DNA from: Deltaproteobacteria bacterium
Lineage (GTDB): Bacteria; Desulfobacterota; Dissulfuribacteria; Dissulfuribacterales; UBA3076
Assembly: GCA_011042225.1 (NCBI GenBank)
Contig: DQXT01000033.1
Span: 1 to 50,714, forward strand
Direction of reading: 5' to 3'
DNA: 50,714 nucleotides
In this document: one piece after another, positions 1 through 50,714 of the stretch
Numbering within the stretch: position 1 is the first letter of the stretch
How the letters are laid out: each line of letters starts with the position of its first letter
Notes under the pieces: model-generated
Databases searched by the model: none
What the model was told of the DNA's origin: nothing
The model's input: the letters and a program-made list of their open reading frames with translations, nothing else
Translations under genes and position numbers: made by a program

Positions 1-74
1 GCCGGAAAAGGGGGACGTTGGTTCTAAAGCATTTTGACAGGAGCGAAATTCTTCTTATACTGTATACTGGGACC

Positions 75-283
75 ATGCCAAGACAACCACGCCTGGATAC
101 GCCTGGAGCCCTTCACCATGTGATGGCCAGAGGCATTGAAAGAAAAAGAATCTCAAGAACAAATTTGACAAAGAGGATTTCCTCAAACGGCTGGCCGAAC
201 TGTGTGATACCGAAAGCCTGGCCGTTTATGCATGGATCCTCATGCCAAATCATGCATACCTTCTTGTGAGGACCGGTAGAAAG
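75..283 (+). pseudogene. REP-associated / IS200-like (Y1_Tnp) transposase remnant, N-terminal part, frameshifted near 155
   Basis: Frame 1 reads [26 protein letters not shown]. It continues in another frame as [43 protein letters not shown], the typical N-terminus of REP-associated tyrosine transposases. The C-terminal half is missing. Confidence 0.75.
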
Positions 284-445
284 GTATTCGCCGCAGATCT
301 CCGCAAGGCGTCCCCATGCTACTATGCGATGCCATTCGGTCTCTTCCTGCCATTCTCCATCCCGTTTTACCGGGGTGTTGGTGGCGAGGTTGAGATTGAC
401 AACCGCCGTTCCGCTTTGGGTATGACGAACTTCGTTTTTCCCGGG
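275..445 (-). pseudogene. Single-stranded DNA-binding protein (SSB) gene fragment
   Basis: Minus-strand translation [55 protein letters not shown] matches the SSB OB-fold core. Both the start and the C-terminal half are missing. Confidence 0.75.
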
Positions 446-559
446 CACCCGGTAAAGACCTCTTGAGCTTCGTCCCGCACAGGACCACACTGTGGTTAGA
501 AATAGGTTAGAAAAAATGAAAAAGGTTACAGAATAGACTCTATAACCTTTTGATTTTAT

Positions 560-636
560 TGGTCCGCCCAGCAGGACTCGAACCTGCAACCTGCGGATTA
601 GAAGTCCGCTGCTCTATCCAGTTGAGCCATGGGCGG
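560..636 (-). tRNA. tRNA-Arg (anticodon UCU), CCA encoded
   Basis: Reverse complement CCGCCCATGGCTCAACTGGATAGAGCAGCGGACTTCTAATCCGCAGGTTGCAGGTTCGAGTCCTGCTGGGCGGACCA folds as a cloverleaf (acceptor CCGCCCA/TGGGCGG) with anticodon loop CTTCTAA. Confidence 0.95.
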
Positions 637-753
637 AAACTGAATAACCGATTTGAATCCGTGTATAATCTCTTATAATATCGTTGTAAAGTGACTCCAT
701 CCGTAACTCTTTATATTTTTAATCAACTCTTGCACTCCTGAATCAGTGCACCA

Positions 754-1449
754 CTAAAGATGTTTTAATACCTCTGACAACCGATTTACCTTGATCTGCA
801 ATTCATTCAGTCCGGCATGATTTTGTATCACATAATCAGCCTTTGCAGCCTTTACTTCCTGAGAAATCTGAGTAGCTATCCATTTAGAGGCCATGTCACG
901 GGATATCTTCCTGCGTTTGATCAGGCGCTCCATACAAAGCGAATCAGGCGCCAGTACTGCAACTATATAGTCAAAAAGTTTTTGCCAGCCTGCTTCAAAG
1001 AGTAAAGGCACTTCAACTATTACGATATTCTTTCCTGAAGCGGCCAAATGTTGAAGCATTCCATCCATTCTTTTAAATACATAGGGATGAACTATATTTT
1101 CAACAAGCTTCCGTGCGCTGGCATCGTCCAATATGATGTTCAGCAACCGGTGCCTGCCAAGGACCTTATTGTCATCTAAAATTTCTTTTCCAAAGGTTTT
1201 GACGAGCTCCGCTAAAGCCGGTTCCCCAGGTACGGTAACCTCTTTGGCAAGCATGTCTGTATCAATGACCGGGAAATTATGCCCTGACAACATCCTTCCC
1301 GCGGTACTCTTCCCCGAGGCTATCCCCCCGGTAAGGCCTATGACTTTGTCGGGCCAGTTAAGGGGTCTTTTGCAAAATTCATCTTTTTTAGACAAAATTT
1401 TTTGGTGAAATGATATCGAAGTCATGTCAAGGGTCCATTGGAAAAGCAA
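754..1449 (-). CDS. coaE: Dephospho-CoA kinase (start may be the internal ATG at about 1425)
   Basis: P-loop VIGLTGGIASGKSTAGRML and the CoaE motif VEVPLLFEAGWQKLFDYIVAV. Confidence 0.92.
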   Translation of the reverse strand: MLFQWTLDMTSISFHQKILSKKDEFCKRPLNWPDKVIGLTGGIASGKSTAGRMLSGHNFPVIDTDMLAKEVTVPGEPALAELVKTFGKEILDDNKVLGRHRLLNIILDDASARKLVENIVHPYVFKRMDGMLQHLAASGKNIVIVEVPLLFEAGWQKLFDYIVAVLAPDSLCMERLIKRRKISRDMASKWIATQISQEVKAAKADYVIQNHAGLNELQIKVNRLSEVLKHL

Positions 1450-1619
1450 TGGATGAAAAGTCAGTAGAATACATTTGTTATTATCAATAATACAGTAAAT
1501 ATAAAAAATGGCGAAACACTAAAAGATCTGAACCGGCCCCCTTTTCTCATTGCAGAGATCCTGACTTTCTCCGCTTGAAAAGGCCTTAATCTTGCCTGAA
1601 AGGTACTGTTTATTACAGT

Positions 1620-2036
1620 TTACTCCTTGCCTTCTTCTCTGGAAGGTGCTACAAGCAGAGTCAGACCCCTGACTTCTTCGACCCGAACGGCCTCTCCCTT
1701 TTCCATGGGTGGATTACCGTTCTTCAGCTCGGCCTTCCACAGCTCCCCATGGATTCGAATGTAGCCAGACGGTGCAAGCCGCTCCCTGGCGGTCCCCTGC
1801 CTGCCAACCATCGAATGTGCATCCCCATGTGAATTCCATTCATGGGCCCGCCGGACAAAGGGAAACAGGATTACGTCTTTAGCCACTGAGATAGCTACAA
1901 GACCATATATGGACCATACTGGAAGGTCGAACCATTTGTGTATCTGGATCAGTATTAAGATCAGCAGGGCCGTACCGGGTACTTGAAGAATTATATATCT
2001 CACCAGGACTCGAACTGTCCAACCCGTCTCTTTCAT
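1620..2036 (-). CDS. NfeD-like membrane protein with C-terminal OB-fold domain
   Basis: N-terminal hydrophobic segments followed by MVGRQGTARERLAPSGYIRIHGELWKAEL...GEAVRVEEVRGLTLLV, an NfeD C-terminal domain. Confidence 0.8.
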   Translation of the reverse strand: MKETGWTVRVLVRYIILQVPGTALLILILIQIHKWFDLPVWSIYGLVAISVAKDVILFPFVRRAHEWNSHGDAHSMVGRQGTARERLAPSGYIRIHGELWKAELKNGNPPMEKGEAVRVEEVRGLTLLVAPSREEGKE

Positions 2037-2426
2037 GTCCCTTGTTACTACCTCGGCAACTCCGGAGTTAAGGATCGATTCCCTTAGAGTCTTCAGCCTT
2101 TCTCTATCTCATATTAATATTAAGGTATTCAGACAACAACGTTTTCAGAGAAACAAAAAAACAAACCGGCATACATATTTACAAAACTTGGAGACAATGG
2201 ATTCAACTGCTCCCAGAACACCCCCGGAATAACATCTTAGTGAAATCTAAAAAACTCTTTTAATCAACGCCCGAATAACTCTCCATTCTTAGTGAAAATC
2301 TGATTAAGAAGAAATTGAGACATGTTCAAGGCTATACAAAAATAACGAAGTCTGCCAAGACCCCTTTGGGGATTGACAAATTCACCTATAGAGAGCAGAA
2401 TCATCGTGGTTATAGGTAATCTGGAC

Positions 2427-4292
2427 ATGAGCAGACAGATAAAATACAAATTTGTGGACCAGCTTAATGAGAAAGTCATGCTGGGAGACGGCGCCTTTGG
2501 GACGTATCTCTTCGAAAAAGGTGTAGACCTCTCAAAAAATACCGATCTGCTTAACCTCAGCGATCCGGACCTGGTCTATTCTATTCACGAGGAATACATC
2601 AGGGCTGGAAGCGAACTCATTGAGACCAATACATTTGGGGCCAATCGTTTTAAAATGATCAAGTTCGGCCGGGAGCACAAGATTCGTGAAATTAACCTGA
2701 AGGGGGCTGAACTGGCCTGCAGGGCGGCGGGCAATGATATATTTGTAGGCGGATCCATTGGCCCGACAGGTGTAAAGTTTCCGCTTGAGAACGATAAAGT
2801 TGATTCAAGTGCGGTTCAGGAGGCCTTTTTTGAACAGATGACCGCCCTGCTGGAAGGCGGAGTTGATCTGTTCATTATTGAGACCTTTACTTATCTGGAT
2901 GAGATACTTTTGGCTATTGAAACGGCAAAGAAGGTTGCACCCGATATTCCGATTGTAGCTCAAATGATCTACCCGTTCCGTGGGCGAACAGCCATCGGCC
3001 TGGATGCCCTTGATTGTGGCAGGGCGACAGCCGCCGCAGGGGCCACAGTCGTTGGCACGAATTGCGGACGGGGAGTCAAATCTATGCTCTCAGCGGTTGA
3101 GCGGCTGTCCCTACTTAAGGATACGGTCCTCCTCTCAGCGTTTCCCAATGCCGGATTACCAGAAGTCATAGAACACCGCATGGTGTATTCCACACCGCCA
3201 AGCTATATGGCTGAAAAGGTGGCTGAAATGGTCAAGCTTGGGGTCCGGCTGATTGGCGGATGCTGCGGTACTACACCGGCCCATATCCATGAATTCAGAC
3301 AGCACCTTCACATCAAGAGACCCAAGGCCATAGGGGTTGCAGTCAGCGTGGAAAAGGCATCTGATCTGCCCGAAGACGGAAAGGACCTCACCGGCCGGGG
3401 CGGAATGATCGACGGCCTCAAACCCGACCGCATCCCTGTGCTTGTGGAAGTGGACCCTCCCAAGCATCTTGATGTAGAGGGAATTCTCACTGGAGCAAAA
3501 GCACTGGCCGGTGCCGGCGCTGATGCCATCACCCTTGCCGAACATCCCCTGGCCGTTCTTCGAACGGACAATCTATCCCTTGCGCACAGAATTCGGGTAG
3601 AGACAGGTATACAGACGGTACTACATCTGACCTGCAGAGATCGGAACGTATTAGGTCTTCAGGCACAGATTATGGGGGCTCATGTCCTTGGACTGGAGGC
3701 CATATTGGCCATTACCGGGGATCCGGCCACCTCAACGGATCAGCCTGGTGTCAGTGGAGTATTTGATGTCCGTTCCTTTGGCCTGATTCAAATGATAAGT
3801 CAGTTCAACCGTGGCCTGAATATGGCAGGGGTATCAATGAAAGAGCGCACTAATTTCTCTATTGGCGCTGCCTTCAGCTATCGTCCTGCAAATCCTGATC
3901 TACAGATCAGCAGACTGGCACGAAAGGCCGATCTGGGCGCGCATTTTGTCATGACCCAGCCTATTTTTGATCGAGATGCCGTAGAGGCCATGATGAATAG
4001 TACGCAACACCTTAACCTCTTGATTTTCACAGGTATTTTTCCTCTGATATCCGCCAGGAACGCGGATTTCCTTCACAACGAAATCCCAGGCATCTCAATT
4101 CCCACAGAGATTCGAAAACACCTATGGAAGTATGAAAAGGTCGAAGACCAGCGCAAGGCGGCCCTAGACCTGGCCAGAAAACTGATTGCCGATATCATTT
4201 CATTCGTTGACGGACTCTATTTGATCAGTCCCCTCAATAAGTGGGAAATTCCATTAACGTTATTGCAGGAACTAAGGGCCGCCGGACATTGA
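2427..4292 (+). CDS. Bifunctional homocysteine S-methyltransferase / methylenetetrahydrofolate reductase (YitJ type)
   Basis: N-terminal homocysteine-binding domain (LGDGAFGTYLFEKG; GGCCGTTPAHI) fused to an MTHFR-like domain (LTCRDRN, AITGDP, QPIFD). ORF track starts at 2373; ATG at 2427 is preferred. Confidence 0.9.
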   Translation: MSRQIKYKFVDQLNEKVMLGDGAFGTYLFEKGVDLSKNTDLLNLSDPDLVYSIHEEYIRAGSELIETNTFGANRFKMIKFGREHKIREINLKGAELACRAAGNDIFVGGSIGPTGVKFPLENDKVDSSAVQEAFFEQMTALLEGGVDLFIIETFTYLDEILLAIETAKKVAPDIPIVAQMIYPFRGRTAIGLDALDCGRATAAAGATVVGTNCGRGVKSMLSAVERLSLLKDTVLLSAFPNAGLPEVIEHRMVYSTPPSYMAEKVAEMVKLGVRLIGGCCGTTPAHIHEFRQHLHIKRPKAIGVAVSVEKASDLPEDGKDLTGRGGMIDGLKPDRIPVLVEVDPPKHLDVEGILTGAKALAGAGADAITLAEHPLAVLRTDNLSLAHRIRVETGIQTVLHLTCRDRNVLGLQAQIMGAHVLGLEAILAITGDPATSTDQPGVSGVFDVRSFGLIQMISQFNRGLNMAGVSMKERTNFSIGAAFSYRPANPDLQISRLARKADLGAHFVMTQPIFDRDAVEAMMNSTQHLNLLIFTGIFPLISARNADFLHNEIPGISIPTEIRKHLWKYEKVEDQRKAALDLARKLIADIISFVDGLYLISPLNKWEIPLTLLQELRAAGH

Positions 4293-4554
4293 TGCAAGGC
4301 CGTTGTTCACTATTCTCTTTATTGCTAAAGCTACTGCAAACGCTAAGATAAAAGCATCTTCACGTCTATTTGAAATTCAATTGATAATTACGACCTGTTA
4401 GCAAAAGACCACTAACTGATAATATCTACTGCATTCAACTGCAGCGGCGCCAGGCACCTATTAAAATTGAAATAGCCCCTAAAATAAGTTATTATAAACA
4501 ATAAATTGCGTTTATACCGGCTAATATTGTTAATATGTAGGTTGGTGGCTTATT

Positions 4555-6036
4555 TTGTTAAGTCCCGCTCCCAAAAAAAATTATGTATCACCTTTTTCGA
4601 AGTCCGAGATGTCATCTTTAAAATCACTGGTCAAACTGACTGTTAGGTGCAAAAATCTTTTTGAATCCGGAGCAGGAATAGTAGTAGCAGTTTCAGGTGG
4701 ACCGGATTCTGTCTGTTTGCTGCATATTCTTTATTTATTGAGCAGCGAGTGGGATCTGGCCCTTGAAGTAGCCCACTTTGAGCACGGCCTCAGGGGCTCT
4801 GAATCCAGAGACGATGCCTGTTTTGTCAAAAGGCTGTCTCATAATTTTGGGCTCGGTTTTTCTATTGAACACGGCAATGTCAAAGCCTTTGCACGCAGGG
4901 AAGGCATAGGAATTCAGGAGGCTGCTCGAATCCTCAGATACGAATTTCTGGAACGCGTGCGCATTAAAACCAAGAGCGCATATATAGCCACGGCACATAC
5001 TGCCGACGACCAGGCAGAAGAGGTGCTGATGCGCTTGATCAGAGGTACAGGTCTCTCAGGACTCAGTGGAATTCCATGGATAAGAGATAACTGCATAGTC
5101 CGTCCGCTTCTAGGTGTAACCAAGCAGCAGATACTGGACCACCTTAAAGTCTATGATATACCATATGTAATAGATCGATCTAATAACAGCAGGAAATATC
5201 TGCGAAACCGGATTCGCAAAGACCTTGTGCCGCTTTTGACTAAGAAATTCAACCCTGCCATTGTGCGTACTATCAACCGTATGACAGAAATGCTGGCAGA
5301 AGATCATCACCTGTTGACAGAGATGGCGGAAAAGGCATATCAGAATTCATTGTCATTGCCTTCCCGGGAAGGAAAACTGTGTTTCAGTATAAAAAAAATA
5401 AAAAAATATCCCGAACCGATTCGCCGCAGGATTTACAGAATGGCCCTTAGGGATTTGAGACTATTCAGCGGCAGGGTAAGGGCCGGCCATCTTCTTGGTA
5501 TAGATAAGTTGGTTAACAGTCTTAAAGACCCTTGCGCCTCGTTCAGGCTGCCCGGAGGTGCTATGGCATTTAGAAGATATGAAGATCTGTTTATTTCCTC
5601 TTCCAGCCCTGAAAAACAAATTCCGGATTCAAATGACACCGGTTTTTCAGTGTGCGTTACCGGACATGGACATTGGCCTACCCCCAATGGAAAGGGATAC
5701 GTGGAGATTTTATTATCAGATGTTACAAGTGACTTTAGATCCAGAGACCGAAAGGAGTATTTCAAGCCCCTGTGGTTAAATCCTCAGGCTGTTGAGTTTC
5801 CTCTTGATCTCAGGACCAGAAGGCCCGGTGAAATTTTCTGGCCCCTGGGCTCTCCGTCACCTTTTAAACTCAAAAAATTTTTAATATCAAGCAAAATCCC
5901 GCGCGATATCAGAGACTCTTTGCCAATACTCGCCAGAGGCAAAGAAGTAGTAGCGATAGCAGGAGTTGAAATCTCCCATCCCTACAGGCTCCTTCAAACG
6001 AGCAGAAAGGCGCTTTCGCTTCAGTGGATAATCTAA
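4555..6036 (+). CDS. tilS: tRNA(Ile)-lysidine synthase (alternative ATG start at 4609)
   Basis: SGGPDSVCLLHIL PP-loop, AHTADDQAEEVLMRLIRGTGLSGLSGI, and C-terminal TilS substrate-binding region. Confidence 0.93.
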   Translation: MLSPAPKKNYVSPFSKSEMSSLKSLVKLTVRCKNLFESGAGIVVAVSGGPDSVCLLHILYLLSSEWDLALEVAHFEHGLRGSESRDDACFVKRLSHNFGLGFSIEHGNVKAFARREGIGIQEAARILRYEFLERVRIKTKSAYIATAHTADDQAEEVLMRLIRGTGLSGLSGIPWIRDNCIVRPLLGVTKQQILDHLKVYDIPYVIDRSNNSRKYLRNRIRKDLVPLLTKKFNPAIVRTINRMTEMLAEDHHLLTEMAEKAYQNSLSLPSREGKLCFSIKKIKKYPEPIRRRIYRMALRDLRLFSGRVRAGHLLGIDKLVNSLKDPCASFRLPGGAMAFRRYEDLFISSSSPEKQIPDSNDTGFSVCVTGHGHWPTPNGKGYVEILLSDVTSDFRSRDRKEYFKPLWLNPQAVEFPLDLRTRRPGEIFWPLGSPSPFKLKKFLISSKIPRDIRDSLPILARGKEVVAIAGVEISHPYRLLQTSRKALSLQWII

Positions 6037-6063
6037 AACAGGCTTCATTTCATTCACCTGTTT

Positions 6064-6083
6064 ACACTTTTTTAAAAAAGTGT
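6064..6083. terminator. Perfect palindrome downstream of tilS (candidate terminator)
   Basis: ACACTTTTTTAAAAAAGTGT directly after the tilS stop codon. Confidence 0.4.
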
Positions 6084-6331
6084 GTATTATTGAGTTAAAT
6101 GCCTATATCAGAGCTGTAAATTTGAGACTCGAAACTTGATAACGCGGCTACTGTTTTGTATTTTCCCAATTTCAAGTTTCAAATTCCACTGCCAAAATTC
6201 AAGCTCGACAAAGTATAAATAACGTTTGGTTCGTCGCAAAGTACGCCAAATAATTATTGTATTCAATTCGTTATTTTGATTTATTATATGTTCTGATTTA
6301 TGTTAAAAAAATATTATTTGGAGGATCACTC

Positions 6332-8155
6332 TTGAACACCTTTTACAGGAACTTGAGCCTGTGGCTTGTTATCGGCCTTGTTATGGTCTTTATATTCAAT
6401 CTCTTTAACGAGCCCCAGAAATCAATACAAGAAATCCCTTACAGCGGTTTTCTGGAACATGTTGAAACAGGTGGGGTGACCGCTGTTGTTATTCAGGGAG
6501 ACAGGCTTGACGGTGTATTTCAGGACCAGACGCCTTTTTTTACTGTAATACCTGCTCAGGACCCCGATATGATGCATTTGTTAAAAGAAAAAGGTGTTAC
6601 CATCCAGGTGAAACCCATTGAGGATACACCATGGTATCTTACATTGCTGATTTCGTGGTTTCCCATGTTGCTCCTCATAGGCGTATGGATTTTCTTCATG
6701 AGACAGATGCAGACAGGAGGCGGTCGTGCCCTGTCCTTTGGCCGTAGCAAGGCAAAGCTTGTCACTGAAGATACTACAAAGGTTACCTTTAAAGATGTGG
6801 CAGGTATAGAAGAGGCCAAGGAGGAACTGGAGGAGATAATCGACTTTTTAAAAGATCCCAAAAAGTTCACGCGTCTCGGCGGCAGAATCCCAAAAGGTGT
6901 CTTGCTTATCGGGTCACCCGGTACGGGTAAAACGCTTCTGGCCAGGGCCATAGCCGGAGAAGCGGGTGTGCCGTTTTTCACTATCAGCGGATCCGACTTT
7001 GTGGAGATGTTTGTCGGTGTCGGCGCTTCCAGAGTAAGAGACCTCTTTGTCCAGGCAAAGAAAAATGCGCCATGCATTATTTTCATTGATGAATTAGATG
7101 CAGTAGGCCGTCATAGAGGTGCCGGACTCGGAGGCGGACATGATGAAAGGGAACAGACGTTAAATCAGCTCCTGGTGGAAATGGACGGTTTTGAGAGCAC
7201 TGAAGGCGTCATTTTGGTTGCGGCTACCAACAGACCTGATGTATTGGATCCGGCCCTGTTAAGACCAGGGCGCTTCGATCGACAAGTAATTGTCCCTGTA
7301 CCCGATCTCAGAGGACGTGAAAAAATATTGGAGGTACACGTAAATAATATCCCGCTTGGACCCGATGTTGAACTGTCATTAATAGCCAGGGGTACACCTG
7401 GATTCTCCGGTGCCGATCTTGAAAATCTTGTAAACGAGGCAGCCCTCCTTGCGGCCAGAGACAACAAAGAGACCGTTAGCATGAATGATTTCGAAAAGGC
7501 CAAAGACAAGGTGCTTATGGGCACCGAGAGAAAAAGCCTCATTATCTCGGATGAGGAAAAGCGCATAACTGCTTATCATGAAGCAGGACATACGTTGGTG
7601 GCAAAGATCCTCCCCGGCACTGATCCAATCCACAAGGTAACCATCATACCAAGGGGTCGTGCGCTTGGGCTCACCCAGCAGCTTCCGGAAGATGAACGTC
7701 ATAGCTATTCGAGGTCATATCTTCTTAACAGCCTTGCAATCCTCATGGGAGGCAGGGTAGCAGAAGAGCTGATAATGAATGAATTTACCACCGGGGCGGG
7801 AAATGATATTGAAAAGGCCTCACACCTGGCAAGAAAGATGGTCTGTGAGTGGGGCATGAGTGAGGGGCTTGGCCCGATTGCATTCGGCAGGAAGGAAGAA
7901 CACCCGTTTCTCGGCAGGGACTTTAGTCAGGTTAAAGACTATGGCGAGGAAACAGCCCAAAGAATAGATCAAGAGATCCTGAAAATAGTGCATGATTCAT
8001 ACAAACGAGCCAAGTCTTTGATTCAGGAAAATATCGATTGTCTTCACGGTATTGCTAATGCCTTATTAGAGAAAGAGTCCCTTGATGCAGCCGGTATTGA
8101 ACAAATAATGAGTAACTGCCGAAAAGATACTCAGGTTCAAATGGCTGGTATCTGA
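6332..8155 (+). CDS. ftsH: ATP-dependent zinc metalloprotease FtsH (probable TTG start at 6332 after GGAGG)
   Basis: [23 protein letters not shown] Walker [32 protein letters not shown], and HEAGH zinc motif. The SD sequence GGAGGATCACTCTTG supports the TTG start. Confidence 0.97.
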
Positions 8156-8211
8156 TACAAAAAAATGGGCGGTTATTTACCCCTTTATAAATAGTATGAA
8201 CGGTTACGAGC

Positions 8212-9063
8212 ATGGCTCTTCCCTGTTTGACCATAAAAGAGCATATATTCCACTGGGGTTTTCGCACATATATTATGGGGGTCATAAACGTAACGCCCGA
8301 TTCATTTTCAGATGGTGGAAAATTCTGCTCTCCAGAAAGTGTTCAGCGACAGGCTGTCTCGCTGGTTTCCGCTGGAGCCGACATACTTGACATAGGAGGA
8401 GAATCTACTCGGCCTTTCTCAGAACCTGTTACTCTGGAAGAAGAATTGCGTCGGGTGATACCTGCCATAAGGGAAATACGAAAAATCAGTGATTGTCTGA
8501 TATCCGTAGATACTGTAAAGGCCGAAGTAGCCAAAGCCGCACTTTACGAGGGAGCTAATATTATCAATGATATCAGTGCATTGCGTTTTGATCCTCAAAT
8601 GGCCGATGTTATTTCCGCCCATGAAGCCACCGTTGTACTTATGCATATGAAAGGAAGCCCCAGGGATATGCAAGTGGATCCCTGTTATGAAGATGTGGTC
8701 GGGGAGGTCAGGGACTTTTTGGAAAAACGAATAACATGGGCCCATAGCAGGGGCATTCCCAAGGAAAAGATGCTTATTGACCCCGGCCTTGGATTTGGGA
8801 AAAGTTTTCAGGACAACTTGGTACTGATTAATCGGTTGCAGGAGTTTACCGACTTAGGAATACCGGTCATGGTGGGTGCGTCGCGAAAGGCCTTTCTTGG
8901 AGCGGTAACCGGAATAAAAGCGGCAAAAGAGCGAGATATTGCTACTCTGGGTGCGATTGCAGCATCAGCCATGAGGGGAGCGAATTTAGTGCGCGTACAC
9001 AATGTTGCCCTTACCAGACAGGTACTCCGGGTAGTTGACGCCATTTGCAGAGAGAGTCTTTAA
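8212..9063 (+). CDS. folP: Dihydropteroate synthase
   Basis: IMGVINVTPDSFSDGGKF, DIGGESTRPFSEPV, IDPGLGFGKSFQDNL. Confidence 0.96.
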   Translation: MALPCLTIKEHIFHWGFRTYIMGVINVTPDSFSDGGKFCSPESVQRQAVSLVSAGADILDIGGESTRPFSEPVTLEEELRRVIPAIREIRKISDCLISVDTVKAEVAKAALYEGANIINDISALRFDPQMADVISAHEATVVLMHMKGSPRDMQVDPCYEDVVGEVRDFLEKRITWAHSRGIPKEKMLIDPGLGFGKSFQDNLVLINRLQEFTDLGIPVMVGASRKAFLGAVTGIKAAKERDIATLGAIAASAMRGANLVRVHNVALTRQVLRVVDAICRESL

Positions 9064-9223
9064 TGAATCCGCTGGGAATACTAGATTTGCGGTATTGCTT
9101 AAATCGTTCAGCAATTACAATGTCCGCTAACAAATACGTCTCATTCCTCAACAATTCCTCGTCTTGCACGCGGCTTTTTTTGAGCAAAATTCTGTTTCAG
9201 GACTCTTTACAGTGTAACCTTTA

Positions 9224-10021
9224 ATGCTTGAGGGCCTTATTCAATACATACCTATAATCCGCTGGCTGGATGTAGTTGACATCCTGGTGGTCTCCTACAT
9301 CATATACCGTGTCATCCTTCTTATCAGGGGAACCCGTGCTGTACAGATGGCAGCGGGGCTGGCTTTAATTATATTAATCTATTTCGCAGCTGGTGAGCTG
9401 AAACTCTTCACTCTTCACTGGCTCTTGGAAATTATCCTTAGCTCTTTATTTCTGCTCATCATAATAGTATTTCAAGATGATATACGCAGGGCGCTGGCCC
9501 AGATGGGTCAGACCCCTTTCCCCAAACTTCGAGTAAAGACCTTCCAGGTCTTGGAGGAAATTGCAAAGGCGGCCACCAGTTTAATAGAAAGCCAAACAGG
9601 TGCATTGATAGTACTTGAAAGGGATGTAGGTTTAAAGGATTACCTTGAGTCAGGAGTAACCATTGACGGGCGAGTAAGTCGTGCCTTGCTCTGTACGATA
9701 TTTGACAAGAGAACTCCATTACATGACGGTGCGGTAATTATTCAAAAGGGTAGACTTTCAGTAGCGGGATGTATGCTGCCTTTGAGCACAAATCCAAATA
9801 TCAGTAGACGTCTTGGTACCAGACATCGGGCAGCTATAGGTATAACAGAGCAGACCGATGCTGTAGTAGTGGTGGTTTCAGAGGAAACCGGCAGTCTTTC
9901 CGTAGCTATTGCAGGAAAAATCACCAGAGACATAGATCTGGGCACGCTTAGGCGTATCCTGCACAATGCCTTTACAAGTGAAAAGACTGAAAAACCATGG
10001 TGGCGAAGGAGGATAATTTAG
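9224..10021 (+). CDS. cdaA: Diadenylate cyclase (c-di-AMP synthase)
   Basis: Three N-terminal TM segments, DGA motif HDGAVII and RHR motif GTRHRAAIG (DAC domain). Confidence 0.95.
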   Translation: MLEGLIQYIPIIRWLDVVDILVVSYIIYRVILLIRGTRAVQMAAGLALIILIYFAAGELKLFTLHWLLEIILSSLFLLIIIVFQDDIRRALAQMGQTPFPKLRVKTFQVLEEIAKAATSLIESQTGALIVLERDVGLKDYLESGVTIDGRVSRALLCTIFDKRTPLHDGAVIIQKGRLSVAGCMLPLSTNPNISRRLGTRHRAAIGITEQTDAVVVVVSEETGSLSVAIAGKITRDIDLGTLRRILHNAFTSEKTEKPWWRRRII

Positions 10022-10024
10022 CCT

Positions 10025-10975
10025 GTGCGCCAGCAAGTTTTTTTGCGAAAAAACTGGTTTCTCAAGTTGCTCTCATTGGGATTTGCCTTACTACTTTGGT
10101 TCTTTGTAGTTGGAGAACAAAAAGCCGAGATCAGCATTTCTGTACCCCTTGAAATAATTAATATACCCACTGATCTTGTGATATCCAACGATGTCCCTTC
10201 TAATATTGATGTTACAGTCTATGGACCCCGCAGCATGATTCGCGCCATGACTACAAAGGGCATTTTGAAAGTAATTGATCTCAAAGACGCTGAAATAGGC
10301 AAAACTACTGTTCACATATCACCTGATAGCCTTTCTCTACCCGGGGCAGTTCGAGCACTTAGAATACAGCCCAGCAATATTGAAATTGTGCTGGAGCCTC
10401 TCGTATTAAGCGACTTTCCGGTAAGGCCTGTCCTAAAAGGCACGGTTGCTAAATATCACAAGGTTTTAGATACGGACGTAGATCCTCCCAGAGTGGTTGT
10501 CTCAGGGCCGGAAAGTGTAATAAAGGCTATGAAGGAAATAAAGACATTCCCCATAGACCTTGATGGGGCTTCGGATGATTTTACCAAAGAGGTGGGTTTG
10601 GATATTCAGGGTATACATGTATCACTTGAAGAAAAGAAAAAATATATAGTCACTGTACATATAGTGCCTGTCCAGGGCACAAGGCGCATCACGCATATAC
10701 CCGTACAGATTGAAACCAACCAGTCCGATGTTTTGTGGTGGCCCAAAGTAGTAAGTGTGACTTTACGAGGGCCTATGCTGGATATCAGAGAGATCAAGCC
10801 TACTGATATATATGTTGGGATTTCTGTAATAGGGCTTGAACCTGGAACTCATTCCTTAGAGCCCGAGTGCATTGTCCCTGAAGAATTTATATTAATGGAG
10901 ATAATACCTAAAAATATCAAAGTGAATATTCCTGAAAAAAAGATTAAGGAACTGAAAGAATCCGGAGATCATTAA
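10025..10975 (+). CDS. cdaR: YbbR-domain protein, CdaR-like regulator (GTG start)
   Basis: N-terminal TM plus repeated YbbR-like domains, located between cdaA and glmM in the conserved operon order. Confidence 0.88.
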   Translation: MRQQVFLRKNWFLKLLSLGFALLLWFFVVGEQKAEISISVPLEIINIPTDLVISNDVPSNIDVTVYGPRSMIRAMTTKGILKVIDLKDAEIGKTTVHISPDSLSLPGAVRALRIQPSNIEIVLEPLVLSDFPVRPVLKGTVAKYHKVLDTDVDPPRVVVSGPESVIKAMKEIKTFPIDLDGASDDFTKEVGLDIQGIHVSLEEKKKYIVTVHIVPVQGTRRITHIPVQIETNQSDVLWWPKVVSVTLRGPMLDIREIKPTDIYVGISVIGLEPGTHSLEPECIVPEEFILMEIIPKNIKVNIPEKKIKELKESGDH

Positions 10976-12331
10976 ATGCGCAAGTTGTTTGGTACAGACG
11001 GCATTCGCGGAACAGCCAACATCCATCCTATTACTACTGATATTGCCATGAAAATCGGGCGTGCCGTGGCATATATGTTTAAAAATCGCCGCGGGAGTCA
11101 TCCCAGGATACTCATAGGAAAGGATACTCGATTGTCCTGCTATATGCTGGAAAATGCGCTTGCAGGCGGGATATGTTCAATGGGAGTGGACGTTTTACTG
11201 CTGGGCCCCATGCCTACCCCTGCCATTGCCTTTCTTACCACCAACATGAGAGCGGATGCCGGAGTAGTTATATCTGCATCCCACAATCTCTTTCAGGATA
11301 ATGGAATAAAACTCTTTTCAGGGGATGGATTTAAATTGCCCGACGAGTTGGAAAAACAAATAGAGGAATTGATGGATTCGCAAATATTAACAGAATCCCA
11401 ACCAACCGGGCAAGATGTAGGCAAGGCGGTCCGCATCGAGGATGCCCCCGGCAGGTACATAGTATTTGTAAAAAACACGTTTCCCAAGGATCTTGCGCTG
11501 GATGGCCTCAGGATTGTCCTGGACTGTGCGAATGGGGCTACCTATAAAGTGGCTCCGGCTGTTTTTGAAGAGCTCGGGGCAAAGGTAACCAAATTGGGAG
11601 TAAGTCCAAACGGTACCAATATCAACTACAGGTGCGGAGCGGTTTATCCCGAACTCATGCAGAAGGCTGTAGTCGAGCACAAGGCTGATATTGGAATCGC
11701 ATTTGATGGGGACGGCGACCGTTTAATAGTAGTTGATGAAAAGGGTTCAGTAGTTGATGGCGATCATATTATGACAATATGTGCCTATGATATGATTGAC
11801 AAGGGAAGGCTTAACTTTAATACCGTAGTAGCAACGGTTATGAGCAACATGGGGCTAGAGATTGCTCTGGAGAACAAGGGGGGGAAACTGGTCCGAACTC
11901 AGGTTGGTGACCGCTACGTAGTGGAGGCCATGAGGCAGGCAGGTTACAACTTCGGCGGAGAACAATCGGGGCACCTGGTGTTTCTGGATCATATAACTAC
12001 GGGTGATGGTATTTTGGCTTCTCTACAGCTTTTGGCTATCATGCAAAAAAAGGAAAGGGCCCTTTCAGAACTTGCCGGAACGATGGATTCCTTTCCTCAG
12101 GTACTTCATAATGTCCGCTTGCGGGAGAAAAAGGCTTTAGATGAAATTGCCGGCCTCAGGGAACTCCAAGACCAGTTAGAAAAAGATCTTAAGCACAGGG
12201 GCAGGATACTCGTCAGACCATCAGGTACTGAACCGGTTATACGCATAATGGTTGAAGGCGAAAACGAGGAACAGATACAGGCCATGGCTATGACAATGGG
12301 TAATCATGTTGAGTCGGTCTGTGGAATTTAG
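10976..12331 (+). CDS. glmM: Phosphoglucosamine mutase
   Basis: [18 protein letters not shown] phosphoserine loop, [26 protein letters not shown]. Confidence 0.97.
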
Positions 12332-13518
12332 TCCGCCTTTCTTCTCATAAAGGCGGGGATACTATCCAATTCATCGGTGTTTAGTTTATCAAGGCCGTCA
12401 AAGTCTAATACTGGTTTCTTCGAATTTTTTATGTGGTCGGTTATCCTAATAGGGTCCTTTTTGATACAGATTGACGGATCATGATCCGGTTTCATAGCCT
12501 TACTATTTTTCTTAATAGATTCTATTGGGGTAACAATATGCTTTCCAAAGGAAAGGGCGTCAGATCCTATACCGGTGGCTATTACCGTTACCCTTATCTC
12601 TTCATCTATATTGTCATCAAACACAGTTCCTAAAATTATATTAGCGTCTTCATGCGCCTCGTCGTAAATCAAAGAGGATGCCTGTTCTACCTCCTCCATG
12701 CTCAGAGTAGAACTGCTGGCAGTAATATTCAGCAGGATGCCCTTGGCACCGTTTATGGATATGTCTTCCAGCAAGGGATTGGATATGGCCATCTGTATTG
12801 CCTCCAAGGCCCTGCGTGATCCTTTGGCAACACCCGTACCCATAAGGGCCATCCCCATTTCAGCCGTGACTGTGCGAACATCGGCAAAATCCACATTTAT
12901 ATAACCCCTAAGGACTATGAGATCCGAAATGCCTCTTACTGCATAGTAAAGGACCTCATCTGCCTTTCGGAACATCTCTAGTATGGGAGTATTGGGTTGA
13001 GCCAGATTTCTGAGTCGGTCGTTTGGAATTGTTATTATGGTATCTACTACATCTTTCAATTCCTCTATCCCCTCTTCAGCCACACGCATTCTGCGTTTTC
13101 CTTCAAAGGAAAAAGGTTTTGTCACTACCGCCACTGTAAGGGCACCCAATTCTTTACTTATTTCAGCAATTACAGGGGCACCCCCGGTGCCGGTACCTCC
13201 ACCCATGCCGGCTGTGATAAAGACCATATCACTTCCTTCCAGCATAGTCCGGATATCATCTATGCTCTCTTCCGCGGATTCCCTGCCGATTTCAGGTTTT
13301 GCTCCTGCTCCGAGTCCCTTGGTAAGCCCTTTACCAAGCTGAATCTTTGCGCCGGCTTTGGATATTTCAAGGGCCTGAGAATCAGTGTTTGCAGCTATAA
13401 ACTCGACACCCTTGAGCTCAGAGGAAATCATGCTGTTAATAGCGTTTCCACCTCCGCCACCGACTCCTATTGCCTTTATCCTTGCAGTAAGTTTCGGTTC
13501 TATAAACTCAAAAGACAT
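12328..13518 (-). CDS. ftsZ: Cell division protein FtsZ
   Basis: [15 protein letters not shown], tubulin signature [24 protein letters not shown], and C-terminal peptide [13 protein letters not shown]. Confidence 0.98.
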
Positions 13519-13557
13519 ATGCTTGGCCCTCCATCCAACTCGAACAGATTAAATTCT

Positions 13558-14781
13558 CTAAATCTTAAACCATGACTTCATACGAAGGGTTACCTTGTTG
13601 AATATATTACCATCCCTTATTCGGAATTTTTTCTGGGAATGATGTTCCATGCCATAAAGCACAAGACCTACAGCAGTAGCAAACATGGGTCCGTTGACCA
13701 CATCCACCAAACCTGAAATCCTCTGTGGGAAGCCGATTCTTGTCGGCAACTGGAATACCTGATCCGCAATCTCAGCGGTTCCCGGCAGTAGGGCAGAGCC
13801 CCCGGTTATAACTATCCCCGAAGCCAATAGTTCCTTAAGTTCTGTCCGTTCTATTTCCTGGTCAATCAAGGTAAAAATCTCCTCTACCCTGGGCTCAAGT
13901 ATTTCAGACAGAATTTGCCTGGACAGAAGCCTGGGTTTACGTCCTCCCACACCGGGAACTTCTATCATCTGACCTCTGTCTGCCAGAGAATTGATACAGC
14001 TGCCGTCGCTTATCTTGATCTGTTCTGCCTCTTTACTGGGTGTCCTTAACCCGACTGCTATATCATTAGTGAGGTTGTTACCGCCAAGTCCCAGTACAGC
14101 TGTGTGTTTTATTGCACTTTCAGTAAATAGAGCAAGATCAGTGGTGCCACCACCAAAGTCCACAAGTGCAACACCCAGATCCTTTTCTTCCTGATTTAAG
14201 ACTGCTTCGGCCGAGGCAATGGGCTGAAAAACTATATCAACCACATCGAGCCCGGCCCTGTTTGCACACTTGATGAGGTTCTGGGCAGCCGTAACTGCTC
14301 CTGTCACGATATGTACCTTGGATTCCAGCCTTACACCGGTTATCCCTATAGGATCCAATATACCGCCCTGTTCATCTACGATATACTCCTGTGGCAGGAT
14401 ATGTATGACCTCTCTATCAAGGGGTATGGCTACCGCCCTTGCCGCATCTATAACTCTGTCAACGTCTTCCTGGGAGACCTCCTGGCCCTGTATGGCTATC
14501 ACCCCGTGACTGTTAAAACCCTTTATATGACTACCGGCGATGCCGATGAACACTGAGCTTATTTCACATCCGGCCATAAGTTCGGCCTCTTCAATAGCCC
14601 TTTTTATGGAATCGACCGTATTATCTATATTGACGACTACTCCCTTTCGCAGACCTACAGAAGGATAAGTCCCTACACCTATAATCTCGGCACTATTCTC
14701 ATTAAACTCGCCCACTACCGCACATATTTTAGTAGTGCCGATATCGAGCCCGACAATCATGTTACCGGGTTTTTCGACCAT
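13558..14781 (-). CDS. ftsA: Cell division protein FtsA
   Basis: Actin-like ATPase motifs IVGLDIGTTKICAVVGE, DFGGGTTDLALF, GIVITGGSALLPG; C-terminal amphipathic end. Confidence 0.97.
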   Translation of the reverse strand: MVEKPGNMIVGLDIGTTKICAVVGEFNENSAEIIGVGTYPSVGLRKGVVVNIDNTVDSIKRAIEEAELMAGCEISSVFIGIAGSHIKGFNSHGVIAIQGQEVSQEDVDRVIDAARAVAIPLDREVIHILPQEYIVDEQGGILDPIGITGVRLESKVHIVTGAVTAAQNLIKCANRAGLDVVDIVFQPIASAEAVLNQEEKDLGVALVDFGGGTTDLALFTESAIKHTAVLGLGGNNLTNDIAVGLRTPSKEAEQIKISDGSCINSLADRGQMIEVPGVGGRKPRLLSRQILSEILEPRVEEIFTLIDQEIERTELKELLASGIVITGGSALLPGTAEIADQVFQLPTRIGFPQRISGLVDVVNGPMFATAVGLVLYGMEHHSQKKFRIRDGNIFNKVTLRMKSWFKI

Positions 14782-14789
14782 TTCCTCTC

Positions 14790-15650
14790 CTAATGTTTCA
14801 AACTGACCAGGGCTTTGCCGGGACCATAATCGAGTTCCACCTTAACTGCTTTTTTATATGTCCCTGAGCGATAGAGTTGATAAAGGACTTTTTCCGCTCT
14901 ACTAAATTGGACGCCGAGATTTTCATAGTCAAAGTAAAAAGGAATACTGCCATAAGATGTAACCAGTATTAAGGTGTCTTTTTCAGCTATGTCTATTTGG
15001 CTGATATTGTTAACACCCAGAGTTCTTGTGCCCTTACTAGCCATGGATATCAACTCCAGGGCCTTTTGGATTCGGTTATTGTGCGATCTTGTTAAATTGT
15101 TATCTATAATGTTTTTAGGATCAATTCCTGTAATGATTGGAAGAGAGACGGATTCTTCTATTGAAAGTCTATCAATAATTTCGCCTTGTTCATCAATCAG
15201 GTACATTTTGTCGGAGTTCAAAATGGCTACCGGAGTGTGCTCTTTGAGCGTAATCATTAGGTGATCCGGCAATTTTTTTTTAACTTCAACACTATGGACC
15301 CAGGGATGCCCTTCTATGGACTTTGCAATCGATTCCAAGTCGAGAGACAGCAGATTGTCTTGGGCGGTCACATTACTCAATTGCAAAATCTCCTCTTCCG
15401 TGACACGGTCATTGCCTGTAATCAAAACCTGACAGACCCTAAAAAGCTCGGTTTGGTAAGCCCAATGTCGACACAAAAAAAAAGCGACAAAGCCAATGGA
15501 CATTACAGCTATAGCAACCAGTAATTTAGGATATATAGACCACAACACGGAAAACACCGGTTTTGTAGATTTGTCCCGCGAGATGAAGCTACATACTGAA
15601 GACCTGGATTCTAAAGACGGTCTTCTAATTTTCATGTTTCCATACCCCAA
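14790..15650 (-). CDS. ftsQ: Cell division protein FtsQ / DivIB
   Basis: Single TM followed by a POTRA domain (VCQVLITGNDRVTEEEILQLSNV...HPWVHSVEVKKKLPDHLMITLKEHTPVAI); dcw position. Confidence 0.9.
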   Translation of the reverse strand: MGYGNMKIRRPSLESRSSVCSFISRDKSTKPVFSVLWSIYPKLLVAIAVMSIGFVAFFLCRHWAYQTELFRVCQVLITGNDRVTEEEILQLSNVTAQDNLLSLDLESIAKSIEGHPWVHSVEVKKKLPDHLMITLKEHTPVAILNSDKMYLIDEQGEIIDRLSIEESVSLPIITGIDPKNIIDNNLTRSHNNRIQKALELISMASKGTRTLGVNNISQIDIAEKDTLILVTSYGSIPFYFDYENLGVQFSRAEKVLYQLYRSGTYKKAVKVELDYGPGKALVSLKH

Positions 15651-16609
15651 AAAGATACCTCCGGAACAAGTTCTACATCAGTCTCTTTTTTTACACGTTC
15701 TTTAATAATTTCCAATAAGTCCATTACCTCTACGGCGCTGGCTTTTCCACGGTTTATAATAAAATTTGCATGCCTTTTGGACACTTCAGCATCCCCAACT
15801 CTAAAACCTTTGAGTCCACATTGGTCTATGAGCTTTCCAGCTGAAACACCGGGGGGATTTTTGAAAATGCATCCCGCGCTTGGTTTTCCTAAAGGCTGGG
15901 TGGCTTTCCGCTGGCACATAGCGCTTCTCAAATGCTGCCTGATCTGATCGGCATTGCTTTTGCCGAATTTAATTCTTGCAGCCGAGATAATAGCATTGTC
16001 TTGCAGTCTGAAGGCCCTGTAATCAAAATACAATTGATCTCTATGAGACCAGCAACTACCATCAGGGCCTGTAAACTGAACAGCGTCTATCACTTCTGCC
16101 ATAAAGCACTTGTTAGTGCCGGCATTCATGAAGATGGCCCCGCCCACACTGGCCGGAATGCCGGAAAGATTTTCAAGACCGCCCAGGCTATTACGCACGG
16201 ACCAGGAAATAAGAGACCTCAGCCTGCAACCTGCCTCTACGTCTACCATTTTAAAGCGATGGCCATTAGCTGATCTCTCTTCCTGTAAAAAGGAACTAGA
16301 AGAAATTTGCCGGTGGTCCTCAGATTCAAATCTGCTTTCCACAGAGCATTGAATACGCTTCAGGGCCGCCAGAGACATAACCAGCTTCACGCCTTTGTCG
16401 CTGATCAAGAGATTGCTTCCTTGACCAATCACCTTATAAGATATGGAACGGTTACTGAGATAAAAAATGGTCTTTTCAAGGGCCTTCAATGTCTTCGGAG
16501 CCAGAAACAGATGTGCAGGCCCACCTATACGAAAACTCGTCAGCGGTAAAAGCGGTACACCTTCAAAGACTTGGAGATCTTCTATCTTTCTTAGATCCTT
16601 AGAGAGCAA
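15632..16609 (-). CDS. murB: UDP-N-acetylenolpyruvoylglucosamine reductase
   Basis: TSFRIGGPAHLF, GQGSNLLISDKG, GIPASVGGAIFMNAG, SAGCIFKNPPGVSAGKLIDQCGLKG. Confidence 0.95.
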   Translation of the reverse strand: MLSKDLRKIEDLQVFEGVPLLPLTSFRIGGPAHLFLAPKTLKALEKTIFYLSNRSISYKVIGQGSNLLISDKGVKLVMSLAALKRIQCSVESRFESEDHRQISSSSFLQEERSANGHRFKMVDVEAGCRLRSLISWSVRNSLGGLENLSGIPASVGGAIFMNAGTNKCFMAEVIDAVQFTGPDGSCWSHRDQLYFDYRAFRLQDNAIISAARIKFGKSNADQIRQHLRSAMCQRKATQPLGKPSAGCIFKNPPGVSAGKLIDQCGLKGFRVGDAEVSKRHANFIINRGKASAVEVMDLLEIIKERVKKETDVELVPEVSFWGMET

Positions 16610-17993
16610 TTGCTGACTCCTTTGTCTTAAGCATGCCCAAAATTCTCGGCCCCATATGCCCTATGGTACCAGCCCCAAGAGTCATGACCACGTCACCCTC
16701 CTGCAGGCTCGGCAAAATTGCCTGAGGAAGATCCCCGCATGACTCTATATAGTGTACTGTTCCACCACGTTGATTCATGATATTTCTTGCCAAACGTTTT
16801 CCGCTAACCCCTACTATGGGAGTCTCGCTCGCTGGATATATTTCCGTCAGCCACAGTTCATCAGCTTCTCCAAAGGCAGTGGTGAAATCGTCCATCAATG
16901 CCTGAGTTCTAGTATACCGATGGGGTTCGAAAAGAACCACGAGTCGGCGCTCAGGCCAACATGCCCTGGCGGCTTTGAGAGTGGCCACTATCTCAGTAGG
17001 GTGATGCGCATAGTCATCTACTACAATTATCCTTTCTGTTTCGCCCAATATCTCAAATCGCCTGCCTACACCTTCATATGACATAAGACCGGTCTGGATT
17101 TTGTGAAAGGGTATCTCAAGTTCAAGACCCAGGGCCATTGCGGCCAGAGAATTCCTTACATGGTGCAATCCAGGGACCTTGAGTTGTATCTCGCCAAGTT
17201 CGGAATTCTGCCACCAGGCATTGAAGGATACCCCCGGACCTTTGAAACTGATATCCCTGGCCTGTAGATCACATTCAGGTCCTGTACCATAAGTCATTGT
17301 TCGTTTTTTTACTACCGAGAGCATTTCTCTGAGGTGAGGGTTGTCTCCACAAAGTATGGCAAGACCATAGAAAGGTATTTTGTCTATGAAGTCCTGAAAA
17401 CAGCGTATTATTGCATCCAAATTGGAATAATAATCCAAGTGCTCCCTATCTATATTCGTTACCACGACTATGCTTGGTGTAAGGCGCAAAAAGCTGCCGT
17501 CACTTTCATCGGCTTCTGCTATAAGAAATTCGCCCTGTCCCCAATAGGCATTGCTCCCAATACCATTTACCTTCCCTCCTATGATAACCGTTGGATCAAG
17601 GCCACCGACACGAAGCACGGAAGAGATCATAGAGGTGGTGCTGGTCTTTCCATGTGCCCCGGCCACTGCTATGCCGAATTTTTTGAGCCGCATCAATTCT
17701 GCCACCATTTCAGCCCTTGGTATAACCGGAATTTGGGAAGAAAGTGCCCCCTGCACCTCAAGGTTATGTTCTCTGATGGCAGAGGAAATCACCACTACAT
17801 CGGCACCTTGAATATTTTCAGGGGCATGACCATTGTAAATTGTACCCCCCAATTTTCTTAGAGACCTGGTGATTTCAGTCTCACGCAAATCCGAACCCGT
17901 GACTTTATATCCCAGATTAAGAAGGATTTGTGCAAGGCCGCTCATGCCTATCCCGCCGATTCCTACAAAATGAATATGTTGTTTTTTATACAT
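16599..17993 (-). CDS. murC: UDP-N-acetylmuramate--L-alanine ligase
   Basis: HFVGIGGIGMSGLAQILLNLGYKVTGSD, AGAHGKTSTTSMI, DDYAHHPTEI. Confidence 0.96.
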   Translation of the reverse strand: MYKKQHIHFVGIGGIGMSGLAQILLNLGYKVTGSDLRETEITRSLRKLGGTIYNGHAPENIQGADVVVISSAIREHNLEVQGALSSQIPVIPRAEMVAELMRLKKFGIAVAGAHGKTSTTSMISSVLRVGGLDPTVIIGGKVNGIGSNAYWGQGEFLIAEADESDGSFLRLTPSIVVVTNIDREHLDYYSNLDAIIRCFQDFIDKIPFYGLAILCGDNPHLREMLSVVKKRTMTYGTGPECDLQARDISFKGPGVSFNAWWQNSELGEIQLKVPGLHHVRNSLAAMALGLELEIPFHKIQTGLMSYEGVGRRFEILGETERIIVVDDYAHHPTEIVATLKAARACWPERRLVVLFEPHRYTRTQALMDDFTTAFGEADELWLTEIYPASETPIVGVSGKRLARNIMNQRGGTVHYIESCGDLPQAILPSLQEGDVVMTLGAGTIGHMGPRILGMLKTKESAIAL

Positions 17994-19188
17994 GGCTGCG
18001 TACTTTAGAACATTTCAATGAATTGGTTTCTTTTTGAGAACATGAAAATGTATGCCCGGCCATCTTCATCAGTGTAGAGGCCATATCTGCAGCCGCCTTG
18101 GGCCTTCCGAGTTTGCGCGCATTTTCTCCCATATTGTTGAGTTTTTGAGGATCCTCCAGTAAAGACTGTATCTCTCCTGCCAGTTTTATAGCTCCGACTT
18201 CTCCTTCCAGGAAATATTTGGAAGCCCCGGCTTCAGCCAGTTTTCTGGCGTTTGCATCCTGATGGCCGTCTGTTGCCCAAGGATAGGGAATAAGTATCGA
18301 AGGCTTTCCCGTAATCGCGAGTTCAGCCAAAGTACCCGCTCCTGCCCGGCAAATAACCAGATCTGCCCAGGAATAGGACTCACCAATGTCGGAAATAAAT
18401 TGGACCACTTTGGCCGGAATATTTGCATCTGCATAAAATTTCTCAACATAAGACATATCCAGCCTTCCTGTCTGGTGAATAATTCCCAAATGAAAACCAG
18501 ATTGCCACAGAACCTCTATGGCTGAACTGGCAAGCCGGTTCATGCATGTGGCACCCTGACTACCACCCAGGACCAAAATATTGTGTGATTGTGCGATCTT
18601 ATGATTTTGTGATTGGAATATGTCTTTCCGCACTGGATTTCCCGTAAAAATTACTCTGTTTCTTGGAAAATATTTGGTAGTCTCCTTAAAGCTCACAAAA
18701 ACTGTCTTTACAAATTTAGAGGCCAAACGATTTGTGAGGCCGGGTATAAGGTTCTGCTCATGAAGTGCTGCAGGTATCCGCAGTATCCGCGCTGCAAGAA
18801 GTGTGGGACCCGAGACATATCCGCCGACACCGAGCACCACATGAGGCCTGAATGATTTGAGCCACGAACAAGCCCTGATAGTGGAGAAAGGAAGTCCAGC
18901 CAGAGAACGTACAGTCCCTGAAATGCCTGAGCCCCTCAAAGGCCCCGTATTAAGGATTTTATAATCCCATTTATGTTCTAAAAGCGCATTTTTTTCCACC
19001 GGGCGGCCTGTACCTATCCACATAACATCTATAGGGCCGTATGATTCCATGGCCTCAACCACTGCCATTCCGGGAAATACATGCCCTCCCGTGCCGCCAC
19101 CAGCCACCACTAATTTGATGATTTGCCGGTTTGATGATTCGGTATTTGTTTTGTGCTTATATATTTCTCGACTCTTAGCCAAATTCAT
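17986..19188 (-). CDS. murG: UDP-GlcNAc:undecaprenyl-PP-MurNAc-pentapeptide GlcNAc transferase
   Basis: LVVAGGGTGGHVFPGMAV, VLGVGGYVSGP, EQNLIPGLTNR, LGGSQGA, ICRAGAGTLAEL. Confidence 0.95.
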   Translation of the reverse strand: MNLAKSREIYKHKTNTESSNRQIIKLVVAGGGTGGHVFPGMAVVEAMESYGPIDVMWIGTGRPVEKNALLEHKWDYKILNTGPLRGSGISGTVRSLAGLPFSTIRACSWLKSFRPHVVLGVGGYVSGPTLLAARILRIPAALHEQNLIPGLTNRLASKFVKTVFVSFKETTKYFPRNRVIFTGNPVRKDIFQSQNHKIAQSHNILVLGGSQGATCMNRLASSAIEVLWQSGFHLGIIHQTGRLDMSYVEKFYADANIPAKVVQFISDIGESYSWADLVICRAGAGTLAELAITGKPSILIPYPWATDGHQDANARKLAEAGASKYFLEGEVGAIKLAGEIQSLLEDPQKLNNMGENARKLGRPKAAADMASTLMKMAGHTFSCSQKETNSLKCSKVRSHV

Positions 19189-19242
19189 GACCTGCTCGCA
19201 GCTTTATTTTTAAATTAAAGTTCCTTTCCTGAAATAACCAAA

Positions 19243-20664
19243 TCACTCAATCAATAAATCATTCAATTCCCTGGCTGCCTCCTGAAAGGCCATGCCACGT
19301 TCTTCATAATTTTCGAACATGTCAAAGCTGGAACAGGCCGGGGAAAGAATTATTGCATCGCCGGGCTCAGCCAGGGACCTAGCTTTCTCCACGGCTTTTT
19401 TCATAACCTTTTTGCCTTCTTTTGTCCCATGTACTTTAACAACCGGCATTACCTTACCCAGAATTTTTTCAAACGCCTTGGCCTCTTCACCTATAACGAT
19501 CGCACCACGAACAACTGTCTTTTTAGCGATATCGGCCAGGGAACCATAATTTTCACCTTTGCCACGGCCGCCCAAAATAATTACTATTGGCTGTTCTATG
19601 GACTCTAGTGCACAAAGTACGGATGCAACATTAGTGGCCTTAGAATCGTCATAATAGTCGATACCCCCGTTTTGGACCACCCACTGAATTCTATGATTCG
19701 CTGCTTTGAAAATTCGAATAACAGACTTTACTGCAACAGCACCTGCACCTGCCAGACGTGAAATAAGTATGGCACAAGCCAAATTTTCAACATTATGTCG
19801 ACCCTTTAGAGACCAGCTTTCCAAATCATATCTTTCCCACGTATTATCAGACCACATTATGTCGATCTTTTTCAAAGAGGTGTCCAGCCCGGCCCCTGGA
19901 ACTCCAGGGCTCAGCATCCCAAAGTAAAGCCTTCTGGCACGTCCCCGGTCATTCCAAGTTTCTAGTTCCTTGTCATTCATGTTGCGTATGGACCAGTCAC
20001 CAGGCCCTTGAAAATCATAGATTACTGCCTTGCTGTCTCCGTAGCTTTTAATGTTCTGATAACGATCAAGATGATCCGGGGCAAGATTGAGCCATGCGGT
20101 TATATTGAACCTTGGGGGATTAAAGTTGAAATATCTGGTCCTCGGGAAATAATCCAATTGAAAACTGCTAATCTCAAGGACAGCAATAGTTTGCTCAGTA
20201 TGTCCTTCAATAAATGCCGACAAGGGTGTTCCGATGTTCCCAGCCCTTACATGAGGCACACCGGCCTTATTCAGCATCTCATCTACAAGCATCGTGGTAG
20301 TAGTTTTTCCATTTGTGCCGGTGATAGCAATAAGCGGTCCTTTCCAGACAGATGCAGCAAGGGCCATTTCTCCCAACACAGGGATGTTGTGCTTGTGTGC
20401 CGCCTCAAGGGCAGAAATTTCAGGTGAGACACCAGGGCTGACCACTATCAGGTCAGAGGAGAGGCAAGTGTCTATCTTGTGCTTTTTTGTCTCTATGCCG
20501 ACACCATTTTGGTGACACCATCTTGTGAAATCATTAGGCCATTCCTTAAGGGCATTTAAGTCACTGCATATGACTTGTGCCCCTTGAGAGACGATCCATC
20601 TGGCGGCTGCCTGCCCGGATACTCCCATGCCCAGTATTGTTACTTTTTTGCCCTTAAGCTCCAC
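19243..20664 (-). CDS. murD: UDP-N-acetylmuramoylalanine--D-glutamate ligase
   Basis: VTILGMGVSGQAAARW, AITGTNGKTTTTMLVDEML, NLAPDHLDRY, DDSKATNVASVLCAL, ILGGRGKG. Confidence 0.96.
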   Translation of the reverse strand: MELKGKKVTILGMGVSGQAAARWIVSQGAQVICSDLNALKEWPNDFTRWCHQNGVGIETKKHKIDTCLSSDLIVVSPGVSPEISALEAAHKHNIPVLGEMALAASVWKGPLIAITGTNGKTTTTMLVDEMLNKAGVPHVRAGNIGTPLSAFIEGHTEQTIAVLEISSFQLDYFPRTRYFNFNPPRFNITAWLNLAPDHLDRYQNIKSYGDSKAVIYDFQGPGDWSIRNMNDKELETWNDRGRARRLYFGMLSPGVPGAGLDTSLKKIDIMWSDNTWERYDLESWSLKGRHNVENLACAILISRLAGAGAVAVKSVIRIFKAANHRIQWVVQNGGIDYYDDSKATNVASVLCALESIEQPIVIILGGRGKGENYGSLADIAKKTVVRGAIVIGEEAKAFEKILGKVMPVVKVHGTKEGKKVMKKAVEKARSLAEPGDAIILSPACSSFDMFENYEERGMAFQEAARELNDLLIE

Positions 20665-20760
20665 TCAATTACTCAAAAAAAATTTCTAATTCGATCAAAA
20701 CACTAAAAAGTGCAAACAGGAAAATGAAATATACATATCAAAAATTACTAAATTTCCTAC

Positions 20761-21840
20761 CTATCTCAATTTGAGCGTGCTGATTGCCAACAGCCCAAGC
20801 AATATGGAAATTATCCAAAACCTTACAATGACCTTTGGTTCTTTCCATCCTTTAAGCTCAAAATGATGATGGATAGGTGCCATACGGAAGATCCTCTTGC
20901 CTCCTGTTGTTTTGAAGTAAAGGACCTGAAGAATTACGGATAATGCCTCAATAACAAAAATCCCGCCTACAATTACAAGCAGCATTTCCTGCTTTGAAAG
21001 TACGGCCACCGTCCCAAGAGCCCCTCCCAAGGAAAGGGAGCCGACATCTCCCATGAAGATCTGGGCCGGATAGGTATTATACCAGAGGAAACCCAGACCG
21101 GCGCCTACCATGGCGCCACAAAACACTGCAAGCTCTCCTGCACCAGGAACCGAAGGAATCCGAAGGTATTGTGCAAGAGTCGAATGACCCGCCAGGTAGG
21201 TAAACAGGGTGTAAACCGCTGCAGCTATTATAAAAGGGCCTGCGGCAAGTCCGTCCAGACCATCGGTCAGGTTAACCGCATTAGAGGTCCCCACAACCAC
21301 AAGCAGAGCGAAAAGACCATACATAATTCCTAGATCAGGCTGAAAATTCTTAAAAAAAGGAATACTAAGATGGGTATCCCACTTACCATGTGCGGCAATT
21401 AACCCTGCGGCTAAAAATACAAAAACTATTTGCCCGACAAGCTTCAATCTGCCCGACAGACCTTTGGCATTCTTTTTCCAGATCTTTAACAGGTCGTCTA
21501 CGAGACCTATTATACCGTAACCGACAAGGATTAAAATGCTTATCCAAACATAAAGGTTTCTTAAGTCAGCCCAGAGAAGTGTAGCGATTAGAATGGACCC
21601 TATGATTAATATGCCCCCTATACTCGGTGTTCCGGCTTTTGTATGATGTATTGTCGGCCCATCGTCCCGGATGATCTGGCCCATCTGCATTTCACACATA
21701 ATTCTTATAAACCAAGGTCCAAAAATCAATATTATTGAAAGGGCAGTCACTGCAGCGTATATTGTTCTAAATGTAATATAGCGAAAAACGTTAAATACAG
21801 GCCACATATCGTTAAGGGGATATAGCAGATGAAAAAGCAT
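20761..21840 (-). CDS. mraY: Phospho-N-acetylmuramoyl-pentapeptide transferase
   Basis: [60 protein letters not shown]. Confidence 0.97.
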
Positions 21841-21843
21841 AGC

Positions 21844-24800
21844 CTATACTGTCAACCCCCCTCTTTTACCCTCTCCCAGTTGCCTGATAAGGGCATTTAC
21901 CGCTCTCTCGAGACCTATGGCCCTTGATCCCTTTACAAGTATAGTTGCCGGAAAGGGCATACAATCAAGAGCAGCTAATTCTATCCAGGAAAGCAGATCT
22001 TCAATGTCAGGGAAAACACGTATAGCCTTTTTTGAAATACCCGCCTTTCTGGCTGTTTCAGAAACAGCATCAGCAAATTCGCCTATTAAGACCAAGAGAT
22101 CAACCCCCGTATTGGCTGAAATTCTTCCGAGTTCCTGATGAAACTCGTAGGCAGCATCTCCAAGTTCCAGCATATCTCCCAGAATCGCTATCTTTTTCCC
22201 GCCTCCGCTCCAAAAATCCAGAGTCTCAAGAGCCGATCGCATAGAGCAGGGGTTTGCATTATAAGAATCATCGATCAGCATCCATTTAGGTCCAAGATTT
22301 CTCAAAAAAAGGCGCCCCGGGAGCGGCCTTGCTTCCTCCAGCCCCTGTTTGATCAAAGCCGGCGTCACCCCTACTGCATGACCTGCAGCTGCAGATGCAA
22401 CGGCATTTTGTACATTCGCCTTCCCTATAAGGTGAAGATCAACATAAAGTCTGTTTCCGGCAATATCCAGATCCAGCAAAGTGCCATGTTCGCTTAATGT
22501 CCATGACAGGCAGGTAATTTTATCATTTGAAGATTTTAAAATTTGGTGATCTGGAAACGAATCCGCCTTTTGTCCCATTGAATAGCCCACGACCTGACAT
22601 TTTAGGTCTTTGGCCCCCTCCATCACCATAGGATCATCAAGGTTAACCACTGCTACACCCGTCTGGGAAATGGCTCGCCACAGCTCCCACTTTTCTTGGG
22701 CTACTGCCTTTAAGTCCCCCAGACCGACAAGATGGGCAGGTTGAATTGTAGTAATAAGGGCTACTTGCGGCTGGGCAATTTCACAGAGTCGTGATATTTC
22801 TCCCGGTTGGTTGGTTCCCATTTCCAGCACTGCCCAAGAATCGTTGGATCCGGCGGAAAGCAGGCTAAGCGGCAGGCCGATAAGGTTATTAAAATTGCCA
22901 CTGGTTTTAGCGACTTTCCATTTTTTTTTCAGGATCGAGAAAATCAGTTCTTTTGTGGTTGTCTTGCCGCAACTACCCGTAATGCCGATTACTTTGATTC
23001 CAAGATGGTTTTTATACCATGCTGCGAAATCTCCTAAGGCCTTTAATACATCCTGGACTTGCAATAAAACGGGACGACAAGATCGAGGGTCTAAATTCAA
23101 GTTTCGGAAGTCAAAGCTAGAACTAATTACTGCACTAGTACATCCTTGTCCTACAGCATCAAGGATAAAATCGTGCCCATTGAAACGGTCCCCGGAAAGT
23201 GCCCAAAAAATATTTGCCTTTCTTACTGATCTGGAATCTGTCGATATGCCCTGGATTAATGTATTAGGGTCACCTGAAAGAACTCTGGCTCCAATAGCCG
23301 TTGCCACCTGAGAAGCCTTTAATCGAAATCCATAATCCTCAAAATTCTCAAGCGTTGACCTTCCAGCTTCTATCTTTGATTCAAAGGCCTTTGTCAATAT
23401 TTCTCTGTCGTCAAAGACAAGTCGTTCCCTGCCGATTATTTGGTAGGTTTCGTGGCCCTTCCCAGCCACGAGAAGACAAACACCGGGCTGCGCCCTTTCT
23501 ACTGCCCATGAAATAGCTGCTTCTCTATCTGGAATTATTTTCACTTCAGCTTTGGTTGCAGGGTGACAGGGAGGGAGATCTCGGAGACCGTTCAACATCT
23601 GATCGATTATTGCAAGGGGATCTTCAGTACGAGGATTATCCGAAGTCAACACAACAATATCTGCCAGTGAAGCAGCTGCCCGGGCCATTAGAGGACGCTT
23701 GCCTCTGTCTCTGTCTCCTCCGCAGCCGATAACACAGATCAGAAGCTTATTAGGCCCTAACCCGATAAGGCTGCTAAGAACACTTTCCAGAGCGTCAGGG
23801 GTGTGTGCGTAATCTACAAAAGCGGTGACTCCATTGTGAGAATATACAGGATCCAGTCTTCCCGGAATACGTATTATTGATTTTATGCCGGCCTGAATAT
23901 GGTCCGGCTCTATCCCGAGACTGATTGAAACCGCTACTGTTGCAAGGATATTGTATAGGTTGTGCAAACCCATAAGCTTGGATTTGATGGAAATAGGGCC
24001 TTTGGGCGTAGATATATCACATATTATTCCTTCACTATCAATAAATTGAAACTCCGGTTTTACCTCTGCTTCAGGGCTGAGGCCATAACTGATCTTTTTC
24101 TCTTTTACTATCTCCCACAGACGCCTTCCATATAAGTCATCAATGTTAATAATTGCCGCATCAGAGGGATATTTCAAAAATAATTTTACTTTCGCCTGAA
24201 AGTATTGTTCCATGTCTTGGTGATAATCCAGGTGATCGCGACCTAGGTTGGTAAAAATAGATGCTGCGAAACTACATCCTGAGATCCTCTGCTGGTCAAG
24301 GGCATGGGAAGACACCTCTAAGGCCACTGCCTTTGCGCCTCTTTTCAACATGTTGGCCAGGGTCTCCTGAAGTTTTACGGCATCAGGGGTAGTAAGTTCA
24401 GAAGGCACCTCTATGCCGCAATGTCTTTGGCTTATCGAGCCTATTACACCGGGATTCAGCCCGGCTTTGCTGAAAATGCCTTCCAGGAGGTATGAAATCG
24501 TAGTCTTACCATTAGTGCCTGTAATAGCTATAAGAGACATTTTTTCACTTGGATTTCCATAAAAAGCACTTGCCAAAAGACCTATGGAAAGCCTGGGATC
24601 GTCCACTCCTATAACAGGCAAGGCCATGGGAACGTTTTTGACGTAATGATGCAGATCTTGCCTAGACATCAACACGGCGGAGGCACCTTTCACCACGGCA
24701 TCATTGATAAATTGTCTTCCGTCAAATTCAGTGCCTGGAATTGCAACAAACATGTATTCCCGTTTTACCTGTCTGGAGTCTGCTGTTATACCCCTGATTT

Positions 24801-24897
24801 TTACGTCGTACTTCTCAAATGATATAAAAACAGCGGGCTTCAACACTTCCAACATATCCCGCAAGGTCCTTTCGTTTTGCGTATTACCAAACATCAC
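21844..24897 (-). CDS. murE/murF: Fused MurE-MurF: UDP-MurNAc-tripeptide synthetase (meso-DAP type) plus D-Ala-D-Ala-adding ligase, 1017 aa
   Basis: N-terminal half has ITGTNGKTTISYLLEG and the DNPRTEDP motif of DAP-adding MurE. C-terminal half has GITGSCGKTTTKELI, EMGTNQPGEISRL and DDSYNANPCSMRSAL of MurF. One uninterrupted frame; junction near 23350. Confidence 0.94.
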   Translation of the reverse strand: MMFGNTQNERTLRDMLEVLKPAVFISFEKYDVKIRGITADSRQVKREYMFVAIPGTEFDGRQFINDAVVKGASAVLMSRQDLHHYVKNVPMALPVIGVDDPRLSIGLLASAFYGNPSEKMSLIAITGTNGKTTISYLLEGIFSKAGLNPGVIGSISQRHCGIEVPSELTTPDAVKLQETLANMLKRGAKAVALEVSSHALDQQRISGCSFAASIFTNLGRDHLDYHQDMEQYFQAKVKLFLKYPSDAAIINIDDLYGRRLWEIVKEKKISYGLSPEAEVKPEFQFIDSEGIICDISTPKGPISIKSKLMGLHNLYNILATVAVSISLGIEPDHIQAGIKSIIRIPGRLDPVYSHNGVTAFVDYAHTPDALESVLSSLIGLGPNKLLICVIGCGGDRDRGKRPLMARAAASLADIVVLTSDNPRTEDPLAIIDQMLNGLRDLPPCHPATKAEVKIIPDREAAISWAVERAQPGVCLLVAGKGHETYQIIGRERLVFDDREILTKAFESKIEAGRSTLENFEDYGFRLKASQVATAIGARVLSGDPNTLIQGISTDSRSVRKANIFWALSGDRFNGHDFILDAVGQGCTSAVISSSFDFRNLNLDPRSCRPVLLQVQDVLKALGDFAAWYKNHLGIKVIGITGSCGKTTTKELIFSILKKKWKVAKTSGNFNNLIGLPLSLLSAGSNDSWAVLEMGTNQPGEISRLCEIAQPQVALITTIQPAHLVGLGDLKAVAQEKWELWRAISQTGVAVVNLDDPMVMEGAKDLKCQVVGYSMGQKADSFPDHQILKSSNDKITCLSWTLSEHGTLLDLDIAGNRLYVDLHLIGKANVQNAVASAAAGHAVGVTPALIKQGLEEARPLPGRLFLRNLGPKWMLIDDSYNANPCSMRSALETLDFWSGGGKKIAILGDMLELGDAAYEFHQELGRISANTGVDLLVLIGEFADAVSETARKAGISKKAIRVFPDIEDLLSWIELAALDCMPFPATILVKGSRAIGLERAVNALIRQLGEGKRGGLTV

Positions 24898-26651
24898 TCG
24901 CAGGTTATACTGCAGGTCTTCACACCATTAAGAGGTATTCCTGATTCTGGTTTCTGCGCGATCACGGTCCCTACACCTTTGAGCTCTGTATAAATGCCCA
25001 TGGATTGCAAAATGTCCAGGGCCTGTCTTACGGATTTTCCCTTAAGATTCGGCATAGTGGAAAACTGTCTTTCTGCCTCTTCGGTTTTCACCGTTCGCCA
25101 TTCGTCTTTCAAGGGTATCTGCACCGCCTGTTTTGCTACTACCAGTGAACGCCCTAAAGTGCCCCGACGCTCACGAGGGTCGATTTTTACGCCGTCGAGC
25201 AAAACAATATAACTTACTTTGGGTGATCTTTCGGGCCAGAATCCTAGGGCAGTAACCTGTGCTGGAAATTGATTAGAAATTTGGTCAGACTGTTCATTCC
25301 ACCTGATACTCGCAAGAGACGGCCCTCCTCTGACCGCGAGCTTTCTCAGCGATTTGTGTATCAGTTCTTCTGTCAACCAGGAAATTGGGGCATGCTTTTG
25401 GTCATTCGCGGAAGAGCCCGGTATCAAAAATTCATCAGTGCTTTGTAGGGCCACGTGCGGTGTAACTAATATATTTTTATTTATCAGGGCAGAGAAGGCC
25501 CTGAGAATCTGGATAGGACTGGCGGTAACGGCCTGCCGCAAGAGGCTATTACGTAACCCTGCCGGGGCTGATGGGAGGCTGCCCCGGCCTTCACCCGGAA
25601 GGTCGATACCTGTAAATTGACCAAATCCCAGACCCCAGAGATCTCTTGAAATGTCATTATAAGGGACAATATCCTTTAACTCCTTTTCAGTCCAGGGACT
25701 CCATAATACCATACCCTTATCCAAAACCTCCCATTGGCACTGGTGGGCGGTTTTCCCCAAAGGCAAAATCTCTGACTTTTGAAGTTCACTTTGTTCAAAC
25801 ATCCAGTTTAAAAGGGGCACAAGTATCATCAGGTCAACATTATCTTGGAGAGAATAGTTTATGATATTCCTCTCAGATATTTCCCAAAAACGTTCAGGAT
25901 CCCAGGAAGGCTTGCTGGCAAGGGCAAGAATCTCACCATTTTCAACACCCATTATAACAAAACAGCCTTTCTCTGCCTTAAGTCTTTTGATCTGCCTGTC
26001 AAGCTCTTTTTCTGCTGATGACTGAATATCTTTACTAAGTGCAAGCGTAAGATCCTGTCTACCTGGGTAAATTTGTGACCCTTTAGTTTGCCTTAAAAGG
26101 CTATCATATGTGTATTCAATTCCCTCAAGACCTCTGCCGCCTTGGTCGACAAATCCCAAAACCGGAGAAGCCAGTGAATTACAAGGATATACCCTTTTAT
26201 ATTGTTCCAGTATTTCTAAGCCTCTAACCTGCATGTCTTTGAGCTTCCGGCCTTGTTCTTCGGAAATACAGTCTTTTAGACATATAAGGTCCTGCTCATC
26301 TGCAAGCATATCTTTCAAAGTTGGCAAATCAAGGTCAAGAATTTCTGACACCTCTGCCAGCCAATCATCAACTTGCCGCAAACGGGAAGGCCGCGCCAAG
26401 ATAGAGATTTTTTTTTGGTTTGCAACAAATATTGCTCCTGTCCTGTCAAGGATCATGCCTCTATCTAAGGGACTTTGCTGGGAATAGTAGCCGGTGTTTT
26501 GTTGTTGACAAAGCATGGACGAATCAATGTCATCTTCGCTATTGACAGCGTTGCCTTGCCAAAGACAACCAACAAACGCTGCGGCAATAACAGCAAGACT
26601 CAATAAGCTGAAAAGAAAAGAAATTTTCTTTTTTTTATAAGGAAAAATCAT
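24894..26651 (-). CDS. FtsI/PBP-like protein with PBP dimerization domain, degenerate transpeptidase domain and C-terminal PASTA domain
   Basis: RGMILDRTGAIFVANQKKISILARPS and GRGLEGIEYTYDSLLR (PBP dimerization domain), GVENGEILALASKPSWDP, WGLGFGQFTGIDLPGEGRG, C-terminal PASTA (MPNLKGKSVRQALDILQSMGI). No SxxK, SxN or KTG at the expected places. Confidence 0.85.
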   Translation of the reverse strand: MIFPYKKKKISFLFSLLSLAVIAAAFVGCLWQGNAVNSEDDIDSSMLCQQQNTGYYSQQSPLDRGMILDRTGAIFVANQKKISILARPSRLRQVDDWLAEVSEILDLDLPTLKDMLADEQDLICLKDCISEEQGRKLKDMQVRGLEILEQYKRVYPCNSLASPVLGFVDQGGRGLEGIEYTYDSLLRQTKGSQIYPGRQDLTLALSKDIQSSAEKELDRQIKRLKAEKGCFVIMGVENGEILALASKPSWDPERFWEISERNIINYSLQDNVDLMILVPLLNWMFEQSELQKSEILPLGKTAHQCQWEVLDKGMVLWSPWTEKELKDIVPYNDISRDLWGLGFGQFTGIDLPGEGRGSLPSAPAGLRNSLLRQAVTASPIQILRAFSALINKNILVTPHVALQSTDEFLIPGSSANDQKHAPISWLTEELIHKSLRKLAVRGGPSLASIRWNEQSDQISNQFPAQVTALGFWPERSPKVSYIVLLDGVKIDPRERRGTLGRSLVVAKQAVQIPLKDEWRTVKTEEAERQFSTMPNLKGKSVRQALDILQSMGIYTELKGVGTVIAQKPESGIPLNGVKTCSITCE

Positions 26652-26662
26652 TCTGATCTCGA

Positions 26663-27025
26663 TCAGTTGAGATATATTATTTGCCGTTTAGTAGGTGGAT
26701 GAAGTCCCATTTCACCCCCCAATTTTTCCATATGGCTGCGTGCCTTGATCCGATCCAGCCGAGTGGTGAAATCCTTATATCGATTACTGAGTCGGCCTTG
26801 TTCCCTTTGAAGCAACTCTAAGTCCTTTGCTGTTTCTCTGACTTCGTGAGTAATCAAAATTCCTAGAATTAATAAAGCGCCTAAAACAATCAGCGCAATG
26901 GCCTTATTAAGGCTCATTTTGAGTATTTTTGATAACAAAAGGTGGTCACAGGCCCTGTTTTTCTGTGCCGTCGAAACATATGAGCGTCTCTGGGGTGTTC
27001 TAATTGTTGCTGATCGGAGACTCAT
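26663..27025 (-). CDS. ftsL: FtsL-like septum protein (ORF extends to 27040; ATG at 27025 preferred)
   Basis: Small protein with one TM (AIALIVLGALLILGILITHEV) followed by a coiled-coil-like segment, between rsmH and ftsI. Confidence 0.75.
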   Translation of the reverse strand: MSLRSATIRTPQRRSYVSTAQKNRACDHLLLSKILKMSLNKAIALIVLGALLILGILITHEVRETAKDLELLQREQGRLSNRYKDFTTRLDRIKARSHMEKLGGEMGLHPPTKRQIIYLN

Positions 27026-27204
27026 TTTCTCCCCTCCCAAAACAGGTTTTTGTCAAAAGGCTCAAGGGCACTTTTATGTTTCTGTCGGGAAAATAGCAAT
27101 CTGAGGTATTGCTTCAGATTTTCACCTGCTGCAAGACAAGCCGAACATTTCTTATTTCCGAGAAATTTTGAGACTTGTATCTTAGACTTTTTGAGTGAAG
27201 TCAT
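27022..27204 (-). CDS. Small 60-aa ORF of unknown function between rsmH and ftsL
   Basis: MTSLKKSKIQVSKFLGNKKCSACLAAGENLKQYLRLLFSRQKHKSALEPFDKNLFWEGRK. Its TGA overlaps the proposed ftsL ATG (ATGA), and the GGGAGGGGAG SD for ftsL lies inside its 3' end. Confidence 0.45.
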   Translation of the reverse strand: MTSLKKSKIQVSKFLGNKKCSACLAAGENLKQYLRLLFSRQKHKSALEPFDKNLFWEGRK

Positions 27205-27230
27205 TTTTAGGGCCTTTTAAAATGTAATCA

Positions 27231-28133
27231 TTATAGTAATTGGGTCAGAGCAGTATTCTGCCCTCTATATTGAGCAACTCTTAGCTTGGCACTTCTAGCC
27301 CGGGGATTACTATTTATTTCTTCAAGGCTTGGCACCAAAGGTTTTTTAGTTAAGGGCTTCAATCTCTTGTCTTCTCTGAAAGCGATTTTGACCAGACGGT
27401 CCTCCATAGAATGAAAGGAGATAACACACATTCGTCCTCCGGGTCTCAGACAAGATGGGAATGAGTCAAGGGCCTCTTTAAGATTGTCCAGTTCTCGGTT
27501 CAATGCGATTCGAAGTGCCTGGAAGGTGCGTGTAGCGGGATGAATTCGGCGTGGATGATATTTTCTCGGAATGGAATCGGCAATCACTTCCGCCAGGTCT
27601 CTCGAACTCAGAATAACTTCTGCCTTGCGCCTTTCATATATGCGTTTGGCGATCCTTTTTGCCCATCTTTCTTCCCCATATGTATGGATAAGCTCGGTCA
27701 ATCTTTCAACCGAAAGCTTATTGACTATGTCGGCAGCAGTCACTGCACCAGATTGATCCATGCGCATGTCAAGAGGTTCGTCCCTGGAAAAGCTGAAGCC
27801 TCTCCCGCTGTTTTCCAAATGGAAGCTGGAAATGCCGAGATCCATAAGTATGCCATCAACTTGCTCTATTCTGTTGGATAAAAGAACATCACGAAGATGA
27901 ATGAAGTTGCTGTAAACTAATCGAACCCTGCTGCCAAATGCGGCCAATCTGGATCCGGCCTTTTTCATGGCTTCTGTATCATAATCAAGGGCCAGCACCA
28001 TTTTGACTTCGGGGCACCTTGACAGTATGGCCTCTGTATGGCCTCCCAGACCAAGTGTTGCATCCACATAGATACCCCCTGACCTCAATGACAGGCCATC
28101 CAGAACTTCGGAGAGCATTACAGGGACATGCAT
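27231..28133 (-). CDS. rsmH: 16S rRNA (cytosine(1402)-N(4))-methyltransferase (start MHVPVMLSEV; ORF track extends to 28193)
   Basis: MHVPVMLSEVLDGL, DATLGLGGHTEAIL, ILMDLGISSFHLE, HPATRTFQALRIALNREL, VISFHSMEDRLVK. Confidence 0.96.
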   Translation of the reverse strand: MHVPVMLSEVLDGLSLRSGGIYVDATLGLGGHTEAILSRCPEVKMVLALDYDTEAMKKAGSRLAAFGSRVRLVYSNFIHLRDVLLSNRIEQVDGILMDLGISSFHLENSGRGFSFSRDEPLDMRMDQSGAVTAADIVNKLSVERLTELIHTYGEERWAKRIAKRIYERRKAEVILSSRDLAEVIADSIPRKYHPRRIHPATRTFQALRIALNRELDNLKEALDSFPSCLRPGGRMCVISFHSMEDRLVKIAFREDKRLKPLTKKPLVPSLEEINSNPRARSAKLRVAQYRGQNTALTQLL

Positions 28134-28143
28134 GGCCTCTTTT

Positions 28144-28593
28144 CTAACCGCTAATTCCGAATTTGGCGGTGATATCGCTGCTGTACTGATCAAAGTTACT
28201 CCTAGTCTTCTGCAATTCTTTGTTCAAGCTGTCCCGGTTTGATATTTCAAAATAGGTAAGCATACCCGAAAGAACCACATCCCTGGTCAATACCGCCTCT
28301 TCACGAAGCCTCTGGGGTATCAATATTCTCCCCTGAGCATCCAGTGAACATTCCGCTGCAGCTCCCAACAGGTATCTTTTAAAGGCTATGACTTCAGGAG
28401 GCCCGAATTGAAACCGGCTGAAATGTTCTTCTATTTTTCTCCATTCCTCAAAAGGATAAGCTGCAAGGCAAGAGGGCAAGTTGGTAACTACCAGCCGGTC
28501 ATCATATTTTGCCTGCAAGAACTCTCTAAAACGCGCCGGAATGCTAAGACGGCCCTTGGCATCCAAAACATGGGCTGACCGTCCTCTAAACAT
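28144..28593 (-). CDS. mraZ: Transcriptional regulator MraZ
   Basis: MFRGRSAHVLDAKGRLSIPARFRE and SLDAQGRILIPQRLREEA: duplicated SpoVT/AbrB-like halves. Confidence 0.95.
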   Translation of the reverse strand: MFRGRSAHVLDAKGRLSIPARFREFLQAKYDDRLVVTNLPSCLAAYPFEEWRKIEEHFSRFQFGPPEVIAFKRYLLGAAAECSLDAQGRILIPQRLREEAVLTRDVVLSGMLTYFEISNRDSLNKELQKTRSNFDQYSSDITAKFGISG

Positions 28594-28602
28594 TAGATTC
28601 TA

Positions 28603-28626
28603 CCCCTTTTCCCCACTTTATCCCAC
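28603..28626 (-). promoter_or_regulatory. Putative MraZ-binding direct repeats upstream of mraZ
   Basis: Minus-strand GTGGGATAAAGTGGGGAAAAGGGG: three G-rich boxes at an exact 10-bp period, just upstream of the mraZ ATG. MraZ is known to bind TGGG(A/N) repeats with this spacing. Confidence 0.7.
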
Positions 28627-28894
28627 TATATACTTATATATTTTAATAAAGGGCTGACTGTCAAGAGACTTAAGAGAGAATTTAACTAAAAAATATCAAT
28701 ATATTATGTAATACGAACTGTGCTTTTCTTTATTTTTCTATAATTTGCTCTTAAAAATGAGAATTCCTGCAAATGGGACAAAACTATATAAATTACGCTA
28801 AATATTTATATCGAATAAAACCATCATCTACTTGAAACTTTTGAAAAAGTTTTTTGATAATTTTTTGACGATTAAAAGAAAAAAGATGGGTGGT

Positions 28895-29962
28895 TTAAAG
28901 TGGGGTATTAGTTTGTGTCGAATCGGGGCTGGTCTTTTTGTTGGGTCTGTATTGGCGCCTGCGTTGATACCTATCTACAGCTCTATTATGTTCAGCCAGA
29001 GTCCGAGAAAAATAATGTTTGCCATTGTTTTTCGAAACAAAATAGAAATAATCCTTTTCTGATGGATAGAGAGTCGCCTTGATGGACTCCTTGCCGGGAT
29101 TTGAAATCGGTCCAATGGGCAATCCCCTGTTTACATAGGTGTTATAAGGAGTTTTTTTCCTAAGATCTTTCCATCTAAGACGACGCTTTTTTGTTTTGTT
29201 TTCCACAAGTATTCCGTAAAGGACGGTTGGATCCGCCTGAAGAGGCATATTTTTTTTAAGGCGATTCCAAAATACACAAGCTATCAGCGGCCTTTCTTTT
29301 GATTGCATGGCCTCTTTTTCAACTATGGAAGCGATAGTTACTATATCGTGGATTTGGACATCCAGTTCTTCTGTTCTGCGACTGAATTTTTCTGAATTCC
29401 ATACTTCCCAAAAATGATTTACAAATGTGCAGAGCATCTCATACGGAGTGGCATCCTTTGTCAATTGATAAGTGTCAGGGTAAACATAACCCTCGGCGCT
29501 GTCAGCTTCTATACCTAAAGTTCTTAAGATGTTTTTGTCTCGTGCCACATTGATGAATGAATCATCAGATATCAATTTCGCATTTGCAAGGAGGTCATCT
29601 ATTTGGAACAGGTTATAGCCTTCGGGAATGGTAATAATATATTGGCGGATTTTCCCTTTGACCAGATAATCCAGAATCTCTGCAGGGGTTTGAGTTGGAG
29701 AAAGTTCGTATTCTCCAGCCTTTATCTTGGTCGTTGCATCTTTCCACCAGGCCAAGCAATAAAATGCCCTTTTGGATTTGATTAAACCCTCTGTTTCAAG
29801 CTTTTGTGCTACTGAAAAGAAGGTGCTCCCAATGGAGATCAATATGATCTTATTTTTGCCTGTTTCGGAAACAGGCAACGTACAATCTTTCCAGATCTGA
29901 TAGCCGGATAGAAAAACTGCGTAGAATAAAACGGGTACCCAAAATTCACGTATTATTCTCAT
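28895..29962 (-). CDS. mltG: Endolytic murein transglycosylase MltG (YceG-like)
   Basis: IPEGYNLFQIDDLLA, EGYVYPDTYQL, IVEKEAMQSKERPLIACVFWNRLKKNMPLQADPTVLYG, YNTYVNRGLPIGPISNPG. Confidence 0.93.
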   Translation of the reverse strand: MRIIREFWVPVLFYAVFLSGYQIWKDCTLPVSETGKNKIILISIGSTFFSVAQKLETEGLIKSKRAFYCLAWWKDATTKIKAGEYELSPTQTPAEILDYLVKGKIRQYIITIPEGYNLFQIDDLLANAKLISDDSFINVARDKNILRTLGIEADSAEGYVYPDTYQLTKDATPYEMLCTFVNHFWEVWNSEKFSRRTEELDVQIHDIVTIASIVEKEAMQSKERPLIACVFWNRLKKNMPLQADPTVLYGILVENKTKKRRLRWKDLRKKTPYNTYVNRGLPIGPISNPGKESIKATLYPSEKDYFYFVSKNNGKHYFSRTLAEHNRAVDRYQRRRQYRPNKKTSPDSTQTNTPL

Positions 29963-29986
29963 ATTAATAAAATGCTTTATTCCCTA

Positions 29987-30601
29987 TCAGGCGGAAACAC
30001 CTGTAATATCTTTTGGATCAATTATACCTTCCCTTATAATCTTGAAGGGTTCGGTACACACATCTACGATCGTGGATGGCGCCCCTCCGGATGTAGGACC
30101 ACCATCCAGTATATAGTCAGGAGGGGGGGCTCGTAACTGATCCTTAATCTCCTCTGCGTTACAGGCGGCAGGGTATTTTGAGATATTTGCACTCGTTGCA
30201 GTCATAGGACTCCCCAGGGCTGTTACCAGGGAATGGGCCCATGAATGGCTAGAAATTCTCACCCCTACTTTTCCTGTATTTGCACAAAGTGGCCACGGTA
30301 ATCCAGGTTTAGCCGGTAAAAGCAGGGTCAAAGGACCAGGCCAAAATCGCTCCATTAAGACAACCGCAGTCGCGGGAACTTGTCTGACCAAATGTATAAG
30401 ATCTGAAATATTTGAAATGAGGATCAAAAGGGGTTTATACCTTGGCCTCTTTTTGATTATATAGATCCGTTCAAGGGCATAGACCTGCTTTATTGAGGCC
30501 CCCAACCCATAGCTCGTCTCTGTGGGAAAGGCTACCACTCCACCTTTACGCATTATATCTGCAGCTTGTTGAATTAATGCGTGGTCGGTTGATAAAACCA
30601 T
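29987..30601 (-). CDS. tsaC: L-threonylcarbamoyladenylate synthase (YrdC/Sua5 domain)
   Basis: GGVVAFPTETSYGLGAS, KKRPRYKPLLILI, RFWPGPLTLLLP, SANISKYPA. Confidence 0.93.
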   Translation of the reverse strand: MVLSTDHALIQQAADIMRKGGVVAFPTETSYGLGASIKQVYALERIYIIKKRPRYKPLLILISNISDLIHLVRQVPATAVVLMERFWPGPLTLLLPAKPGLPWPLCANTGKVGVRISSHSWAHSLVTALGSPMTATSANISKYPAACNAEEIKDQLRAPPPDYILDGGPTSGGAPSTIVDVCTEPFKIIREGIIDPKDITGVSA

Positions 30602-30633
30602 TCGCCTCAGAGTTATTTCATTTCCACCAAATT

Positions 30634-32442
30634 TTAAATTTCAGGTTGCATCTCTTCTATCTTTCTTGCCTGAGTCTCTCTATATTCCTTTAGCCTCTTT
30701 GCAATATCCCGATCTTCCAATGCCAAAATCTGAAGTGCCAACAAAGCGGCGTTCTTTGCCCCGGCCTCTCCTATCGCCATAGTCGCAACAGGAACCCCGG
30801 GAGGCATCTGGACAGTGGATAGTAAAGCATCAAGTCCACTCAACGATGAACTGTCTACCGGCACGCCTATAACAGGAAGTATGGTGTTGGCTGCCAAACT
30901 GCCGGCCAAGTGTGCGGCCATTCCGGCGCCAGCTATTAATACCTTTATTCCTCTGTTTTCCGCCTCTTTTGCATATATTGAAGTAAGTTCCGGAGAGCGA
31001 TGAGCTGAAGCAACCTTTAACTCACATAAGATACCAAACTCATTCAAAACATCCCTGGCTGCTTTCATAACCTCTTGGTCACTGAGGCTTCCCATTATAA
31101 TACCTACCTTGGCAGGGCTGCCAAAATGCGAGGGAACCGACTTGCCGGCCTTATCTGATATGTATCTGAGGGCCTTTTGACCAATATCCCTTCTGTAATG
31201 CATACCTTCCCAGGAAATTTGACCAACTGCTTTATACGCAAGGTCTATTGCCTCTGGAATCGTATCCCCGAGCGCCGTAACACCTAAAACTCTTCCACCG
31301 GATGTGACGAGTCGACCCCTTTCCTTGGCAGTCCCTGCGTGAAAGACCATTACGTCTTGCATCTCAGTCACTTTATCTAGACCGTGGATAACCTGGCCTG
31401 TCTCATAGCTTCCAGGATAGCCTCCGGAGGCGAGGACAACGCAGACAGCAGCCCTGGGATCCCACTCAAGCTCGACTTCATTTAACCTGCCTTCAAGTGC
31501 TGCCTCAATTACCTCCATCAGGTCAGTGCGAAGTCTCATCAGGATCGGTTGAGCCTCGGGATCACCGAACCGGCAGTTAAATTCCAAGACACTGGATATA
31601 CCATCTTTGATTATAATGCCACCATAAAGTACTCCCTGATAAGGCCTTTTTATCTTTGCCATGGCTTCTACTGTGGGCCTCATAACCGTATCCATTATAT
31701 CATCAAACAGGTTACCGCTTACCACAGGTGCTGGAGAATAAGCCCCCATACCACCGGTATTAGGCCCCTTATCATCATCAAATACAGGCTTATGGTCCTG
31801 AGAAGTAGCAAGGGGAAGGACTGTTCTTCCGTCTGTTATAGCCATGAAGGATGCCTCTTCTCCGGTGAGAAATTCCTCTACTATCAGACAATTACCTGCT
31901 TTACCAAAGGCATTTTTGCGAAGGATAAGGTCTATTGCCTCTTCCGCATCCGCGAGGGAGCGGGCCAGCAGCACCCCCTTGCCGGCTGCCAGCCCGTCTG
32001 CCTTTATTACAATTGGTACTCCAGTTATGTTCTTGATATAATCAAAAGCGGCATTCGGCTCGGCAAAGACCCTGTAGGCCCCTGTTCGTATACCGGCTTC
32101 AGTGAGCAGATCTTTTGAAAACACCTTACTTGCTTCAATCTGGGCAGCCGCTTTAGTAGGTCCGAACACCGCAAGTCCATGTTCGTTGAATCTGTCTACC
32201 AGACCTTCAGCCAGAGGAACCTCCGGACCCACCAATGTTATATCGATATCCTCCTTTTTGACAAACGATACAAGGCCATTAATGTCACAGACTTTTATAG
32301 GTACACAGACGGCATGTTGACTTATACCGGCATTGCCGGGCGCGCAGAATACTCTTGACACCTTTGGGCTGGACGCCAGCTTCCAGCAAAGGGCGTGTTC
32401 GCGGCCTCCTGAACCTATGACTAAAATTTTCTTCTTGTGCAT
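30634..32442 (-). CDS. purD/purE: Fused PurD-PurE: phosphoribosylamine--glycine ligase plus N5-CAIR mutase/AIR carboxylase domain
   Basis: PurD: ILVIGSGGREHALCWKL, DGLAAGKGVLLA, NTGGMGAYSPAPV, EFNCRFGDPEAQPI. PurE: VGIIMGSLSDQEVM, VASAHRSPELT, IAGAGMAAHLAG, PVIGVPVDSSSLSGLDALLSTVQMPPGVPVATMAIG. Single frame; junction about 31108. ATG at 32442 preferred over 32502. Confidence 0.93.
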   Translation of the reverse strand: MHKKKILVIGSGGREHALCWKLASSPKVSRVFCAPGNAGISQHAVCVPIKVCDINGLVSFVKKEDIDITLVGPEVPLAEGLVDRFNEHGLAVFGPTKAAAQIEASKVFSKDLLTEAGIRTGAYRVFAEPNAAFDYIKNITGVPIVIKADGLAAGKGVLLARSLADAEEAIDLILRKNAFGKAGNCLIVEEFLTGEEASFMAITDGRTVLPLATSQDHKPVFDDDKGPNTGGMGAYSPAPVVSGNLFDDIMDTVMRPTVEAMAKIKRPYQGVLYGGIIIKDGISSVLEFNCRFGDPEAQPILMRLRTDLMEVIEAALEGRLNEVELEWDPRAAVCVVLASGGYPGSYETGQVIHGLDKVTEMQDVMVFHAGTAKERGRLVTSGGRVLGVTALGDTIPEAIDLAYKAVGQISWEGMHYRRDIGQKALRYISDKAGKSVPSHFGSPAKVGIIMGSLSDQEVMKAARDVLNEFGILCELKVASAHRSPELTSIYAKEAENRGIKVLIAGAGMAAHLAGSLAANTILPVIGVPVDSSSLSGLDALLSTVQMPPGVPVATMAIGEAGAKNAALLALQILALEDRDIAKRLKEYRETQARKIEEMQPEI

Positions 32443-32560
32443 GATCTTCTTCTCCCTGTATTTGTTCTCTAAACAAGGCAAGCTCACCCTACCATCGGGC
32501 ATGAAGGTGTCAACGCCTGTTCTGATAATTTTATGCCTTGAGTGCCCGAATTCTTAGTTA

Positions 32561-33927
32561 GTTTCCATCCGGAAACCCATGTTTTTTGGGTGTACTGACT
32601 GACACCGAGCAAGCGAAGTAGGTTGAGCGGATCATGACAGTGGAGATTTTGGAGTGATAGACGCCAATTTTCAGTTTACAGGATCACCAGAGGCGTTTGG
32701 GGGTGTCTCCAGGGCATACCTCTCCTGTCGTAATCAGACAATGACACCAGAACTATCCTTGATGCAACTCCATTTTCAACCTGGCCAGCACCGAAAGATT
32801 ATACGATACAATCGCACTCCAAACATACTGCCGAAAGCCCGGCCATCCAGTCCGGTTGCACCGGTTAAACCCAAAGGACCGCTTGAGCCTCGAAATGTTC
32901 GCTTCAATACCTGCACGGAAATTCCTGAGCTTCTTGTACACCCAGTTGCTCTTGACCATCTGGAGTACAGAAAGGCCCTTTCTCTTCGCGAACATGACAT
33001 CCTTGATCTTTTCTTTCTTGGCCCACTTGAGATTGTCTTCGGAGGCAAACCCTCCATCAGCTGCCGTCTGACGCGGTACCCTTCCGTAGAGGACTTTCTG
33101 CCTCTCTATCATGGGCTGAAACATCTGCGAATCGGCAGGATTTCCATGCACGACCACGCAGTCCGTGATAATGCCGGAATCTCCTCCTGTAAGAAAGACC
33201 TTGTGGCCAAACCGGGTATCGCGGCCGCCCTTGACAATGATGTCTGTGTGACATTCAAAGAACGAACTGACTTTCTCGGACGCCGGAACCTTCTCACCCC
33301 GAATGACCCGCCGTTCGGTCTGATCCATGACACGTCCGAGAATCGAAAGAGTCCGCTCAAGCTTTTCTCTCAGCACCCTGGCGCGTACCCCATTGCATCA
33401 GATCAACCCTGTCAAACGTCTTCAGGGCAAAAATGGCATACATTGCATATCCACGTGCGAACAGAAACATTGAGCAGGTCCTTATACGCCTTTTCCCGTA
33501 TCTTCTGTTTCTTGGCGTTCAGTATCGTAACCACCCGCTTCCTGACTACTCTCCGGTGATCAGCAAACGAGTATTCAGGCATGGGCTTCAACTCCTTGCC
33601 TGCAATAAGCAACCGCGTGATAACGCGGACTCCATCCTCAAGCAGTTTGGAATCCGTCGGATGATGGATGTTGCTCTCTACGGCCGTGGAGTCGATACGG
33701 ATCTTTCGACCCTTCTCAAGCTCCTGATCCAGGGCGTATTCGATCAAAACCTGATGGACCGCCTCCCACGTCGATGCGCTGATGGCCTTGATGTTTTCCT
33801 GCAGCACAGACCTGCTCGGATACTGATTTATATCCAGCCTTGCAAAGGCACGAAACGACTGAGAGTCTTCAAGGTGAAACGCCAGTTCCTCATAAGTCAG
33901 GCTCCGGTACTGTTTCAGGATGGAAAC
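32561..33927. mobile_element. Possible extent of the degenerate IS, bounded by inverted GTTTCCATCC/GGATGGAAAC
   Basis: GTTTCCATCCGG at 32561-32572 and CAGGATGGAAAC at 33916-33927 are inverted. The right copy falls inside the transposase remnant reading frame, so it may be coincidence. Confidence 0.35.
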
Positions 33928-33930
33928 TTG
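32753..33930 (-). pseudogene. DDE transposase relic (IS5/ISNCY-like; exact family not determined), N-truncated with at least two frameshifts
   Basis: Pieces in different frames: QVSILKQYRSLTYEELAFHLEDSQSFRAFARLD...IRIDSTAVESNIHHPTDSKLLEDGVRVITRLL; GYAMYAIFALKTFDRVDLMQWGTRQ; VLREKLERTLSILGRVMDQTERRVIRGEKVPASEKVSSFFECHTDIIVKG...DGGFASEDNLKWAKK...FRAGIEANISRLKRSFG. Confidence 0.85.
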
Positions 33931-34121
33931 TTAATCAAAATCTACAAAGTATATAATTCCTGAGCAAGAATCTTGACATCATGATATACATTAATGATTG
34001 ATTTAGAAAACGTCGACCCAGTCTTACAATAGTGTATGTTTAGGTTGTTTTATGACTGCTCACGGTTGAAATTTGAAATTAAAAGTAAAAATTGAGATTT
34101 AAGTAAAAGGCAAAAAGAAAA

Positions 34122-34868
34122 ATGTATGCGAAACTCAAAGAGTCACTGATGGATATAGCGGTAAAGAATGGTTTTATGGAAAGTGAGATAAATATTACGG
34201 CGAAAGTCCTGACACCTGAAGAAGCTATAGGTAAGACAGAAAGGAAGGATTTCCCGCTACTTAAAGGCAAGGAGTCCTTAATCCAGGCAAATTTCAAGAA
34301 TTCCCTGGGACAGGCATTTACTGACACGCCAAGGACCTACAGAGGAAAACTTGAAAAAATACTCGAATTTAAATTACAGGATAACGGTGAAAGGGCGCTC
34401 TTTGTCGCCACGTTAAACGCACTGATGCGATATGTAGGTATTATTAACGACACTGTTCACTGCAAAGGGGAGGAGCCGGAATGGTGTGCCGAGGAAATGG
34501 CCAAAACGATCATTGATAAATACAGCCCTGATGTCAAGATTGGAATCGTTGGTTTTCAGCCGGCAATAATTGATAATTTCTCCAGTAGATTATCTGCGGA
34601 AAATCTGAAAGTAACCGACCTTGATCGAGACAATATTAATAAAATAAAATATGGGGTGTCTATATGGGATGGTGAAGAAATGACAGAAGAAATATTTAAG
34701 ACCTGCGACGTTATTCTGGCGACAGGCTCGACAATAGTAAACGATTCCTTGTCACAGTTAATTTTTCTTTCAGATAGATATAAAAAGCCGATTTATCTCT
34801 ATGGTACAACTATCGCTGGAGCCAGCAGGTTTTTGAATTTGAAAAGACTGTGTTTTCAATCTTCTTGA
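34122..34868 (+). CDS. DUF364/DUF4213-type putative heavy-metal-chelation / Rossmann-like protein
   Basis: NALMRYVGIINDTVHCKGEEPEWCAEEMAKTI...VGIVGFQPAIIDNFS...CDVILATGSTIVNDSL...YLYGTTIAGASRFLNLKRLC, a typical DUF364 layout. Confidence 0.7.
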   Translation: MYAKLKESLMDIAVKNGFMESEINITAKVLTPEEAIGKTERKDFPLLKGKESLIQANFKNSLGQAFTDTPRTYRGKLEKILEFKLQDNGERALFVATLNALMRYVGIINDTVHCKGEEPEWCAEEMAKTIIDKYSPDVKIGIVGFQPAIIDNFSSRLSAENLKVTDLDRDNINKIKYGVSIWDGEEMTEEIFKTCDVILATGSTIVNDSLSQLIFLSDRYKKPIYLYGTTIAGASRFLNLKRLCFQSS

Positions 34869-34963
34869 GCATACATACATCCGGATAATTACTGATCTGT
34901 ATTAGTAGAATCGAATATTTTGGTAATCAGCACAGAGCACAATACAAAATTTAAGTAACGCAA

Positions 34964-35692
34964 TTAATGGCAACGAAGTAGAGGACTCAGTCCCCAGATT
35001 CTGAGACCCTTATCTTTTATGCCGGTAACCAGTAATGTAAGAAGCTCAACAAAGAGGTGCTCCGGAGGCGACGTCAGGGGATGATTTTCCACCAGAATTA
35101 TGTCTCCCGGCCTCGCATGCATCAGAATATGCTCAACTGAAGTACTAAAAAGTACCCCCGCTTTACGCCATCTGAGCTTTAGGGATGGATTTATCACCAA
35201 AAGACCTAGCTCTCTTGCCGTTTTTATCAACTGAAGATCCTTCCATCCGTGAGGGGGCATAAGAAAGCAGGCATCTCTTCCCTGAATGTCGCTTGCCAGT
35301 GTTACACACGGCTTGAGCATATGTCTTAATTCTATTCTGTTTTTAAATACAAGCGATCTGTAAGTCTCTCCATGGATCCCTATCTCAAAGGACTGCAAAG
35401 CGCGCATGGACCTAGGATTATCCCTGGCTTTTTTCTCTTCTATGAAAAATGTGGCTGGAATCTCAAGCTCATGGAGTCGTTTGCAAATGGGCTCTGTTAA
35501 AGGGTTTGGGCTCTGATCGAATACGAGACTTATTGCAGGCACATGTCTGGAACCATGGGTTAATACCCTGCCCCATAAAGTGGCCCTCGAGCAAAAAATC
35601 TCATATGCGCATGCAGCCAAGGCACCTGTGCCTCCAAGAAAAATAAGGCCCTTTAAACCACTCTTGGAAAAAATTCCAGTCGATTTCAGCAT
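34964..35692 (-). CDS. NodB/polysaccharide deacetylase-like protein with degenerate motifs
   Basis: N-terminal TM, then ISLVFDQSPNPLTEPICKRLHELEIPATFFIEEKKA...FEIGIHGETYRSL...FLMPPHGWKD...GDIILVENHP, in NodB-fold order. Confidence 0.7.
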   Translation of the reverse strand: MLKSTGIFSKSGLKGLIFLGGTGALAACAYEIFCSRATLWGRVLTHGSRHVPAISLVFDQSPNPLTEPICKRLHELEIPATFFIEEKKARDNPRSMRALQSFEIGIHGETYRSLVFKNRIELRHMLKPCVTLASDIQGRDACFLMPPHGWKDLQLIKTARELGLLVINPSLKLRWRKAGVLFSTSVEHILMHARPGDIILVENHPLTSPPEHLFVELLTLLVTGIKDKGLRIWGLSPLLRCH

Positions 35693-35711
35693 TGTCTTGC
35701 CCTCACTTATT

Positions 35712-36722
35712 TTACTTGCGACGTTCTAAAACAAACCAAGCAAGGCCATGGAGTAAGTCTCTTGTTTCTACCGGGGCAAAAGTCTCCAACCCTTTACAGG
35801 CCATACCAACCAAGGCCTTTGCACGCCTATGCGTATAATCCAATCCACCGGTATCGATCAGCAAATCCTTCACCCATATAAGTTCCTTTTTAGAGATACT
35901 GCCACCCTTGAGCAACTGCGACAACATTACTTTTTCTCTTGAAGACGCCTTCTCAATAGCCACGACAAGGGGCAGCGTAATTTTCCCTTCTGCAAGATCT
36001 GTACCGATGGCCTTTCCCAGCTCACTGGTATCTGCAGTATAGTCAAGAATATCGTCAATCATCTGAAATGCCTGGCCCAAATAAAGACCATAGTCACTGA
36101 GGGCTTGCACCTCTGGCTTCCCTGCACCGGCAAAAAGCGCCCCGATTTTACATGACACAGAAATCAGTGAGGCCGTCTTTTTGTTAATGATTTCTAAATA
36201 GGTCTTCTCGTCAAAACTCGGGGTCTCTACCTGTAAAAGCTGTAGAATTTCACCTTCAGACATCAAGGCGACTGTCTCTGCAATAGCCTTTGCAATGCGG
36301 ATATCGTCAAACCGGCTGGCAAGATCGAGGGCCTTGGCATAGAGAAAATCCCCAACCAGGACCGCGGCCTTATTACCCCATATTTTATAGGCAGGAGACC
36401 TGCCACGACGCATCACGCCTCCATCCACTACGTCATCGTGGAGAAGACTGGCAGCATGAAGATACTCAGGGACTGCCGAAAGATTGAACACATCTTCATC
36501 GTCTCTGCCTAACAGTCTTGCTGCACATACAGTTAGTAAAGGCCTTAAACGTTTCCCCCCTGCAAAAAGGATATACCGGCTTATTTCATTTACCAAAGGT
36601 ATGTGAGAAGCAAAATGCCTGCTCAATACCAGCTCAATTTTCTCAAAATCCGGTCTGAAAGAGTCTAAAATGCCCTTGAGATTAGATCTGTAGTCAGATA
36701 CCTGCTCTGGGAATACTTCCAC
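35712..36722 (-). CDS. Polyprenyl diphosphate synthase (octaprenyl/heptaprenyl type)
   Basis: GGKRLRPLLTV, LLHDDVVDGGVMRRGRSPAY (first Asp-rich motif), QMIDDILDYTAD (second Asp-rich motif). Confidence 0.92.
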   Translation of the reverse strand: MEVFPEQVSDYRSNLKGILDSFRPDFEKIELVLSRHFASHIPLVNEISRYILFAGGKRLRPLLTVCAARLLGRDDEDVFNLSAVPEYLHAASLLHDDVVDGGVMRRGRSPAYKIWGNKAAVLVGDFLYAKALDLASRFDDIRIAKAIAETVALMSEGEILQLLQVETPSFDEKTYLEIINKKTASLISVSCKIGALFAGAGKPEVQALSDYGLYLGQAFQMIDDILDYTADTSELGKAIGTDLAEGKITLPLVVAIEKASSREKVMLSQLLKGGSISKKELIWVKDLLIDTGGLDYTHRRAKALVGMACKGLETFAPVETRDLLHGLAWFVLERRK

Positions 36723-36860
36723 CTATTAAAAACCCCCTTTCCTAATTTTAAACAAGGAAATAACATAGAAAATGACAAAGGGCTATGCTCAAACAATTAT
36801 TCGATCTCTTGTCTGCAGTTATGAACCGTTATATGCTCAAGTTATACTTTTTAATAGCTA

Positions 36861-39551
36861 ATGGCAAAGAATATAAAAGATAAAACGAAAGGCCTTACGC
36901 CTATGTTGCAGCAATATAAGGGTATTAAATCTCAGTATCCTGATGCAATTTTATTTTTTCGAATGGGAGATTTTTACGAAATGTTTCTGGATGATGCCGA
37001 GATAGCCTCCAGGATTCTTGAAATCACACTTACATCCAGAAATAAACACAAAGAAGAACGAATACCAATGTGTGGTGTGCCGGTACATGCAGCTGAGAAC
37101 TATCTGAACAGGCTTGTACAATCCGGACATCGGGTAGCAATATGTGAACAGGTAGAAGACCCCAAACAGGCCAAAGGATTAGTCAAAAGAGAAGTGATTC
37201 GAGTTATAACCCCCGGACTCATCACTACAGAAGGGAGTGTAGGTGCTAAGACCAATAACTTCCTTATTTCTATAAATCCAGGAGACACCAAAAACCCTTG
37301 GGGACTTTCCTGTCTGGACATCTCAACAGGAGAATTCAGGGTGACCGAACTTTTCAAGGAAGAAGACGCCCTTACAGAACTCTTTCGTCTGGAGCCTTCT
37401 GAAGTCCTCTTGCCGGACAGCCAACAGGAAAGACAACTTATTGTCCGTGTGAAACAGGCCATCCCTGCGGCCTTGCTGAGCTTTAGGCCGGACATATGGT
37501 GGCAACATGACAGGGCCAGAAAAAACCTTCAAGAACATTTAAGGACCCTCTCCCTGGATGGTTTTGGATTGACAGGGCTCAGTTCTGGTATCGGGGCGGC
37601 AGGAGCGCTTCTGTCATATGCTTCAGAGACCCAAAAAGGCGATACGTCTCACATAAAGCATCTAAAGCCTTATCTCCTTAGCGATTATCTCATCATAGAT
37701 GAGGTTACGAAACAGAATCTGGAACTGCTCTCAAACTCTTTGGACCGCGGTCGCCAAGGTACTCTGCTGGATGTACTGGACCTTACTCTAACTCCGATGG
37801 GAGGACGTCTTCTAAAAAAGTGGATTCTCTATCCATCTAGAGATATTGCTAAAATACAAGACAGACTGTCCGCTGTAGAAATAATCAAAAAAAATCCTTC
37901 GATTCGGAAATATTTAAGAAAGGAGATGCGCCGGATTTATGACATTGAGAGACTCGTTGCCAGAACAGTCCTCGGCACTGCAAATGGAAAAGATCTGCTG
38001 GCCCTCAAACAATCGGTTACTAGAATACCGGATATAAAAAAAGTCCTTGGAAATCTATTGAAAATTCCTTCTTTTAAAAAAGACCAAAATGGGGATCTGG
38101 AAAAAATTTACACGGCCTTGGATCCTTTGCAGGATATAGCAGATATCATAAACCGTTCCATAAGAGATGATTGCCCAACAGTTCTTAGAGAGGGCAGACT
38201 TATAAAGGAAGGATTTAACAACAAACTTGATGAAATCATTCATATTCAGAGAGATGGGAGGTCTTTTATAGCCCGGCTGGAAACCAAAGAGCGGGAAAGA
38301 ACCGGTATCCCATCTCTCAAAGTCGGATTTAATAAGGTCTTTGGTTATTACCTTGAGGTCTCAAAGGCCAGATTACACAATATCCCTGATGATTATATCA
38401 GAAAGCAGACCCTTGTAGCGGCAGAACGCTATGTTACTCCGGAACTGAAGGAAATAGAATCAAAGATCCTTACTGCACAGGATAGAAGGCTGACCCTTGA
38501 ATTTGAGCTGTTCATGGAGATCAGGTCTAGAGTAGCTGGAGCAAAAACTCGCTTACAAAACACTGCTGCGGCACTGGCAAAGATAGATTGCATGGCTTCC
38601 CTTGCAGAGGTGGCTGAACGATATAACTACACGAGACCAAAACTGGATCAAGACGAAAGAATATTTATACGCCAAGGCAGACATCCGGTTATAGAACATA
38701 CCCTTAAGGAAAGTTTTGTTCCAAATGATATAGAGCTAAATCACAGCAATTCTCAGCTGGTGATTATAACCGGGCCTAACATGGCCGGTAAATCCACGGT
38801 CCTCAGACAGACCGCACTTATTGTCTTAATGGCCCAGATGGGAAGTTTTGTTCCGGCGGAAAAGGCACTTATAGGTATGGTGGATCGGATATTCACGCGG
38901 GTAGGTGCTACAGACTATTTGACTAGAGGTCAAAGTACGTTCATGGTAGAGATGACTGAAACTGCAAATATTCTCCATAACGCCACAAGCCGTAGTCTTG
39001 TAATCCTGGACGAGATCGGCCGGGGGACAAGCACTTATGATGGCCTTGCCATTGCGTGGGCAGTTGCGGAAAATTTATTGTACAAGGATAAAAGGGGAGT
39101 GAAAGCACTATTTGCCACTCATTATCACGAATTGACCGACCTAACCAAAAAACACGACAAGGTGCGCAATATGCATATAGCTGTTAAAGAATGTGGGGAT
39201 CAGATAATCTTCTTGCGCCGTCTGCTGGATGGATTCACTAGTCGCAGTTATGGAATCCAGGTTGCTGCGCTGGCCGGTGTGCCTGAATCAGTAATTAAAA
39301 ATGCCGATGATATCCTGAAAAGGATTGAAACAAAGACATCTAAATACAAAAAGGGAAACCATGTCGACCATGTATGGAAAAGGAAATCTAAACAGTATCC
39401 GGCCCAAATGCCGTTACCACTTGTAATTGATAAGGAAAGTGAACTCAGAGAAAAGATACTCTCAGCCGATATCAATAAAATGACACCGCTTGAAGCCATT
39501 AACTACTTAGCGGAGCTTAGATCTCTAGCAAAAAATAAAAGGACAACATAA
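36861..39551 (+). CDS. mutS: DNA mismatch repair protein MutS
   Basis: Mismatch-recognition FRMGDFYEMF, Walker A TGPNMAGKSTVLRQTALI, LDEIGRGTSTYDGLAIAWA. Confidence 0.98.
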   Translation: MAKNIKDKTKGLTPMLQQYKGIKSQYPDAILFFRMGDFYEMFLDDAEIASRILEITLTSRNKHKEERIPMCGVPVHAAENYLNRLVQSGHRVAICEQVEDPKQAKGLVKREVIRVITPGLITTEGSVGAKTNNFLISINPGDTKNPWGLSCLDISTGEFRVTELFKEEDALTELFRLEPSEVLLPDSQQERQLIVRVKQAIPAALLSFRPDIWWQHDRARKNLQEHLRTLSLDGFGLTGLSSGIGAAGALLSYASETQKGDTSHIKHLKPYLLSDYLIIDEVTKQNLELLSNSLDRGRQGTLLDVLDLTLTPMGGRLLKKWILYPSRDIAKIQDRLSAVEIIKKNPSIRKYLRKEMRRIYDIERLVARTVLGTANGKDLLALKQSVTRIPDIKKVLGNLLKIPSFKKDQNGDLEKIYTALDPLQDIADIINRSIRDDCPTVLREGRLIKEGFNNKLDEIIHIQRDGRSFIARLETKERERTGIPSLKVGFNKVFGYYLEVSKARLHNIPDDYIRKQTLVAAERYVTPELKEIESKILTAQDRRLTLEFELFMEIRSRVAGAKTRLQNTAAALAKIDCMASLAEVAERYNYTRPKLDQDERIFIRQGRHPVIEHTLKESFVPNDIELNHSNSQLVIITGPNMAGKSTVLRQTALIVLMAQMGSFVPAEKALIGMVDRIFTRVGATDYLTRGQSTFMVEMTETANILHNATSRSLVILDEIGRGTSTYDGLAIAWAVAENLLYKDKRGVKALFATHYHELTDLTKKHDKVRNMHIAVKECGDQIIFLRRLLDGFTSRSYGIQVAALAGVPESVIKNADDILKRIETKTSKYKKGNHVDHVWKRKSKQYPAQMPLPLVIDKESELREKILSADINKMTPLEAINYLAELRSLAKNKRTT

Positions 39552-39591
39552 AATCGCAAATCAACGCAAAAGAGCATGAATTACTGTAATT

Positions 39592-41388
39592 ATGAATCCA
39601 TTAGTATCTGAGCATAACTGCGTACGACTACGATTTTCTTCGTGTCTGTTTATTATTGCTTTACTATTAGGTACATTTTTATTAATTGAAATAGAATATG
39701 CACACGCAAAACCAAAAAATTCTGCCCTAAACAGGACGGAATACACCTATCGTCAAGCCAAATCTGAATATAATCGCCTTGCCAGGGATTCCCGGCTTCG
39801 CACCCGCAGAACAGCGTGGATTCAAGTAATTAAAAAATTCAGGACAGTATATCTCACCCATCCCAACGATATTAAGGTTGCCCCCAAAGCCCTCTTTATG
39901 ATGGCATGCTGTTACAGCGAATTATATGGATACTCAGGAGCTATTAAGGATATACATGAGGCTATTGAGCGATATAAGGTCCTGATTGAGAGATTTTCCG
40001 AAAGTTACTTGGCAGATGACGCCCTCTATGACCTCGGAAACCTTTATAACCGTATCGGGAATATTAATCTAGCCCTAAAAGCATGGGAACGGATAATTAA
40101 AGAATACCCCAAAAGAGATAAGGTCGGGCTTGCCGAAAAAAAGTTAAAACTTTTAGGTCCTGTAAAGCGGCAAGAAATAAAAACTCCAAAGCTGGCAAGT
40201 TATAATAATGAAGAATTCTCAAGTATATCCAGCCCGAAGATTTCTCCAGATACAAAACCTGCTGTTGTGCGAGAGGTGAGGCATTGGTCCGCTGCGGACT
40301 ACACCAGGGTGGTCATTGATACAGCAGGCCCTGTATACTTTACAAAAGGATATCTTCCTGCCAATAAGGCCGAACACCTTCCGGAACGTATTTATTTAGA
40401 TCTCAAACCGGCCTTTATAGGAAAAAATTTCAAGAACGACATATCTATAAGAGACGGACTACTTAAGGGGGTGAGAATAGCCCAATTTAACCGTAGTACG
40501 GTCAGGGTGGTATTTGATCTCAAGAACACCCATAAGACAAAGATCTTTTATCTGGAGGATCCCTTCAGGGTAGTAGTAGACGCATTTGGAGAAAACTACT
40601 TTCATAGACCTTCCTGCCCACAACGATCTCCCGAAATACATAAAAAGAGCAGGGCTCAATTAAAAGATGACGATCTTTCTCTCGCGCAACAATTGGGCCT
40701 CTGTGTAAAACGAGTGGTAATAGATGCCGGCCACGGCGGAAAGGATCCGGGGGCTATCGGACCTACCGGCCTGAAAGAAAAAGACGTGGTACTCACGATT
40801 GCAAAAAAAGTGGCTTTACGACTTAAAAAAGACCTGGGTTATCAGGTTATCCTGACCAGAAAAGAAGATCGATTTCTGCCACTTATGCAAAGAACCGCCA
40901 TTGCCAATGCCGAAAAGGCCGATCTATTTTTGTCTATTCATGCAAATGCAGCCCCTAGTAGGGGAGTTAGTGGGCTTGAAACCTACTTTTTAAACTTTGC
41001 CCTGGATAAAGAGGCTATGAATGTGGCAGCCCGAGAAAATGCTACATCAACAAAAAGAATAGGGGATCTTAAGCATATACTAAACGATATAATGAAAAAT
41101 ACCAAAGTGGATGAATCCTCACGCTTGGCAGGCTGCGTGCAGAGGGAGCTTGTAAAAAAGCTCAGAAAACAATATGATAAAGTGAAAAGCAAAGGAGTTA
41201 AACAGGCCCCATTTTTTGTGCTGATAGGGGCGAGAATGCCCTCGGTTCTTGTGGAAGTATCGTTTATAAGCAACAGGCAAGAAGAGAAGCGTCTCAAAAG
41301 CGACCGTTATCTGAGCAGCGTGGCCGATGGGATCGTAAACGGTATTAAATCATATGCCAGCGACACCAAGTTCGCTTATCTACCTTGA
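39592..41388 (+). CDS. N-acetylmuramoyl-L-alanine amidase with TPR-like and AMIN domains (AmiC-like)
   Basis: TPR-like N-terminal region, AMIN-like VREVRHWSAADYTRVVIDTAGPVYF, and amidase_3 motifs VVIDAGHGGKDPGAIG, LFLSIHANAAPSRGVSGLETYFLN, VLVEVSFISNRQEE. Confidence 0.92.
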   Translation: MNPLVSEHNCVRLRFSSCLFIIALLLGTFLLIEIEYAHAKPKNSALNRTEYTYRQAKSEYNRLARDSRLRTRRTAWIQVIKKFRTVYLTHPNDIKVAPKALFMMACCYSELYGYSGAIKDIHEAIERYKVLIERFSESYLADDALYDLGNLYNRIGNINLALKAWERIIKEYPKRDKVGLAEKKLKLLGPVKRQEIKTPKLASYNNEEFSSISSPKISPDTKPAVVREVRHWSAADYTRVVIDTAGPVYFTKGYLPANKAEHLPERIYLDLKPAFIGKNFKNDISIRDGLLKGVRIAQFNRSTVRVVFDLKNTHKTKIFYLEDPFRVVVDAFGENYFHRPSCPQRSPEIHKKSRAQLKDDDLSLAQQLGLCVKRVVIDAGHGGKDPGAIGPTGLKEKDVVLTIAKKVALRLKKDLGYQVILTRKEDRFLPLMQRTAIANAEKADLFLSIHANAAPSRGVSGLETYFLNFALDKEAMNVAARENATSTKRIGDLKHILNDIMKNTKVDESSRLAGCVQRELVKKLRKQYDKVKSKGVKQAPFFVLIGARMPSVLVEVSFISNRQEEKRLKSDRYLSSVADGIVNGIKSYASDTKFAYLP

Positions 41389-41564
41389 AGGACTTAGATA
41401 AAAATATATGGATTATAAATATGTGAACGTCTACTTTTTGATTCAGTAAATAAAACCCATCATAACAGGTTGAATTTTGTTTTTCCTCTGCTAAAATGCA
41501 GTATTTACTTGTGGATTTTAAGTGTAGTTTTATTATAGTTTCATATTATAAATAAAAAGCCATC

Positions 41565-42188
41565 ATGCGGGAGGTATCTATGTATTGGGGAAATACGGGA
41601 ATAAAAGTCTGTTTACTGGTGCTCATTTCGATATTGAGCCTGACTCTTCTCGGCGGATGTTGTAAAAAACCGGTAAAAGCCGTTGAAGGAGAAACACTTG
41701 TCACTGAGCAGATCGAGGAGACGACTGTAAGCCCTGAGGAGATGTCTGGCATGGCTGAAGTCGGTATAGGTGAGACGGAAATTCAAGCCGAAGCAGTAGA
41801 AGCTGCTCCAGCCTTTGGAGAAACTATTTCCGAGGGCAGAACCAGCGCTCCTATGCACCCGGTATACTTTGATTTTGACCGTTTTAATATCCGCGATGAC
41901 ATGAAGTCCGTAATGGAAGGCAATGCCCTTTTCCTGCTTGATCATCCTGAAATCATGATAGAAATCCAGGGCAACTGTGATGAACGAGGTACCAATGAAT
42001 ATAATTTGGCTCTCGGAGAAAGAAGGGCAAAAGGCGCCCAGGCATATCTTGTCAATCTGGGGATAAACCCGGATCGTATAGAAACTGTGAGCTTCGGTGA
42101 GGAGCAGCCTCTGGATCTAGGACATAACGAGGAGGCGTGGGCAAAAAACCGCAGAGATGACTTTGTTATCACAAAAGCAGGTAATTAA
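41565..42188 (+). CDS. pal: Peptidoglycan-associated lipoprotein (Pal/OmpA family)
   Basis: Lipobox LTLLGGC and OmpA-like domain PVYFDFDRFNIRDD...EIQGNCDERGTNEYNLALGERRA...FGEEQP. Confidence 0.88.
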   Translation: MREVSMYWGNTGIKVCLLVLISILSLTLLGGCCKKPVKAVEGETLVTEQIEETTVSPEEMSGMAEVGIGETEIQAEAVEAAPAFGETISEGRTSAPMHPVYFDFDRFNIRDDMKSVMEGNALFLLDHPEIMIEIQGNCDERGTNEYNLALGERRAKGAQAYLVNLGINPDRIETVSFGEEQPLDLGHNEEAWAKNRRDDFVITKAGN

Positions 42189-42221
42189 TTAAAACTTCTG
42201 ATATCCCAAACAAAGCACTTT

Positions 42222-42258
42222 GACCACTGCGTTATGTAACGCAGTGGTCATTATTTTG
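42222..42258 (+). terminator. Rho-independent-like terminator downstream of pal
   Basis: Perfect inverted repeat GACCACTGCGTTA-TG-TAACGCAGTGGTC followed by ATTATTTTG. Confidence 0.7.
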
Positions 42259-42400
42259 TAAAAGAGCCCTTGAAAAAACTCTTAGTCTTATTCTAGATGG
42301 GAGACTGTAAAATTTGTCGATATTTCTCGCAAATGATTGAGCTATATATCCATAAAAGACACATAAATTATTTTAAAGCCCAGGAGATAGTGATTGCCGT

Positions 42401-42952
42401 ATGAAAGGTCGCTTAAACTTAATACCCCCGCTACTGATTTTTCTTTGCACTACGGTCCTGTGCTGTAATGTAACTGCTGGAGAAACAGCTCAGACAAAGA
42501 TGGCTGTTATCAATATGCAAAAAGTCATACGAAAATCCATAGCCGGTCAAAAGGCCATGGAAAATCTCGAAAAAAAACTTACAAAATTGCAGGGAGAAAT
42601 CAGAGTTAAACAAGACGAGATCAATGCATTTAAGGAAGAAATAGAAAAAAAGGGACCTCTAATGAATGAGGTTGCCAAGGCGGAAAAGGAACGCGAATAT
42701 AAAAAGGCCCTTCGAGATCTTCAAGATAAAAAAGAGGATGCCCAATTTGAAATGCGCCAGGCGGAAACCAAAAGCATGGAGCCATTGCTTCATGATCTTG
42801 AAAAGGTTGTCAGCGTTATTGGTAAGAAAGGTGGATACACACTCATTCTGGATAAAAACATGCCTGGTATATATTTCATTGATTCCGACATAGATATCAC
42901 GGAAGAAGTCATAAAGGCCTACGATAATCAAATAAAATCCGATAAGGAATAA
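42401..42952 (+). CDS. OmpH/Skp-like periplasmic chaperone
   Basis: Signal peptide, KMAVINMQKVIRKSIAGQKAMENLEKKL, long charged coiled coil, C-terminal KKGGYTLILDKNMPGIYFIDSDIDITEEVIKAYD. Confidence 0.85.
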   Translation: MKGRLNLIPPLLIFLCTTVLCCNVTAGETAQTKMAVINMQKVIRKSIAGQKAMENLEKKLTKLQGEIRVKQDEINAFKEEIEKKGPLMNEVAKAEKEREYKKALRDLQDKKEDAQFEMRQAETKSMEPLLHDLEKVVSVIGKKGGYTLILDKNMPGIYFIDSDIDITEEVIKAYDNQIKSDKE

Positions 42953-43125
42953 GGGTAAAAAAAATAGATCCTTACTGAACTAACCCCCTTCAAAACTGGA
43001 AGTTTGAAATTGGTTAACTGGTCTCCATCTTCATTATTTTCTCAATTTCGAGCTTCAACTTTTGAACTTCACTATAAAAATAGAAGATCAACCGACTTAA
43101 AAGTATAAACTATTTTGGGTAAAGT

Positions 43126-45081
43126 ATGCCTATGTTTTATGTAAATCTAGAAAAACAAAACGAACTTACACAAAAACAGCTATCTGACCTACAGGCCATG
43201 TGGAATAGATGCGCAATGCGCATTGTTCTTTCTACTACGCTTGCAAAAAGCGGTCATCCTGGCGGCTCTCTTTCCTCCCTGCACACACTGCTTGTCATTT
43301 ACAGCATAATTAAACATCGTCCGGAGGAACCCCTCTGGCCTGACCGTGACCGGGTAGTCGTGAGCATTGGGCATATCTCTCCGTGCGTCTACAGCGTACT
43401 CACTGAATTCGGCTATTTTTCAGAGGAAGATTTCCTTACCGAATTCCGTCGTGCAGGTTCATCCTGTGCCGGCCATGTAGAACAAACCATGCCTGGAATT
43501 GAGTGGAATACTGGAAATCTAGGCCAGGGACTTTCAGTAGGTACAGGCATATGTCTTGCCCAAAATCTTATTGGCCGGCCCGGCAAAACGATCGTCCTCA
43601 TGGGTGACGGAGAACAGCAGAAAGGACAGATAGCTGAAGCAAGACGTTTTGCAACAAAGTTCGGACAAGGAAATTTGATAGGTGTAGTCGACAGAAACCA
43701 TCTTCAGATTGGCGGCTCTACTGAAGTTGTCATGCCTGTGCGTGTAAGGGATGAATATACTGCTGCAGGCTGGAACGTATTGTATGTACCGGACGGCCAT
43801 GATTTCCAGGCCATATTCAAGGCCCTGAAAAAGACATGGGCAAATGACGGCCTTATGCCTGACCGCCCCACTGTCCTTATCATGCGTACTGTTATGGGAA
43901 AAGGTATCTCGTTTATGGAGAACAAAGCAAGGTATCATGGATCTCCGTTGCCGGAGGAAGATGCCAGAGCAGCTTTGAGAGAACTAGGTCAAGATCAGGG
44001 CCTACTTGAGATATGGTTAAAGAACAGGGCTACACACAAAATAAAAGGCAATAACAAAAAATCAGAAATCAATTATCCATTTATTGACCCCGGAAAACCC
44101 ATTGTCTACGGTACTGAGATCAAAACAGATTGCCGTTCTGCATATGGCGCGGCATTAAAGGATCTAGCACAAAGAAACAATGTCCCTGGTTCTGCCCCAA
44201 AAATTGTAGGATTTAGCTGTGATCTGGAAGAATCAGTAAAGATGCAGGGGTTTCACAGCGTTTCACCCAGCGCCTTCATAGAGACAGGCATACAAGAGCA
44301 TCACGCAGCTACCTGTGCTGGAGCAATAAGCAGGGAGGGATTTGCTACCTTCTTAAGCACCTTTGGTGTCTTTGCTACGGCAGAGACTTATAACCAGCAC
44401 CGCTTAAATGACCTCAATAAAACCTATCTTAAAATTGTATCTACTCATTTGGGACTGGACGTTGGAGAAGACGGCCCAACCCATCAAAGTATAGACTATG
44501 TGGGACTCTTCAACAACCTGTTTGGCTTCTCCATATTCATGCCTGCGGATCCAAATCAAACCGACAGGATAGTCCGTTATGTAGCTATTAATCCCGGCAA
44601 TGCCTTCGTGGGTATGGGAAGGTCCAAACTATCAATTATTACCACAAAGGATGGGAAACCCTTTTATGATGCGGACTATGTATTTCGGCCTGGACATGCA
44701 GACTGGTTGAGACAGGGAGACAAGGCCACTTTTCTTACCTATGGCTCAGCCACATCTCAGGTTCTCAAGGCATGTTCAATTCTTGACTCAGCGGGTCTAT
44801 CAGTAGGGGTACTCAATATGGCATCTCTCAAACCCATAGACGGAAAATCAATTTTGGAGGCAGCCAAGAAAGGACCTTTGATAACGGTTGAAGACCATAT
44901 AGCCCATACGGGTTTAGGGGCCATAGTAGCGCAGGAACTTGTAAGTGCAGGTGTGCATCAACAACTCCTCACTATAGGTGTGACACACTATAGTTCTTCA
45001 GGTAAACCGGATGATCTGTATCGCCATCAGCACCTTGATGCTAAAAGTCTTGTCAAAAAGGTAAAAAAACTCTTAAGTTAG
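43126..45081 (+). CDS. tkt: Transketolase
   Basis: SGHPGGSLSS, MGDGEQQKGQIAEARRFA (ThDP motif), EHHAATCAGAISREGF, LGLDVGEDGPTHQSIDYVGL. Confidence 0.92.
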   Translation: MPMFYVNLEKQNELTQKQLSDLQAMWNRCAMRIVLSTTLAKSGHPGGSLSSLHTLLVIYSIIKHRPEEPLWPDRDRVVVSIGHISPCVYSVLTEFGYFSEEDFLTEFRRAGSSCAGHVEQTMPGIEWNTGNLGQGLSVGTGICLAQNLIGRPGKTIVLMGDGEQQKGQIAEARRFATKFGQGNLIGVVDRNHLQIGGSTEVVMPVRVRDEYTAAGWNVLYVPDGHDFQAIFKALKKTWANDGLMPDRPTVLIMRTVMGKGISFMENKARYHGSPLPEEDARAALRELGQDQGLLEIWLKNRATHKIKGNNKKSEINYPFIDPGKPIVYGTEIKTDCRSAYGAALKDLAQRNNVPGSAPKIVGFSCDLEESVKMQGFHSVSPSAFIETGIQEHHAATCAGAISREGFATFLSTFGVFATAETYNQHRLNDLNKTYLKIVSTHLGLDVGEDGPTHQSIDYVGLFNNLFGFSIFMPADPNQTDRIVRYVAINPGNAFVGMGRSKLSIITTKDGKPFYDADYVFRPGHADWLRQGDKATFLTYGSATSQVLKACSILDSAGLSVGVLNMASLKPIDGKSILEAAKKGPLITVEDHIAHTGLGAIVAQELVSAGVHQQLLTIGVTHYSSSGKPDDLYRHQHLDAKSLVKKVKKLLS

Positions 45082-45142
45082 CCGCCCGAGAAAGGACTTC
45101 GCCGACAAGGGCGGCAGGACTTACATGCGGCTTAGTTTTTTT
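45081..45142 (+). terminator. Candidate terminator after tkt
   Basis: GCCGCCC (45081-45087) pairs with GGGCGGC (45109-45115); a GCGGC...TTTTTTT tract follows. Confidence 0.35.
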
Positions 45143-45354
45143 CTGGTTCGGTTATATTATCATCAGATATAAGATATAGAAGCTATCTATGGATCTTAAC
45201 CATATCTGTCTCAGCAAATCTGAATCACAATTATTGTCATCACAGCCTGTCAAAAAGGCCGCGGCCAATCTCCCTTCCACTCATCGGGACTCTATGAGTT
45301 TGCCTTAATCCTAAGTATTTAGGACCGCCGACATAGCCGGTATCTTACATATAG

Positions 45355-45408
45355 AAAAGCTTTAATATCTTAAATAATCTTGTCGATAAAAGCTTTAGAG
45401 TCTTAAAT
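45355..45408. repeat. Pair of 21-bp direct repeats upstream of the roadblock gene
   Basis: AAAAGCTTTAATATCTTAAAT (45355-45375) and AAAAGCTTTAGAGTCTTAAAT (45388-45408), 18/21 identical, offset 33 bp. Confidence 0.75.
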
Positions 45409-45464
45409 CCAGGAGTCTTGGTTGATAGTTCATGCATCTTTGATACAAAAATGCCTTTTATCTT

Positions 45465-45881
45465 TTGGGGAATTTAACCGTGGCTGATCTGATATTGACC
45501 CAATCGGTCCTGGATAAAACCAAAACAGAGATAGAAAACGCCCTTATTAAAGCAGGTGTTAATACTGTTCTCCTTATTGACGAAGCGGGCAATGTTGTGA
45601 CTGCTTGCAAACATAAAACCTGTACTCTTGACACAACTTCTCTTGCTGCACTGGCAGCGGCAAACTTCGGTGTCACTGCACAAATTGCAAAATTGATAGG
45701 AGAAGATGATTTTTCACTCCTGTTCCACAAGGGGAAAAAGGATAGCATACACTTTGCGCGGATAAACAATGATTTGATTCTGGTAACAATATTTGGAGAA
45801 AATGTATCTTTGGGCTTGGTAAGGTTAAGGGTCGCAGAATTGGCAAAAACCATAGAAAAGGCATTTGCCCAAATTTATTGA
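45465..45881 (+). CDS. Roadblock/LC7-domain protein (MglB-like)
   Basis: NTVLLIDEAGNVVTACKHKTCTLDTTSLAALAAANFGVTAQIAKLIGEDDFSLLFHKGKKDSIHFARINNDLILVTIF, a roadblock fold. Confidence 0.88.
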   Translation: MGNLTVADLILTQSVLDKTKTEIENALIKAGVNTVLLIDEAGNVVTACKHKTCTLDTTSLAALAAANFGVTAQIAKLIGEDDFSLLFHKGKKDSIHFARINNDLILVTIFGENVSLGLVRLRVAELAKTIEKAFAQIY

Positions 45882-45883
45882 AT

Positions 45884-46501
45884 ATGGCGCTGATAAATCT
45901 TAGCAAAAAAGAAATACACTGCAAGATAGTATACTACGGTCCCGGGCGGTGCGGTAAGACCACGAATTTGCTCTATATATATAATGCAATGAACAATCAA
46001 GCCCGAAGTAAGATGCTGACTATTGAGACAAAAGGAGAAAGGACACTTTTTTTTGATCTTCTTCCCTTAAATCTGGGCAAAATAAATGGCTTTAATATAA
46101 GAATCCAGCTTTACACAGTACCGGGCCAAATCATTTATAAGGCTACCAGGAAACTGGTACTTAAGGGTGTGGATGGTATGGTTTTCGTTGCCGATAGTCT
46201 TAAAGTACGTCAGGGAAAAAATATGGAAAGTCTCCAAGATCTACACGATAATCTCCTTGACTACAATCTAAATACAGAAGAAATCCCAATCATTTTGCAA
46301 TTCAACAAACGTGATCTTGTGCCTACACCCATACCGACGCTGACTAAAGAAGAGCTTGAAATAGATCTGAACAGTCAACTTAATACAAAGGTTTTTGAAG
46401 CGGCAGCTATTAAAGGAATAGGGGTCTTTGAAACCCTGAAAGAAATAAGCAAAAGGACTATCCAATATGTGGCAAGAAAGCATCTCTCAACAAATCATTA
46501 A
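45884..46501 (+). CDS. MglA-like small Ras/Arf-family GTPase (upstream TTG at 45878 possible)
   Basis: EIHCKIVYYGPGRCGKTTNLLYIYNAM (P-loop), ERTLFFDLLPLNLG, YTVPGQIIYKATRKLVLKGVDGMVFVADS, NKRDL. Confidence 0.93.
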   Translation: MALINLSKKEIHCKIVYYGPGRCGKTTNLLYIYNAMNNQARSKMLTIETKGERTLFFDLLPLNLGKINGFNIRIQLYTVPGQIIYKATRKLVLKGVDGMVFVADSLKVRQGKNMESLQDLHDNLLDYNLNTEEIPIILQFNKRDLVPTPIPTLTKEELEIDLNSQLNTKVFEAAAIKGIGVFETLKEISKRTIQYVARKHLSTNH

Positions 46502-46600
46502 AAAATATATTCTCAGGTTGTAACCCCCTATACTCTTTGATAGGCGTAAATAATTAGTCGGATTAGTTATTAAAAAATAAAATACAGAAGGAGAACGAGC

Positions 46601-48253
46601 ATGGATCAGACAAATAAAAACCCTGATCCCGAAGACTTCGCTAGAAACGTAGAAAGTACTATTGATGAACTGTTTTGTGTATCACGGCAGATAGAAATAG
46701 ACCCTTTGACTAATGAAATTAAGGACTTATCTCAAGATAAAACAGATAAAGGGCAGGGATTTCAGGTTATAGACCAGAGAGAAAAATATCCTGAAGAAAT
46801 CAAGCCTTCAGATACCATAGAGACAGGAGAACCTGTTGAACACATAGAAAATACCATTAACGAAAAGATATTGGAATCAAGCTCAGATCTGGAGCATGAG
46901 GGAAAAGATACTAAAGATGTGAATTTGGAACAACAACTCAGCCAACTCAACCAACTCTTGTTGACCTTGGAGTGGGAGGTCGACCAGATACAAGCAGTAT
47001 CAGCTAAAAACCTGGTAGAGACAATACTGAAAAATCCAGAGATAGAGGCAGATAAAGATCTCCACGAACTGCTCAGTCTTATGATAAGACTCCTTGAAGG
47101 GATGGCGGATCATCCTGAAAAAATGCCTACTTTCAGCCCAGAGGTCCTGAAAAGAGGTCTTGACACCTTTAAAAACCTTGTTTGGAATGAAGGGCGGGAG
47201 CCAGGGGCTAGAAAAGAGGCCTTTAGATCCATAAAAAAGGAACTTGAATCGGCAATAGACATGGATATAAGCGAAATTGACCGCGAGATATCCTTGAAGG
47301 CGGACTCAGAACACCATATTGAAGAGGTCGATGAGCTTGAATCCGGGGCTAAATATGATGCCCAAAAAAACGCCCAAAAAGAGAAAACTTCCAATCTACA
47401 GGGACATATCGATAATTCCATTCCAGAAACGAACATACAAGAAAAAGCGGCATCCATTGATCCGGAGTTACTTGAACACTCGGTGCTTGTACGTGCGGTC
47501 AAATCCCATATCAAAATCCTTGATGACTGCATAAAATACATTCTACCGGTTGAAAAGCTCCTTGCCCAGACTCAGGGGATGGAAAAACTACATCATTTTC
47601 AGCAAAATATTAAAAACAGGCTTGAAGAACAAAAAAAGATATTGGGAAAGGCATTAAAGGGCGATTACGAACCATCTTCTGATATGAGTAATTATGCTAC
47701 TCAACGGATCGAAGACATTACCATAGAAATTGACAAAACAGAAACGCCTCCGGTGAGCACTTCCTGCCCGTGGAATGAACTTTTGACTGGCCAGTGGAAC
47801 CAAAAGCAAGTTGCATTTATACCTGAACATGTCGCATTTGCAGGTCCCATCCCCTTTTGGGCAAAAAAAGGATTTAAAAATCTGAAAACTTTTAAATTAA
47901 AGAAACTCAAGACCTGGCCATGGACAAAAATTCAGCCAATGATGCATGGGAAATTGTCAAATCGGAAAGAATCGGAGCTTATAAGGCTCGAATTCCCGGT
48001 ACTACAAAAATCGATTTCATCTTCCGATCAGTCTCAGCTCTCAAACCCGACTTTATTGGTCCTCTCTAATGAAAATAAAGGGCTGGTTCTAATGCTGGAT
48101 ACTCCGCTAGAATCCATTTCTATAACTCCTGAGTATTCCTGGGAACCATCCACAAATAACAATGGACAATGGGTTGGCAACCTGGGTATAGATAACAAAC
48201 AGATATCCGTGGCAACACTGGAAAGCCTTTTAAATACACTGCCAAATGAATAA
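46601..48253 (+). CDS. Hypothetical acidic, coiled-coil-rich protein between the MglA-like GTPase and the PilB-like ATPase
   Basis: Uninterrupted 550-aa ORF after AGGAG; 8-bp overlap with the downstream PilB/GspE gene. No family recognised. Confidence 0.8.
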   Translation: MDQTNKNPDPEDFARNVESTIDELFCVSRQIEIDPLTNEIKDLSQDKTDKGQGFQVIDQREKYPEEIKPSDTIETGEPVEHIENTINEKILESSSDLEHEGKDTKDVNLEQQLSQLNQLLLTLEWEVDQIQAVSAKNLVETILKNPEIEADKDLHELLSLMIRLLEGMADHPEKMPTFSPEVLKRGLDTFKNLVWNEGREPGARKEAFRSIKKELESAIDMDISEIDREISLKADSEHHIEEVDELESGAKYDAQKNAQKEKTSNLQGHIDNSIPETNIQEKAASIDPELLEHSVLVRAVKSHIKILDDCIKYILPVEKLLAQTQGMEKLHHFQQNIKNRLEEQKKILGKALKGDYEPSSDMSNYATQRIEDITIEIDKTETPPVSTSCPWNELLTGQWNQKQVAFIPEHVAFAGPIPFWAKKGFKNLKTFKLKKLKTWPWTKIQPMMHGKLSNRKESELIRLEFPVLQKSISSSDQSQLSNPTLLVLSNENKGLVLMLDTPLESISITPEYSWEPSTNNNGQWVGNLGIDNKQISVATLESLLNTLPNE

Positions 48254-50603
48254 TACTTCAACTTCAGACAATCTAAAATCCATGTTAGCGGAAGCCGATC
48301 TTTATTATAGTCAAGGTCTTAACGAAGAGGCCCGCATTATCTGTTTAAAGCTTCTACAAATGACCAGTGATAAATCTGATCCTGTCCGTACTGAAATAGA
48401 ATCCCGTCTGAAAAAACTCCAGTGTGATGGTATGGAAACAGTACAATCGGGAGAGATAAATTTTACCACCAGCCCTGAAGATCTCAAACCTGAAGATCTC
48501 AAAGAATATCAGGACAATAAATTCAGTAGTTGTATAGGTCTCATAGATGCCGGATTTTATTTGGAGGCCATAGAAGAATTAAAGACCTTACTTGAAGCAG
48601 AATACAGACCAGGGATAATTCGAGCAAAGATCGGAGAATCATATCTACAGATGGATATGCCCTTTGAGGCACTTGAATATCTGGAAAAAGCGCTTGAAGA
48701 TACGCAACTGTCCAAAGACGAAAGGCTGGATGTACTATATCAGCTAGCACTTACCCATGAACGAACCGGGGCGATGCCTAAGGCCATCGAGGCGCTTGAA
48801 CAAATCATCCGCCTTGATCCTGCATTTAGAAATGCCAAACAGAGGCTTGAGGGCCTTTCCAAAACCGCTCAGGAATATGGCCGTTTCTATTATCTGATTC
48901 GCAATCAGTCCATCTCTAAGGAACAACTCAGCAGGACCAAAGAATTGGCCAAACAAGGGAAAAAATCCATAGAAAGTATTCTGCTAAACCAGTTTGGCGT
49001 AGACAAAATGGAACTCGGCCGCTCACTTGGCGAATATTACCGATGCCCCTTTGTGGAATTTGACGAACTGGAAGTAGGGAGTACACCTTCTTGCGTGCGC
49101 GGTATCAAAGAACACTTTTTCAGGACCAATTCCTGTGCACCTATTCGCGAAAAAGCGGGGACCCTTATAGTTGCATTAGATAACCCCCATGATTTGGCAA
49201 AGACGGACAATATTAGAAGGGTCCTGAAAGCCAAAAATTTTCAATTTGCAGTAGCACTAAAGGAAGACATCAACAGATTCATAGACTATTTCTATGGAAA
49301 ATATTCTGCAGAAGGATCTGATGATGATGTGTTTGAGCAACTGGAACTGGTTGAAGAAGATTCGGAATTCGAAGAAGAGGATTCCAGCTTAGCATCAGAG
49401 GCCGATAGCGTAGTAGTCCAGATAGCCAATAAAATTATAGAGGATGCCTTTCAGCGCAGGGCCTCTGATATACATATTGAAAGCCTAGCAGGCAAACGGG
49501 GTGCCCTCGTCCGCTTCAGGATTGATGGCGATTGCATGCGATATCAGACAATTCCATATAACTATAAGCGGGGCCTATTATCCAGAATCAAAATCATGTC
49601 TAATCTGGACATTGCCGAAAAACGCCTGCCTCAAGATGGAAAAATAAAATTCAAGACCCGATCCGGCAAACCCCTGGAACTTCGTGTAGCCACACTCCCC
49701 ACAACGGAAGGCAATGAAGATGTCGTACTGAGGTTATTGGCCTCTTCTGATGCTATGCCAATTGATCGCATAGGGCTCCTTGATCAAAATCTTAGTCAGC
49801 TAAAGCAGCTTTTGCAGTTGCCTTATGGACTTATACTGGCAGTCGGTCCTACCGGATCAGGAAAAACAACCAGTCTGCATTCTGCACTTGGCTATATAAA
49901 TCGACCTGAAAAGAAAATTTGGACAGCCGAAGATCCTGTAGAAATCATGCAGGAGGGATTGCGTCAGGTACAGGTAAGGCCCCATATTGGTCTGACCTTT
50001 GCTCGGGTTCTCAGGGCCTTTTTAAGGGCCGATCCGGATGTAATAATGGTAGGCGAAACCCGAGATGAAGAAACTGCTATAACAGCAATAGAGGCATCCC
50101 TGACAGGGCATTTAGTCTTTTCAACCCTCCACACCAATTCCGCCCCTGAGACAGTTACAAGGCTTTTAGGGATGGGAATGGACCCTTTCAACTTTGCTGA
50201 TGCCCTTTTAGGCGTCTTGGCTCAAAGGCTTGTAAAAAGACTCTGCCCTAAGTGTCGTGAGGCATATCAGCCTGATGACAATGAAAAAAAACATATTCTA
50301 CACGAATACGGGTTTCATCCGACTCATCCCCTAGAACTATCAAAACTGAACGACATAACACTTTATCGGCCCAAGGGTTGCCAATATTGCAACAGGACCG
50401 GTTTCCGAGGCAGGCTTGCAATTCACGAACTACTCATATCGGATGACGGTCTCAAAAAACTTATACAAGATAAAAGGCCTGTGGGAGAGATCCGAGAATA
50501 TGTCATGAACCAGGGAATGTTTACCTTAAAACAAGACGGTATACAAAAGGTCTTAAATGGAGATACAGACCTCAAGCAGATTAAAGCAGCCTGCATAAGG
50601 TGA
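48246..50603 (+). CDS. Type II secretion / type IV pilus assembly ATPase (GspE/PilB family) with N-terminal TPR and MshEN-like domains
   Basis: Walker A GPTGSGKTTSLHSALGYI, EDPVEI, LRADPDVIMVGETRDEETAITAIEASLTGHLVFSTLHTNSA, tetracysteine CPKC...CQYC; TPR-like N-terminus (AIEELKTLLEAEYRPGIIRAKIGESYLQMDMPFEALEYLEKAL). Confidence 0.93.
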   Translation: MNNTSTSDNLKSMLAEADLYYSQGLNEEARIICLKLLQMTSDKSDPVRTEIESRLKKLQCDGMETVQSGEINFTTSPEDLKPEDLKEYQDNKFSSCIGLIDAGFYLEAIEELKTLLEAEYRPGIIRAKIGESYLQMDMPFEALEYLEKALEDTQLSKDERLDVLYQLALTHERTGAMPKAIEALEQIIRLDPAFRNAKQRLEGLSKTAQEYGRFYYLIRNQSISKEQLSRTKELAKQGKKSIESILLNQFGVDKMELGRSLGEYYRCPFVEFDELEVGSTPSCVRGIKEHFFRTNSCAPIREKAGTLIVALDNPHDLAKTDNIRRVLKAKNFQFAVALKEDINRFIDYFYGKYSAEGSDDDVFEQLELVEEDSEFEEEDSSLASEADSVVVQIANKIIEDAFQRRASDIHIESLAGKRGALVRFRIDGDCMRYQTIPYNYKRGLLSRIKIMSNLDIAEKRLPQDGKIKFKTRSGKPLELRVATLPTTEGNEDVVLRLLASSDAMPIDRIGLLDQNLSQLKQLLQLPYGLILAVGPTGSGKTTSLHSALGYINRPEKKIWTAEDPVEIMQEGLRQVQVRPHIGLTFARVLRAFLRADPDVIMVGETRDEETAITAIEASLTGHLVFSTLHTNSAPETVTRLLGMGMDPFNFADALLGVLAQRLVKRLCPKCREAYQPDDNEKKHILHEYGFHPTHPLELSKLNDITLYRPKGCQYCNRTGFRGRLAIHELLISDDGLKKLIQDKRPVGEIREYVMNQGMFTLKQDGIQKVLNGDTDLKQIKAACIR

Positions 50604-50610
50604 GGTAACC

Positions 50611-50690
50611 ATTCAGAGGTTCAGGGTTCAAAGGTTCAAAGGTTACACTGAAAGATGAACATCGAACATCGAACGTCCAACGTCGAATGA
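50611..50690 (+). repeat. Intergenic low-complexity short repeats
   Basis: GGTTCAGGGTTCAAAGGTTCAAAGGTT followed by GAACATCGAACATCGAACGTCCAACGTCGAATGA. Confidence 0.7.
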
Positions 50691-50714
50691 AAAACAAACA
50701 CCAAATGAGAAATA

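Follow-up and report, generated by a model that had tools for sequence, protein, structure and literature searches.

The window, meaning the whole analysed stretch of 50,714 nucleotides, comes from a Deltaproteobacteria bacterium of the order Dissulfuribacterales (genome 2.05 Mb, 153 contigs, 96% complete) and carries on its minus strand a dcw cluster in the order mraZ, mraW, an ftsL-like gene, ftsI, a murE-murF fusion, mraY, murD, murG, murC, murB, ftsQ, ftsA and ftsZ (Table 1). The initial annotation had described FtsZ, FtsA, FtsQ, FtsL and the precursor pathway as retained, and ftsZ, ftsA, ftsQ, the mur genes and a weakly matching ftsL-like gene are indeed present; the positions of murD and murG and their 54-bp spacing were also as it gave them, and nothing lies between the two genes. 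Across the order, and in families f25 and f103 of our survey, this murE-murF fusion is frequent, whereas the two genes are separate in some f4 genomes, in genome G012 and in most genomes that have FtsW. Beside the cluster, cdaA (diadenylate cyclase), an ORF of 316 aa and glmM occupy 9224-12331 on the plus strand, convergent to ftsZ, and this position of cdaA suggests c-di-AMP signalling beside dcw. The window also encodes a PurD-PurE (GARS-AIRC) fusion of 622 aa (30634-32502, minus strand), a fused homocysteine S-methyltransferase and methylenetetrahydrofolate reductase (2373-4292, plus strand), and two ORFs that have no Pfam match, one of 301 aa (32654-33559) and one of 550 aa (46601-48253), both on the plus strand.

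Table 1. Genes and features of the dcw cluster in the window, and loci of the protein found in the murD-murG slot of families f35 and f63.
Feature	Position	Strand	Remarks
mraZ	28144..28593	-	
mraW (rsmH)	27231..28193	-	
ftsL-like	26663..27040	-	Weak FtsL_2 match, below cut-off, plus position
ftsI, pseudo-transpeptidase	24894..26651	-	TM segment, PBP_dimer pedestal, degenerate transpeptidase (TP) domain, PASTA; without SxxK, SxN and KTG; purifying selection
murE-murF fusion	21844..24897	-	1017 aa
mraY	20761..21840	-	
murD	19243..20664	-	Mur_ligase_M / MurD-like_N
murD-murG junction	19189..19242	-	54 bp; expected ftsW site, without ftsW, as in 33 of 33 dcw loci read in the order
murG	17986..19188	-	TIGR01133, 315.7 bits (cut-off 250.25)
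murC	16599..17993	-	
murB	15632..16609	-	No ddl between murB and ftsQ
ftsQ	14790..15650	-	POTRA
ftsA	13558..14781	-	TIGR01174
ftsZ	12328..13518	-	
Slot protein (f35, f63)	L141:7998-8807; L142:7998-8843; L147:8001-8807; L148:10287-11090; L149:7995-8969		

The reported lack of any SEDS gene in the window was borne out by a six-frame search with PF01098, which found none there or elsewhere on the window contig. Extended to the whole genome, the same search gave just one SEDS gene, located on a different contig (G000:C4:34806-35834), and this sole SEDS protein is RodA. It passes the RodA model TIGR02210 (402.6 bits, cut-off 336.7) and fails the FtsW model TIGR02614 (296.1 bits, cut-off 337.5), retains the SEDS motifs HTDF and SYGGS, and is encoded away from the dcw murG and next to mrdA, in a cluster (L006) of mreB, mreC, a 177-aa ORF at the mreD position, mrdA and rodA, such that the SEDS gene lies downstream of that for the class B PBP. 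In a tree of 97 SEDS sequences, dcw-linked and mrdA-linked proteins are split across a branch with an SH-aLRT of 100, and the RodA side holds the SEDS protein of the window genome together with the sole SEDS protein of every other ftsW-less genome placed. Because curated models, gene position and tree agree in this way, ftsW has been lost and not moved. For the FtsW-FtsI synthase, the initial annotation had proposed loss, relocation or replacement as a unit; loss stands and relocation does not. The notion of a unit holds for catalysis, since in each genome compared FtsW and the FtsI active site are either both lost or both present, and is wrong for the ftsI gene, which stays at its locus under purifying selection. 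The absence of ddl between murB and ftsQ was correctly noted but is not a loss: a Ddl homologue sits elsewhere in the genome (G000:C2:7952-8551, E=2e-59), and that part of the argument therefore falls.

The same state extends across the order. Among 46 genomes from 11 families, the present one included, exactly one SEDS gene was found in 45 and none in the remaining one, which is 89% complete; of the other phylum members in that sample, 10 of 14 have two, and an eleventh apparent case (G059) is a single frame-broken rodA appearing as two SEDS pieces. One SEDS gene only is also present on a closed chromosome of the order (2,025,450 bp) matching that of Dissulfurimicrobium hydrothermale Sh68, whose cells are short motile rods and which belongs to Dissulfuribacterales. 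Since each of the 33 dcw loci read from the order has murD adjoining murG with no ftsW, at a site where outgroup genomes carry a SEDS gene, and since every order genome, the closed one included, has at most one SEDS gene, chance or assembly error can be excluded. In a wider survey of 394 genomes of the phylum, each at least 90% complete, most have two SEDS genes and several families consistently have one. Ten of these one-SEDS families (f25, f28, f35, f39, f63, f71, f72, f81, f95 and f103) have likewise lost the dcw ftsW; f81 includes Desulfurivibrio alkaliphilus (3,097,763 bp), which is ftsW-less and has a motif-less FtsI, and among the f72 genomes is a closed one of 2,322,224 bp, probably that of Thermodesulfatator indicus. 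A further one-SEDS family, f29, differs in that its only SEDS protein is FtsW, kept together with an active FtsI. One genus of f63 (G217, G325) does possess a second SEDS gene, which in G217 forms a separate pair with a class B PBP (PPGSTFK, SxxK intact) outside dcw (L212:1786-4976), possibly a secondary acquisition.

In a tree built from eight dcw proteins themselves and no independent markers, the ftsW-less state needs two changes, one for a large group and one for f35/f63, which are nested among genomes with FtsW; a single ftsW-less clade is nevertheless compatible with the data by an AU test (p=0.31). In f35 and f63, murD and murG are separated by a gene for a conserved multi-TM protein of about 250 aa, placed where ftsW would stand and without a Pfam match. 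It was considered as a degenerate FtsW, and hhalign against FtsW or RodA profiles gave a probability of ~0.1% and Pfam gave nothing, such that homology is unproven. The ftsW-less state may have arisen more than once, as f35/f63 branches among FtsW-containing genomes and has this unrecognised membrane protein where ftsW would be. The loss of FtsW and the death of FtsI co-occur fully in the genomes compared, but this co-occurrence rests on one or two events.

The FtsI of the window, described at the outset as motif-less, does lack SxxK, SxN and KTG altogether, while PBP_dimer, Transpeptidase (a partial match) and PASTA all score above their cut-offs. When both traits were mapped over related genomes, SxxK was present in 22 of 22 FtsI proteins from genomes with a dcw ftsW, all of which keep S303, K306, S357, N359, K504, T505 and G506, and in none of the 44 from ftsW-less genomes; an aligned K-x-G triple in two of these 44 is most likely due to chance. 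The pedestal has fared differently, with R72 kept in 40, D77 in 38, P164 in 39, G182 in 38 and E187 in 39 of the 44, and mean retention over conserved columns reaches 0.64 and 0.53 for the two main blocks of the pedestal, compared with 0.17, 0.10 and 0.09 in the surroundings of the three catalytic motifs. PASTA was found in 33 of the 44. The best matches of a profile of the motif-less FtsI proteins are solved FtsI structures (best E=5e-72), and from its sequence the protein is predicted to have the class B PBP architecture of TM segment, pedestal and transpeptidase fold; an AlphaFold model from four sequences reached a pLDDT of 30, and the fold assignment rests on the profile matches. At the former SxN site the window FtsI and those of many other members of the order carry a segment of W-x-P type, for example LWSPW (W in 19 and P in 16 of 44), which may mark a new binding role.

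It could be argued that such a protein is the product of a decaying, functionless pseudogene and that division no longer uses FtsI, and the TP domain has in fact shrunk in several lineages, to 412-460 aa proteins in f4 and to about 250-335 aa in f35/f63, where some members show a weak PASTA trace. However, the ORF is open and syntenic at every locus of the order that reaches ftsI, its dN/dS of about 0.14-0.30 is close to that of ftsQ, and pedestal residues have been kept while catalytic ones were lost, so that decay is very improbable; FtsI is a retained protein minus its catalytic site. Even less credible, and refuted for the order as a whole, is a scenario in which FtsW was merely moved or hides in a gap of the assembly and another class B PBP supplies the FtsI activity. 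The fragmented and incomplete state of the assembly would allow it, and an extra PBP of 470 aa (L008:8494-9906, minus strand) with intact SIFK, SIN and KSG does exist, but no genome of the order, the closed one included, has a second SEDS gene, the dcw junction is intact and not at a contig end, the 470-aa protein has no dimerisation domain, and f4 and f10 genomes, up to 99% complete, yield only two PBPs with PF00905, namely PBP2 and a second whose size is that of a class A enzyme. PBPs of about 470 aa also occur in families f1 and f9. As a general replacement this protein (P0002) was rejected, being found mainly in these two families and absent from near-complete f4 and f10 genomes.

Because FtsW is gone and FtsI has no active site, other enzymes must build the septum. 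No dedicated replacement for FtsW-FtsI was found, and what remains is the RodA-PBP2 pair together with a single class A PBP, to which some families add the small extra PBP. In the present genome, which also encodes the 470-aa PBP, no intact class B PBP other than PBP2 (STFK, SCD, KTGT) has a dimerisation domain, and PBP1A, the one class A PBP, is intact in its GT motif and in each of its three TP motifs; an FtsB/DivIC-like protein is encoded on another contig, as it is in most genomes of the order. A single transglycosylase-domain protein was found per order genome sampled (two in G012), and all ftsW-less genomes of the phylum sample have one except a 90%-complete draft. Counts of class A PBPs do not separate the candidate synthases, as nearly all genomes with FtsW keep class A PBPs too, and no divisome-marking feature was seen on RodA, PBP2 or PBP1A, the PBP1A of this genome having no divisome-specific domain.

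Taken together, these data are best explained by a model in which the catalytic FtsW-FtsI pair has gone, FtsI persists in the divisome without a catalytic role, and the septal wall is made by PBP1A and/or RodA-PBP2, a joint reading that we consider somewhat better than an even bet. Before the order diversified, ftsW was deleted from dcw and the transpeptidase site of FtsI was lost. FtsI has been kept as a membrane-anchored protein (TM segment, pedestal, degenerate TP fold and usually PASTA), which in this model would serve as a non-catalytic subunit of the divisome, most likely as an adaptor or activator docked on FtsQLB; this function is what we infer, whereas retention and selection are observed. 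Septal glycan would then be polymerised by PBP1A, both of whose active sites are intact, and/or by RodA-PBP2. An alternate scenario, which we hold to be on the unlikely side, would have RodA-PBP2 perform both MreB-guided elongation and FtsZ-guided division, with the dead FtsI recruiting or activating RodA at mid-cell. RodA is the only SEDS protein and PBP2 its only intact class B partner with a dimerisation domain in this genome, the FtsI pedestal, normally SEDS-activating, keeps its residues, and FtsQ and an FtsB-like protein are kept; however, rodA still lies in the mre operon with no visible new features, and in Clostridioides difficile, the rod without FtsW/FtsI that has been studied, the side wall is the job of RodA-PBP2 (PMC10693644). 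By analogy with that organism we lean toward PBP1A as the septal polymerase, with the dead FtsI as its putative non-catalytic activator. At the level of genes the C. difficile-type combination is present, with no vegetative FtsW/FtsI pair and an intact class A PBP, although the analogy is imperfect because FtsQLB is dispensable there and kept here. We more tentatively suggest that a large part of the phylum may septate through FtsZ while a catalytically inactive FtsI links FtsQLB to a non-FtsW synthase (PBP1A or RodA-PBP2); the original enzyme pair would then have become a regulatory shell, maybe of more than one origin.

The FtsW-FtsI pair is generally regarded as universal among bacteria with a cell wall. 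The ftsW-less species offer natural experiments separating the catalytic from the structural role of FtsI, and Dissulfurimicrobium and Desulfurivibrio are cultured rods that keep FtsZ, FtsA and FtsQ without FtsW and with a dead FtsI. Moenomycin acts on class A PBPs but leaves SEDS proteins unaffected, and mecillinam targets PBP2; the synthase that builds a septum without FtsW is directly testable in cultured species by such chemical inhibition.

The absence of ftsW is already known from Thermodesulfobacteria and four Desulfobulbaceae, whereas both the accompanying inactivation of FtsI and the occurrence of this state in Dissulfuribacterales appear to be new in the open-access literature searched. 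The Thermodesulfobacteria dcw cluster shares the ftsW loss with the order, and in the available portion of the source this is a synteny remark, with nothing there on FtsI catalysis or genome-wide SEDS (PMC8871954). In four Desulfobulbaceae (Ca. Electrothrix and Desulfobulbus), the accessible text of another study reports ftsW to be absent from a dcw cluster otherwise largely kept, with mre-pbpA-rodA clustered, as here; that text assumes FtsI-driven septal synthesis and contains no mention of FtsI active-site loss or of Dissulfuribacterales (PMC7873302). Desulfurivibrio alkaliphilus in the present set is in the same state as these Desulfobulbaceae, with a motif-less FtsI. In Bacillus subtilis and Staphylococcus aureus, as cited in a further paper, division needs the FtsI protein and not its transpeptidase activity, the essential role there being to activate FtsW, whereas here no FtsW exists (PMC12539705). 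Among the closest known systems is also C. difficile, in which division is driven by the class A PBP1 without FtsW/FtsI while RodA-PBP2 makes the side wall (PMC10693644), and in which the class B PBP3 promotes septation without catalytic activity (PMC12539705), a parallel to the dead FtsI. In both, a walled rod dividing by FtsZ without the canonical septal pair is left with RodA-PBP2 and one class A PBP. However, C. difficile lacks FtsA and can dispense with FtsQLB, both of which are kept here in a Gram-negative lineage, and it retains the dcw SEDS and class B PBP as the sporulation enzymes SpoVE and SpoVD, whereas in the present genomes the dcw SEDS gene has been deleted and the dcw class B PBP is itself dead.

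Follow-up and report, generated by a model that had tools for sequence, protein, structure and literature searches.

The FtsI of the bacterial class Dissulfuribacteria has probably been reduced to a non-catalytic component of the divisome, in a lineage that has lost the septal synthase pair FtsW-FtsI. This pair is regarded as the near-universal synthase of the septal wall, and FtsI is a prime target of beta-lactams. The gene at issue, here called ftsI*, lies in a window of 50,714 nucleotides (the whole stretch of DNA that was analysed), which belongs to the draft genome (2.05 Mb, 153 contigs, 96% complete) of a hot-vent bacterium of the order Dissulfuribacterales, class Dissulfuribacteria. The gene and its parts are the following:

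24894..26651, minus strand: ftsI*, FtsI/PBP3-position protein of 585 aa with the transpeptidase motifs absent (translation, Pfam, profile alignment)
26565..26630, minus strand: N-terminal membrane anchor helix, residues 8-29, its last residues the lipobox-like FVGC (Cys29) (AF2 helix)
26067..26465, minus strand: PBP_dimer (pedestal) domain, residues 63-195 (Pfam PF03717, E 6e-13)
25107..26051, minus strand: transpeptidase-domain remnant, residues 201-515 (partial PF00905; hhalign; Foldseek)
25815..25835, minus strand: site of EPGSTFK (SxxK), reading DLMILVP, residues 273-279, with Ser replaced by Ile276 and Lys by Pro279 (profile alignment)
25695..25703, minus strand: site of SxN, reading W317-S318-P319 (profile alignment)
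25290..25298, minus strand: site of KTG, reading N452-E453-Q454, C-terminal of a GPSLAS segment (profile alignment)
24939..25058, minus strand: PASTA domain, residues 532-571 (Pfam PF03793, E 1e-7)

Translation of this reading frame reproduced exactly the 585-aa protein of the initial annotation, which had also reported that all three transpeptidase motifs are missing; on this point Pfam agrees, and so does a profile alignment against intact FtsI from elsewhere in the phylum. The best stretch of the match to PF00905 (Transpeptidase) covers the middle of the profile only (residues 339-442, corresponding to profile positions 124-222 of 299), and the profile-profile alignment obtained with hhalign runs over 527 columns, near full length (E 6e-76). 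In that alignment, D273 to P279 stand in the columns of EPGSTFK, W317 to P319 in those of SSN, and N452 to Q454 near KTG. The strings SAEK at 212, SLRK at 434 and SAN at 414 fall off the motif positions and are chance occurrences. An AlphaFold2 model built on an alignment of 30 relatives (pLDDT 78, pTM 0.72) found its best Foldseek matches in the PDB among structures of P. aeruginosa PBP3 (E about 1e-28), with a TM of about 0.55-0.65 across a multidomain protein. Comparison with FtsI by profile and by model, as had been suggested, showed the fold to be kept and SxxK, SxN and KTG to be absent from their positions. Overall, ftsI* resembles FtsI/PBP3 in its site in the dcw cluster between ftsL and murE, and in its anchor, pedestal, transpeptidase fold and PASTA domain; it differs in having lost all three motifs and in belonging to a genome without FtsW, the cognate SEDS partner. 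Its position, pedestal domain and fold, together with PASTA, identify it as a true FtsI ortholog, and with the catalytic residues lost across the orthologs and the enzyme fold retained, it is a probable pseudoenzyme. When ftsI* was searched against a plasmid collection, distant class B PBPs were the only matches.

An ortholog of ftsI* was detected in 47 of the 49 genomes of the class, and the two genomes without a match have a completeness of 83% and 66%. Among the orthologs found, that of G011 has two in-frame stops at the far end of the match. SxxK, SxN and KTG are gone from their positions in all class members that cover those columns (44/44), including one (L118) that retains Ser in the Ser column and has Val where Lys stood. 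The same loss is observed in the complete isolate genome of Dissulfurimicrobium hydrothermale (G016), a relative within the order; strain Sh68 of this species is placed in Desulfobacterota, class Dissulfuribacteria, order Dissulfuribacterales, and has a genome of 2,025,450 bp (PMC8780430). Intact FtsIs from other families of Desulfobacterota carry EPGSxxK (as STFK, STIK, SMFK, SLLK or STLK), SSN and KTG, one of the outgroup sequences compared ending before KTG.

We then focused our attention on the SEDS partner. The remaining genes of the dcw cluster in the window, together with the junction at which ftsW is found in FtsW-containing relatives, are as follows:

28144..28593, minus strand: mraZ (sequence, position)
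27231..28193, minus strand: rsmH (mraW) (Pfam PF01795, E 4e-107)
26663..27040, minus strand: ftsL (position; weak match to Pfam FtsL_2, just under the cut-off)
21844..24897, minus strand: murE-murF fusion, 1017 aa (two Mur ligase modules)
20761..21840, minus strand: mraY (sequence, synteny)
19243..20664, minus strand: murD (sequence, synteny)
19189..19242, no strand: murD-murG junction of 54 bp, the ftsW site in FtsW-containing relatives (synteny, SEDS search)
17986..19188, minus strand: murG (sequence, synteny)
16599..17993, minus strand: murC (sequence, synteny)
15632..16609, minus strand: murB (sequence, synteny)
14790..15650, minus strand: ftsQ (POTRA_1, FtsQ_DivIB_C)
13558..14781, minus strand: ftsA (Pfam FtsA, E 2e-48)
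12328..13518, minus strand: ftsZ (Tubulin, E 9e-52; FtsZ_C, E 3e-31)

Open reading frames of similar length, 982 aa in D. hydrothermale and 1041 aa in another genome (G099), occupy the murE-murF position. No SEDS gene was found anywhere in the window, nor in six frames with stops read through in the dcw loci examined from the class and from other FtsW-less genomes. Each of the 49 class genomes has one SEDS gene, the copy in G047 consisting of two fragments at contig ends. In the window genome this gene lies directly behind mrdA in a cluster mreB-mreC-mreD-mrdA-rodA, and the three class SEDS proteins that were placed in a SEDS tree all fall in the RodA clade, opposite all FtsWs encoded in dcw clusters. 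Relocation of FtsW to a site outside dcw was thus ruled out for the window genome, whose single SEDS belongs to the RodA clade. As read from these loci, ftsW is lost from the class together with the FtsI active site. In one genome (G017), the single SEDS gene (C8:125121) is not located beside the PBP2 gene (C8:354126).

The combination extends beyond the class. Across 296 genomes of the phylum, most have two SEDS genes and several families have one. All of the 20 dcw clusters read from nine families outside the class (f25, f28, f35, f39, f63, f71, f72, f81 and f95) lack ftsW and encode a dead protein at the FtsI position, which rules out a trait unique to the order Dissulfuribacterales; families that retain FtsW have an intact FtsI. 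The initial annotation had described a pseudo-PBP of a single genome; the trait is in fact class-wide, accompanied by deletion of ftsW, and paralleled in other families. Among these cases is Desulfurivibrio alkaliphilus AHT2 (G214; genome of 3,097,763 bp, PMC5016858), with a dead FtsI and no ftsW in dcw. Three genomes (G063, G220 and G328) have a dead FtsI and a second SEDS outside dcw, not assigned to the FtsW or RodA type. The f35 and f63 proteins have shrunk to about 250-350 aa. What is left is an anchor, a transpeptidase remnant with a sequence like EPSFFMS at the EPGSTFK site, and PASTA; the pedestal is gone, and so is a large part of the transpeptidase domain. Homology of this short form to FtsI was detected by hhalign (E 2e-9), and a low-confidence model gave Foldseek matches to PBP2x, OXA beta-lactamases and the PBP3 transpeptidase domain. 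In a tree of concatenated dcw genes, which are linked, and which was midpoint-rooted with FastTree supports and is not a species tree, the class groups with f39, f72, f95, f81, f71, f25 and f28 (support 0.97), and f35 and f63 fall outside this main clade, in a region of low internal supports (0.2-0.35). Because these two families branch apart, FtsI activity was likely lost at least twice, and a single loss behind all cases is unsupported. A further genome (G240), in which an intact FtsI and one SEDS were found, looked like an exception but was set aside: inside murD the sequence of its dcw cluster gives way to N, and ftsW therefore cannot be assessed there. In G067, G071 and G255 (L143, L144, L153, L217-L219), the single SEDS is the FtsW of the dcw cluster and FtsI scores as intact; no rodA was found in these three genomes.

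FtsZ, FtsA, FtsQ, FtsL and FtsB are retained, FtsB having been found in 19 of the 19 genomes searched (in the window genome it is encoded outside the window), as are an intact MreBCD-PBP2-RodA set and a class A PBP. A class A PBP-like match was obtained in all but two of the 49 class genomes (47), and these two are 55% and 66% complete. The gene content agrees with FtsW/FtsI-independent septation of the C. difficile type: a catalytic FtsW/FtsI pair is missing, whereas RodA-PBP2 is present along with one or more class A PBPs. On this basis, a class A PBP and/or RodA-PBP2 probably builds the septal wall: septal peptidoglycan would be polymerised and crosslinked by the class A PBP, by RodA-PBP2 recruited to mid-cell, or by both, in some families perhaps with the help of a further, monofunctional transpeptidase. 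PF00905 detected nothing but MrdA and the class A PBP in family f4, and one of these two must therefore be able to build the septum in that family, unless crosslinking is done by a protein of another kind. The dead FtsI, for its part, would keep the structural half of its role, namely the membrane anchor, pedestal contacts with FtsQLB, and wall binding through PASTA. The evidence is compatible with a scaffold role, and we infer that it still acts as an adaptor. A more far-reaching version of this proposal is that a whole deep clade, consisting of Dissulfuribacteria and relatives (among them thermophilic families and families like that of Desulfurivibrio), and independently of it a second clade, swapped FtsW-FtsI for another peptidoglycan synthase with FtsZ-FtsA-FtsQLB kept, the dead FtsI being an adaptor from FtsQLB to the new synthase; we advance it tentatively, giving it somewhat less than an even chance.

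Precedents exist for both halves of the proposal. In C. difficile, which has no canonical FtsW/FtsI pair for it, vegetative division is carried out by a class A PBP (Shrestha et al. 2023, PMC10693644). The class shares with it the lack of a working FtsW/FtsI pair for division, the retention of RodA-PBP2 and the presence of a class A PBP. However, the dcw-encoded SpoVE/SpoVD of C. difficile are active and used in sporulation, whereas the class has lost ftsW by deletion and carries a dead FtsI; moreover, FtsA is kept in the class and missing in C. difficile. In B. subtilis, a catalytically inactive PBP2B (S309A) still supports division, with PBP3 supplying the activity (PMC5656894), and the structural role is therefore separable from catalysis. 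Here, too, cells divide with a catalytically dead class B PBP in the divisome, but in that laboratory mutant FtsW is present and PBP3 acts as a substitute, while the situation in the class is natural and ancient, and FtsW is gone. For cable bacteria and Desulfobulbus, the parts of the published account available to us state that ftsW, ftsN and zipA are absent, that FtsI is present and that the septal wall is made by FtsI activity; those parts make no mention of a dead FtsI active site (PMC7873302). The dead FtsI found here is that of Desulfurivibrio alkaliphilus and not of a cable bacterium; if the cable-bacterium FtsI is also dead, septal synthesis by FtsI activity as published would be challenged. 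The absence of FtsW in Desulfobulbaceae is thus already known, and the dead FtsI is apparently unreported: a search made mostly without subscription papers gave no published report of dead FtsI active sites, and nothing on naturally inactive PBPs. A class with FtsZ and FtsQLB and without FtsW or FtsI activity offers a natural experiment in which the structural and the enzymatic roles of FtsI are separated, and raises the question of what FtsQLB regulates once its usual target is gone; its cultured members and relatives (Dissulfurimicrobium, Desulfurivibrio) allow testing.

A different explanation is that FtsI, left without a partner after the loss of FtsW, is a slowly decaying relic with little or no function, its gene being kept by the dcw operon through translational coupling. 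We consider this unlikely, although several observations point in its direction. The retained parts of FtsI vary by family, as the pedestal is lost in f9 and PASTA in f5 and f6, and some proteins are cut down to the short form described above; with different domains lost and no single preserved binding surface obvious, slow decay would also fit. In addition, the median dN/dS of ftsI* among eight genomes of the window genus was 0.30, above that of murE-murF (0.18), with 0.26 for rsmH and 0.41 for ftsL (Nei-Gojobori, 28 non-independent pairs). Nevertheless, this value is far below 1 and resembles those of ftsL and rsmH, the ortholog is present in nearly the whole class, and blocks outside the old active site (LGFGQxTGIDLPGE, SPIQ, RRGTLG and PASTA) are conserved. 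ftsI* is under purifying selection and less constrained than an enzyme such as MurE. Examination of orthologs in related genomes, proposed together with the claim of a dead but maintained protein, therefore bore out both halves of that claim, which is strongly supported by the class-wide motif loss, the kept fold and the dN/dS.

It is also conceivable, but rather improbable, that the septal crosslinker is a new one acting alongside the dead FtsI, in the manner of B. subtilis PBP3 with inactive PBP2B. The search for a second, catalytic FtsI in the window genome, which had likewise been advised, covered the transpeptidase family and ruled such a gene out. It returned three other transpeptidase genes: MrdA/PBP2 beside RodA, a single class A PBP of the bifunctional type, and a monofunctional transpeptidase of 470 aa (L003:1399-2811, minus strand) with intact motifs (SIFK, SIN, KSG). 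This last protein is the candidate, and judged by length, similar matches occur in families f1 and f9 and are missing from some other families of the class. However, the PF00905 genes of f3, f4, f6 and f10 number no more than two or three (mrdA, the class A PBP and the dead FtsI), and the 470-aa transpeptidase is therefore not a general answer.

There is little to recommend the idea that the ftsI* domain has acquired another activity, with a new nucleophile or a ligand site around [WFY][SG]PW and GPS[LI]AS. W317-S318-P319 of ftsI* does belong to the former motif, and much of the class has new conserved motifs in the regions where SxN and KTG once stood, but they are not universal (f9 has WTR), no candidate Ser/Lys dyad is present, and some families have lost parts of the pocket by deletion. 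Lastly, an assembly or frameshift artefact, for which only the draft state of the window assembly could speak and which the initial annotation had named as a possible source of error in the active-site region, has a negligible probability and was ruled out, as dozens of assemblies made independently of one another show the identical loss, and so does the closed genome of an isolate sequenced with long and short reads.

The N-terminus of ftsI*, described earlier as weakly lipobox-like, proved to be a real feature, as FVGC is found in nine of ten members of the genus and SVGC in the tenth. In family f9, the FtsI anchor also ends in a lipobox-like sequence, [LIVFM][ST]GC followed by FGE (L025, L026, L028, L029, L032, L034, L118-L121, L125 and L126), which suggests that the dead FtsI of this family may be a lipoprotein; the Cys of the f9-type lipobox is absent from the intact outgroup FtsIs. 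Elsewhere in the window, a 622-aa open reading frame (30634-32502, minus strand) appears to be a purD-purE fusion, and two neighbouring frames (32753-33807, minus strand) are candidate remnants of a frame-broken transposase of an insertion sequence.
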